Assembly: GCF_910592395.1 (NCBI RefSeq)
Contig: NC_088314.1
Span: 3,780,001 to 3,844,000, forward strand
Length of the DNA: 64,000 bases
Direction of reading: 5' to 3'
Origin: Lineus longissimus
Lineage: Eukaryota; Nemertea; Pilidiophora; Heteronemertea; Lineidae
In this document: one piece after another, positions 1 to 64,000 of the stretch
Numbering within the stretch: position 1 is the first letter of the stretch
Layout of the letters: the number at the start of each line of letters is the position of its first letter
Program-made: the position numbers and the translations under genes
The notes under the pieces: generated by a model
Told to the model about the DNA's origin: nothing
The model's database searches: none
Seen by the model: only the letters and a program-made list of their open reading frames with translations

Positions 1-79
1 TCTGCTGAGGTGAATGTTCAGCAGGCATCTGATATTTTGCCCTTTAGGTGTATATATCTACCGGTAGCCCCAGGTTCTA
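1..79. other. Left edge, no feature seen
   Basis: Short stretch before the periodic array. Nothing coding or repetitive is recognised. Confidence 0.5.
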
Positions 80-159
80 ATGGTGGCTTGGCTTGCACTG
101 ATTTCGAACCACTTTTACAAGTATAACACCACACTGCTGCAGCTGTCACTTGCAAGTCT

Positions 160-480
160 ATCAAACAGTTTCATTCTGGAGTCATCGCCACTTTTTAGAT
201 CATCATACCACTGTCTATTTCACTATTTCATTGCCATTTGGGACCTACTGGCCAATCGTTTACATGTACTTCTATTTTCATCAACCAATCAGCTCCTTGC
301 AATGACCGGTTTTTTTCTACCAATCATTGCCATTCCAGTTGGCTATATCAACCAATCATCTCCTTCCTTTCACGTATTTAGCAACCAATCACTGCTTCTC
401 TTTTCATTAGCTAATCAGAGCACTTTATTTATCCATTTATCAGCAAATCATTGCCATTACTTTTTATCTTGCCAAACTAT
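160..480. repeat. Degenerate ~33-bp periodic CCAATC array
   Basis: The word CCAATC recurs at 252, 285, 320, 352 and 385, with derivatives at 411 (CTAATC), 444 (CAAATC) and 472 (CCAAAC). Spacing is mostly 32-35 bp. Sequence between the words is variable, with recurring CTCCTT and TGCCATT pieces. A 139-codon open frame spans the array but is low-complexity and repeats with it, so I do not call it a gene. It could be an old minisatellite or an array of CCAAT-type protein sites. CCAATC pieces also occur in the arms of the large palindrome at 11471-13545. Confidence 0.55.
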
Positions 481-499
481 TCATTTGCTTCATCATTGA

Positions 500-1073
500 T
501 AACCCTCTATGGCCACCAGTGACCTTCAAATATCGCCAGGACCTTAATTGCAGTGATGACGAAGGGTGTAGCTTCCACTCAGAGTAACTCGATCTTTGAC
601 ATTACTTGGGGAGGGGATTTCAGCCAATATGGTGTAAAAAGATGCCTCGCTTCCCGGTCTGAAGGAGGACCAAGTAGGTCATTCAATCTGGCAGCATTCA
701 AGAAGATAAATTCCTCATAACGTCGCCATGAATAGACATCAAATAGAGGCCTCGGTGAGATTATCTGAATTCGATAATACTGACTGCAAATAAGATTGCT
801 TACAGGAACTTATACAGAAGGAAGCGTCCAAGTTTAATTGTACGATACTTTTCAGAAAGTTATTGCCATGATTTGGGTAATTTTAGCCGCCTGGTATACA
901 GCTTTTATGGGGTAGACTGTTTACCACTGACTACTTGGTGAATATATCAGCTATTTCTTTCTGTGTGTTTATCGGAGAAGAGGCACAGAAGGAAACAGTA
1001 CGAAATACAATACACACTTTTTATATTGACACTATAATGTAACATCTCCATCGAAATTTCATTGGCTACAGCG
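500..1073. other. Intergenic or 5' flanking sequence
   Basis: No recognisable gene. Short open frames here have no domain or splice-site support. Confidence 0.5.
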
Positions 1074-1225
1074 CTTATATACATCGTCTCGCCGAAAAAC
1101 GATTTCTCCTGAGAGAGAATTTGGTTCCTCTTTACCATTACTCCCTATTTTCGCCTCGCTGGAGAAACAGCCTATCGGTATGACGTCACATTCATGGTAA
1201 CCAATCACATGGCGATTGTCCAATC
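1074..1225 (-). promoter_or_regulatory. CRE + CCAAT module with a minus-strand TATA-like word
   Basis: A full palindromic cAMP-response element, TGACGTCA, lies at 1181-1188. CCAAT words follow at 1201 and 1220. On the minus strand TATATAAG is present at 1074-1081, about 100 bp from the CRE. CRE plus CCAAT is typical of animal proximal promoters, but no recognisable gene follows on either strand. The promoter role is inference. The 120-codon minus-strand frame over this region has no recognisable domain. Confidence 0.3.
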
Positions 1226-1917
1226 TTGCCATATATCTAGCTGTGTTTTTCATTTTTATCATGTCGTCAACCTTTTGATTAGCTGGTTTGTGTGTATCGA
1301 CAACTGAGGAGTGTTTCTCGTCCCACCGACTACACTCTTCAAAACAAATTAAAAAAATTCGCCGGCTTTGCGATCGCCAAAAAGGAAAAAATATCTGACA
1401 TTTCGAAAGTGCATATTCCACCCGTAATTCGATTCAACTGATTGGTTCCTTGACAGGTTCGATTCGTCCACCCCAGAAAAAAAACATTCGTCTTTTCAAA
1501 ATGACACGAAAAGATTCTGTTTCTTCTGTCATGGTGTAATCTTAAGACGAGTAATATCATCAAAAGGGGATTAAACATTTCATAAACTTCTATAAGACGG
1601 GGTGACCCGGGTACGTTGGGCTGTGAACCGTCACTGAGTCACCACAAGAGACCACTCCATGTCACCAGCTAAGACCAAACACTTGAAAAATCAAGTGTTC
1701 GGAACTTGGGGAAGCCATTGAATTGGGACAGATCCTGTTACATCACGGTGAATGACCGGCTTTCGAATACATTCACATTGAGACGTGATACTTAGCAAAT
1801 TTTTACGCAATGTCGAAGGATATTCTCTATATTCCCTTCATTTGCATACACCATACACACGGCGTGGCAAACCACAAGGCCAATGGCACCATCTTCAGCG
1901 CCACCCTCCTTATTTCA
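1226..1917. other. Flanking sequence, no gene
   Basis: Small inverted repeat around 1680-1700 (ACTTGA...TCAAGT). Otherwise no recognised structure. Confidence 0.4.
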
Positions 1918-1990
1918 TGACGTCACATCTTCTGACAACCAATTGGACGTTGGCTATCAGATCTTGTCAAATATTTCTCGTGGGTTTTTT
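1918..1990. promoter_or_regulatory. Second CRE + CCAAT module
   Basis: TGACGTCA at 1918-1925 is followed by CCAAT at 1939-1943. The offset is 21 bp, against 20 bp in the module at 1181. The following sequence also resembles the first module by eye, including an ATCTTG word and a T-rich tail. The two therefore look like diverged copies of one repeat or duplicated control element. Function is unknown. Confidence 0.35.
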
Positions 1991-4478
1991 TTAATTTGAT
2001 TGACCCTCACTCCTGAAGAGTATGCCTTGACTGGTTTCAATACGGTGTCGTTGACTGACCTGAGCCTTACTTTGATAACCTTTAAAAACATTCATGACTT
2101 GGAGAAGTACAGTCACTATTGTGATGTCAGCGGGGGAACTTAGTTAGATGATCCTAACCGGCAGCATCAGGCTAATTACCTCGATCGGGCTACCAGAAGA
2201 AAGTACGGTGTTTTGCCTCTCGAGGTAGCAGGAAATCCGAACCCGTTCACGACAACAGTCAAACAAGGATCCATGTTGTTACAGCGCTTATGAAAACCAG
2301 ATAAAATTCTTGTATTAACTTGATAAACGAGGGTTACTAGATCGTGCCAATTGCTCCTGTTCCGTAGTCCCTGCAACATACAGAGCCAACCTGTCATGGG
2401 GTGGTTTTGTACTAATAAGCTAATAAGCCTGGTGAGATATTAACTTTCTATTCCTTGGCGTTGCGCAGCGGGTAAAAAAGAATAGTTTTTTTGCCAGTAT
2501 GATAGAGGCGTTCAACTGAAGCTTTTGAAAATTTGATCTAAACTAGATCCCAAAGATAACAGAAGTCACATTGTAAGCGAATTGGATCATTTTTTATACT
2601 CTCGAAATGGGCCGCAACAATATCGGGTGGTGTGCGTCATACACGCTGAAATATTTGAACACTTTGTTTATTGTTACATCACATTATTTTTGGTAGTGAA
2701 ATTTCATGACAAATTTCCCGAACACGAGCGCCACCGCTCTGACCATTAACTTCGAAAACTTGAATGTGTCCAATTCGAAATCTCAGTAGGCATATTCAAA
2801 TCTCGCATTCAAACTCAAACTGTTAAACTTGAGCAAGCGTTTATTTTTCTCACACAAAGAATATTAATATGTTACCAGTTCTTTTCTCTCAATGTTATTA
2901 TGTCTGGTCACATCCAGGTCCGACCCCTACAGGTGCAGCCCCTTCAAGTTGGCCCCCGTCAATAATAACTGAGCCAAGAACATGTTCCTTTCCACTTCAC
3001 ATTCACTGATTTGGACACTTGGACACGCACAGCCTAGATTCACCTCAGCGGCCTATTCGCCACGTCACGGGAGGTGTGACTCCGCTAAATTTTAGAAAAA
3101 CGTCGTGAGGCACCCTGAAGACGACGCAAAACACCGCGCAATGAAGAACATAAAGATGACACAAAGATAATTTCGCTGTTTGATTCTTGTTTTCTGACTT
3201 TTGACAGTTGCTTCATCTTGTGGGTGGGCCAGCACGAACGAATCGTGCCTTTCAACAGCACTTACAAGATGCACGTTTTTGGAGACAAAGCCGATGACTC
3301 ATTACCTTTAATGGGCCTCACAACGTTATTTTCGCAACCACACGGTTTAAAGTTCACCTGTGGCATTATTTCATGACTAGGCCCCACTTAATTGTCAAAA
3401 TTTGATTGACAGACATCCCAATCAAAAGTAAAAGTAAGGGATTATCATGGAACTTGTTTGGGTGGGTTCATGGCCGATCGATTCTAAAAGGCTAACTCTC
3501 AAGTGGTAGCCTGTCCGAGCGGGGTACCCTTGAGAGCTCTTCATGTCACTGTGATCACATGTCGTGGTGGACAATAACAATGCGACCCATGACATCTTCA
3601 AATTGACATTGTTTCCCAAGTGTAAACATTGTCTGAGGTGGAGACGTACAGTCCATGTGTGCTTCAACAAACTGCGAAGATGGGGTCGCTACCTCGTGAT
3701 ATGACAGAGACCCTAGCCACAACGACGGGAGAACAAAACTACTGGTCTGAAGTAACAGAAATCAGTGTCCCCTAAAAAGGTGTCCGATTGCGCGATGTGC
3801 ACCATGGCCGTATTTTGAGAACAATTGGTGGTTTATTCCAGACGCTCTATCAGGGGACAGAACTGTCTACATTATACCGTACCTTACATAATGTTCGGAT
3901 CAGGTATAATCGTAATAGCGACAAGTCATCAGAATAAGTGGTGGTTCCATTCGGCACACGTTGCAGAGGGTTGCCGGGCCCTAAAATAGAAGGCATTGGA
4001 GACAAGACTATTGAGGACAGTTGTTGACTTCAAGGGCCCCAAACTATGATAACATGCTGTTGGAACTCCTACTGTCAGGAATTGTCCACAATGTAACTGG
4101 GAGCCGGGGAAAGCTTTGCTTGAAATCCAGAACACGCAACGTGGCAGCACCGTACAAGACAGATGAAGACGATTGGCCGTCGCAGCGCATTCTGTATAGA
4201 TGTCACCACCTACCTGAGAGACAAGCAAGTCGAACTGGTTGTGCCTTTGTCTTCAATGTCTCGTGATTACAGTCACCGCTGGTGGTACTTTCATGAGCTC
4301 CCGTGTGTACTACATAGGCTAACGTCGTATGGACTTCTCCACTGATGATGAGCTGTACAGTATGTTGTCACTTGTATGCAGAGGTGTGGTAGTACTGGGT
4401 CACCGCTTGTTTGTGTGTGTCCCGGCTTTTGCACAGTCAGTGTAATGTTAAAGAGGAATCCCGTCTTTTAAAAAATGA
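1991..4478. other. Upstream non-coding stretch
   Basis: Contains only short open frames on both strands, for example a pair of opposed ~80-99 codon frames at 3929-4266. None has recognisable domains or convincing splice sites. I see no gene here. Confidence 0.45.
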
Positions 4479-4710
4479 CGACTGCCTCTGCCATTTTAAA
4501 GTTGCGATATTGGCTCTCTCGTCTGTGAAAACAGTAGTGAGCAGCCTCAAAGATGCATGAGCCTACGAAGGCGGATCTGTGAGACTGACAACTGTCCCTG
4601 CAATTGCAAGACGTAGGATAGGACTGTCTCTGCCAATTCAAAGTTGTGACACGGACTGTCTCCACCATTGCAAGATGTGGGAGTGTCTCTGTCATAGCTG
4701 GACTTTCTCG
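4479..4710. repeat. Degenerate ~31-bp minisatellite
   Basis: Units resembling GACTGTCTCTGCCATTGCAA followed by GATGTG recur near 4479, 4511, 4541, 4590, 4621, 4653 and 4681. Steps are about 30-32 bp, with one longer gap. Units are strongly diverged, so the array is old. An 86-codon minus-strand frame here is a product of the repeat, not a gene. Confidence 0.5.
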
Positions 4711-5787
4711 GTCATTGAATGAAAGCATATACTATCAACATTACGAAGACAAAATCACAGTATGTAGTTCATGTTGAAATCTACTAATGGTCAACAACAA
4801 GAGATAAAAGCAATTTCGCTGATGGGCAACTTGAAATAATTGTGCTGGTGACCCTTCATACTGAGATGCACCCTGAGCCATTGAGGAATTCTCTCTCTTA
4901 CATCACATACAATATTGAGAGGCGGCATAACCCCTGGTTATTCGAGGATTAGATGGTGATCCTGATATGTGACAACTTATGCGTCACTTCTAAAGCAATG
5001 GAAACGATCAACCGTCTTTCCCCACGTCATCAACTTATGCAGTTTAAATATCGGGCCAAATTTCTCTGTGTTTGCATCGGTCAACCGGTTGCTAATTTCA
5101 AATTTCCTTCTTTGGAGCGTAACGCATCATTTCAAATTCATCGGGTTAAAATTGACGGTACCTGTGATCATACAGAGCTAGCAGAGTCCCTTGCCTGCAA
5201 GTTTCGGATTTTGATACTCTTCTTTTTTGTCATACTGCCAATTAAAAAGAATGGCAATACTCAGTTACAGATAATATAACATTCAAAATTCTTTACTGGG
5301 CAAAATCTAAATATTTGGACTATTTTAATGCATTTGAAACGGCGGTGAAAAATGAAATGCTAAACGGTACAATCTCTATTTAAGAAGATACCGCTCCTGC
5401 ACAAGCATAACAGACTAGATGACACTCTGTAAAATTAGCACTATCTTGGAGAAATATAAAATTAATGAATACAAGAAAACACTTGGCAAACTATTCTTAC
5501 ATATTACAAATTTAACCATATAAAGCACTTTTTATATCAAATTTGACAAATATGAATAAAAAATTGAATCATTTCCTTTATATCTAAGAATTATTTTTGC
5601 AGAGGCAGTAAACAGCCAGTAGTATTCATACACTGGGCACTCAGGATACAGCAGCGATGATTGCGTGCATCATTCAGTTTGTTGAAGAGTGTGTTGTAGT
5701 GCATTATGTACATGAATGTACAGCTTCATTATAAATGCAATATTTTGACATGGATGGGGAAGATGTTGTGGGTTTTCTCACTAAATA
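4711..5787. other. 5' flank / possible 5' UTR of the IQSEC gene
   Basis: AT-rich sequence without a recognised gene. A splice-acceptor-like TTTTTGCAG near 5600 could start an exon that continues into the first coding exon. The in-frame TAA at 5782-5784 closes the frame just before the ATG at 5788. Transcript data would be needed to place the true transcription start. Confidence 0.35.
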
Positions 5788-6005
5788 ATGAGTGATAACT
5801 CCGTTATTTGCCCAGAAAAAGGGCACACACCATCACAAGATTTACTAGAGACATTAAAAGCGAAGGACTCGTTGATACAAGTGCAATCGGAGCGGATAGT
5901 TTCGCTTGAACAGCAGGTTGAACAGTTGAAGTTGGAAAGAGATTCCCTGATTGCAAAGCTGCATCTCAACTCTAAGAAGCACACAGGAAAACTTCAGAAT
6001 GGAAG
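5788..6005 (+). CDS. IQSEC: IQSEC coding exon 1: N-terminal coiled coil
   Basis: Encodes 72 residues plus two bases (AG). The ATG at 5788 has A at -3 and an in-frame TAA at 5782-5784 directly upstream, which fixes the start for this reading frame. Residues 18-60 form a heptad-rich helix around [19 protein letters not shown]. This corresponds to the conserved N-terminal coiled coil of long IQSEC isoforms (EELEGQLDQL region of IQSEC2), which mediates self-assembly in vertebrates. The donor is AAG|GTGAG at 6006. The leftover AG joins the T that opens the exon at 50570 to make Ser73, so direct splicing to that exon is in frame. Confidence 0.85.
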
Positions 6006-9000
6006 GTGAGATTCTTTTGTTTCTTGATCTGATGTCGTGTTGTATATTCAATTGTGCCTCTATGATTTGTGTACTGATGACACACGATTCAGATCATGAG
6101 GACATATTGAGATTATGGTTGTATGGAGGCGGGGCGTGCGGGGGGGGGGGGAGGGGGGGGGGGCTTCATCCGGGCCAAGCCAGGATGTTCGGTCGGTCGT
6201 CCAGGTTGTTGCAGCATCAGTTTTGTTGTTTCGTCATGTGGAAAGGGTTCGCCTATGACATGATGGAGAAAAAAGTTATGTGGGGCTGTCCAGTCTTCCT
6301 GAATTGTACGGGCTGTCCAAACTTCCTGAAGTGTAATATCACATGACAAGGGACTTGTATTCATCATGAAGATTGCAAGATTAAATAAGAATACATCAGC
6401 CTGCCTACATGTATTGGTAGAACAAAATATGGCTTGTCAATTTAAAAATTATAAGAAGGAACTTGGATACAGTAGTGTACTACCGCATCTTGAAATAAAG
6501 TTCTTATAAAAATCAACCATGTGATGTCACTTATGATATACAGTATTGATAGAGCAATTGAATATTTATCAGTTCCAATGTAGAAATAATTGTTGTCATT
6601 TTTTGATTGAATATGAAATCTGGGGCATCCATTGAAATCTATGAAAATTACCAATTTATGACAGAAGCAGTGATTTTGGCCAATCATCATTACTAGACTT
6701 AGTGACTGAGCAGTTTTTGCCTTGGCAACTGCCTGTTAGGCTGGGCTTTGTTTACAGTACATGTTTGATAATCACAGTATTTGCTGTTGATAGGTGTTGT
6801 GGGGGCTTCAAATTAGTAAACTATATATAAAAATGCCGGGGAAAGGAGTTGCTGGGGCATCTTACAACAATGAATCCAAATTCCTGCCTTAAACTTTACA
6901 GGTTGGACCACAGGCCCTTCAGGCTTCACTATTCACATTACATTTATCTTTCACTACCCATTTGGCGGAGTGCTGGCTTGTCTGTTCGAACCAAACTGAG
7001 GGAACCAACACTCTACAGAAGGGAATACGTTTTTTACTTTTGATTTAAATCGTTTTTGCATAAGTGTGATTTGAGCAGTATTCTTAACATTATTCCTGCT
7101 TGTAGTTGACTTTTACGTCCTGTTTCCGCCGGTAAAAAGAATGCCGATTTATCAAATTACTTGGGCTTTACCTGATGAACTTTGATTAAAATGTAACAGA
7201 ATATTCCACTTATCAAAGTCGAACAGTTCCCGATTGTATACATGCACATCACTAGAGAATAGGACTAGGAGTGGTTCAAGTATGGTGCATGTCTGAAGTA
7301 CGAGCAGGGCTGGTGAGGGCCTACTACTAACAGATTGAGTGTAGGTATTGATGGCAATGATACATTCATGACATTAGTTTTTGCCTGTGACCTTGGGCAA
7401 ATGAGTCAGACCAACCAAAAAATGAAATTTCTGTTTGAAAAATACATGATAATTGTTCTTGAAAATGCCTTGGCTGTAATGGGAATTCCGCTAGTCCAAT
7501 GTGAAATGTAGCAAACTGCAATGAGTAATCAATTTAATCTCAGTCCTCGGGGAAGAAACTTGAACCCCAGGCTGCCGTAAGTGTAGGATCTTCATCCATC
7601 AGATCTAACATTCATACATTTCTGCTGAAAATCGATTGCAGTGGAAATGGACTGTTAGTTTTGTGATGGCCTTGGATGTTCTTCATCATGTTCTATGTAT
7701 TTAGAGAAGATAATCCCCATGGTGCTTTGTCTACAGATCAAATACAATCTTAAATAAAATAACGATGCAGTTGGCTGTCTTATGCGCGCATTGCTGCTGT
7801 TTTTGAATAAATTATGACTTTTGCATGGGTGTGACTTTCTAATTTCTTGATGGAGAGATTTGATTAAAGAGGTCTCGTATAGTAAATATTTTTTGAGAGT
7901 ATTGCCACTAGGTGTGGACACCAGTGACATGCATAATTTTCAATGTTAGCATAAAAACAGAATCTGTCAAATTTGAAGTTGACTTTTGTACCTTTCACTG
8001 CAATATTGGAATTTAAAGCTTGACAAAAGTTTTTCTTTCAACAGAATTTCCAATTGACTGAAAATGTCTATGATTCAATGCAAATATTCCTTCTTTTATC
8101 AAATTACATTGTTCCGAGCTAACTTCACTTGGAAAATATATCAATTTATTGAGAAATTGAACGATTTTATTTCAGTAGGACATTTCTAACAAGAAATCGA
8201 ATCGGAAGCAACACAACACAACCTATTGGCATGAGTACAATGTTGTAAAAATATTGCTCCTGGCTCTGACACCACGCTCCGCCACTGTTTTTATCGCAGT
8301 CCCGTTACACATTGATTCTCTGTTATGTCATGTATGTCCGCCTTCTGACAGGGTATAGCTGCATCGGCATGCAGTAATCCTCTTGAACACGCTAACTCTT
8401 GTTATAATCTGTGAAAAATTCATAAGGTCGTTTTATTTCTGGCAGGCATTGTAATTTGTTTTCTATTGATTTTTATGGTAATCCAGACTCTGATGGATGA
8501 TGACTGGCCGTTTGTTTTTTCCCTCATGTTGGAGAGAATTCTGACAATGTTTAGCCAGTTTGTTTTTTGAGTTTTTTGATGGAGTAGGGGGGGGGGGTCA
8601 TCTCATGAAGAAAATAACAACATTTGATCAATGTAGAACATGTACAAAGTCGGGGGAGGGGGGGGCAAAATTGACCTAAATAGTTACAAGTTGCCAGGGC
8701 TGTAACCTGTGAAGTTTGTTGCTGGGGCAAAGGAAAAGCATGATGCTGTTGTCTTGGTCTCTTATGATTAGATTGGAACCAAAAGTAGTGTTACTGAGGA
8801 TGGACGAACTGTGAAGCAAATATACAACAGAATTTCAATACAACGTCTCTATCTTCTTGAATGGTGACTCTGTCAATTGTTAATTGATCTTATTGGCAGT
8901 TAAATGGTCCCTGATGTAAGAACATGACCTTTTCATTGGAGATTGAAGAAGGAATTGCTGACTCTGCCAGTGTGATGAGTGCAATCATAATGGACCCATC

Positions 9001-12000
9001 ATGCAATGTCATTGTTCTCGTAGCAGTGCTTGGGTCTCTCTCAGTCTCATGTCACAATGTTGCTGCTTGGTATTGACCCTGTAATGCAAGAAATCAATTG
9101 TTCTCGGCCATGAACTTGAGATGGTCCCTAGCGTGAAGGGTCCTCTGGGTGGAGTGACTCAACTATAGGATAATACAGTCAGAGATAATAGTGGATTGAT
9201 CCTGACCACAAATTTAGTCAGATGGGTAGTTTGTCTTCATTATGCCATTATAATGCGGATTATGATAGAGTGCCTAGGCTATAGTTTTGAAACATGCATT
9301 GGATGGATTACATACATACCTTTTTTGAACTCAATATGCTTACAAGTCATGGCAGTGTGATATTTGGCTGGTTGAGTTGAAATTATGCATATATTTTCCT
9401 CAAAATTAATGGGAAAGTGTGTAATCCCCCCCCCATATTTTTAGGATTTTTTAGTGCCTATCAGTCTGTCCCAATTCGTTGATTATGTTGTCTGTGAAAT
9501 TTTGTTATTTTTATCATGTGATGATACAAAGAGGGTCAACTGAGCACATTGTCATAGTAACATCCTCTTGAACTTAGGTAATTGTGGACAAATATTTATT
9601 TTGATTGGATGAATGAGATGTCCTTGATATCCTCCTTCAAAAGGCACCAGTCGTACCAGTTGGATGTTGATTGTGTGGGAGAATATATCTGACGCAAAAC
9701 TTCCACATCTTATCCTGAATTTAGTGGGTGTTATCAAAAATCTCCTATGACCAAACAGTATGTCAATATGTAAATGTTGACACTAGAGCAATGCACTTGA
9801 TGAACTGGAAAATGTGTGTAAATGTTGGCGGTTAACCCTTTCTGATCTGTCATCACATGCCAGAGTCGTTTCGTAATCTTGATCAGAGTCGCTGTTACTG
9901 ACGGAGAACTGGCTGCCTTGGCTTACGACTGATGCGATATGGTACAGTTGTGGACACAAGATTGACAGGTCAGTTGCCTCATCTCGCCATTGCGTGGCTT
10001 CTCAAGTATAGATAGTCTTTTCCACCTTGTTCTTTGTCACTGCCAGTTCCAGCCCATGGTTCTTTCTCTTGTTGTGCGCACCAGTCTAGGACTTGTCAAC
10101 TTATCACTAAGCAACATGACTTGTTTTGATAATTGGGAAATCTTACTGAAAACAAAATCATGTTCTTTGAAAGATCAATTGCAGTAAATTAGATTTCAGT
10201 CAGTGGCCAATGGAGATAACGTTTAGAAGAAGTATTCCAACTGCGGGCTTGATTCAAAGCCGTTTAAGTGTCAAGTCGTGTTGGTGGCCTTCGGCCTTTT
10301 ATCCCTGTCATCTCTTTGGCTGAAGTTAACAAAAACAACAACACTTTGATTACCCTAGTTGTACACCAGCCCAGTGAGGGACATGTCTGAAGACCGTCAC
10401 TTCCACTTCCTTTCTCTCAATTGTGTAATCAGTAGGGTGTCCATCTATCACCCTAATTACGTGTTGCATTGTCATTGAGTGGTGCTGTGGCGACATCCAC
10501 GACTGTCACCTACTTGATGACGTCCTTGCCTGGTAGTGTTCAGGTACCTGTCATCGTGAACTTTCAGTTCTCTGCTACTTTTGGTCTTTCAAGACATCAG
10601 ACTCGTCGAGCTCTTTAGCCTTTGGGGACAAAACACCTCTTTGGCCTTTATTTACTTCTCAGACATGTCAGAGAAACTTTTCAATTTGGCAGAAGTCCTA
10701 GTTCTACCAGAAAAATGAGTTGTTCGCTTCTCCTAATGGAAAACAACCAAAGACTGATGCACCATGCCTAAGTGCACACAAAATATTGATATAAGATATA
10801 ACATTTTGTAATATTTCGAAGCCCGGATTATATGTTTAAATTTGGGGGTTCCCTTGGCTCTAGAACACTTTTATATTTGACTTCTGATAGTGAGGAACTT
10901 TACTTAGTGGATTTATGGACTACATAGGCACCATACCAAATTGGTGCACCCCTCCACGCTATACACTGCTTTTGTGGCTTATTCTGTGACTTTGCTTTAG
11001 ATAGTTTTATAGTTGGTAAGATTCTATTTCCAGCTTTGACATAGTTGTGTGATTGTTCAGATTTTGAGCCATTTCATAGAGTGCATCATTACTCCATGCA
11101 CTCTGCCATATTGTCTACGCCATGCACTCTGTCGGCTGGATGTTGGCAAGATTTTGCCGTATTCCTTTGCCTAGTTGTTATCCTTATATTTTGATATCAC
11201 AAGGTTGCTCTATGCTCCGAGCTGAATCCAGGTGTACTATTTCCACTTGCAACATGTTGCTTCTTGTAGCATTAGAGTATGTTGCTGTAATCATGCCAGG
11301 TACATACACACAATTCCCATTGATCCAAGCCATGTAACATCTAGACTATAAAGTATGTATGTTACATCGATCTCCTCCCCTCCTACACTGCTATTCCTCA
11401 CAACAACTTGCTTGTTTACATCAAATATTCGATCCTTATCAAAATAGGTCTAGCTTTGATTTAACCCTTGGCGCTTATGAGGCGCCATGTGGGACTTTAA
11501 TTGTTTCCCTAAATTATTTCCAATAATGTCACTGTTTCAAACAAAAAATGAACAAATCAGAAATTATTTCATCCAATAAAGTACGTTTTAGAAACAATTA
11601 TTTTGTATTCAAACCAGCGTTTTTATTTTTTAAACCATCGGTTTATTTTCAAACCAGGAAAACACACACAAATTGTTTCCATACCATAGTAGTTCTGCAA
11701 ATCCATGGTTTGGAAACCATACCAAGTTGTCCTTTTTATTATTTCAAACCATGTGGATTCGCAAAGTCATTATTTCAATGGTTTACAAACCACGAATATG
11801 TGCGTAAAACATTCTTTGCATCCCATGAAAAATTGTATACGCTACAAACTTGTGGTATGCATATAATTGTTTTACGCAGCCACGGGCGCCATGTGGGAAT
11901 TAAATTATTTGACGAAATCATTTGAAATAAGCAAATTATATCGAAATAAATGAGTGAACGAAGTCAAGATTATTTCCAAACCATAAATTTGCTTATTCCA

Positions 12001-15000
12001 ATTGTATTCAAACCATTTACTGTTCCTATCGATATTGTTTCAAACAATGAATTTGCTCTCTTTTGATTATATTCATCCAATCAAACAACGTAACTTTATT
12101 GTTTTCAAATAATACATTTTCTGAATATCCGTGGTTCCAAATAATCAAACTGTCTCGAAATGATGGTTTGTTAAATAATCAAAATTAAAAAAGTCATGGT
12201 TTCTCAAACCAGGAAATTGTCCATTGCATTGGATGATAAACAATCACGCACAAAATCATTATTTCCAAACTATCACTTTAACAAACTAATTGTTTCAAAT
12301 CATGAAAGTATGCACGAAATTATTTGTATACAATCTAATTGTACTCATCTAATGTTGATTATTTGCATCCCAGCAACGTTTTTTCAAACCATGAAAACTC
12401 GAACTCTAATTGTTTCCATCCAATCACTTCCAAAAGTCATTGTTTCCATCCAAGCAAAACTACGTTCATGGTATGCGCACATGGTTTGCGCAGTAGACGG
12501 GTTTGAGTTTGAACTTAATAAAACCCGTCTACTGCGCAAACCATGTGCGCATACCATGAACGTAGTTTTGCTTGGATGGAAACAATGACTTTTGGAAGTG
12601 ATTGGATGGAAACAATTAGAGTTCGCGTTTTCATGGTTTGAAAAAACATGCAAATAATCAACATTAGATGAGTACAATTAGATTGTATACAAATAATTTC
12701 GTGCATACTTTTATGATTTGAAACAATTAGTTTGTTAAAGTGATAGTTTGGAAATAATGATTTTGTGCGTGATTGTTTATCATCCAATGCAATGGACAAT
12801 TTCCTGGTTTGAGAAACCATGACTTTTTTAATTTTGATTATTTAACAAACCATCATTTCGAGACAGTTTGATTATTTGAAACCACGGATATTCAGAAAAT
12901 GTATTATTTGAAAACAATAAAGTTACGTTGTTTGATTGGATGAATATAATCAAAAGAGAGCAAATTCATTGTTTGAAACAATATCGATAGGAACAGTAAA
13001 TGGTTTGAATACAATTGGAATAAGCAAATTTATGGTTTGGAAATAATCTTGACTTCGTTCACTCATTTATTTCGATATAATTTGCTTATTTCAAATGATT
13101 TCGTCAAATAATTTAATTCCCACATGGCGCCCGTGGCTGCGTAAAACAATTATATGCATACCACAAGTTTGTAGCGTATACAATTTTTCATGGGATGCAA
13201 AGAATGTTTTACGCACATATTCGTGGTTTGTAAACCATTGAAATAATGACTTTGCGAATCCACATGGTTTGAAATAATAAAAAGGACAACTTGGTATGGT
13301 TTCCAAACCATGGATTTGCAGAACTACTATGGTATGGAAACAATTTGTGTGTGTTTTCCTGGTTTGAAAATAAACCGATGGTTTAAAAAATAAAAATGCT
13401 GGTTTGAATACAAAATAATTGTTTCTAAAACGTACTTTATTGGATGAAATAATTTCTGATTTGTTCATTTTTTGTTTGAAACAATGACATTATTTGAAAT
13501 AATTTAGGGAAACAATTAAAGTCTCACATGGCGCCTCATAGGCGCTGAGAGAATTTATCATGAGCGTTTACTGTGGCGGTGGCGAGGTACCGGAGTGTAT
13601 GTGCTACTGAAGTCTCATCCTGGAATACCAGGGTCAGTCACATGCTCCTCCCTCGCATTACATAAGCTTGGTTATTAGTGTCGAGTGTTGGACATCGTGG
13701 ATCATGCCTGGCGATCATCTTTGTCATCTGATCATGTGGTAACATCACAGACTCCATTGGGAGCGAGATGGAGCACTTCTGATATTTAGGCTATTAGTCT
13801 ACCAATAGCATCAGTGACATCAGTAACCTAGCTGCTGATCCTATCTCGGCCTGTCTCCATTGGCAATTAATCTTGTTAACCTCCTGGTGTATCCAATACA
13901 CCCTAATCTCATTGTGGATTGTGGAGTTGATGACTTCTGGCAGGCTATGTATGAATTTGGATGCCGGGACGCTCAAACTGGGTGCTCATGTTGCAGAATA
14001 GGGCCAGTGGGCTGTTTAGGCCAGAATACAATAATGCTTGACATTGCAACATCAAAAAATGTTGATTTATCCATTGATTGTCCGATCTGACTGATTGTCA
14101 TGTGTGTTGATTTGTTAGGCCTACAACATGTAGGTTAATATCTGCTCGTTAACGAGGATGCTATTGTCTCTTTGGAACGATTAACCCCAATCATGCTAAA
14201 TATGACTACTTGTAAACTGATGGTGACCATCCCCAAGTTCCTTGTTCATCCACTCACCCCGTTGGAAGTAAAAAGTGAAAGTAAGCTACCTATATAATGT
14301 ATGAGGACTATAGGCAGTGATGTCTTGGCCCTACATATCGTTGACCATCCTGAATTATCATGAGGTTCTGGGCATCTTCACCATCTCCTGGAAAAGATCA
14401 GATCTGAGTGACTGTAGCCCTAGCGGAGATGTTTTGGATGCCAAAGGCAAAGTACATTGGATTGGTTAGTACAGGACTGGTTCATTCAGGTACACAATGT
14501 GGCAGCACAGACATTGTATTGTAGTTCCCTATCAAATAATTCAAGGGTTAAACTACATGTATAATTTCTTTGTTTCAATCCTATTTGTTGGGCATTTAAT
14601 TATAAAATATCTCTCCTTATTATTTTAGAGGACATGTGCAATCATGATAAGCGCTAATTTTTATCTCCCGATGATTTATGACAATTTGTGCATGACGTTT
14701 CATTTGATTGAGATTGATATCGAAAAATGTGGAATATTGGCATTTCAACTCTAATTTGTGTAGTCTTTATTATTATCAAATGATAATTGTCTGTGGGGAA
14801 TTAGCATGAATGTTTTATTTTAGATTCTGGCAAATTCTTCACAGGGTGTACCAGGGTGAGGAGTCCATGCAGTTACCCTATTAGTTCAGGCCGGCCCAAA
14901 GATCAGCACAGAGTCAATGAGACAATGATTTGACTTTCCATTTCCAGGATGTACTGCTTTTCATATTTAACCATTGAACCATACGCTCCTAGTCCTAGAA

Positions 15001-18000
15001 TGTCAAGCACATGGAGGAAAAAACAAGTGATAAAAGCCACCTTTTTAGAGTTGGACTTTTTTGCTGATATAAATGTCATGCTCTACTTCACTTTCGTGTG
15101 AAATGTTATCAAAGAGTTATCAGTGTAAAGAAACCAGCTGCAATAAAAACGACCATATCTTGAGGGGCAATCTCATAAGTAGCTAGTAGTTTCTTTGAAG
15201 GTCACTCTTTTTGAATCTTCACATGTTCAGTGGTTCAGTTGATGAGAGAGGATTCTGCCAAGTTTCATTTCAGTTGATCCCTTTACAAAAAGTAGATAAT
15301 GAGAACTGTTGGCTTGTCCTGCTCTGAAATCTCAGAATGTGGGAGGTTTTGTCAGTGAATGAAAGCAAGAGGTTTGTTCGACAGTCAGAATAGTCTTGGG
15401 GTTCATGGCCAGATAGGCAGGGGGTCAGTCAGTGCGGGTGACTTTAAAACAAGCTGCCACTTTGCTTGACCAGTACTCTGGACCAGTGAAGAGCTAGCCT
15501 ATCTCAAAGTTGCATGAGACGACCAGCCCACCATGCAAAGGCAATCCGGTCAACAAGTCTAAAGTTGAGTGTGAGATACTGTTTTGTTAACTCGCCTCCT
15601 AGGTGCGAAATCAGGGATGTCTTTACCCTTGTCATCTGGACCTCCCCCTCTGATAATGTCACCCACTGATTTCCTCACAGACCCAACCACGCCTCCGGCA
15701 TAAGGAAATTATATCACAGCTTTGCATGCAACCCGGACAGGAGATAATTTGGGGGGATTTTGGACCCTTTGATCGTTCACCTCGAGGGTGTCTTACTCAT
15801 CTTTAGACATCTTAATTTCTGCCACCGACATGTGACCACCCAGAATTTAAACCTTTGATAGGTTTTCGCCGGTCCCTTGGAAACTTTGCAGCTTGGCAAC
15901 AGGGACATTAATGGTCAGTTTCTTCTCAGACAGATAAAATACCCAATTGATGAGGGATTTGACCGATACACATTAAGACTGGCCAATAAATTTGACATTA
16001 AACTCTATTTTCTTCAGTCGTTAAATCAAAGGTACATACTCTGGCCATAAAGTTGATTTAGGAATAGGCCACCCAGCAGCTTGATCCTCAAAGTTGAGAC
16101 TGAGTCACTTTGCCTGCTATGACACTCTGCAAGGGAGTGGAGACCAGGCTCACCCCCATTGGTACTGCCTGAAATGTTTTTCGGGGAGGGGGAGCAGGGG
16201 AAACTCCTTTCCCATCACTTGATTCATGGGGTGTTCATGCAATAGTACAGCCCATGGATAGTCGCCCATCAAGCGTTTCATTGATACAATAATTTTTCCA
16301 GCCTCGCAATCCACTTTCTGACAAGTTCATCCCATTAGCCATTAGCTTCAGGAAGCAATGCCAGTGCCACTACCTCAAATTCATTGCCACACCATCCAAG
16401 ACGGTGACATTTTAAGAGAGACTATTTCCCGCGTTCACCCAGACCCATTTTTTCACCAGTGTGTGGTGAATGGTGATACATCTGTCTGATGACTTTGGTC
16501 AGGCAGATGTGCCAACTTGTCCTCCAGCACCACCACTGCCTACCGACTTGGTTCCCTCTGCACTTCCTTAGAGAATCTCCTCCTGCAATGAAAGTTGAAA
16601 GTACAGCATAAAAGGACAATTTCATCCAGGTTACTCTATACACATCACCAATTAGCAATGTTATCAATTCATGCAAGATTCCATCGCTTAAAACATTACC
16701 ATCAGAAGAGTCCCTCTACATGATTTTGGAAATAGAAAGAAATGACAACTGAGCCTCAAAGTCTTCTCTTGTGTGCAAAACTGCAACCTCATGTGCATTT
16801 TTGCCTTTCTTTTGATGTATCTTCTCTAATCTGATCGCCGCATACTCTTTTCCGTTGCAGGTGAGTCATCGCTAGTTCAAGGTGAAGGTCAAGGTAGGAG
16901 AGGAAAGGTCCTTTGTTCTATGGTTGACAACGACAACCAGATTAAAGAAGATCCAACTCAAGTTTGACCTACCATGATGTGGAAACCTGTGTGCATTCCT
17001 TCTAAAATGTACAGGGTTTCCGAGTCAGCTGAAGATGAAACCAAATTCATATGATTCCTACTTAAGTTACTTTAGTACTATGTGGAAACTGGTATACATA
17101 CCTTATAAATTGTGCTGGGATTCTGTACGAACTCCAGATGAACTCATTCTGTCGCCATGGAGCTTTGTAGAATTGTGTAATGATGACAATTAAGGATAGA
17201 GCCTGGCACTGCAGCCGTTATCCTCTACTTATACATTAGCTTCCAAAAATCCTTTCTTTTGGAATTATTTCATGCCCTGTAGTTAACTGATTTTCTGCCC
17301 TTGGTGATATTTCAGAAACGGCTGATGTCTTTTTACCATATCCTCCAAGGTATTTGTTTTGAACAATAAGGGGAATATCAGGAGCTAATTATAAAATTTC
17401 GTTGGTGTTGGTACTTGCCATCGGTTCAATGAGGGATCGTCCATGAACATCAATGCGTTAGGGAGGGGGTAAAGGGCTTGTTAGGATAGCGATTTCAGTT
17501 AAAACATAGCTAGGTTCATCCATTAGAGTACCTTTATACTGGGTGGTTATCAGTGTTTTATGTTTGGGCCCAGGGAGGTGCATGGGGGGGGGGGGTCGAG
17601 CTCAGTACCTCCCAATATGAAGGTTTTTATACACATTGATGTTTATGGGTGATCCTAGGTTCATCTTGGTTGTGGCTACCATCAATAAGTGCTAGCATAC
17701 TATGCTGGCAAAGGTACATTAGGGTACATCCCTTGGTGGTTGGTAATTAGGCGGGTACATAAGCCATGTTGCCTCGCTTATAATGAACTGGGATTATTTA
17801 TTATAGATAACTCTGAATAATTTCAGGGAAACTCACTGCATCTGCTGATCTTGCAGGAATCCATTAAGTAGTTGTTTGTTTCTCTTTGTACCTTATTGAC
17901 TTGGTACATGCTAGGATAAGTGTGGTTCAGCTGATCCCTAAAGCACGCACTATAATCACTGCTTGGTACTAGTTCGCCTTTAGAACTTGCACATCATTAC

Positions 18001-21000
18001 GCACTACTGGGTATGCGATGTGTGCAGAGCATTGGATGATGTCAGCGCTTGACTAATGGAAAACACTTGGATGGCTGGTTCATTCAAGTGCCGAAAAGTG
18101 TCAACACAAGCTTCATGCAGACTCTCCAAGGTCCCCTGAAAGTTTCCTTGCTACAAGTATTAAGCAAGCTTGCTTGGCTACAGCAGTCCACAGACTTTGC
18201 AATTCAGTTTCTTCCAAAATAACCAGGTGGCACCAGAGTGTAAATAATGGTAACCATTACACATTGCATTTGCTTGATAATGCGCTGAAAAACTGTGCCC
18301 ACAGGCTGAGCAACCCAAAGCTAACATTTCTCACATTCTTCCAACATTTGTATCGGCTAATCGTGCCTCTCCCTGGCTTCGGTCGCGGTTGATTCGGTGA
18401 TTTGTGCCACGGCTGCATCGATCTTAGATAATCATTAATCTGTCACCTATTCAGCCACCAATCTGGTTGACAGCTATTAACCCTTGGGTGGCTGAATCAG
18501 TGTCATAAACGTTAACCACATCATTCTGTGGTCGAAGGTTCTGAAGTCTAATTGTCAGCCAATGATTTGTACGATTTCCCTGCTGTCCTTGCAAAAATCC
18601 TCCTCCGCTGGTTTAAAGATGGTTTCTCATTAGAAGGCAATAGCGGCTAGTGGGCATCCTATGGTAAATGTAATAATATGCCACCATGGTAACCAGCATC
18701 TTTATATCATCATTTAACAAAGACCTTAACCCTTTGGTGTGAGATTACTGTTGATTTGCCATGCATCGACTTTCCATTGTATTAAGTAGTTTTGGTTTCC
18801 TTGGGTGTATAAACATTGTGAAGATTTCATCATTAAATGGTGGGGCTATCAGAATGGTGCAGTGGTATTATATTCATAATGATGAACTTCTTATTGCTAC
18901 TAATTGCTACAGCATATCATTGATAATTTCCTTGCTTTACAGTTGCTAACTTAAGTTGCCCTTTTTGCATTCTATTTCCTTGCTCGAGACACAGTCTAGG
19001 TTGAACATCAAAAGAAGCCATCCATGATTGCCATAAGAACACTTCACGATGTTACAATTGAGAACAACACCATGGGTGATATGAATAAAGACTAGCAAAT
19101 GCTTTTACTTCAATTTTGTACAGAAAGGCCTAGTGTAAATGTACATGGAGTTTTAGATAAAAGCATTTGCTGGTCTTTATTCATATCACCCAATGTCCTG
19201 AACACCTACCACACACATAACACAACTTTTTTTCCCATTTTAACCCTTTCTAATTTTTTCCCATTCCAAGCTATGCGTGGTTACAGTTTACATATTAAAA
19301 TGAGGTAGGCCCCAACAAAAATGTTGCATCTTTTGTGTGCTAAATTGTTTTTTTGTGTGCAGCCTGGTTTACGTGTTTTTCATATTTTTTTCCCTGTGTT
19401 GCATACAGTCTTGAATATATATGTTTAGTCAGCACAATTAATGATGTTTTCTTCAAACTATTTTTTCTTGTATTTTTATGAAATATCCTCGGACCCACTT
19501 CACTCAATCACTGCTTGTTGAAAAAGTGCTTGAAGTCTGTCATATCTTGTAATGATTGTAAACGTTTCTTGATGTATCACTTAGCTATTTAAGTATTAGT
19601 ATGCGTTTGTAAAACTTGTAAGAGTCATGATACTACCAAACCCAATGTTTGATGTATGAATTGTGTCCAGACACCCCACCTCATTCAGGGATGTTTCCTT
19701 CGAATGTGCCTGTAAAATGTCTAATGGAATGACTTTTGAAATGTTATCTTGAGTTCAGAGTGCGTGAGAAATTTACTCCGAGGTGGTCCCTGATAACCGT
19801 TTTCTATTTCATGGTTTTTCCCTCAGGATTTGGAAGCTGTTTTAATTGGTGAATAATTTAGAGGAATTATTGCTCATTTTGAAATCGGGTAAAATTACAG
19901 AAGTCAATTTGTTACTGCCTTTGCATTCAAATTTTTCGTTTTTATAACCTTGAGTTTTATTCACATTACATGCCATGCAGCTTGTGTCAATAGTGACAAT
20001 TTCATGATTGATGCATTTTGAACTTCTACAGCATCTTGATGGCTAACTTTTGTACAAATGTCTTACTTGAAGTCACATCATGTTTGTCCTTCGAGTGCCA
20101 CTTACTGTTAAGTACACATGTGATGTATAGATCGCCTCTTGCCCGTTCATCTTTTTAAGTGAGCAATGCAATTACACTAAGTACTTCCATCTCACGAACT
20201 ACATGCATCAAATTGGTGAAAGGATTGCCTTTTAGCTATACTTGGATCAGATGTTCAACACAAAGTTTAAATTTGAGTTGGATTTGAAAATTTAGAAATG
20301 TTGATGCACCTCTTTTGTGAACCCTTTCTAGAAACTAGTTGACAAGTATTAGTTTTTGCACTTCAGCTCCTTTCTATTTTCATTCCCAGTATTAGATAAA
20401 TAGAACTAGATACACTGCCAACTGATACTAGAATCGATTCCTAAAAAAGGTTCTTAACCTGTTTAGTATAGGTATCAATTATATCATTATGGAGAAAGAT
20501 TTCAAACTCAAACACCTCCTGCGTGAAAAGAGTGTATTCGTCATCTTCCGGCAGAGACAAGTGGGTGGTTGGCTGTCACATGAAAGCGACTGGCGTCTTT
20601 GTACATTTCTATTGCGTTTGTGAGTAATTCTGCGCTGTATTGCCTCGATGCGTCTGTGGGCGGATGTTGGATGTCAAAGAGGACCCTGGATAAAGGCATG
20701 GCAACTGATGATAAGTGACAGTCACTTCCATTGTATGCATTTTCTATTTCTTTACATCATGTTGTTGTGTCACTACAAGCAAGCGGACGGGAGTCGTGAC
20801 AACTACTGTAGAACCCCAAAGTTCCGTGCATCTTTATTTTTTGGTTTTTCATGAAAATTTCTTTGCTGAAGGTCTCTTAAAAACAGTTGCTGGCACTCAA
20901 TTGCCAAATCCACAATACAGTTATACATTTGCTCTATAGATGGCAATAGTTTCAAAACCCACCTGGCAGCCATCAAAAAAGTTCAGACGGAAGTTTTTGT

Positions 21001-24000
21001 CTTCTGATGATGTATTAATTGTCTGTGGGGAAAATGTCATAGGGTTAATGAGAGTGGGTGTATAAAAAGCTGCCGACATTACATCCAACATTGTAAGCTG
21101 ACAAAAAGATGTCAATATATACAGACATTGATGATACTATATCGTAGGATGACAAGAAGGTGTTGATACAGACACTGCTGACACCATATGTAGGATGTCA
21201 AAGAAACCTGCCCAGTCAAAGGCCTATAGTAACATCTCATGGCCCATTAAAAATGCCTGCTCATCTTCATATTGAAATCTCATCTCTTTGCCGATAGTAA
21301 CATGAAGTTTCTGCAAAATGTCATGTACTTTTGATCTTTTAGCTTCAGATTACCTTTAGTGTATTTCTTGGCATTTGCGTGTCGATTTCTGTAATACTCT
21401 AAGACTTGTGTCCTGTGAACAGCAGGGAGTTTCAGGGGAGTCAAACCCATGGTGAACAAGCACCGTGTATTAGGCCTAGTGGTTCATCAGTGAATCTGAT
21501 GAATGTTTCTGACAGTAGCATGTCCTTGACTTTAGCATGTGGAGACAGTTATTGATGATCACTCCAGGCTGTATAACCACAGGCTCCCGCTGAGCACAAG
21601 CTAATTCCATTTATCCTATTGTTCCATTCTTCACTTGAGGCTGTCATGAATGTACATAGCTTGCCACCAATTCCTACCCATTTGATAAGATAAATTTTGA
21701 CGTGACATGGACTGTCATGTTTTATGTTTATGCATCATCCTCAGATATGAAAAATATCTCAATATTTGCAATAGAAATTCCCCATGGGCAAAACTTTAAC
21801 CGGCAAAACCAAATGATGCGTTGAGAATAATTGCAATGGCTGCTTTTGCTATCTACTGACAGAATTGATTGTCATTACGGAATCTGCCATTTTGTTTCTC
21901 AGAGCTGACCGTGTCATATAACAATGCTGTCTCATTGTGGTACGATTGGTTGAGATTCTCGTAATGGATGATCTTGATTAGGGGTATTGATCTTGAATGA
22001 GTAGAGGATGCTGTGTTTAGAGCTATACTGAGAACAATGGAGGGAAATGAGGCGGCAGATTATTCAGATGATGCAATGTAATGATATGGCACAAACAGCT
22101 TATGCAATCGGGTAAGTAACCCTTTGCGATCCAGTGCCTCGCCCAGAAAATCATAAAACTCATAAACTCGGCCCAAAGTACACGTACTAGTTTCATCAGA
22201 AAAAAAGGTGTGATTTGTACAAAATGTATCGCCATTTGCCTCAAGCAAGCAGCAAATGGATACTGGTATATATAGATGTAAACACTGCAGGTAGCATGCA
22301 ACGATCAATACCACAAGATGTATGTTCATAGCTTTCAAGTATCATTATTACATATTTATGTCATCAGAGAGCTACTTGATATTGGTTTTATCATTTTATG
22401 TTTGGACTGTTGTCAAAATGATATATTTTCAGAGGGAATGGCTTATTTACGATCATCAATACTAAACAGGGGATAGTAAACACAGATGTGTGTCAAGAAT
22501 CACTTGTGTGAATCTAAACAGCTTCAGTTGGTTTTGTTCTTGCTCATTTTGCTCTCAGTCTCAGTATAAAATAGGCAGTGCCGGTCTTTTGAAAAAACCA
22601 AGCTTCTGCTATGTTAGTTGCTGATCTCATGCACCTGGGCTGCCACGATGCTCAGATTACCAACATCGAGACTACGAGAGGTAAACTGTCAGCCAGGCAT
22701 ACTCGATGCTCCTCAACCATACTTTTGCAAAAGCTGTTGCCTCAAAATGGCTGATTGCCGATTACCGGTGCTTCGAAAAGCCAGATACCTCCTCACCCAA
22801 ACTCCGATCAGTTGCCACTGGCAAATTCTGCTTTAGCTCCAGAGAAACTACATTATGATTATGATGTCACATCTTGTAAGGTATCGCAATATGATCATTA
22901 TCTTGTCACACTATGTCATTGCTGGCAGATCTCGCGTTACAAATACCATCTCCGATAACTCGTGACAGTATCATCGACTACGTTCGTGCAAGCGCACATA
23001 AAATGGGCGATCAATTAATCGCTATATAATGATCAAGTCGCCCGGTAAACTTATCCCATTCAAAAATCCGCCTTAACGTTGCCGAAATAGTGAACATCAT
23101 ACACTAGAGGATACACATGAATAAATCAGCTTGAAATCGATGTATACCTAATGTCGAGAGTTGCATGCTTGCCATGTTGACGTTTACTGAAATGACCAAT
23201 GTGTCCAGAGACCACATCAAGCCAAGTTGACCAGCAATTCACATACATTTTTGGCCGTATTTTCTTGTGTCAAAACTCCTCTATCACAAGGCGATTATAT
23301 CTGACCCAGACATGGTAGCCTAGAGTCTGTTTGACCAATTACTGTATCATTACCATTCCCCATCCTCCTAATCATTATTAGTTATTGATGGTCATATTTG
23401 TGACCCTAATCTGACTGTTGATTTGTCAGTCTTGATCAGTATCATCATCGCGATGCTGCGCTTGTTGATGGGAATGGCTTGTGAAAATGTTGAGGGTATG
23501 TTATTTTCGTTCTTATCTGACACCCCAACCAGATTTCACCACCTGTTCCTCTGCCTAGATTCAAAGCACCATATTTTCTGGGGTCAATTTTATATTGAGT
23601 CATTATCCGGAAAAATCAAGTCACACATTGACAAATAAAAAACCCGATTATATCCATGTGTGACATGAAAATGTACTGGATTATCTCGGGTCATTGGGCC
23701 ATTGTAATCCCCCTTCGGATTGGATTAAAGCAAGGGTTTTGAAGTATTTCGGCCATTTCCTCAAGAATTTTCCATTCAATTTTTAAGCAAGGCTCGGTGA
23801 CCTGGGCCGATTTTCAGTGAGAGAAATGTTCGTGTGGTGTGTCACATTGAGTTTCGGCTGCACAGGAGTACATTTGGATGTCTGTGTAGCTCTCCATTTC
23901 CCATAAATTTCAACTAGGGTTGATTGTGAATTTGCTGCTGTTGGAAGATGGCTCCTTTGAATAGTTTCATGAGAGTTTGATTGGAGGTGGAAGTTGATCA

Positions 24001-27000
24001 ATATATCCTTATACTACAAAACCATTGACTCCTCACTGCTGTGTTTTGTAACATAATGCCACCTCACAAAATTAACTATTTCGGCAATAAAAAACCTGTG
24101 GTCAGACAATGACAGAGTTAAACTTTTGTCTCATTGAAACCTCGGCGCATGGCCATCTGACAGGTTTCGGGAGGCCATTGTTGTCTGGAGTCATCCAATC
24201 TTTGTTCAATATTGCATCTGATCCAGGACAGCCAGGACACAACAACAGACGGTCCCCAGTCCCTGCCGCTGGTGGAAAATTATCTCCCGAGCAGTGCCGA
24301 ACCAATCTTGAGGAAAAACATATCCCGTTATCAACCTCCGGTAAACTGATTATTTCATTCTTAATTTATTCGTGCCATCGTAATTTTCTGGTTCAATTTA
24401 CTCGAAAAGTCTCCATACGTGAAGTCGTTGTCCTTTTCCATGTCATTGGAGAGTTGCGTCTACATCAGGACCATATGCCAGACTATGGTCTTGCATGAAC
24501 CTTTCATTAGGTGAACTGTGGTTACTGATGCATGTACGAACCATATCTCCTTCTTTGTCGTGACTCACTTCACATACTGGTATCGTTGACAGTTGCCCTA
24601 AATTTTTACCATTGGTTCCAACTTCCTACATTTTGGTTGCATTCAGAAAATCACTCCTTTCATCTCTGTTGTGGTCTAAACGACCGTGGACCAGGATTTC
24701 GAATTTGTTAAAAATCGCAACATTTCATTATCTGAATAGCGTCAAAGTACAACTCTCATGATTCAGGATGGTCTAATTATCTCGTTGAACTCCAGCCTAA
24801 TTGCAGTATATCATTCCAAACGTCTCTCCAAGCAGACTCTTTATTAGGGTGTAAGTTCAGTGCAGCGGCAAACTTATCCATTATGCATACATGTACACTC
24901 GATGTGTAGAGCGTAATAGTGCGATATATTATTAGTCTGTTGGATGCTGTACGTGGAACTCCTCACGCCAGACAAACGAGCATCGACGGGAATCTGTGCC
25001 AGATTCTCTTTTCTCACTGGCGTCTAGTCGAGATCAATGGACATGAAAGTGAAATCTTGGCATGGGGGTTCCTTTACCCTCCCCCGGAACATGCATATGG
25101 GGCGGAGTTCACAGAAGAAGAAGGCGATGAAGAAGAGGTAGGTCCCTTTATTAACCCTTTTTGTTCTTTGACTTGTTGTCTTTTTGCAGAGCCAGCCGCC
25201 TCAATTGAAAATGCTTCTTCACGGAGATCTGTTTTTGTTGACACTGTGTATTAAAGTCTGCAAGTGTTCGACTGTTGATTCTGCATTCATTGTGAACTGT
25301 TAAATGTCCGCGAAGTTATAAAAAGATGGTGAATTTGCTTAAATTCAGTCGGTGGTAGATGAAATGTATTTGCTGCCGAAATTAAACGACTCAAACGGTC
25401 AATGTATTTCAGTTGAACATTTGTGATTGTTTTATGTAAAGAATTGTCTTTTGCTTAGGTTGTTTTGTAAAGATATTTCAAAGGACAGAATTTAGTCAGT
25501 ATGCATGTATCTTGATTTGTCGGTGATTTGTGTTAATTGATTTAGATGAACCCTGGCATTGTTGTTTCTAGTAGCGATTATGGGACTCAGGATGTTGTCC
25601 CGTGGGTGTTAGTTTGATGTCATAAGTCACACGCCTTTCATCAGCTCCTGAATGAATCTGGCTATACACCCCCCCCCCGAACTGTTGAATCATGATTAGA
25701 TCCTTTTCTCCCAGAAATTGAATCCTGTCTGGTTGATTGGAGGGGCCCCTCTGGTGCCGTGTTCCTCCTCAAACTAAATTACATTTGGTCCTCATCAGTC
25801 GTCCTGAACATGTCCTCAAACCAGACAGAAATTTGAGATCGGAACTTGCCTGTTTTGACATGGGAACATGGCGCCATGTTACCCTCAAATTTCATGTTGT
25901 TTGGGATCGCTGACTAATTTTCATGTTTTGGTTCAAAATCCAACTGGACTCATTGGGTCCCCCTGAATGAAACTTGGAACAGCTTCCCTCTTGAAACATG
26001 TTCAAATGGCAGTGACGTACTTGAGATGGTCCCTCTTGGCCAAATCTGGCACTTAAGTCACTTCCAGGATGCAGGAGGAATGAAATTTGAGCCTGAAGTT
26101 GAAAAGTTGGAAAGTGCTTTGTGCTTGCACATGCATTGCAATTAGGTGTTGGAGAGGGTATTGTTTTGCATTGCACAAAGCTACGTTTTACAGTATTGCT
26201 CAAGTAAATATCCCTCCTAAAATGATAAATTTATATACAACTAAGATGACTTAAAAGACACTAACCATTTTCATATCCTATAACCTAAGTGGTCCAATTG
26301 TCACTCTTACTAGTCTAATTTCCTTTGGTTGTGATCACGAATCCCTTTTCCATTCAATCTTCCAAAAAGAAATCAGTGCAAAAAACATAAATGTTGGTGA
26401 TATTATTAATAGGAGCATTGTTTCCAGGCAGTTTCATCTAAAAAATCACTCCCTACGCTCATACAAAAGCTACTGGAAACAAAGCATAATCTTAACAGCA
26501 TCTAGGCCAGTGTCAGCTGCAGATAGTAATTGGTTCCTGGTAATCATCATAATATGCCTGATGCATGTTTCCACAGCCCTTAATTATTCAGGTTGGTCTG
26601 CCACATTGTCAATGATATGCACATATGTAGCCTACCTAACCAAAAAATGTCTGAATACTGACGTAGCATATGGTACAGCGATCTTTGTAGATATGTGAGC
26701 TGCGATATTAAAATTGACTTGATTTATTATGTATCATTGTGTATAGTGCTATTTTTGCATTGAATTATATTTGCCAGCTTCCAAATATGGGCACACAATG
26801 GCAGATATGAGTTGACATCTGCCCATGTTTACATTCATACTTTAGTTGGCCTTTTGTTTGTGCAGGGATGATCTATGGGGTCTTTGGAAATTTGCTGGAT
26901 GTCATTCCTGAATTCCTTCCCCCACTCGAGAAATTATTCTCTCGTGTGGCGATGTTTTGATACCCACAATTCAGTAGAATACATGTATCCTGATCGGGAC

Positions 27001-30000
27001 ACAATCGGGGATGATGAACGAGCAAGATTAAGATAAAAGGCATTGGGGCATGTCTTTGTTATTCCAAGGGTTGTTTCTTAAGTGCCATAGAGAGAAAGTG
27101 TGAAAAATGGATGCATTCATCTTGGGTGGCTGTAGGGATCTCCCTTGGGGCTTGAGCTATGTGAGAGAATTGGGAAGTGGATGATGCAGGATCTGATACG
27201 AGAGTATCGTAGCTTCCATGTTTCTCCGCTGTTGGACATGGAACAGTTGAGATAACGTTCTGTAGTTGAAGATTCCAAGCGAATACTCAGAAAGTGTCCA
27301 AATGCTGGCAAAAATGATGATTGCCAGAGATACTATTTGACTGGGGAATGCTGTAAGTCTTGCGAATAATCTCGGATATGATTTGGCTCTTTATCTTGTA
27401 GCCTGCTTCCTAAATAGACTTGGCCAACAACAATTTTGAAACCTCCATCCATGACAGTTTTTCTCTCTCTTGCTGAATCATGAAATTGACCTCGATGAAG
27501 TGAAGTAAAAAGCAAGGGAATAGAAAAACTCTACTTCTGCTGGAATTCTTTGGATGCCTCCCTGTGAGTCATTGTGGGGTCCTAGCTGGATGCGTCCCAA
27601 TGGGCAGATAAGGTTGTTTTGGTTGGTTGAGTCCCATGTTTCATGATTAAATGAAGTGGATTCTGACATGTTTTTATGCCTGGCTACTTCTTTGGCAAAT
27701 CTTGTTGGTGCCATTGGATCGATGTGAAAACAGTCTTTTCGATGACATCATGCCCAGCTCGATGGCTTGATACTTTCCTCAGATCCAATGAGAGCGCTTT
27801 GTTCTGTATCAGGTAGTGAATTGCTGCCAACTAAAACTGAAAAATAATGATGATAATTGGGTAATCTGTGTGTTGTGTTGACTGATCACCCACATAATTG
27901 TCACTTGATCAACACTTTCATTGGATTCATCCCACATTCTGCCAGTACATTACCCTGTACTGTGGCCTCGATCCATTCATGTGAACCATTTCCAGAAAAT
28001 TCCACCACAATTTGGCTTTTCCACCAAACAACAATAATTACTCATTTCGGTCATCCTGGATAATGCATACTTTGCCAAGAGCCAGGATTTGACAAATTCT
28101 ATGGCAGATTGAAGGTCTTAATACCAGAAAATAAGCATATCCCACATTTCTTCGAAAAACCTGCTTTGATTTCCATGAAAGCTAAATCTGTCGGTGTGCA
28201 AAAAGTTCCATTAATGCTTGAAATAATAATATGATTTTAACCGAATACTTTGTACTCAGTTTTTCTATTGGAACCAATCGAATCGGTATTGATCTCAGTG
28301 AATGGAACTTGAAGCATGGACTATAGTTAGTCATAACAGCAATTTCCTATCAATAATTACAATGTTTGCTATAAATTATTACTGGTGTGGAATGTTTAAC
28401 TGGATTGCCCCAGGAGACATTTCGAGCTTACACACTCAATTCGTCCATTGAGAGTTCCGGGTGTTGTACACTGTGATATATTGGGTAGGAGATTACTTCA
28501 ATGAAGTATGCTACATGACCTTGGGGGAAAATGTTCATTTTTTGTTTGGTTGTAATAGCATTGTAATGCATGATAATTTGAGTTAACATGGTTAGCATGT
28601 GATGTATGTTGGCTGTGATTTCCATTATCATGACTGCCTTGTTTTGGCCATTTTGGTTCTGCTGATGTTGTTGAACTTCTATGAAATAAGCCAGATGTCC
28701 TTGGTGAATGCTGATCTTTCTGAAGCCAAAAAGAGTGCTATCAAATGTAAGATGAAGCTCAATCCTTTTCCGTGGAGGGAATCTTGCTCAAAGCACTTGA
28801 GCATCCCAAAGTCCTCTGAGAGCTGTTTCGGAGCAGCTATAGCCCACCTTCCTCTTACTCTATCTTGGCTCAGAATGGTTTCTAGCCCCTGCTGTTGGGC
28901 AGGATCGGGCACTCTCTCCACAACAATATCACACACCCTTTGCAATGAACACTGGCTTTGATTCCCAATCACCTGACAGCCTGGTATTCGGCCATCTTGA
29001 TTGAACGTCTCTTTCAATTTTATACACCGCACAGACAAGCCTATCATGATTTGTTGGCTTGATCTAGACAACCCACACACAGACCGACCAAGAAAAAAAA
29101 AGACCAAGAAAAAGTTCTGCATCTTCGTTCAAAACAACAGTTAGAGGATATCAAGAAGGTAGAGGGAAATGCCGAGCTAAAAGAGCATCCAGAAAGGTGG
29201 AAAAAAGGAAGAAGATTTTCTCTTGGCAGCAGATAGAAAAACAGCCAATATTGCATCTTGTATGTAGAATACTAATACATCTTTGCTTGGAGGGAGGAGA
29301 GGAGGACTTAAGATTGAAGATCATGGTCAATCACTGACCTCTGACATCTTGACCCTCCAGGCCTTGGATCCATTCCGCCGACCTGGACCCCGTTGGGCCA
29401 TGGGGGAAGGTAACGGACCGATTATCTCTAATGGTTCAGAATGGACCTTTGATGGTCATCCTCTCCACTGAAAGCTTTCATTTCTGCTCTCAGCCAGGTG
29501 AATTGCATCAACTCACTCTGGTCTTAATTGGCAAAATGCACCTGCCTAGAAACCAGCTTGATTGCTGAAAGCTTTGGTCATCTCCCTCTGGAGAATAGAG
29601 CATGGTTTTAAAGGGGAACAGGCGGGTGTGTTGTGTATTACAAGTGTGCTGGCAATTATCTGCAAGGTGTAGTTCGAAGAAAATCAATTTGATATGTTGA
29701 TATGAGTTAGTTCCCAGTCTCCTTTGATAATGTTCTTATAAACTGGTTAGTGTCATGATGAAAGTGAAACAAACAGTAGAATTCTCAAGGCAAAATTCAG
29801 ATCCAGTAGTTTTAGCCAGGTTGCGTTGTAGTAAAATCTCTTGAAATCCATATGCTTGAAGGAATGGCTCTTGACTTAAAGAATAGGCAAGAACTATATA
29901 CTAGAGGTTGATGGCCATACCTTCAGCTAGACCTGTCTGGTAGCCCTGCCCTTTGAACACTCCATTTGAGGATCAGGAGTGGCAAATGTAAAATAATACC

Positions 30001-33000
30001 TTAAAGGAGATTGCTCGTCAATCCACGTGACTATCAGAGACACCTGCAGTGAAAATATTCAACTACTTCGGTTTCCATATAAGGGATAGTCATTAGCATA
30101 TTTCTACTACAATGTTTACTATGAGTCTAAGCACGTGGGTCACCCAGGTGGCTCCGCAAGCGAGGTAACTTGACGAGGCATGGTGTTATACTATAATAGT
30201 ACCTTACGAATCCGCATGGAGCGCGTTATCGATAATGGTCGCAAATAATGTCAAAAACATAAAAAGTTATCGTAAATATTGTTATATTTCTGGATATTGG
30301 AGTATGTAAATGATAAGGAGACCTAAACCAATGACAGACCAGTATCCTATGAACCTTACTAGTGATTTGGGGTTCTTGAAACTCCTTAGATTTATCAATG
30401 AAAGCTTATTCCCGCCTTAGGTTTTTACCGGGCCATTCATAGCACACCAATTTCTTAAGCGTTTTAACGAGAACTGTCCTTTAATTGTCACAATGGCTTA
30501 AGCAAGGTACACCTGTCTACATCTAACCATGATGAGAAGTTTAAACAGCATCCCAGCTTTGAATGTGATGTTCTACCTTGGCTGTGCACACAGGGAAATA
30601 CAGTCGGTTCAATGTCGTCATTCATGCCAGGCCAGCCAGACAGTCAATCTACACAACACACGTGAACTATTGTTATTGCACGTGCATCAGTAGAAGTTTG
30701 TGGTTATGTGTTGTCTGTGAGGATGTTTACCCAACACCAGGCGAGTCCTTTTGCTGGCCTCTTGAAAGCTACTTTAGTGGCTTTATTGCATTAATCAAAG
30801 TTGCAAGATAGTAATATTGCCGCATGAAACCTGGTGCGGTGTCATTCATAGACCAGATGAATGAAGTTAGCCATTTAGTTCATTTTGGAAAGCACCACCA
30901 AACCAGTTAGCTTGCATGGAGTACGGATACTACGTTCAGGTTTTCGGGTGTTTTCTTTGCAAAGCAACTTGAGCTCTTTGATGCTTGCCCGGCAATATCC
31001 ATGCAAGAATATTGGCTACTGAAAAAAACGATTTTCCCATTTTAGTTGAAGTTAGGTAAGATCTTAGCCAAATTATGCTAACTTGAGTAATGATTTGGCT
31101 AATTCGGATAAAAAGTTTGCCCAGAGTAGAATATAAAATGACTTTCTACTCCGAGCCATGTGAGAAAGCGATTGAATTAAGCCTTAATAATACACAAGCT
31201 GTGATTGAAAAAAGCCGAAATTGGCTAATGTTACTGCTAGGGTTGTAATGGTCGGAACTTATCAGTCTGATTAACCAATTTATTAATCACATAAGACTTT
31301 CGAATGTTTGCAAAAGAATTTGGAGCTCATTTTCGGGTTGAGTTACACTCAAAGCATGTCTTTCCTCTGTATTGAATATTATTGCATGGAAGTGAAAGGC
31401 ATCAGGCTGTTGCATGATCTATTTGCAGTAAAAAGCATGTCTTCCTCAATATTAGGTAGTATCGATGAAAAAGCAAGGAAAATGTTACCTGATTTGTTTT
31501 TCTTCCATTCCATGTGCTTCTTATTACTCATTTGTGTTTTATGTGTTTGACTTTTGGTAGTTTAAACAGCTGGGCCCTTGACTTGGGAGGAAACATTTGT
31601 ATAGACTAGAGGAAGTAGACCAAGTTTTTTAGCCCCGGTCACCTGTCTGTAGTTTACAAATTACATCCATGCTGGTATAAACTGGATAGGGAAAAACAGA
31701 AGCACCAAATGGTCAACTTGTCCTGATGGTGTTCCTTCAGTCTCAAACTGATCGAGTGTCCTCCAACCTGGGCCCTTTGACCTTCTGAAGGAGCAAAGCC
31801 TCATCACCTTGTACCAGCATAGCATATAAAACATGCAGTTAATGCATCTGGAATCTTTGACTGGGACCCTCTTACTTGATTAGGCTTACCAACAGTATGT
31901 GTTCCATTAGGAGAGCAATCAAGGCTACTATAATCTTTCCAAAAGACTCCTTGAGAGGGATCCTGAATCAAACCTCCATTGATGCTTGAGCCTTCTTCAA
32001 GAGGTATGGTGAAGATCCCTGAAAGAGCTAAGGCATGTTCAAGCCAGTAATACATTATAAATGTACCTTGTGTTGGGAACTGGGGTTATGTTCTTGACAC
32101 AAAACCAAGAGTATTTGTTCCTTCAAGAGGGGAATCAAGGTGGCTGGTCTTTATTTGTGAGGAGATGAGGAGCATTGTTCTTACCTCACAATAGGCTTTG
32201 ACTCACTCTGTCCCTTGTGTTTGGAGAACCTCGGGTAGCTTGACCAGACCCAACCAATGTTCCGAAGCTGCATGTATAGCCTCTGGTGATGCTCTTCCTG
32301 GAGTATAAGCGCAACAGGCCTAGTTACCAAGGGATACTCACAAGTACGACATCTGAATGTCATCCCATATCCTGAAATTGCAAGCAGCGAACCAGTCTTA
32401 CATTTGAAAGGGGATTACAATCCTGTTTCCATGGTCTCAACAAGTCTGATAGATCTCCTCAGGGATTTGTATGGTAAGATTTTCTATTCCGTACAGAACA
32501 GATACAATAGCATCTATCGCCTCCAGATTCCATCTACTTGATACTATCGTTGTCATTATTTGTGCCCCTTCTCTAATAGATGCTATCATTGGCAACCTGG
32601 ATGTCACCCTGCCTCTGGCACTGTCTGTGTGATGCAAAGACTGATCACCAATTTAACCCTAGTCAACGCTTGAGTCCCCTCTCTGGTCAACGACAGGCAC
32701 TGTGTGTCGTATCTTGATACCAGTTTTGATAATCTAGGATTTTGACCGAGACAAACCAATTTATGAGATGGCACAGGATGTTTACCACAAGTCACAGCAT
32801 TAATTTTAAAGCTAATTGTGGCCACATTAGGAGCCTGACAGTGCAACCCATCAGCACTCCTGGAGCCATCCGTGGTCAACCACAGAGCCAGGAAATTACC
32901 AGTTTCGAAAGAGCATGGCGAGCTTGACACTTGTTGGAGACTTCCGTATTCATCACTGTGGAATTTAACTCCTGCAGCAAAGTTCCAATCATTTCAGGAC

Positions 33001-36000
33001 CCCCTCCTCTCACGGACTTCATGTCTTGCCATATAATTCTAAAGAAATTGGCCAATTTTCTGAATTTTCTTGATTCACACCAAACCCACATTCCTTGTTC
33101 GCATGATTGGCAGAAAAGCCAAGGGTGGTGTTCTGGACTCCCAAGCACTTTCACCTCTTTTGTCTTTGGTTTCATTCAGATAAGGCCCCCTAGCTACATC
33201 GCATGTCCTCGAGACTCTCATGCAATATTGATGCATCAAGCAATTGCTAAGTATGTCAAATTTCTGGCAGTCCAACAGTCGGGACAGTGTCTCTCTGTCA
33301 GTCTTGATAGGGACCCAATCTGCCCTTGACTGCCTTCCTTAACTGGGCCAGTTTCCCATTCCCAGTCCATCATCCTTTCATGCTTTAAGAGTTCAGACAG
33401 GGACATTCTACCTCCATCTTCGAATGTTTCCTGATGTTTGGCAAACTCCTTCACCCCATTGTTCTTTTTGAGGTAGATTCTGAAGGAAAAACACAATTGT
33501 TCCTGAAGTTGCGGTTTCCTGTTTTCCAATTATTGGTAACCTTAAACTATTTGGCCCTGACCTGAAAGACCTCTGGAGTTGATTTGGGAAGTACTGCCGG
33601 AATTGTTCCACTCTCTGTTGACAACAATCTTGAGATGCTTTCAACAAGTCCAAGCCAACCTTAGTTTACAAGATTGTAATGTACATCGATGTACAGAATC
33701 CTGTGTGCAATGCTACCACCTTTCTTCCAAGTCTTGAACTTCTTTGTGACTCGATTGGAGTTGGCGACTTGTTTAAATGTTCGATGTTATGACTGTCATA
33801 AGTTGATGTTTGTAAACGAAATGAGTCTGTGTATGAATGGAAACATTGTTGCTTTCAGATATCGGTTTTGTTATGGACTTGTGCAGAGACAACTCAAGCA
33901 CCTCTTGTGAGAAATCTTGACTCCAATATCATGAGAAATATTTGTGACAGAATTTCTCCTGTGGCATTGGGAACCAAATCTAAGTCACTTGGTCAATGAC
34001 TTTATAAGTGTGCATCATAGCATAGTTTTTGCTTTCCCCTGAGATCTTTGCCACATGGAAGAGCGGTTTAAAAACTATGTAGTGATTTACGCTTTTGATA
34101 CTATTTCTTTTTGTTGGCATCATCTTGCTCATGTGGCATCATGGAACAGGCCAGTGTCCTCCTGTAATCGTTCAAGTTCCATTTCTCTTTGAGTCGGAAA
34201 TGAGTAGCCCAGACTAGGCTGGATTCAAGCCTCTCAACCACCTTCACTCTGTTCCTGAAATACAAGTAACTCTTTGCTGCAAATTGCAGATTCTAACGGT
34301 TTAATCACATGGCCTCCTTGTCCAAAATAACGTTCAGTTCATTTCCAGGCAATCAGGGAACACTTCCTTCCATAAGTTGGAAGGTGCAAATATTTGAATT
34401 CTTTATTGTTCTATTGACCGGTTCACGAGTTTCAAATAAATCAAAATTTGAAAGAGTTGATGGGAAAATTTTGAACAGGTTGATGGGGATAACCGTTAAA
34501 GGTCGTTTATTTTCCCCTCTCTTAATTTCATGGGAGTTGCTCCGCCCTTGGCTAATAACCATGTTCCCCTCCTTCTTATCAGATTGAGATTTTGACCAGT
34601 ACCACCCCTCGGATGATTCGATTTGCATCGCTTGTTTGTCTCTTAAACTTCGTTAGATTCCGAGAATGAGATTCGCATTCACCTAGCCGGAGGACGGTGT
34701 ACGGCATTGTCGTTTTGGTGGCACTTGATTTGGGACCTGAGGATATCAAATCGTGAATGCAGCCCTATGAGGTGATAATCATCTACCTATTGAGCTACAG
34801 GGGTGTATTCACCTCATTCTTCATCACAAAATATGACCAATTTGAAATTGCTCTCTCATCCTCAGGTGCAAAAGTTCAGGGGGAAGGCAGCAGACCCTGA
34901 ACAAAGGCACACCTGGCCTCCTGATCTCTGATTCAATGGTACCCCTTTCTTGGGCACCCTAACTGCTTGTTTGGAGGGTATTCTGATAGCAACATCTAGC
35001 TGCAGCCTTGACACGGATTGCATGATGTCAACAGATTTTCAGACCCCTCGTGGTTAGTGTGAAATGTGCTCTAAAGAGTGGAAGTACAGATCCTTTGATT
35101 TTCTCAGGTCAGTTTGGAATACGCTCGTGATTGAGGAATTTCGTGAGATTGTTTTTCTCTGGTTTCCTATAAAACCAGGCTGAAGTACTTGACCAGTTCG
35201 ACTAAACCTGCTCAACTGAAATTTGGTGAAGAGGATTGCTGATTTTATCTGCCGAAGGACAATTTCTTCTAAATCTTGGGTCATCTTGGAGTATGTTCGT
35301 GTTTGATTATTGATTCCCGCCAAACTTCAGGGTGGGCCAGCTCATCGTGGTTATCAAGGATTTTAGTGTGATTTTGAAATGTTTACATTTGGCTATTTGC
35401 ACTGGACTGAGGGCAGTGCCAGTTCTCGATGCTTTTCATTGTGATTTCATTTGAAATGTTTGCTGTTGGTTAACTTATTTGGCCTGGATCAAGTGGAAGT
35501 ACCATATCTTGAATTGCTTCCACACAAGTAAATTTGTTACTCTAGGGAATGAGGATCTTCTGGAGGACGGTTCAGTGACTTCTCAAGTGAACCTAATGAA
35601 GCGTTTCAACCAGGACATTGTGGATGTCCCCATGGGTCATAAACCTATTCAAATTTCTCACCGGACATTTCCAGCAGTTTGTCACCATAATTTCAAGGGT
35701 TTGACCAATAATTTCCCTGAATGGAAGTACCGTTCACAGTAGCTTGGCAACTGTGCGGAACCAGTGTGATTTTCAGACAAATTACATTCTGGTGGGTTGA
35801 GTCTTCGTGATGCTGATCAAATTTGAATTTCCATTTTGATGGCTGCACTTTTGGGTTGTTTCATTTTATGTGAAATTGAATAACATCTGTGAATATTATT
35901 AGTCTCATTACTGCGGTCGTTGCCTGGTGCAAGTCAAATGCAAGAGTTTGGTAATTTCATGGTTCTATAAACTTGTGAGCTTCGTCCCTTCATCAGTCTA

Positions 36001-39000
36001 TTTTGGCTTTAAACTTGTCGGGGTCTTGCGACCTTGGAGAAAAGTTATGATTCAGTCCGGGTCCAAATCTGGGACCTGCATTTTCTCTAGTCTAATGATG
36101 TTACGCTCTCATGCTAACAGATACGAAGACAAGCCACTTGTTAAGGAAGTGCTTAGTTGAATACGCACATATTGGAGAGACTTGAATTGATTTTGCCCTT
36201 AACTGGTTTTGACAACATCAAATTGTGACTATTAGTCACTGGGGATATTTTTTCTAGATGATTGGAGTCGCATCGCAAGTTACGTGATCTTGGAATTGGA
36301 TAGCTGACAATCATCAGAAAGATTGAAATCATTGAGAGAAGATCAGTCGAGGATATAATTGAGGAAAAAATATTGCGACGAAACTGACATAGCAAGCTGT
36401 TTCAGTAGTGAGGGAATTAGGTTTTCCAATATTTTGAGTGACAATCTTTCAAAACGTGACGGAAACTTTACAGTGAAGGAAGTAAAAAACAACATCACTG
36501 GCTATTTGCCGACATTGTGTACCTAGATTTCAGAAATTGAATGTGAAACTGCTTGTGAACTTTCAAAAGGGAAGGATTTGGCAGGAACTATGAAATCCGG
36601 TTGTAATAAGATCACATGCCACAGTCATTGTAATTTGATTGGGGATGTGTAGAAAAAATGGAAAAACGTTTCTGCCAGTTATGAGTATGGGAAGTCCAAA
36701 ATGCTTTTGCATGACAGGATGGAAAAAACACTCGAAGATTCAAGTTTCTGTTACTGAATTTCTCTCATGTTCGGTTTGAGTTTTCCTGGTTTACTATTTA
36801 TATCATTTGAAGGACTCTTAATACCAGAGGTGGTCATTTGGGCAGAATCGTCGGAAGATTCAGTCAAGACTTTATAAATCTCCCTCAGGAAGGCGGATTC
36901 ATTCATTTCGCAATTCGGAGGAGAAGTCTCTGCATTCGTTTCAAGAGAACCAGGTTTGTCATTGCTATTGTCTGGTAAGAAGAGTGGGTTCAACCTCCAG
37001 CTGTTATTACAACTGATATCTGGGTGCAAGCTTTTACCGTGTTATCATATCAGGTATGACCTTCTGTCTTCAAATATTTGGCCATGTGCACTGTGACTCA
37101 TATTTCTGAGAGGGCATCTCTAGCGTAGGTTGTGCTTTTGTATGGCTTGAGGACAATTTATTTTGGGATCTAACGTCTATAATCACTGGAGTACATAATT
37201 GATGTGTTTGTGCAAGAACCCATTATCGTTATGTAATCGTTTGATGCATTCAGTGTTGTTGCATCTCCACCTTCATACTCATAGTTATTGGTGATTCAGG
37301 GACCTTTGGGTGATAAACGTGTCTGTCTCTTGCTTGTGGGTAGTGGGCATCTGCATGACTGAGAGTTGTGGCATCCATTGTGCTTACGCAATGCTTTGTG
37401 GAATTGGGTTCTTGACCAGGAAGATCTTGTGGTGATTCAGCCTTTGGCAATCATTTGTATTGGGTATTTCTTCATATTTTAGTATTTCTGTGAGCTGTGG
37501 ACATCAATGGATTCAGTGCTTGGCATCCAGTGGATTGTTTAATACATGTAGGTAGGAGTAGGACAAGTGACAGCTGTCAGTCAGTATCTCATCCTTATGT
37601 ATGTCTGGATGTTCCACCATCTGCTGGTCTAGAACACATTCCTTGATAATTTGTGATCAGCGGTCATTGTTCCACAGATTCTTCAGCGTGTTTTGATAGT
37701 AACCTCTCCGTGATAATGAGATCTGGACATCCTAGTGGACATGACCTATGACTCATGGTCTTCCGTGGAAAGGGTCGGGGTTGTGACCTGTGAGCTTTTG
37801 TTGCGGACGCGCCGTGGTGATTGTGATATTAGTGTACGGATGTATTGTATTGAACCCTCCACAATTTCAGGTTAGGTCTCGGATCAGTGGGTCTCAATTG
37901 ACTGTTCCGCATATCGTTTCGAGGAAGGGGTCCAGCCTGCTGTGTGGATTGGGTGCAGACTTGTCAAACATTTGGAAGTACTAGTTTTGTCGATGGAGTC
38001 AATGGATGCATGAACTTTGCTGGGAGCCTCTGTTTTCTTTATAGAGTTTTGATTGGCCTGCCTATTTTCATTCATGTAGTCAATGGATATATTACTACTA
38101 CTAGGAAAAGTATATGGGATACTGCATTACCCTGCATGCTCAAGGATTAGTGACTAAAAGTGACTAAAATCTTGGATATCTCCAAATCGACTTGAAATCT
38201 CCTAAAATCATGGGATTCCAATCTTGAGTATTGGATACCATTAGATACATTTTAAAGAGTTTCAGCACTGTATCGATTCGGAACTTAATATCAGTATCAG
38301 AGAGGTAGCTATGTTGTTCAAAGAGAGGATACCGACGATGACATACTATGCATCTGACAGGTGAGTCCATCATGCAGATCTTGATTGTGATGAGATTGAT
38401 ATCATAAGCCCCCACCCTCAGTGTTGACGAAAATCCAAATGGGAATATTTGAATTTGTGGTGGGAATACCCTCTAAGGTTCGATCACGGAGCTATGCAAC
38501 TAATGAGTTTGTCCTCTCCATCAATACAGGTATCATGTTGTATAAGTCAAGTACATGTAGATGGCGTACCTGGTGCCACTTCACGCCATCTGTGTTATTG
38601 TTGCAACTCTTGTCAACATGTCGTGCTGATTTTGGCTTCTCCGGTTAACGACTTTGTTTTCCTTCATTGTTTTATTAGCACCTTTGGTAAGAAAGCTAAT
38701 GTTGACACTTGATTCCTAACAGGGTGGCGAAGGTGAAGTCTGGCACACCCAATGGGGGGGGGGGGGGGGGGGGGGGGGCTATGAAACATACCTTGGTTTC
38801 TCTGTGAGGGTTTAGGCCTATACTTTATTATACTGCTGTTCAGTGTAACCCAAGACAAAGAACTGGAAACTCACACACATGTACTGAAAAGGTTTTCGGT
38901 TCAGGCTGACCAAAACAGGTGCAAATATATGCCTTGGGCAGCTGCAGTCGAATTGTCAGACTTAAAAAGTATTTTGTTTCATTGTTTTCTTTAAATTTCC

Positions 39001-42000
39001 TGATTTATTTGGCAATTAATCAAACTGAATTGAGGTTCTCCCCTCCAGCGGCCCAGCACCCATGCATGTCATTGGACAATGGCAGGAACACCTTAAACCG
39101 AAATAGGGCAATTATAACTTCACCTGTTCCTGAGCGCATGCACAGAGCATGAAATAGAAAACGCAGGTGAATATGCAGTCCATTTCGAGGTTCTCTAGGC
39201 AGAATTAAGGAAAAGTATTTTTAGCCACTGCATCAACATGCATGTCAAGTTTCTTTCTGTCGGTTGCTCTTTCAACAAGACATCGTCTGTGGTTGTAGTA
39301 AAAACGTCAGATGTTCTTTAAGTTCAAGATGTTTTTACCTGCTGATGGAGTTGACTACTTCCAACCTCAGCTCGCCTGCAAACTTTTTTCCTGAAGTTAA
39401 AAAAGGAACTACACATCTTCGTAGTAGATTTATCTTAAACTGAACCGGATGTTTTGGCGTTCATTGATCATCCCTCCAAACTGAATGAAAGTTGCTGCAT
39501 TGAAGCAACATGTGAGGTTCAGTGTAGATTAAATGTAAGTTGAGTGTGGATGTTCCGACCTGGACACAAGGTTGTGATACCCCATGGAGTTATTCATGGG
39601 TACGTGGTTGGACTGATTCATACCCTTGCCAGACTGGAGTCTTGAGAGCACCTGCACGCGCTCGTCAATACTACATATGAAAATCATGAAAATTTGTTTT
39701 CTTCTGAAAACCTCGCACTCTGGCATGAGGTTTCTTGCCAGTTGGTTAAGGTATACAATCTTTGTCAATTCATTTTAAAAGTGGTTCAAGTTCTTATTCA
39801 AAACCTATAACAAAATAGATGAATTTTCAATAAGGTCATCAAGGGCCATTCAGAATTGGCCAGCAGCTGATGTTCCAGCTGGAAAATCAGGCCTGGACCC
39901 GAAATAACTGTTTGGGTGAAGTCAGTTTACGCTTTGGAATTTGTCACCAGGTGAACAACTGACCTGGAATTTTAGTCCTTTTATTCACTTTTGTAAGCAG
40001 CCCAGGGGGTTGAAGCGCGTTGACAAATAGTTCTTGGAAATTTTGAGGGTTTTTTTGAAGCGAGCATCTGTTATTGTTGTGGGCAAACAATAGAGGGCAT
40101 CGTTCGCCTGCTGAGTTTGAGATGAGACTAAACAGAGATGAGCACGACCATACATGTAAAGAAGATAGTGAAATTTAGTATCATGCCCGGTTGCATCGAA
40201 TGAAATGATTTGAAAAACTGCTGAGTTTTACCAAACAATAGCACTCATCTCTGCCCAGTAGCTGTGACGAAAATAGATCACTTTCAACGACTGGCTGTGA
40301 TACAATTTCTTTGAGATGTAGTGCCGGGGTGATGTAAGCTTACAATAGATTGAATCATTGAGGCTAATTTGAAAAAAAGAGGGAGTTTTTGAAAGATTTG
40401 CGTCTTTTTGGCATAAGAACATGAGTAGTCACTTGGGGAGGAAGTGTTGGCCTATTTTAGTGACTCACTGTGGTGAGGGAGTTGAACATTTATGATCAAA
40501 TAGTTTGTTTGTGGATGTGACACGTTTTGGATCATCTGGTAGGTAATCTTAAGCATTCTCTATTAACATTTCGCCTTCTCATTCAAACCTCAAAGAGTTA
40601 ACGTGTGGTACTCCTGCAAAAATCTATATTCAAGGTCTGTTTACCCAGTGTTGATAATCAATCGTATTCCAAAATAGCATTACCTTGCCAAACAAAAAGT
40701 TTATTCATCAGAGTCCATTAAATTACATTTCATCCCAGTCTCCTCTGAGGTGGCCATTAATGATGACCAGTATCGCTCACTCATTCATTTCAAGCCACCA
40801 ATCAATAGTCGACCGATAAAACAATATTTGCTGTATAACATCATAACGAAGTGGCATATTGGCTGCCTACAGGTTTTGCCGTTTCTCACCCACAGCAGTC
40901 AATTTTGAGATTTACAGAATTTTCACAAAAAAACCACTACACCAAAACCGAAAGTTGTCTGAGTTTCTCTCTTAGTCATTGAAGAAACCTTTCTCGAAAT
41001 AAAAACAGATTGCTTTGGAAATCTCATTGGAATAACAGTTTTGCTTCCACAGGGGCAGGTAGCCAATCAGGTCATGTGACATTTGTACAACTGGGGCTAT
41101 TTTTAGACTTGGAGCGAGTTCTCCGTGTTGAAGTGCTGCTAGCCTTAGCTCTGGGAGATCCCAGCATTTCTGTGTGCTTATCCTGGATTTACTGGTATAC
41201 CGATTTTCCCCAATTTCATTTCAAATTGTGAGGTATGTATTTTAAATCAGTTGCATCAATTTTAATTTCAATTACATGTATATACATCATCATATAAAAA
41301 GTTTATTTTTCACTGATTGCCACGGTATCGCTAACGCAGCTAGCTATCAGCTACAGGTACAGTGCTAACTCTAATAGCATTTAGCTCTGTTCCTGTGGGA
41401 GCTAGTGATATTCTCAAGACTGTTCTGACAACTTCCATCACTTCTATTTTTGTTCCTACAGCAGTTGAGTTTGAGTTTTTTTCCACTTTCATGTATTCAT
41501 TTCATCTTATATTTCTTGTCCAGTTCTTGCAGACAAATAATCTGTATTTTGCCAAAAAAAGCTACAATTATGATATCTGCATTTGCTTCAAGTTGATTGC
41601 TTTTGAAATGTAGGTCAGTATTTGACCTAATTTACATGTAAGAGGTTTTCGGCCTCATTTGTGCAATAAAGCATTGTATATTAGTATAATTGGAGAGTTC
41701 GCCTGATGTTGGGCTATCTGCATAGGTGGCAGTAGTGGTTTCCATCTAAAACACCACTGCTGCCTAGAACAGGCTAATTTTGCAATCTTACCACTTCTGA
41801 ATCAGAATGCCTGCATCTGTTATAAATACTGTGGCCAGCTTGATGATGAATCAGGAGTTGTAAGGTCTTATCTTACAACCCGATTCCAACTTGTAATGCA
41901 ATTTACTATCGTGACTCAATCTCGTAGCTTGTAGTAAGGCCGATTGATTAACAGGTTTTTACCTTGACAGCAGTGGTCAGAACTAACCTTCCTTGCCATG

Positions 42001-45000
42001 TGAAGCTTATTTATTCCAAACCCCTCTGTGAAGTTCATTGAGCGCAGACCCTAAAAAAAGCATCTTGTGTTACGAATTTGGTTCTCGAATATGTTGCTGC
42101 ACACCGCAAGAGATGTTACTTTAGGACAGACTTGTTGGAAAGGCAATACTTAGACCTGTACATTTCAAATTCAAATGTTGGAAAGTGTTAATGCACACTT
42201 TATATCTATTATATTGACATGTTCTTAATCAAAAGTAAGAATGATATAACCTCATTCCTGCTTGTAATCAATTGATAAGCAGATTGCAAGTTTATTAATT
42301 ATAGCCGCACTTACACCACCTGAAAATGGACCACCAATCTTGGTTCGGGAACCAATGCCGCACCATCGAAAATCCACCAAGCGCTTACACCAGCGCTGCA
42401 TTTAGTTATAAAATCCGGCTACAGATGGCGCGCAAACAATAAGCAGAACGCGGAAAGCCTTGGCAGAAAGCGCCATTTCGAAAGCGCCGCCTGGAGCCGA
42501 ACCATCTAACTAGCTAATTGCCGAACCATTTGCGCGTACAACACGACAAAGCCGAGCTTTTAACAAGCCGGGCGAATTTGGACCATCAAGCTTGGTGGGA
42601 CAAATTCGCTCGGCAATTTGTATCGGCAATGGATTGCCGAACCAATTTGTCGCGGCAATGTGGTGGTGTAAGTGCAATTGGTCCACCAATATTTCGTGGT
42701 GTAAGCGCAGCTTATGACTCACAAACGCATAATTATTTATGTAATCGGGCAAGGTTATCATTATCATGTTTTTTGTACAAATGCGGGTGTCTTTAATTAG
42801 TTCTGGTTCTAATGAGTAACTTTTACTATGATGAGGTTTCCTAGTGACTCAAACCTGTAACTTTTAGTTTTACACATAACCAAGTTATCATTAATTAGGC
42901 CAGGTGTAAATGGCCAACAGCAAAAGATGAAAGTAATAGCAGTTTGGGCAACCTAATTAGGGGTTTTCCAGGAACTTTATAGTGATTACTAACTAAATTA
43001 CTAATGATCAGTAGTTGGAAGAGGGGCTATAACAGATCAAGGTGATGAAGACCATCTGTCCAGTTTTACCCTTTTGTTGTGCTCTACTTATGTTGCATCT
43101 GCTGTGGGTGGGGCCCAGGAACTGGTGTGTGTTATCATTTTTAGTTTGAGGCCTAGTTGGGCCATGATTGTCTGTGTCCTGTCTCCATACAAAATACATA
43201 CGTCTAGTGAGGGACTGAGCAATCATCACTTCAGTGTTATTACTTATTGGCGGGACTGTATCTTTATGAGATGTGGATTGGCTTAACTCATTTTAGCAGT
43301 GGTTTTCTAGAGATGCTATTTGCTAGAGGTTCTTAATGCTTACCATTTGATAGGGGTTATACTTATATCTGGATCTGACACTGTTTGCCACCTTAATTCG
43401 TTCAAAACAAATTCTGTCATTCATCGTTAACTTGAATGGTTCAGATGTTCTTTGAATGTTCAGAACGCTAACAGCAATGGGTTGTAGTATAGGTTATCAT
43501 CGTTTCTAAAAATAAACACTTGTAGCATGCGCTACACAAATCATGCAGCGGTGAAGAGAAGTGGGTGGCACACCAAGTAAAAATATTTGCAAGTAGATTG
43601 GGAAAATGAAATGTAAAGAACAAGACAATGATTTCTGTTGAAATTGATTTGCCTTTCGGTAACAAAGTTGTGATTCATTTCTGAAGAAAGTCCGACCTTG
43701 GTGTTTAACCCTCTCTATCCCGAGAGCCGACAGGTAATGGTGGCTGCATGTTGACTCTTCAGGTGTTTTTGAGATACCGAACTTCTCCACAGAAAGTCAG
43801 TCCATTTCAAGAATATAAGCTGAAAAATCCTGTACATTTGTGTCCAGAATTGTATCAATGTACAGGTCGTGTCCGCTAGACTTGGGATGAAGTCAGTTTT
43901 GCAGTGTGTTCAGAACTTAATGCGATGATTTGAACTTCCACAAGAGCTATGCTGCATTAAATACTGGCTCCAACTTCAGACATGCACTTAATTTGAAAAT
44001 GTAAACACCTGCTAGCCGCCATTTGCCGGCACAGATCGTGGAAAGGTCACGGAGAGTCTGCCGCCAGTGGGTGCTTGGAAATTCCATGAAAATTGGATTG
44101 GAATATTATGGGATTTTGTTTCCCAAGGGGGTTGGAGTTACTGAAGTTTGAGACCAATGGAGGATTGGTCGAGTTAGTGCAACCTAGGTGGTACATTTAT
44201 CTTAGTTTTTTTGTTTATATCGATTGGTCTTGGCATCTATATTTACTGTATATAATTGCTGTCAATTATTCCCCAGCAATTTTAGGTATGTCCAGTTTCG
44301 TGGTAGGTACAGGTGTCATCGTTTCAGCATGGTTTAAGAGGAATCTTTCTAAAATCCTGTATCGGTTGGAGCATGTGGATGTCAATAAGGGCATCATGGC
44401 CCTGGCAGCTTGCCATAGGGACTTGAACCCTCAACCTCCAGTGTCCCACCCTTTATTGAATTGATAACAACGTATCTGTCCAGTCATTCTAGAGGTATGA
44501 CATCTTAATCAACTTGATGAAAAATATAATATTAACATTTTATGACCTTTCTACCTTGGTATGGTATTTCTTGTTTAAACACTTGGGAAACTCACTTGAC
44601 CTGGAAATCAAAGTCCACCTTCTCCAGCGCCTCGATTCGGTAGTGTTGAGGGCACTTTGGTGTGATAGGCCTGCATTATTTCGTGTGCATACATAGCCAT
44701 AGGTATATATGATACTCGCTTTCATGTACTGTGTCTTATTTCTCAAGTTTGGGTCATCTCGTTCAGGGGACAGAGGCCAGTGTCATTAAACAATACATGA
44801 TATCAGACATTGAATAATCAAAAGTGATATGGACAATTGGATATATTGAAGATAGAATGATGGAAGACTCAGCAGCAAAAGTTGGAAAGTTTCATTGAAG
44901 AGTGAAATAACCTTTGCTTAACACTGGTCTTCAGTGGGATTAGACAATGGGGAGGTACCACTTCCGCCAACGCAATGTGATTGTCCCAAGAAGAGGCAGG

Positions 45001-48000
45001 ACCAGAAGGTCTCTCTGTCTCCCAACAAGGTAGGATCCGGCTCCTTCCAGCTTCCCCAGTGTCCTTCCTCATGGCTTTCTTCTTCTTCGTATCACTTCAT
45101 CGCATCATCTCCACACCCATGAGTGATAGAAATGGCCAATTCTTGTTACTCTTTTGTAGTTGTTCCAAAGGGGTTAACCTTACATTATTGCCCGTCAAGT
45201 TGTACTTCGGACGAATCAATATGTTTTATGACGATATGCGAAATGCTCCTAACTACCTGTGCCCATTCAGTGTAAAACTTGTTGAGAAGTCCCAATCCAT
45301 ATCGCTGCTTCAACTGTTTATACCACTTTCATGTATACAGGTTTTGCAGTGGAAAAAAGCAGAAAAAAAGTAATACATGCTGTTCAAATGCACATGCACT
45401 CTGCTGCACGTAGGCGTTCCTTTACAACCCCCGTTTTTTTCGAAGCGAGTTGGTTCTCATGTTGTATCTGTAGGGTTAAATTGTCTAATCTATTCTTCCT
45501 AGGCCTATAGGAAGCTCATTGAATGCGAGATTTGTTATACAGAGTATGTTATGGTGGTGGTATTGTTCAGTGTCAGTGGCGTGTAGGTGCCATTTCATAG
45601 TCATTGAACAGGCCTATATGTCATTTTAGGCCAGTCATTTACTGGCTGTACTTCTGTGGACTTGAACGCAGGATTCGAATGTCATCCTTGCCAAGTCGGT
45701 CTAAAAAGGCCTCATTTGGTTGCATTTTGAGGGAGTTATGGTCTCAGATGGATGATATACCATAAACGCTTCCAAGATGATGGGAGTTGGTCTAAAATCG
45801 TTCATGATAAGGTAAGCCATTCGATGAAAAATGCGGCTGGAAATATCATGCAGTGATAGTTGGTGGAAGTCTGTCAGCTTCTAGACTTTTTCATCTCACT
45901 TGCCTACCCGGTTTTACAAAAGAATGTTGGTAGGTCTTGCCACCAAACCTATAAGCTTGTACATTATAGGCCTAGCGTTTGCTTAGAAAGCGGCACTTCA
46001 AACATAATAGAATGTCTTGTAAGCCAATTATCTATCATTTTGGACACAGTGTCTTGTGGAAAATGGTAAATCTCTTCAAAATTGCTAAGCTGTAGTTTTG
46101 GTGGTGGTGAGATCTCAGCATTTCCCATTGGCTATGATAGCTTTGAATTAGGGTCACCATGTGATGTTGAGGAGCACTCTACTTGTACAATAATGGTAAA
46201 GCTGCACTCTGCTTGGACCACAATGATGCCCTGAGCACTCTGCTTGAACTGCTCTGATGCTCAGCAGCACTCTGCTTGGACAACAATGATGCTCAACAGC
46301 ACTCTGTTTGAACCACTCTGATGCTCTGAAGCACTCTATTTGAACTGCTCTGATGCTCAACAACATTCTGTTTGAACTGGGATGATGCCCTGCACCATGC
46401 AGCAGTTGGGTCTGATATTGAGCTAGAACTGTAGTATTACATCGTTTTAATGTCACAGAAGTTTAAAAAACTTTTTTGTGGCGTGATGGGGTATGACAGC
46501 CATTCAAAAAACATCCTGACATTCGGTATGGGGTCATTATTTGTGTAATGATAATTGCCGAGCCATGCCCTACATAGGTTTTTTATTTGCTCACAATATC
46601 AATGATATAGACATGATGAAATGAAGATCATGATATTCTTTTTGGTGCCATATGGCGTCTATTCATCTGAGAATTTAACTGCTGTACTATTATTCTGACT
46701 GCTGTCTTTACATACTCTACCACTCTTAGATGGCGGACAATGATTGGCAATTTGGTGGTTGTGAGGCAGCTACTGATCAGGATATGCTGCAACTGGCAGA
46801 CACAATTTGTAAGCGTAGTTCCTGCCTGTTGTAAAAGATGATGGTAGCTTATGTAACTCTGTTAGAAATGGATGTTGTATCAATGAAGATATCGTTATCA
46901 TGTATAAATGTCTGGAAATTATGATTGAAATTGGTTATTTATGCAATTTTATGCAAGTTTTATGAAATGGTAGTCTGTAGGCCTACACGTGTCATTCACG
47001 TGTGGCAGTGGAGTGTAAGGCAATGAGGGGCCCCCCCCAAATTGATAGGTGATTGCTAGTATGTTTAGGTGTTGCCTCTATATGACACACCATTCCAAGA
47101 AATATTCAACATCACAGGAAATCGCTGTCAATGACCCTGCAGGTGCTTTTATACACAATGACATAAACCTACAGAAGTATCCCTTATAGTCAGAGTTCAC
47201 CTGCTTTGCTCATTGAAACAGCCTTCCCGCCCTTAATGCCAAATATCATAATGTTATGTGGGCGGCCTAGACCTGCATGTCTGATCTTGTGAAACTGATA
47301 CTTTGATCCGGGTTTAAAACGTTTCCATTGGGCCTGGGATGTACATGTACCAGTCTTGTCTCATCACCTGATTCAACCATTACAATAAAACACATCTGTG
47401 CTACGAAGAATCAATACGTTCACAGAAATTCAGCATCTGATGTGCGGTGCCGAGCTGCCATATTGCGCCTATACAGAGCTTATCTATGACGGTTATGTAT
47501 GTGCATGCCCTGGCTGTGTGACAGCGATATCTGTAGGATAACTGTACATTAGAGTATTGGTGCTGATTGTGTGGGCATGGTCGGACTGGTGTGACAGACA
47601 TTGTTGGTCATCGAGAGTTTGGATATTTCAGTGTAGGATTCTGGTTTTAGCAGACCAGCAATGGACATAAACATCTATTTAGGAGTCCACTTGGCTGGTT
47701 GGAGCTGGTTTTGAAGGGGAACAAGATGAGGTAGGTCCAATACAGCTGTCACGTATTATATACAGACATCTTGTCACTGTTACTCTAGACCCAGGTTGAA
47801 GGGAGTTGGTTCTTCTGTTGTTGCCTTCATTTCTTAGTTCACTTCCTTACTGCCCCACTTGATCGGATGGATATCAGCCATTTGAAGGGTCCTCGTACTG
47901 TTTGGGCCTTGATATGAAGTGCGACCAGATATCTTGTGTTATGATGAAGGTCAGTTGCAATTTGGACAGTGTCACTTTACATGACAATCAATCGACTTCC

Positions 48001-51000
48001 TCCGGTTCCCACAGGGATTCTAGTTGCTTCATTGGTGAAGATATTCGATCTCCTGGATCCTTTCAGTTCTCAAAGTCCCTGACATAATGTCAATACCATA
48101 TTCCAATCAGTGGTTGAAGTGTATTGGCAATGCAATCTTAAAGCGATGGTGTGGGTTTTACAACTTGGATGGATAAGGCTGGTATCTGTCACCCAGGCAA
48201 ATAAGTTTCCCAGACTGCAGTTTCAGTTTCTCGACCCCAGTTTTTAGGTTATTCCCAATGGCAATTTTGCCTTGGTGATCATAGCTTAGCCAAATTGTAC
48301 CCCGAAATTATGTTTATTCTTTGAACTGCTCTAGCTTGACTGCTTCTAACCTACACGTTTTACAGTTGAAATGCTTTGACTTCAGGTAAATGGGCTTTCT
48401 TAAGCGATTCAACAACGCGTTCTTGTTTGTTGATGTCTGGCGACTTTTAACAAATTTCTGGCGACCCATAGAACATTCTGCCAGTATGTGCAGTTGGCCT
48501 ACAAAAGCTGTTGTGTACCTATGAAAAAAACTTCTATTTTAGCTATTGCCCATAAATTTGCCCACAAATAAACTCCTTTAGTTCAATGTACCACTTGGTG
48601 CTGATAAAATGTTCCCTGGTGCTGATAAGATGTTCCCCTGGGAAGGTTTGGGTCTGTTTACGCTAGATGAAACATCTGGCAATCAGCATGGCACCTCCAA
48701 GTTATTGACGAGTGACTCTCTTGGGTCGCATTGCCGGCACGAAGTGTAAGATGATTGTGGTTGATTGCAGAGTGATTCACGGGTCCCTAGGGGTGCAGGG
48801 TTCATCCCCCACAGTTACCAGAGACCATCACGAAGCTTAAACAATAATTTGATGCCAAAGTGAAATACACCTCCTTGTGCTTAATTTTTGAGTCAGGTCC
48901 CAAAGCCCCCACCCTTCGGTTCTCTAAGTGTATTCCCCTTTACCAAAGACTAGACACGCACAGCCCAGTAAACACACTTTTGCTAAAATTAACTAGATAA
49001 ATACGCCAATTATGTCAACAGCATCATTGTGTAAGAAAAAACATATCTGCGGATCCCATGCTCCATTTATGACTGGGTATAGATGAATTCTCTTAAAGAA
49101 ACTGCCAATTTATCAGCAAAACAGGAGCTTGCGTGTCATGCTCAATTGGTTTTCTGCAAGTAAATAGCTTCTCGGAGAGAAAGTTCCTAATGTTAGCAGC
49201 CATCATTACAGCAAAAACATGAGCTTGGAGTGTCATGGTCCATTTGTCTTCTAAAATTGATGCCAGTGGATTCTAGTACGTCTGGTACCATTATCTAAAA
49301 AGCTATTGTTGTGGGGAATGATAAAGTTATTCTCGATTGGTTTGGGATGGTTTCAGAACCTGTGTTCGGCAGATGATTTCATGTTAATAAGGAAAGAAAA
49401 GAAATACCTCTATCCTGTCACATCCATCCGCCCCCCCCCCCCCCTGACAAAATGCAAACTACAGCACACAAAGGGAAGGAACATGCAAGGGCTTTAGGAA
49501 AGTCAGTAGGCATGATGGGGCAAAGACCACCTGAGGATCACCAATTGCCACTTTCCATTGTTCCATGTTCATTTTGCACCAATTACCATGAGTCAATTTT
49601 ACTGTTTACTTTTGTGACGTTTTGTTGTCAAATGATCACCTTATTGTCAACATCAGACCATGTTGATACTTAATCCTAATCCTATAGTTCTTTTGACCTT
49701 ATTACTCGGGGATTATGACGTGGGCAGTTGTTGTGATTATGTTTATAGCACAAAATCCATAAATAAGTCGTTGACTAATGTCCTGTATTGTGTATGGTAT
49801 GTGGTCACATATTTTGATATTTGGTCATCACAGAACTTTGTGTGTCAAATATTCGACAAGAACTTGGTAAGGTAGAGTCGCTTCTGAGGTTTGGTCTTTT
49901 CTCTTTGCCTCCCCATTGATTTATTTGATGTTAATTAGGCTTGCACTATTAATTAGACCAGTTCATTACCAAACAAAAGAATCTTGTACTCAAAAATTTG
50001 ATTCATTATGATGATCTCTGAGCATTCAACAAGAAAAGTGATTAATGATAATTGCAGAAATTTGGTTCTTTATTTGATAGCAGTCGACCTTCCTGACTTT
50101 CTTCCATTATTTGCTGTCAATTTTTAAGAACCTTGAAAACAGCAACAAGCCAGTGAGCTGTAAACACTCTGGGTTCAATCGACATTTTGTACTTGTCCAA
50201 ACCTACCAATACCTTTCTTCCAGAACACTGAACTTGTATAAAAAGGGTCTGTGCAGAATCGGGAAATCAGCCAAAAAACATTGATTAATGCAATGATCAG
50301 CTGATGTTTTGAGATCCATTTGACCCTATTGATTCAAAGTCTGTATTTCGAGTTGTGTCAAACCAAATCAAATTGTTAACTTCTTCGCATAGAGACATAC
50401 ATGTAGTTCGCCAAAACTGTTATTTTCTTGATACACACATGAAACTTATACTTCCAGGTGGCATGAAGTTTGATTCTCCTCAATTTTCCAGATAATTACA
50501 ATCCACATTTAATTGTTGTTGCCACATATTTGCAGCCTAGTAAAGCTTGCCTCTGTTTTCTCATTCTAGTGAGCTGACAGCACTGCCCCCTGGTGCTGAG
50601 AAGTCACACCTGGAGAGGTCAACATCACTCAGCACCTACCCAAAGGAGCATAGCAAGCTGTCCAGGACCAGCCGACAAAAAACGGTCATCGGACAGACAC
50701 AACTGCACCGGCAACACTCGTGTTTACATCCAGAGGAAGATCAGCGAGTGAAACAGTCTCGCTCATGCAACACGTATGAATTATCGCAGGATCTCCAGGA
50801 TAAGCAGTTAGAGATGCTCGAGCGCAAATACGGCGGCCATTTTAGGACACGGCGGGCCGCCACAACGATTCAACAGGCATTTAGGAAGTATTCTATGAAC
50901 AAGAATTTTGAAAAGTTACGCCATGCTAAAGCGGAGAAACGTATCTCTCGACGCTTTTCGGAGTATAATCGTAGTGCGTCTATGTATGATGAAATGGAGG

Positions 51001-54000
51001 AGGAGCTGGATAATGAAGGAACCTTGAAGGCAAATATGGGGAAAGGCCATTCGTTATCGCCAAAACAGCTCGGACGAGCGCATACAGTCGCTTTGGATAG
51101 AAATTATAACGCAAGCGGGGATTATGATGATAGTGATGTGTGTGAGGGTGGTGAACCCAGCAAAAGATTAGAAAGGTCTGGGCGTGTGGATATTGATGAT
51201 AACAAGACCATGGACCAGTTACCGTTGTCAGAAACAAATAATAACCGGAACTCATACCCTGAATTGAATGACAGCAGTCCGGGTGAGTCTTCACGAGGGT
51301 CACCTATCTCTACTGAGGATTTACATAGTGTCAATTTCGAAAATTTGTTAGAAAGTCGTGAGACGGACATTCTTAATGACAGCTTTCACAGTGACGGTAG
51401 TCAGGACTCGGGAACGGGTGCCCACAGGGGTGGGAATCAGTCACAACGGTCTATACCAAAACGTGGGAAGAGGGGACCTCCTCCTCCCCCACCACCTAGA
51501 TCAGACAGTTATAAAAACAGTATTTTGATGCAAAAATCTCAGTCACAATTGCAGAGGGAGGAACCTCTGTATGATAATTTACATGGACATGGGCATTCTG
51601 AAAGTGCACCAATCATAAATAGTGAAGTTCAAATAAAAGTAGACTGTGCCTCACCGACAGACGACCAAATGTTTGACCAAAACTCAAAACTGTATGCAAA
51701 CCAGGAGGTAAAGTTCCGAAATCGTAAATGTATCTCAGACAGTGCACTCGGTGGTTCGGGTAAAACACCTGACGCGTCGCCAGTATGGAAACGAAAAAGT
51801 GCGCCGGCCCCTACTAATTCAACAAGTAACTATAGCCTAAAGTCGGACACGAAACGCATGAGCAACATCTCCGAAAATAGCGAACCAGAAAGTGTGTCTG
51901 AGGAGCAAATGCGTTACTCCACGAGTTCCCAAAGTGGGTCAGACACTGCTTCTATTGGGAGTAACAGTTTAGGTTCAGACTTTAGCGGCTACCAGCGCTC
52001 CATGGAGAGTATAGGCTACCAGCGGAGCGCTAGGGTTAGCATGGAGTCGCCACATATGCTGCTGCCGCCGAGGATAAGTGACAAGCAGCGGAAACGGGAG
52101 TACAGAGTAGGATTAAATCTGTTTAATAAGTAAGTATACATCTTGGTGAATCCTCTTTATGAAGACCTGCTTTCTCAGTCTGATGCTCCCTGAAAGTTCT
52201 TGGAGGAATTCTTTCAGGGCAGGATATGTCTCCCCGGGTCCGGAATCTTGGCCAGTTGAGCTTTGCTTGAAAAAATGTAGTGAGAATGATGCACGTCTTC
52301 TCCTGTGGGAAGCAACTCCTTTGATGGTTGGTGCTTGCATTCTCTGACAGAAATTGATGGCCACAGATTTAAGCGAGAGATCAATGGGATAAGATCTTAT
52401 CTGCTCCAAGTGCAGTCCATGAGAGATTAAAGGAGAAGCCCGGTTCTCTGGCCTCAGTTGTCATTCTGCTAAATGATTCTTACCAGCGTGCGTGATAAAT
52501 TGCATTTCTACGTGAAATTGGTCTTGGCAATGAGAGCCAATTTACTAATAGTATAATGGACTGTTATACGCATTTCGTGGCGGAATGGCCGGTTATTGGG
52601 CAAATGAGTTATATAAGCTGCCCCAGACATGTAAGTACATGCAAACTGCATAAAGTCTGGTCAGTTGTACACTTTACATGTATCTATGACAGTAACTCCT
52701 TCAATGGGGTATTTGACCCAAAAGATGCTGTCTGTCGGCCTAGCTATCTGACTGGCTCGCTGTCTTGCACCTACAGCAGTTGTCTTCAACTGCTTCCTGC
52801 CCATTTCTTTGCACACCAGTATCTACAACATACTCTACTGTTCAATACTGATAGACGTACAAGGAGGAATTCACCAACTGAAAATCGTGAAGTCCATTCC
52901 CTTGGCAAACAAAAAACAAGATGATTGGTCAGATGTAAACACTCCTCCTCTTTGTTAATGAAATTAATTAGGACACATCTTGTCGATTTGAATTGTTGTA
53001 TGGCAGTTGGTGTGGTTGATTGAATGAGTAATTGTCCCGAAGTGAATGGCCCTTGATGGGATTTACTGATATACAAGGACAAATTGTGTGTACTTAGCTA
53101 TTGAAAAATGAGATGTCGGGGAAAGGGTTGACATGTGGCCATGTTTTCATTGAGGGTGGTATTCAGTTGGTGAGTGCATTGCTAATCACTGGTAGTACTA
53201 CATGGGCGGGCTTCAGATTTCATGGAACCGCATTCTTTCAGAAGGTATTTTGATTATTTACTCGATGTGATGCAGTCTTGATCAAGACATTTTGCTAGTA
53301 CAGAGAATTTGAATTTGACACAGTGGCTTCATGCTCTCAGAACACTGCACTATACTAGGCCATCGAGAGTGATGAAGGCTGCAGTGACAAGATCAGCAAA
53401 TAATGAAATTATTGGTAGGTCTCGAGTCCGATCAAGTTAGATGCGAATGGAACCTGAACCAACCCATATCGATTGGACGGCTCATTCCATAAACCTAATC
53501 ATGACGAATCACTCATCAGTTATCCATCACATCAGCCAATACACCAGCAAGAAACAATCTTTCAGTGTCCTACCAGTATCGCCTAACTGTTGCCTTGACG
53601 TCATTACAAAGTATCATGTGATTGATTTTCTCGGCTTTTGTGTGAACAGCGATCTGTCCTCAAAGATATGTCGATGGTGCGTCTATAGGAATTTTCTTAA
53701 GGCGATATTGCGTTGGCTAAAGGTCATAGAAGCTTCCATCTGAGGAATGACTTTCTTACAATGCCAAAAATTTGTCTGCCCGAAGATGGTTCTAGAGAAA
53801 AGTGTTCCAAAGAGTTCAGTCTCAAAAAGACACCGAAAAAGTACTAGATCTTGTAGTAGTGTATTTTATAATCGAATTCTGAGTTATTCTAGCACAGCAC
53901 GATAATCACAAAGCATACTCTTAGTAGTGCAATCTATGACTCCCAACTCCCTATAGGACGGCGCCAGCTACATCACCAATACATTACATGGATCAACAGA

Positions 54001-57000
54001 GATCCTTTCACTACTCAGCTGTCAGTGTCAGTATCACGAATCCGTCAATATCGGCGACATGGCAAATCATTCAATTGATTTGCTTGTGACGTCAAAGTGA
54101 TGTCATAAAAATGCTTTAACGCGATACTTTTTTTGAGCTTGGAGGCAAATTGACACTGTCACATCTATTGACAACTCAATTGAAAGACATCCTACGCATC
54201 CTAATGGTTGTTGATGTAGGCAGATTGAGAGCCATTTTTCTTGATTCTAACATTGTTAGTGTCAATACATGTGAAGTGGTACAGCAACGTGGGGCCATGT
54301 ACGCACATGACTTATAGACCTTTGGAGGACGATTTTTTTGAGAATTTATTTCCCTAGTCTCGGGGGTATTATTCAGTCATATAAGGTTGCCAGACTTTAT
54401 ATTGGATTCTTATTTTGTAACTTTATAATCTTTTGCTAGTACTTGAAATTCTGTTCTTTGCCCAAACAGTGTAGGTTGATCAACATCTAAAAGTTTTAAC
54501 AAGAGTTTTATTTGGTTCATGGAATAATTGCCAACTTGCAGAGTGTATTGACATATGACTGACAGCCTCAGGGCTGAGGGCCTTGGTTGTGAATTGTTGT
54601 GAATTTCTCCAAACTCAAATGATTACCTATGATTCTTTAATATCTGATATATTTCTTCTTTTTCTCACCAGAAAACCAGAGAAGGGTATCTTTTTTCTTG
54701 TCCAACGATGTTTCATCGAAGACTCGCCACCAGCCGTTGCCAAATTTCTCATCACGCGGAAGGGTCTGAGCAAACAAATGATCGGGGAATACTTAGGGAA
54801 TCTTCAGCTTGCCTTTAACATGGAAGTATTAGAGTAAGTATTGGGACCTTGGGCAAGGCACTTAATCATTTGGGTTAACTTAACTCCTCCTGATAACTGT
54901 GTGAATAGGTTAATTCAAACATGAGGGCAAGTTTTAACTCTGATATCACTATGCTACTGTCTGTTAGTCTAAACCACATTATGGTGACAATAGGGCCGTT
55001 TAGACGACAGGCGAAAAGACCGCATTCGGATCGAATCTGGATGAATCCGGATTAAAACCACCCAAGGCGATGGTACCTTTTTAGTCCGGATGCAACCACA
55101 TTGATCCGGATCTTTTTGCGTTTACACGACGAAAAATTAATCCGGATTCGGGACGCATCCGGATTTTTTCGCGTCGTCTAAACGGCCCTATTGACTGACT
55201 GTCATGTGTGGGCAGACACAGCCTCCTGTGAGGCAAATAAGTCATCATTATCTTCTCAGTTCAATATCTAACTTACTAGTAATATATCAGAATTAGTATA
55301 AGTTGGTGAGTTGGGCTGGAGGCTTAGATGAAAAGCTGATCCCCTTTCTAAGGCAGGGGATTATGCTGTCTGGCCAATATATATTTTCTTTGAAGTTTTC
55401 CTGTGGTATATCTGGTATTCTTTTAGTTCTTGGTTTGATATACCGGTTTGCAGGGATGTTACTTGAGTATTATTTATACGATATGTTTTAAACTCAACTG
55501 TTAATGACAAGGTCGTTTTTGTCTTACCCTGTTTACACCATTAACGATGACCTCTGTTCTGTCTTTCAGTTATTTTGTTGATGAGATCGACCTCTCAGGT
55601 TTACAAGTTGACGTAGCTCTGCGGAAGTTCCAGACCTACTTCAGAATGCCGGTAAGTGTGATGTGATGTTCGGTCATGGCAGTCAACTATTCAAACATTG
55701 AAGAATCCACCAGGGCGTGTTTATATCGAGTTAAATAGAATCTGAAGGGTTAAAATTCATTGTCAAGATAAGGAAATAATCTACATAGTGCATACTCTTT
55801 ATCTTTCATTCTCTATTGTGATGCTCTGAATAATTAATGGATCTGTGGACCAGACAAATACATCATCCAGATGGCTAGAAAATTTAGAGATTTCATGGAA
55901 AATATCGAGGCTGAGAAGGTCCTGTTGAAATACAAATATTCAAGTCCTGTTGAATATAAATATGGTGTCAATATTGTAAGACAGAAAAAACTATCTTTCT
56001 CAGTTGAAATGTTAAGTGGATAAGAATTATCGATAGGCTGTCATAGCTAGATACTTGCAATGTAACAACTTTCCAGATAATCGATGTCAATTTCATCTTC
56101 TTAGGGAGAAGCCCAGAAAATTGAGCGTCTGATGGAAGCGTTCGCACACCGCTACTGTATATGCAATCCAGACCAAATCAACAAGTTTTCCACATCTGAC
56201 ACAGTGTTCCTACTAGCGTTTGCCATCATAATGCTCAACACTGATCTACACAATAGTAGTATAAAGAATGAGAAGAAGATGAAACCGAATGACTTCATCA
56301 AAAATCTTCGAGGTAAGGCTGTGATAAATGCAACAATCAATGGGTGTCTTTTGTGCCCCTGCTCAAGGGTACAATCATTATGCAGTTACGAAAAAACCTC
56401 AGAAGTCTTCTGGTAAAACTACGACATTAGATCTCGACAGTCAAAACATGATCAGCAAGTATTTTGACAAGATTTCATCCTGGTTACAACATTCTTTGGG
56501 AATCGTTGTGTAATTAGCCTTATAAAAGGTTGGGGGAAGTGCATGAAAAACCCACATTATTACTTGTGCAAAATATTGCCATCTGTCAACACACTGAAAT
56601 GAGAAAAAGACTATATCAACAACATATCAACGTTAAGATTGTTACTGTCACAAATGTGCACAAAATGAGCCAAGTTGTCATCCCTCTGATCTAGTTTGTA
56701 TCAGTCTATGTGCAGATGGCTCCAGGCTGATCTTGTTCTCATAGCTGAGAAAGAAATCGACTTTGAATTGAGATCGATTCAGAACAGTTTGACTGCTGCA
56801 AGATAGCCCTCCGATTATCTTGAATCAATATGTGCTTATAGTTGTACAGACATAATCTTGACCATTCTGAATATGAAACGCAACTGTAAGCACCAGAATG
56901 ATCAGTGTGGTAAATGTTGACTGCTCTTTCTGGTTTAGTTGTATTTATAATAGCCATCTATGATGTTGAAATTTACATGTTCAAATCTTTCATCATTGCT

Positions 57001-60000
57001 TTATATCATATCATAAAAAGTTAGATACTCTGGGCTTGATGGAGCAGCTCCTGCAGTGTGCCATAGCCAACCCACCCTTAACCTGCCCTGCTTGACAAAG
57101 CCATGACCCATTATGGGGAAGAGCCAATCAGTTGATTTTCATATTGTTCATTCTCATCTCCAGGTATTGATGACAGTTCAGACATCGACCCAGATCTTCT
57201 CTTTGGAATCTACGAGCGGATAAAACTGCAAGAGTTCAAGGCGGGCGTCGATCACGTTATGCAGGTCATGAAGGTTGAAAAGTCAGTCGTTGGCAAGCGA
57301 CCGGTAGGTTCTAAGGTATTTGTAAATAGCACTAACTCATCCCTCTCTCGCGTGGTAGATAATAGCAAGAATTGATAAAGATTATCGATTCTTGATGATA
57401 GTCATCAACCCATCGTCTGTGCATGTCCCCCTCGATGTTGTGACCTTTCTAATCCCCTAAAAAATCTCATTACATGGACAATCATCTAGAAGAAATAACA
57501 GCACCTTCAGTTATGCTAGTCAAACTCATGGTGCCAGTGTCCTTTGCATTGATTCAAGTTCTTTGTGGCTATGTGTTCTTCTGTCTCTGATGCTTGACCG
57601 GCTGCTGTGAACTTCTGGGAGTTCTGCGAGCCAGGACTCCTTCTCAACGGCTGACCCAATTTGCAACTCATTTCAAATGATGTTTTTACCCCAACTTGTA
57701 TGGTGACTTCCTGCATGCATGCATGAGCTATCTTTTCCTCTGTTCCAAGCTTATTCATATACGGTAGCTCTTTATACTGATTGGGTCTGTCTCAAAGCAC
57801 TTTGAACTTGTTGTACATACATGTAGAACTGAAGTGACTGTGGTATTTCGTGAGGCTTGCGACTAAAAGTGATCGTTCTTCTGTTGCAGATCCTTGCCCT
57901 GCCCCATCGACGTCTCGTGTGCTACTGCCGTCTCTATGAGGTGAACGATCCTAGTAAGAAAGAGAAGCTGGGACTTCATCAGAGAGAGATATTTCTTTTC
58001 AATGATCTGTTACTGGTAAGTTGGATCAATAGGTCAAGGCCATCCTGTCCACTTCAAAATCAGCAATAAGTTGAACTATCAGAAGTTGTGGTACAGGCTT
58101 TTAATCTCAGGTTTTCAAGGAATGCAGGACTTAATAGTAATATCTCTCTTGCATTCATGATTTCAGGTTACCAAAGTGTTCAGCAAGAAGAAGGGTTTCA
58201 TCACGTACAGTTATCGCCAGCACTTCATGCTCTGTGGGATGCAAGTCTATCTCTTTGATACAAGTCGTAAGTCTGTTATTTTATGCCTATCATCTATTTC
58301 ATGGATAAGATATTCAGTGTGAAGTAAAATGAGAGTCCTCAGAGTGACTCCGTGGTGTCACACTTTGGACAGTAAAATGTCTTGTAACAAATCTATTTCT
58401 ATTGATGCAAGGCTCATGATGTGATGTGATGTGTGACTAAAAATCAAAGAGCTTATACAATACAAAAAAAGTGTTTACTCACAGCACCATCTAGAGAATT
58501 GACCGTCTAACTTATTCCTAATTTCAGACTACCAGTTTGGTGTGAGATTAACAAACCACATAGACGGTAAAGTGCTGATAACTTTTAATGCTAGGAATGA
58601 ACATGACAGGGCCAAGTTTGTGGATGATCTCAAGGAGTGCATATTGGAGGTAAGGCAAAAAATATCTCCTTAGAATTAGCTTTGATCATGATATTCCTTG
58701 TCCAAGCTTAAAACAGGAAAGTGTGAAGAAGTGCTGGAATCATGGTCATTGGTTTCTGCAACATATGAAATTGACCAGCTTGGTTTCTCTCCCATCATAT
58801 CATGATTGACTCTCGCCTTTTCAGATGAATGAAATGGAGGCACTGCGGATAGAAGAAGAACTCCAAAAACAGAAACACACGCAGAAACAGTTGGAGTTGA
58901 ATCGTATCAGCAGCGACTCAGGGGTGGTCGATGTTGATCTGTTACGGCCGCTGGACTCCTCGTGTAATCATCTTTCAGCTACCGAATGTGGAATGAAGAA
59001 GTCTGCATTATCAAATTCATTGATAGATCTCTCTGATTGTAAGTTATCGAATATTTTCCCAAGTTCTGTTAAATAGTTCATAGCCTCTCTTAAAGATCAG
59101 TCCTAGTATTTTTGTGCGCAACAGAGTGCATCATCAGCGCTGGTAGATTTGAAGACTTAGGTGCCATCTCTAAACTTGCTGCAGAACTTGAGCGCCATTT
59201 CGAAAGCGCCGCCTGGAGCCGAACCATCTAACTAGCTAATTGCCGATCCATTTGCGCTTACACCACGACAAAGCCGAGCTTTTAACAAGCCGGGCGAATT
59301 TGGACCATCAAGCTTGGTGGGACAAATTCGCTCGGCAATTTGTATCGGCAATGGATTGCCGAACCAATTTGTCGCGGCAATGTGGTGGTGTAAGTGCAAT
59401 TGGTCCACCAATATTTCGTGGTGTAAGCGCAGCTTTGGACAGCATGAGTGGGATTTGAGGCAGCCCTGTCCACTGAGCACCACTTCATACAGTGATTGTG
59501 AGCAGTATGCTTCTTCTATAGAATTCACCTGAATCCAACCTTGTCGCTTCCTTAAAGATTCATCCTCTTGAATTGTGACGCGATTCATGATAAGCTGCAT
59601 CTGGCATCTTTTGAAATCAACAAATATACCACCTATTTCTGTCCCTGCATCTACCATCCCAATTGCTTGATGTTTATCGTCATCTGCTCCTCATTTCAGC
59701 GGGTACATTAAAACCACAAAGGAGAGGTAGTGGGGGATCTCTGGATAGTGGCATGGTAAGTACATGATTATGATGCCTACTTCAACCGTGTTATTATTGG
59801 TGGGGTGCAGGTTACATCTTTAAGGTTTAGCAATTGAGTTGAAATCTCTGTCCTGTTAGGCGATCTCTCATCTACCCACATGTCTTTGTTGATCAATTCA
59901 CGAATGTGATTGTTTCTTGTCCATTAAGTGTTGTACATACAATGTGCATCAAACTAAAGGTATGGTTGTCCTGTCCTGATGCATCGAGTTCTTAAAGATG

Positions 60001-62738
60001 TAGGATTTGGGAATGTTAACTTCACTGTCTGTTCATGTCCATGTATCAACTTGGGTTTTCTACATCTGTTCTGATGTTGAATTCTTTGTGGCAAAATTGA
60101 AAAAAACCAGCACTCAAGTCTATCAACCTGTATTTTCTGCTTTTCATTTTTGGTTGAATTTGATATTTCTGTATCTATCAACCATTCCATCAAGATCCCA
60201 AGCTTAAAACCTCGCTTTTCAGATCCCTTACATTGGATATGATTCAAAGTAAGATGAAATGCAAAGTAGTCGTTGATTTGTAGATGGTTTGAGAGAGGAG
60301 ATGTGACTGCTGTACTTGACTTTCATCTTACATTGAATGTTTTTAATTTGACCATTTGGCAATGTTTTACGACTTGGCTCTCTTAGTTTTTTACTCTGTT
60401 GATGAAATAAGTTCTCTTTTCCTCTTGGGACTGGTTGTCAATTTCTTTGATTCTTAATAACGCTCCGCCGCAGGCCCAGGCGGACAGCACTCCCAACTTC
60501 ACCAGCATCACATTTCATTATTTCATTTGTCGCATCTTTAGAAATATCACAATAAAGATCGTAGATTCTCAGAGATGCCGTAAGTCCTTTAAGTTCTGTT
60601 TTTCTCTCATATTTTCACAAGACATATTAAAGTTACATTTTAGCTTTTCATTCTCCTCATGTGCACAACCCGAGTTTATTTTGACGTAGGATTTATTTGA
60701 TTGAGCATGACAACAGACATGACTAATTATGTAGATCACCTTAAGTTGAATGCATTTTGTTATGCACTCTTATGTGAACAGCATGACTGAGATTAGGTCT
60801 TGTGTGGTCACTATGATCCCATTTCCTTAAAGGGACTATATCCAAGTTCCTTAAGGGACTAACTAAATGCGAGGTTCCATTATACTAATATACTCATGTA
60901 TGTGGAATTGTTATGAAAGATTTAATGTTATGCACTGTTGATTCCAGGGCCGGCTCATCTTTTCAACTTAAGGTGAATGTCACATTCGTACCAGACTTAG
61001 TTGATAGTTGGCTGATGTCCGTCCGTTTGTCTGTCTGTATGGTGCATCTGTCCGTTCGTGGTGTTGTTACATATGATGACTTGTTCAGTCACGTGTCATG
61101 TTAGGAGCAGCTCTGTCAAACCAAATTGTCATGTTAGTGAGCACACAAGGCCAGGGTGGGAGGGGGTTAGTTCTCCAACAGATCACCAGGAAGGGCGTAA
61201 TTAGAGACCATTATGTAGTTGAGTGGCCTTAATGACTACTGAAACTTCTAATGGACCTTGTGTCCTGTTTAGTGAGAAAAATCTTCAAGGAAATGCAGGA
61301 CTTCACTTGTCATCCAAATGACTCTGAACAAAATCCACTGACTTCCTTCTTGCGATATATGATATTCCTGTTGTTGAATTAGGTGCTGGGCCTGGTCACA
61401 ATTAAAAACAACTCACCGCTATCCGAGATGTTTTATTGAAGTAGTGCTGTTGGTTTTGGGCCTTGTGTTATGCAGAGTGTAACCCTGATTAACATATTTG
61501 AATATCGAGTGTACCGTGACGTGATCCTGTCTTGTGACTTGTATAGTTGAACTTGTTTAGATTCAAATATGTTTGACTGAAACAATTTTTGTCTCACTTC
61601 ATCTACCTTGTTTCCCTTGAAATCAACTGATCACCTAGGCCCAGCATGAGTAACATTACAAGTTGTCATTGCCCAGCTGTTTGCAGTTCTTGTCTTAGTA
61701 CTGGTGTCTTGTCCCCAAGACTGAGACATTTGTGAATGTTTGTCAAAATGATTTGTTACATCCATTCTGGTCTCCTCTGTGTCATATCTCCAGTGTTGTT
61801 TGAAAAATCCTGACATTTCAGCCGAGCTAGGCCTAGATGACATTTCTGAATCTCAAACCCCCGGACTCCAAAGTACAAGTGCCGATCTGCTGCGGCAAAT
61901 AATATCTTTACACCACTTGTACAATTTATACATGTTTTGGTATCGATTGTTTCAGTCAGGTTTGATGCATTTATCAATTAAGTAAAATTTTCAAATTTCA
62001 AAATTTCAAAACTTTAAAACTTTTATCAGGTATGATATCTTCTCATTCTTCTTTATATAACTCCTGCTGGTCACAATGACTTCTTGCTGAGGTTAATAAC
62101 TTTATTCAAGTTAACCCTGGTGCTGGCTTTGCCCGTTTCATTGTTTTTTTCATTCAAGATTTTTTTAGAAAAGATTATCAGTCTATTCAGTGGGTGCGCT
62201 GTAACCTAACAACTTTTACGATTTATTAAAAGCCTGCGACAGACTAACCTTTCCCTTTTCTTTTCTACATTTTGGAAAACCAGGATGTGTTATCCTACCT
62301 GCCTTTGAACATTTTTACAAACATTTTAGACTATCTTCAATAAGCTCAAACACTTCGCCAAACATTTATAGCTGTATACAATAGTTCATCTGCTGATCGA
62401 TAATTTGCTTTTTTACAGCAGAAATGTACTGGACTTCAAGAGTATAATGCAGCTGTTGAATTTTAAAACCAAACGGTTCAAATATCGTGTACGGCTGCTT
62501 TCTATGAATCATAACAAACTCCTCATTTTCGTTGCAGTGTATGCTCCAATCCTCCACCACATCTGTCCGAACTGCCGCTAGTCAGGATGAAGCACCGGAG
62601 CCAAAAAGGCCCCAGCAAACTTCCTGGGAAACTTCCACGCCGATCCAAGTCAGTGGGGGCCACCACAAGAAGCACAAACAAAGGAGCAAAGGCCACGTGA
62701 GGGTGCTGGACTCGCATGGCCATGCATCTGATATCTGA
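5788..62738 (+). CDS. IQSEC: IQSEC/BRAG-family Arf GEF (IQ motif, Sec7, PH); gene model of 12 coding exons
   Basis: Sec7-domain exchange factor acting on Arf GTPases (Arf6 and Arf1 in animals) at the plasma membrane and synapses. Main model: 5788-6005, 50570-52129, 54672-54833, 55570-55651, 56105-56312, 57164-57303, 57890-58015, 58167-58266, 58528-58649, 58825-59038, 59700-59755, 62538-62738. Every junction is GT-AG and every phase matches, giving 3,189 nt (1,062 residues plus stop). Domain order: coiled coil (~18-60), IQ motif (~166-187), Ser-rich linker with poly-Pro (~375-385), Sec7 (~590-780), PH (~791-910), basic tail ending Ser-Asp-Ile. The order matches vertebrate IQSEC1-3. The span includes introns, with the first ~44.5 kb long. 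Invertebrates usually have a single IQSEC gene, so I do not assign a paralogue number. Family identity is certain; the terminal exons are less so. Confidence 0.93.
6006..11470 (+). other. Intron 1, first part
   Basis: No exon recognised. Contains G runs at 6140-6163 (12 G, A, 11 G), 8587-8597 (11 G) and 8652-8665, and a C run at 9426-9434. The rest is AT-rich sequence with only short open frames and no domain similarity I can recognise. Confidence 0.5.
11471..12504 (+). repeat. Left arm of the palindrome
   Basis: Carries about 30 cores at ~31-33 bp steps, for example 11500, 11531, 11563, 11597, 11672, 11705, 11738 and 11769. Its open frame at 11548-11925 (125 codons) is an exact mirror of one in the right arm and is made of the repeat itself, so it is not called a gene. 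Confidence 0.85.
12521..13545 (-). repeat. Right arm of the palindrome
   Basis: Reverse complement of the left arm, about 9 bp shorter because it lacks the insertion seen at 12369-12377. Scattered single-base differences show that the arms are two real sequences rather than one copied read. Confidence 0.85.
13546..19073 (+). other. Intron 1, between palindrome and hairpin MITE
   Basis: No exon recognised. A run of 12 G lies at 17584-17595. Only short unremarkable open frames are present. Confidence 0.5.
19074..19191. mobile_element. Small hairpin MITE
   Basis: A 34-bp terminal inverted repeat (19074-19107 and 19158-19191) begins GGGTGATATGAATAAAGAC and ends GCTTTTA. The copies differ at one base and enclose a 50-bp loop. 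The total length is 118 bp. There is no coding capacity. It looks like a non-autonomous DNA transposon end pair. The superfamily cannot be assigned because no clean target duplication is visible. Confidence 0.7.
19192..21069 (+). other. Intron 1, no feature recognised
   Basis: AT-rich sequence. Short open frames only. Confidence 0.5.
21070..21205. repeat. Degenerate tandem repeat, ~50-bp unit
   Basis: About 2.5 diverged units share the order GAC-A-T...GTAGGATG(A/T)CAA followed by a short AC-rich link (TACAGACA). Examples are near 21097, 21147 and 21193. Old and imperfect. Confidence 0.4.
21206..24918 (+). other. Intron 1, no gene recognised
   Basis: The longest open frame (24109-24498) has no recognisable domain. 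A splice-like segment inside it would end in phase 1, incompatible with the exon at 50570. A similarly weak minus-strand frame overlaps it. Confidence 0.45.
24919..25036 (+). promoter_or_regulatory. Candidate internal promoter / 5' UTR of the alternative first exon
   Basis: An AT-rich GATATATTATTA word at about 24922-24933 lies ~110 bp before the ATG at 25037. This is a plausible spacing for a TATA-like element and a short leader. Support is only positional. Confidence 0.2.
25037..25137 (+). CDS. IQSEC: Candidate alternative first exon of IQSEC
   Basis: ATG at 25037 follows an in-frame TAG at 25025. The frame encodes 33 residues, beginning [13 protein letters not shown] and ending in a basic run (SQKKKAMKK). 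It stops at a strong donor, AG|GTAGGT at 25138. The exon ends in AG with the same phase as exon 1, so splicing to 50570 gives the same Ser and continues in frame into the IQ exon. Vertebrate IQSEC genes use alternative first exons that replace the N-terminus, which makes this plausible. Another frame through the segment (acidic, EEEGDEEE) ends in phase 0 and would not join in frame. There is no homology support for the residues themselves. Confidence 0.4.
25138..31800 (+). other. Intron 1, middle part
   Basis: No exon identified. A run of 10 C lies at 25669-25678. Around 29090-29240 the plus strand has a lysine-rich open stretch followed by TAG. It has some coding flavour ([14 protein letters not shown]) but no recognisable family. 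Confidence 0.4.
31804..33653 (-). pseudogene. Decayed coding-like stretch, unidentified
   Basis: Consecutive and overlapping minus-strand frames of 60-108 codons follow one another from 33653 down to 31804, shifting frame several times. Examples are 33408-33653, 33236-33529, 32876-33175 and 32604-32930. The composition is more protein-like and less AT-rich than the surroundings. Pieces such as [14 protein letters not shown] and [17 protein letters not shown] do not match a family I can name. A frameshifted retroelement or processed gene remnant would fit. Chance is also possible. Confidence 0.25.
33654..38753 (+). other. Intron 1, later part
   Basis: No exon recognised. Apart from a possible SINE scrap near 34735-34806, only short open frames on both strands are seen. 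Confidence 0.45.
34735..34806 (-). mobile_element. tRNA-derived SINE-like fragment
   Basis: On the minus strand TAGCTCAATAGG (34797 to 34786) fits the tRNA A-box consensus. A poor B-box-like GATTTGATATCC follows about 35 bases downstream. D- and anticodon-arm pairing is not maintained, so this is not a functional tRNA. Confidence 0.25.
38754..38778 (+). repeat. Run of 25 G
   Basis: Uninterrupted G25 on the sense strand of intron 1. It is capable of G-quadruplex formation and is prone to length error in sequencing. Confidence 0.9.
38779..42302 (+). other. Intron 1, no feature recognised
   Basis: AT-rich sequence. Only short open frames without domains. Confidence 0.5.
42303..42712. mobile_element. 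410-bp MITE with reiterated terminal motifs (full-length copy)
   Basis: The left end AGCCGCACTTACACCAC and right end GTGGTGTAAGCGCAGCT are imperfect inverted repeats. TAT flanks both sides as a possible 3-bp target duplication. The GC-rich interior contains further copies of the end motif. Forward copies lie near 42386 (GCGCTTACACCA) and 42532 (diverged). Inverted copies lie near 42663 and 42696. There is no transposase. The right 243 bp are repeated at 59192-59434. The PIF/Harbinger group is possible from the 3-bp duplication, but this is weak. Confidence 0.75.
42713..44092 (+). other. Intron 1, no feature recognised
   Basis: Short open frames only. Confidence 0.45.
44400..44455 (-). mobile_element. 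tRNA-derived SINE scrap
   Basis: The minus strand contains GGTTCAAGTCC (44429-44419), an exact pol III B-box. It is preceded by ACACTGGAGGTTGAG, which resembles the anticodon-to-variable region of tRNA-derived SINEs. No A-box is found at the right distance, so it is a fragment. Confidence 0.35.
44935..45029 (+). other. Orphan exon-like segment
   Basis: A 95-nt segment between an acceptor (GGTCTTCAG) and a donor (AAG|GTAGGA). One open frame encodes [18 protein letters not shown] and runs on to PNK. Its length and phases (needs one base before, leaves none) would break the IQSEC frame if inserted between 6005 and 50570. It is therefore either a chance match, a poison exon, or part of another transcript. 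Confidence 0.2.
45030..46172 (+). other. Intron 1, no feature recognised
   Basis: A frame running through 45373 continues from the orphan segment but shows no domain. Confidence 0.4.
46173..46393. repeat. Minisatellite, 7 units of 30-33 bp
   Basis: Unit: GCACTCTGCTTGGAC, then CACAATGATGCTC and a short link. Unit starts are at 46173, 46204, 46234, 46267, 46299, 46331 and 46362. Units alternate between ACAATGATG and TGCTCTGATG variants. A 100-codon minus-strand frame here is the repeat read as protein. Confidence 0.85.
46394..50569 (+). other. Intron 1, last part
   Basis: No exon recognised. C runs at 47031-47038 (8) and 49431-49444 (14). The intron ends with a pyrimidine-rich acceptor, CTCATTCTAG, at 50569. 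Confidence 0.5.
50570..52129 (+). CDS. IQSEC: IQSEC large exon: IQ motif and Ser-rich linker
   Basis: A 1,560-nt exon, residues 73-592 of the main model. It opens after CATTCTAG; the first T completes Ser73. The segment [18 protein letters not shown] (residues ~147-164) and the following IQ motif (core [18 protein letters not shown], ~174-191) are close to vertebrate IQSEC. The IQ motif binds calmodulin there. The remainder is a low-complexity, Ser/Asp/Asn-rich linker with a seven-proline run after KRGKRG (~375-385), a likely SH3 or profilin ligand. It ends in the conserved YRVGLNLFN, just before Sec7. The donor is AA|GTAAGT at 52130, leaving two bases that make Lys with the next exon. Opposite-strand frames here are shadows. 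Confidence 0.95.
52130..54671 (+). other. IQSEC intron 2
   Basis: 2.5 kb, GT-AG. No further exon or named repeat recognised. An ATG-rich frame at 54583 merely reads into exon 3. Confidence 0.7.
54672..54833 (+). CDS. IQSEC: IQSEC exon 3: start of Sec7 domain
   Basis: Follows TTTCTCACCAG. It encodes [15 protein letters not shown] and then the [13 protein letters not shown] helix region, matching KKPEKGIQYLIERGF...GLSRQMIGEFLGN of vertebrate IQSEC. These are the first helices of Sec7. The donor is GA|GTAAGT, leaving GA to make Asp with the T of the next exon. Confidence 0.95.
54841..54900 (+). mobile_element. CORE/MIR-like SINE fragment
   Basis: GACCTTGGGCAAGGCACTTA followed by ATCATTTGGG closely resembles the conserved core of CORE-SINEs (in MIR, GACCTTGGGCAAGTCACTTA). 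Only a scrap of about 50 bp is recognisable, directly after the exon 3 donor. Confidence 0.4.
54993..55188. mobile_element. 196-bp MITE with TA duplication
   Basis: The ends GGGCCGTTTAGACGAC and GTCGTCTAAACGGCCC are perfect 16-bp inverted repeats, flanked on both sides by TA (54991-54992, 55189-55190). The interior has repeated TCCGGAT words in both orientations and a second CGTTTACACGACG-like copy of the end. There is no coding capacity. The TA duplication fits a Tc1/mariner-type mobiliser. It lies in the intron between exons 3 and 4. Confidence 0.85.
55189..55569 (+). other. IQSEC intron 3, remainder
   Basis: No exon. The hydrophobic frame at 55303-55491 lies wholly in the intron and has no splice support. 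Confidence 0.6.
55570..55651 (+). CDS. IQSEC: IQSEC exon 4: Sec7 domain
   Basis: An 82-nt exon after GTCTTTCAG. It encodes (D)[19 protein letters not shown] and then FQTYFRMP. It matches CVVDEMDFSTMELDEALRKF of vertebrate IQSEC. It ends in phase 0 at CCG|GTAAGT. The terminal MP with the next exon's GEAQK forms a cytohesin-like PGEAQK junction. Confidence 0.95.
55652..56104 (+). other. IQSEC intron 4
   Basis: 453 bp, GT-AG. Nothing else recognised. Confidence 0.8.
56105..56312 (+). CDS. IQSEC: IQSEC exon 5: Sec7 catalytic core
   Basis: Encodes [20 protein letters not shown] and then the second Sec7 motif ([14 protein letters not shown]) and DFIKNLRG. The Glu of GEAQK (residue 676 of the model) is the 'glutamic finger' that displaces Mg-GDP from Arf (Glu156 in ARNO). 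It is intact, so exchange activity is expected. Compared with vertebrate IQSEC (RVQGEAQK, LNTDMYSP) this protein keeps PGEAQK and NTDLHN, as in cytohesins. It ends in phase 1 at CGAG|GTAAGG. Confidence 0.97.
56313..57163 (+). other. IQSEC intron 5
   Basis: 851 bp, GT-AG. No repeat or exon recognised. Confidence 0.75.
57164..57303 (+). CDS. IQSEC: IQSEC exon 6: end of Sec7 and Sec7-PH linker
   Basis: Follows CATCTCCAG. It completes NLRG-IDD and encodes [20 protein letters not shown] and [13 protein letters not shown], matching MGIYERIRKRELKTNEDHVSQV...VGKKP of vertebrate IQSEC. The main donor is CCG|GTAGGT. A second donor 12 nt downstream, AAG|GTATTT at 57316, would add Val-Gly-Ser-Lys in frame. 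Vertebrate IQSEC1 also has an optional insertion here between GKKP and LSLPHRRL. Confidence 0.94.
57304..57889 (+). other. IQSEC intron 6
   Basis: 586 bp, GT-AG. Contains a short GCATGCATGCATG run near 57714. Confidence 0.75.
57890..58015 (+). CDS. IQSEC: IQSEC exon 7: PH domain start
   Basis: 42 codons, phase 0 at both ends. Encodes [20 protein letters not shown] and then [16 protein letters not shown]. It is nearly identical to the vertebrate sequence [19 protein letters not shown]...[17 protein letters not shown], the first strands of the PH domain. The PH domain binds phosphoinositides and controls membrane recruitment in BRAG proteins. The donor is CTG|GTAAGT. Confidence 0.97.
58016..58166 (+). 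other. IQSEC intron 7
   Basis: 151 bp, GT-AG. Confidence 0.85.
58167..58266 (+). CDS. IQSEC: IQSEC exon 8: PH domain middle
   Basis: 100 nt. Encodes [20 protein letters not shown] and then [13 protein letters not shown]. It matches VTKIFQKKKNSVTYSFRQSFSLYGMQVLLF of vertebrate IQSEC. It ends in phase 1 (C|GTAAGT). Confidence 0.95.
58267..58527 (+). other. IQSEC intron 8
   Basis: 261 bp, GT-AG. Short GATGT repeats near 58418. Confidence 0.8.
58528..58649 (+). CDS. IQSEC: IQSEC exon 9: PH domain end
   Basis: 122 nt. The split codon gives His. Encodes [20 protein letters not shown] and then [15 protein letters not shown], matching YPNGIRLTSAV...KVLINFNAP..DRKKFTDDLRESIAE. The C-terminal PH helix is intact. 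Phase 0 at GAG|GTAAGG. Confidence 0.95.
58650..58824 (+). other. IQSEC intron 9
   Basis: 175 bp, GT-AG. Confidence 0.85.
58825..59038 (+). CDS. IQSEC: IQSEC exon 10: post-PH helix and tail
   Basis: Encodes [20 protein letters not shown], homologous to VQEMEKHRIESELEKQKG after the PH domain in vertebrates. Later [14 protein letters not shown] matches KRSALSSSLRDLSE. It ends at GATT|GTAAGT, phase 1. Reading through the donor gives a stop 12 codons later, so an unspliced short form is possible but not supported. Confidence 0.92.
59039..59699 (+). other. IQSEC intron 10
   Basis: 661 bp, GT-AG. It houses the truncated MITE at 59192-59434. A 141-codon minus-strand frame is MITE plus intron, not a gene. 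Confidence 0.75.
59192..59434. mobile_element. Left-truncated copy of the 410-bp MITE
   Basis: Matches 42470-42712 over 243 bp at equal length, with only a few substitutions. For example, CGTACAACACG there is CTTACACCACG here. The copy begins at AGCGCCATTTCG and lacks the left ~167 bp. The right end GTGGTGTAAGCGCAGCT is intact. Confidence 0.85.
59700..59755 (+). CDS. IQSEC: IQSEC exon 11: basic Ser/Gly tail
   Basis: 56 nt after TCATTTCAG. Encodes [19 protein letters not shown], which matches the SEAGKRGRRSSAGSLES segment of vertebrate IQSEC1. Phase 0 at ATG|GTAAGT. It can join in frame either the exon at 62538 or the candidate exon at 60474. Confidence 0.88.
60474..60579 (+). CDS. IQSEC: Candidate alternative IQSEC exon 12
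   Basis: 106 nt between CGCCGCAG and a good donor, C|GTAAGT. Phase-0 entry from exon 11 gives [17 protein letters not shown] and on to VDSQRC. A second acceptor 6 nt later would drop Ala-Gln. It exits in phase 1 and matches the entry phase of 61822, but gives an early stop if joined to 62538. There is no homology support. Confidence 0.35.
61822..61985 (+). CDS. IQSEC: Candidate alternative IQSEC terminal exon
   Basis: After GACATTTCAG. In the phase left by 60579 it reads [20 protein letters not shown] and then ADLLRQ, continuing through a hydrophobic stretch to TAA at 61983. With the preceding exon it would add 89 residues after residue 996, in place of the Ser-Asp-Ile tail. The acidic Ser/Thr part looks coding, but the last 25 residues look like intron read-through. 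An undetected donor may lie within it. Confidence 0.35.
62538..62738 (+). CDS. IQSEC: IQSEC terminal coding exon with PDZ-ligand end
   Basis: After TTTCGTTGCAG, phase-0 entry from exon 11. Encodes 66 residues: [20 protein letters not shown], then a basic His/Lys stretch ([14 protein letters not shown]), ending HGHASDI and TGA at 62736. Ser-Asp-Ile at the C-terminus fits the class I PDZ ligand S/T-X-hydrophobic, as does the STVV end of mammalian IQSEC2. Joining makes the total coding length exactly divisible by three. No direct sequence homology is visible beyond that. Confidence 0.7.
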   Translation, partial: CMLQSSTTSVRTAASQDEAPEPKRPQQTSWETSTPIQVSGGHHKKHKQRSKGHVRVLDSHGHASDI

Positions 62739-63242
62739 AGTTATACGTCAAGAGAATTCGTATCGAGTTCGTTCCAACACAAATTGTGGGAACATGCCGG
62801 TAATATGCAGGTTTTTTGTTGAGTTTAACAGAGGACGTACATGTACATGTAGCATACTCAGATGAGACAGACCACTGCACTTTTGATTGTACATTGTTTG
62901 TAAAGTGTTGCTTGGTTCTTGTTTCATCCGAGACATGTTTAGGTCGCAAAACGTCGGGCAACCTACCCCAGTCAATGCGGTTGTCCAAGATCTGCCAAAG
63001 CACAATGCATGTGTCTACAAGAATTGACTAACATTTCTTGCAAAGTTTGTGCGGAATTCAAATGTTCGCATGGTAATCAGGAATAGACTCTGGGAAGGTG
63101 GCGCCCCCAGCGGGATTCTGGATGGGTGGACCTTACGAACATTGCTGGTTATGTCCGACGACAGGGAACTTGTAAAGTGCGCACCAATTTGGTACGCTGT
63201 TGTTAAAAGTGCCAAGAGTAGTGCAGTGGATCGTAGAGACCA
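62739..63242 (+). other. Probable 3' UTR of IQSEC
   Basis: No AATAAA or ATTAAA occurs between the stop and the MITE at 63243. Only shadow open frames lie on both strands. Confidence 0.5.
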
Positions 63243-63411
63243 TGGCCCAAATTCATAAAGGGCGTTTAGCTCAAAACAGCGTTTAACTACTGAATAAACA
63301 GGTTCAGGTCCTTCATGTAAATCTTCACAGAATATGAATAGGCCCTGAAACTGATTAGAGAGAAGTTACACAGGTCTAACCCTTAAACACCCTTTATGAA
63401 TTTGGCCCCAT
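63243..63411. mobile_element. ~170-bp MITE in the 3' region
   Basis: The ends TGGCCCAAATTCATAAAGGG and, inverted, TGGGGCCAAATTCATAAAGG continue with GYGTTTA inside. The inverted repeats are about 26 bp with small differences. The interior is short and non-coding. The ATG words at both flanks are a weak target-duplication candidate. Confidence 0.75.
63293..63298 (+). terminator. Candidate polyadenylation signal AATAAA
   Basis: First canonical hexamer after the IQSEC stop, ~555 nt downstream. It lies inside the MITE. Whether it is used cannot be seen from sequence alone. Confidence 0.35.
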
Positions 63412-64000
63412 GTGTTTGCATGGTGCATTTAGATGGAGTTGTTGTTGTTAGATTGTGAATGTTGGCAAAAGATTTCACCTTGCTTGAAATCATGCAGCTT
63501 TGGTTGAGGACAGACTACCTTGGTTAAAGGGAGAGAAATGTGCACAAAGATAAGATGATGTCGAAGTTGGTGAAGTCTTGTCATTGAGCTACACCAGAGA
63601 CATCAGACTTCAACCATGAAACTAGTGAACCAGATCATTACTAACTTTCTCGTGCAACGTAGAAGGGAGTGTGTCATCAGTCCCGTAGGGCTATCAATGT
63701 ACAACAATTGTAAGGGCTATAAACACTTATACCAGAAATATTAAAAGCTCGCCTTTTATATTTTTGCCATCACCCATAGACAAAACCTGGAGTATATCTT
63801 TACATGTACCCTTGGTTGCTTTCAAGACCCTCAAACCAATGTGGTAACTGTATTTTATAGTGGTCTGTAGTAAAAAAGTGTCATTTCCCCCGGGGAGCTG
63901 TAGTTACATGTAGAAGCAGACTTGCACTGTGCATCCACAAGACATAGCAGGAGAGACAAACTGGCTTCAAGAATCTTTTTGTCTTATCCCACGTGGAAGA
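63412..64000. other. Right edge, no gene recognised
   Basis: No exon or repeat recognised in the last 590 bp. Confidence 0.5.

What the first reader, a model, noticed from the sequence alone, without database searches (positions are those of the whole stretch)
11471..13545. A 2.07 kb near-perfect palindrome whose arms are phased arrays of a quasi-palindromic core
Two ~1.03 kb arms are separated by 16 bp and differ only by a few substitutions and one 9-bp indel. Each arm is a chain of ~30 variants of AT[T/G][A/G]TTT-n-AA[A][C/T][C/A]AT with unique spacers. Measured core steps are 32, 32, 33, 32 and 33 bp between 12034 and 12196, and 31-34 bp elsewhere. That is close to three helical turns, so the cores would lie on one face of the DNA. 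This is structure at three scales: core palindrome, phased array and giant palindrome. It resembles FB-type foldback elements in principle, but I know of no described family with this motif. Phased sites suggest cooperative binding by a protein such as a transposase or an architectural factor.
Basis: partly seen in the sequence, partly recalled or inferred. Interest (0 to 1): 0.88.

Follow-up and report, generated by a model that had tools for sequence, protein, structure and literature searches.

The report
Foldback transposon with phased palindromic sites
The 2-kb DNA palindrome is a jumping gene that lacks its own enzyme, apparently from the IS3EU group, in an animal genome that is probably a lancelet, and its arms carry dozens of regularly spaced mirror-image sites that look like docking points for the enzyme that moves it.

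Summary
The palindrome is real: a 2,065-bp element at 11476-13540 with arms of 1,029 and 1,020 bp, a 16-nt centre, and 7 substitutions plus one 9-nt indel between arms. The element starts TATGAGGCGCC and has TA..TA termini. It belongs to a dispersed family (68 matching stretches, a lower bound). 12 of 12 independent two-ended copies measured have exact 6-bp duplications. A 15,931-bp relative on contig 11 shares the outer ~455 bp of the arm (about 98%) and encodes an IS3/IS481-like integrase-type transposase (rva_4, E 8e-66) and a HECT-type gene. These features fit the known IS3EU/GingerRoot superfamily. The core array holds in cross-validation, is concentrated in the terminal repeats of the large relative, and its substitutions tend to preserve the motif. 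Spacing falls into ~32-bp and ~20-bp classes, so helical phasing is approximate. Best reading: a non-autonomous foldback IS3EU element with an array of dimer sites for its transposase. New variant of a known kind; binding is inferred, not shown.

The parts
11476..13540 (.). whole non-autonomous foldback element, 2,065 bp, TA..TA termini
   Evidence: Other copies start at the same base; exact 6-bp duplication outside it; same-length copy L025 at another locus with duplication GCTTGA
11470..11475 (+). left target-site duplication GGCGCT
13541..13546 (+). right target-site duplication GGCGCT
11476..12504 (+). left arm (1,029 bp); outer ~455 bp about 98% identical to the terminal repeat of the 15.9-kb element on contig 11
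12521..13540 (-). right arm (1,020 bp), reverse complement of the left with 7 substitutions and a 9-nt gap
12505..12520 (.). 16-nt centre GAGTTTGAACTTAATA, identical in L025 and in the short-type palindrome L030
11513..12454 (.). array of 33 quasi-palindromic cores (15-18 bp) in the left arm; steps mostly 29.5-34 or 18-21.5 bp; strictest run 11969-12273, steps 29.5-33 bp
12571..13503 (.). mirror array of cores in the right arm (29 sites at score 12; 30 in the left arm at that score)
11481..11494 (+). terminal GGCGCCATGTGGGA module (outer copy)
11885..11898 (+). inner copy of GGCGCCATGTGGGA, 404 bp further in; short-type elements look like the product of deleting the 404 bp between the two copies

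Best explanation
It is a non-autonomous foldback DNA transposon of the IS3EU/GingerRoot superfamily in an animal genome. SHOWN: copies at many loci share ends with TA..TA termini, exact 6-bp target duplications, and arm differences that travel with the element; a 15.9-kb relative with the same outer terminal repeat encodes an integrase-type transposase; the array of inverted half-sites is concentrated in the terminal repeats and its substitutions are biased towards keeping the motif. INFERRED: the N-terminal helix-turn-helix region of the transposase, as dimers, binds the inverted half-sites; the array of ~33 sites per arm (18 per terminal repeat in the large relative) raises local transposase concentration and helps pair the two ends; a transposase supplied in trans then cuts at the TA ends and inserts with 6-bp staggered strand transfer. 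The near-perfect palindrome would be the extreme outcome of losing the interior, kept because only the ends are needed.
For: Ends and duplications: 12 of 12 independent two-ended copies measured by script have an exact duplication of 6 bp and no longer; a 13th (L047) shows CAATAC by eye, with one extra T at its left tip; three further copies (L057-L059) repeat the duplications of L040, L039 and L035. No other fetched locus showed two recognisable family ends. Large relative C11:11564346-11580276: 15,931 bp, duplication GGAGGC, terminal repeats of about 676 bp, 99.85% identical. Its 403-aa frame matches rva_4 (E 8e-66) and the NCBIfam IS481 (4e-16) and IS3 (1e-10) models, the latter two below their cut-offs. 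IS3EU is described as TA..TA with usually 6-bp duplications (PMC10045372, passages). A 1,990-bp internal-deletion derivative exists (L023). Transmission as a unit: variants at alignment columns 17, 144 and 829 and the 9-nt gap are shared by the same side in W and L025, and no listed column groups the two arms of one copy against the other copy. Array: cross-validated; 18 sites in each terminal repeat of the large relative and 2 in its ~14.6-kb interior; the two-core pattern occurs 175 times in the genome against 2 for the reversed control. In 6 of 6 diverged terminal repeats (72-80% identity) core substitutions kept the motif better than the mean of a spacer-derived null: 114 (L041), 1 (L042), 0 (L044), 1 (L043), 6 (L045) and 18 (L046) of 2000 simulations reached the observed value.
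Against: No binding data. The inner part of the arm (beyond ~460) does not align with the large relative, so the element that mobilises this one may be another. The closest relative of the transposase by sequence (contig 15, 62-74% in pieces) has no core array within the 20 kb fetched (2 isolated sites), and neither it nor two other relatives (L063, L064) had locatable ends in 9-20 kb. In-register core versus spacer identity in diverged repeats differs by only 0.02-0.09, with 23 to 356 of 1028 mask shifts reaching it. L041 is weak in the motif-retention test (114 of 2000); the six diverged repeats are probably related to each other; and the matrix was trained on the window arm that served as the starting point. 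HTH matches are below Pfam cut-offs. The structure model is poor overall (mean pLDDT 44.5, pTM 0.29); only residues ~21-120 reach 54-78 by 10-residue block.
Confidence: 0.78

Rival explanations
1. Same transposon, but the cores bind a host protein (a transcription or architectural factor) and serve to drive or silence the element rather than to pair its ends.
For: The half-site ATTGTTT resembles animal SOX/HMG-type sites (recalled, not tested). The array is also compatible with promoter use in the large relative, whose genes lie between the repeats.
Against: The non-autonomous window palindrome, with no recognised gene, keeps the full array. The pattern is almost confined to this family: 175 matches against 2 for the control, and of the roughly 100 places listed all but three fall in known copies.
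Confidence: 0.2
2. The array is the decayed remnant of an old ~32-bp tandem repeat and has no function now; the motif survives by chance or recent amplification.
For: Other foldback elements carry tandem repeats in their terminal repeats (Tetris, passages of PMC4079207). In-register conservation of cores over spacers is slight.
Against: Spacers are largely unrelated while cores persist, two step classes exist, and core substitutions are biased to keep the motif in the diverged repeats, most strongly in L042-L044 and weakly in L041.
Confidence: 0.15
3. The palindrome is a source of long hairpin RNA giving small RNAs that control the family.
For: A 1-kb near-perfect inverted repeat would form dsRNA if transcribed (from the sequence).
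Against: Does not explain spaced cores, exact ends or duplications; no transcript data here.
Confidence: 0.05
4. Assembly fold-back artefact.
For: Near-identical arms are a typical artefact signature (general knowledge).
Against: L025 and L030 show the same palindromic structure at other loci with different duplications, and arm-specific variants are shared side by side between W and L025; the flanks differ and carry a target duplication.
Confidence: 0.01

Closest known systems
IS3EU/GingerRoot DNA transposons (Repbase IS3EU; PMC10045372, passages read)
   Same: TA..TA termini, 6-bp target duplication, IS3/IS481-like integrase-type transposase in the large relative
   Different: Foldback derivatives that are nearly all terminal repeat, long arrays of inverted half-sites, and a HECT gene in the large relative. 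None of these is in the passages I read; searches for IS3EU with HECT gave 0 papers and for foldback with IS3EU 1 paper, on oyster satellites, listing only
Galileo (P superfamily, Drosophila; PMC3688188, abstract and section list read)
   Same: Long foldback-like terminal repeats with multiple transposase binding sites; the abstract suggests higher-order transposase multimers. The closest functional analogue I found.
   Different: Different transposase class (THAP domain, P superfamily); the further sites lie in tandem repeats, not between largely unrelated spacers; duplication length differs (recalled)
Tetris and FB-type foldbacks of Drosophila (PMC4079207, passages)
   Same: Foldback architecture, non-coding copies, internal repeats in the terminal repeats
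   Different: 8-10 bp duplications, attributed there to Mutator; tandem 220-bp repeats; no transposase source found there
piggyBac/piggyBat palindromes near the ends (PMC11707139, passages)
   Same: Imperfect palindromes near the ends, bound by two domains of a transposase dimer
   Different: Three on the left end in piggyBat instead of 18-33 per end, different superfamily; there subterminal sequence inhibits activity

Membership tests
IS3EU/GingerRoot superfamily | TA..TA termini | tested here: met
   TATGAGG at both ends of W and of the other two-ended copies, except one tip in L030 (right, TTTGAGG) and one in L047 (left, TATTGAGG)
IS3EU/GingerRoot superfamily | 6-bp target duplication | tested here: met
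   12 of 12 independent two-ended copies, exact and no longer than 6
IS3EU/GingerRoot superfamily | IS3/IS481-like integrase-type transposase | tested here: met
   In the large relative, not in the window element: rva_4 E 8e-66; IS481 and IS3 models E 4e-16 and 1e-10, below their curated cut-offs
IS3EU/GingerRoot superfamily | transposase groups with IS3EU/GingerRoot in a tree | not tested
IS3EU/GingerRoot superfamily | window element mobilised by this transposase | tested here: inconclusive
   Ends and outer ~455 bp shared at about 98%, inner arm not shared
Foldback (FB-like) elements, as an architecture | terminal inverted repeats that make up most of the element, little or no coding capacity | tested here: met
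   2,049 of 2,065 bp are arms; no Pfam hit at E 0.001 in its frames of 125 and 130 aa
Mutator-type foldback / Galileo | 8-10 bp duplication (as for Tetris) or P-type transposase | tested here: not met
   6-bp duplication, integrase-type transposase in the relative

The most novel reading that the evidence does not exclude
IS3EU transposases in this lineage assemble as a long ordered multimer along a ruler-like array of inverted half-sites (18-33 per end, ~3-turn and ~2-turn steps), giving specificity by number and spacing instead of by one strong end site; the foldback palindrome is the minimal substrate left by that mode, so arm length and array are under selection. This would be a second, unrelated origin of what was proposed for Galileo.
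Probability: 0.35. Interest if true: 0.62.

Novelty: new variant of a known kind. Interest (0 to 1): 0.5.

Why it matters
Many foldback elements have no known transposase, and the passages I read ascribe most of them to Mutator, with exceptions such as Galileo. This one has ends, duplications and a coding relative that point to IS3EU/GingerRoot, a superfamily related to bacterial insertion sequences. The array of inverted half-sites gives a directly testable idea of how an IS3EU transposase finds its ends, and motif retention across diverged repeats makes that idea more than a resemblance.

Tried and rejected
Rejected: assembly artefact (other copies); a prokaryotic host (391-Mb genome; IQSEC-like exon; also no tRNA or Rfam hit); protein-coding ~33-bp repeat (no Pfam hit in the arm frames); strict 10.5-bp helical phasing (R 0.65); a generic excess of palindromes (none clear).

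Led nowhere: ends of other transposase relatives, contig 15 (L061-L062, 20 kb), L063 (9 kb) and L064 (10 kb); two single-arm copies (L028, L034) followed into extensions of 10 kb (L065) and 6 kb (L066), no right end with the expected duplication; structure model of the transposase too poor, so no fold search was made; sequence search of solved structures gave only one hit at E 0.3 for the transposase. The search with the left flank, meant as a first step to an empty site, did not complete. The viral, metagenome, prokaryote, phage, plasmid and E. coli collections were not searched. Repbase and Dfam were not available, so whether this family already has a name there is unknown. Papers on amphioxus MITEs were seen only as a listing. 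The GingerRoot paper, looked up under a recalled DOI, was not held.
Full report
WHAT WAS CHECKED. The window holds a palindrome with arms 11476-12504 and 12521-13540 and a 16-nt centre. Between the arms there are 7 substitutions over 1,020 aligned positions and one 9-nt gap.

HOST. The window lies in a 391-Mb genome of 30 contigs. An open frame at 50547-52130 matches IQSEC1 (E 2e-21), so the host is an animal. Of contigs 1-20 I took stretches from 18 (not 13 and 18); these are 13.6-29.4 Mb long, and contig 29 is 0.22 Mb. Lancelet species are reported to have 18-20 chromosomes (PMC12500494, one passage). That the host is a lancelet, perhaps Branchiostoma belcheri, is my inference and was not tested.

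A DISPERSED FAMILY WITH CLEAN ENDS. One arm finds 68 matching stretches in the genome, the window's own included (40 of 88 candidates were scored, so this is a lower bound). I looked for family ends in W and in the stretches fetched as L021-L060. Twelve independent copies have both ends, and 12 of 12 have an exact duplication of 6 bp and no longer: GGCGCT, GGAGGC, CCCTGT, TACATG, GCTTGA, GTCATC, CCCTGC, GTCTTT, GCCAGG, ATGGTG, AATGCC, AGTGGC. L047 adds CAATAC, read by eye, with one extra T at its left tip. L057, L058 and L059 repeat the duplications of L040, L039 and L035 and are probably duplicated regions or haplotigs. The remaining loci showed one true end or none and could not be tested.

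TRANSMITTED AS A UNIT. L025, at another locus with its own duplication, is also 2,065 bp long. At alignment columns 17, 144 and 829 its left arm has the letters of the window's left arm and its right arm those of the window's right arm, and the 9-nt gap is in both right arms. No informative column grouped the two arms of one copy against those of the other. The palindrome was therefore most likely copied whole and did not arise anew at each place. The 16-nt centre is identical in W, L025 and the short-type palindrome L030.

TWO SUBTYPES. Short ones (L030-L035, L037-L040 and others) start with TATGA joined to what is arm position ~415 in the long type. The two positions share GGCGCCATGTGGGA, so the short type looks like a deletion of 404 bp between these copies. 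The reverse direction is not excluded.

A CODING RELATIVE. C11:11564346-11580276 is 15,931 bp long, with terminal repeats of about 676 bp, 99.85% identical, and duplication GGAGGC. A 403-aa frame on the minus strand matches rva_4 (PF24764, E 8e-66). NCBIfam IS481 and IS3 models match at 4e-16 and 1e-10, below their curated cut-offs. By recalled analogy with retroviral integrases the acidic triad would be D150, D207, E242 (the script numbered D150, D207 and a neighbouring E239; the choice of E242 is mine). On the plus strand, exon-like pieces belong to a HECT-type gene: the last piece alone matches PF00632 at 7e-10 and the five pieces joined at 4.7e-11; the other four alone gave no HECT match. 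A second copy of the left ~9 kb lies on contig 14 at about 98%, interrupted by insertions. L023 is an internal-deletion derivative of 1,990 bp. The window arm matches this element's terminal repeat at 97.6-97.8% over arm positions 6-460 and not beyond, apart from short internal repeats.

CLASSIFICATION. The passages of PMC10045372 state that complete IS3EU families always have TA..TA termini and usually 6-bp duplications, and that GingerRoot has 6-bp duplications and mostly TA..TA. Both are met here, and the transposase type agrees. A tree with reference proteins could not be made.

THE ARRAY. Half-site matrices trained on one half of the arm predict sites in the other half far above dinucleotide shuffles (score 8): 14 versus 1.0, and 16 versus 1.7. 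Steps of 30-34.5 bp number 6 of 13 and 12 of 15, against 0.00 and 0.03 in shuffles. Both trainings began from the same seed taken from the arm, so they are not wholly independent. Over the whole arm there are 33 sites, with steps clustering at 29.5-34 and 18-21.5 bp and one each of 40.5 and 53. In the large relative 18 sites lie in each terminal repeat and 2 in the ~14.6-kb interior (score 12); five lie in its part 461-676, which the window arm does not share by alignment (score 8; shuffles 0.3). A two-core pattern matches the genome 175 times, against 2 for the reversed control; of the roughly 100 places listed all but three (C1:27005945, C3:5565040, C10:18295131) fall in family copies.

IS THE MOTIF KEPT? 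Six diverged terminal repeats (L041-L046, 72-80% identical) align with the outer arm. Core identity exceeds spacer identity only slightly in register, and not beyond what shifted masks give in most. But the substitutions that did occur in cores keep the motif: against a null using the spacers' own substitution pattern, 114, 1, 0, 1, 6 and 18 of 2000 simulations (L041, L042, L044, L043, L045, L046) reached the observed score. An earlier, simpler null gave 26, 0, 0, 0, 0 and 5 in the same order. Some out-of-register alignments keep cores and not spacers (L041: 0.83 versus 0.48, 0 of 1028 shifts); others show no difference. The six repeats are probably related to each other, so they are not six independent tests, and the matrix was trained on the window arm.

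HELICAL PHASING. The ~32-bp class is close to three turns and the ~20-bp class a little under two. Pooled steps give R 0.65 at 10.5 bp and up to 0.78 at 12.25 bp. Quantised spacing is shown; one-face phasing is only approximate.

MECHANISM. Most likely the inverted half-sites are bound by dimers of the transposase's N-terminal domain. Pfam gives weak HTH matches (0.0009 and 0.007, below cut-off). The model, made from an alignment of four sequences and poor overall (pLDDT 44.5), puts helices in residues ~21-120, the only part with moderate confidence, in a pattern that could be two helix-turn-helix units (inference). The array would concentrate transposase and aid end pairing, as suggested for Galileo (abstract of PMC3688188). 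piggyBat shows that palindromes near ends can be bound by two domains of a transposase dimer, and that subterminal sequence may also inhibit (PMC11707139, passages).

NOVELTY. Searches for IS3EU with HECT gave 0 papers and for foldback with IS3EU 1 paper, on oyster satellites, seen as a listing only. The search for palindromic, subterminal and amphioxus transposon terms listed six papers, none holding the word amphioxus. These cover only the open library; Repbase may hold this family under a name. I rate it a new variant of a known kind.

Noticed in passing
C11:11564346-11580276 (L021-L022): A 15.9-kb IS3EU-like element that carries a HECT-type gene on the strand opposite its transposase.
   Followed up: partly
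window 42469-42718 and 59191-59440: A 250-nt repeat, two copies 98% identical.
   Followed up: no
window 46200-46397: Minisatellite with a 32-bp unit, about 5.6 copies, not resembling the cores by eye.
   Followed up: no
window 50547-52130: Large exon-like frame with an IQSEC1-like stretch.
   Followed up: partly
window 38754-38778: Run of 25 G.
   Followed up: no
C29:120715 and C6:7120269; C29:167791 and C6:7166547: Same elements with the same duplication or left flank on a 222-kb contig and on contig 6, which suggests an unmerged haplotype or a segmental duplication.
   Followed up: no
L028, L033, L034, L035, L026 just past the arm: These copies share another middle, AGACGGGTTTTAGG[C/T]CTCGTTAGGGAG..., which in some is followed by its own short inverted repeat; in L028, L033 and L034 only one arm was found in the stretch fetched.
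   Followed up: partly
L034+L066 positions 2563-3210: A 216-aa frame downstream of a single-arm copy with a possible Myb/SANT-like stretch (by eye).
   Followed up: no
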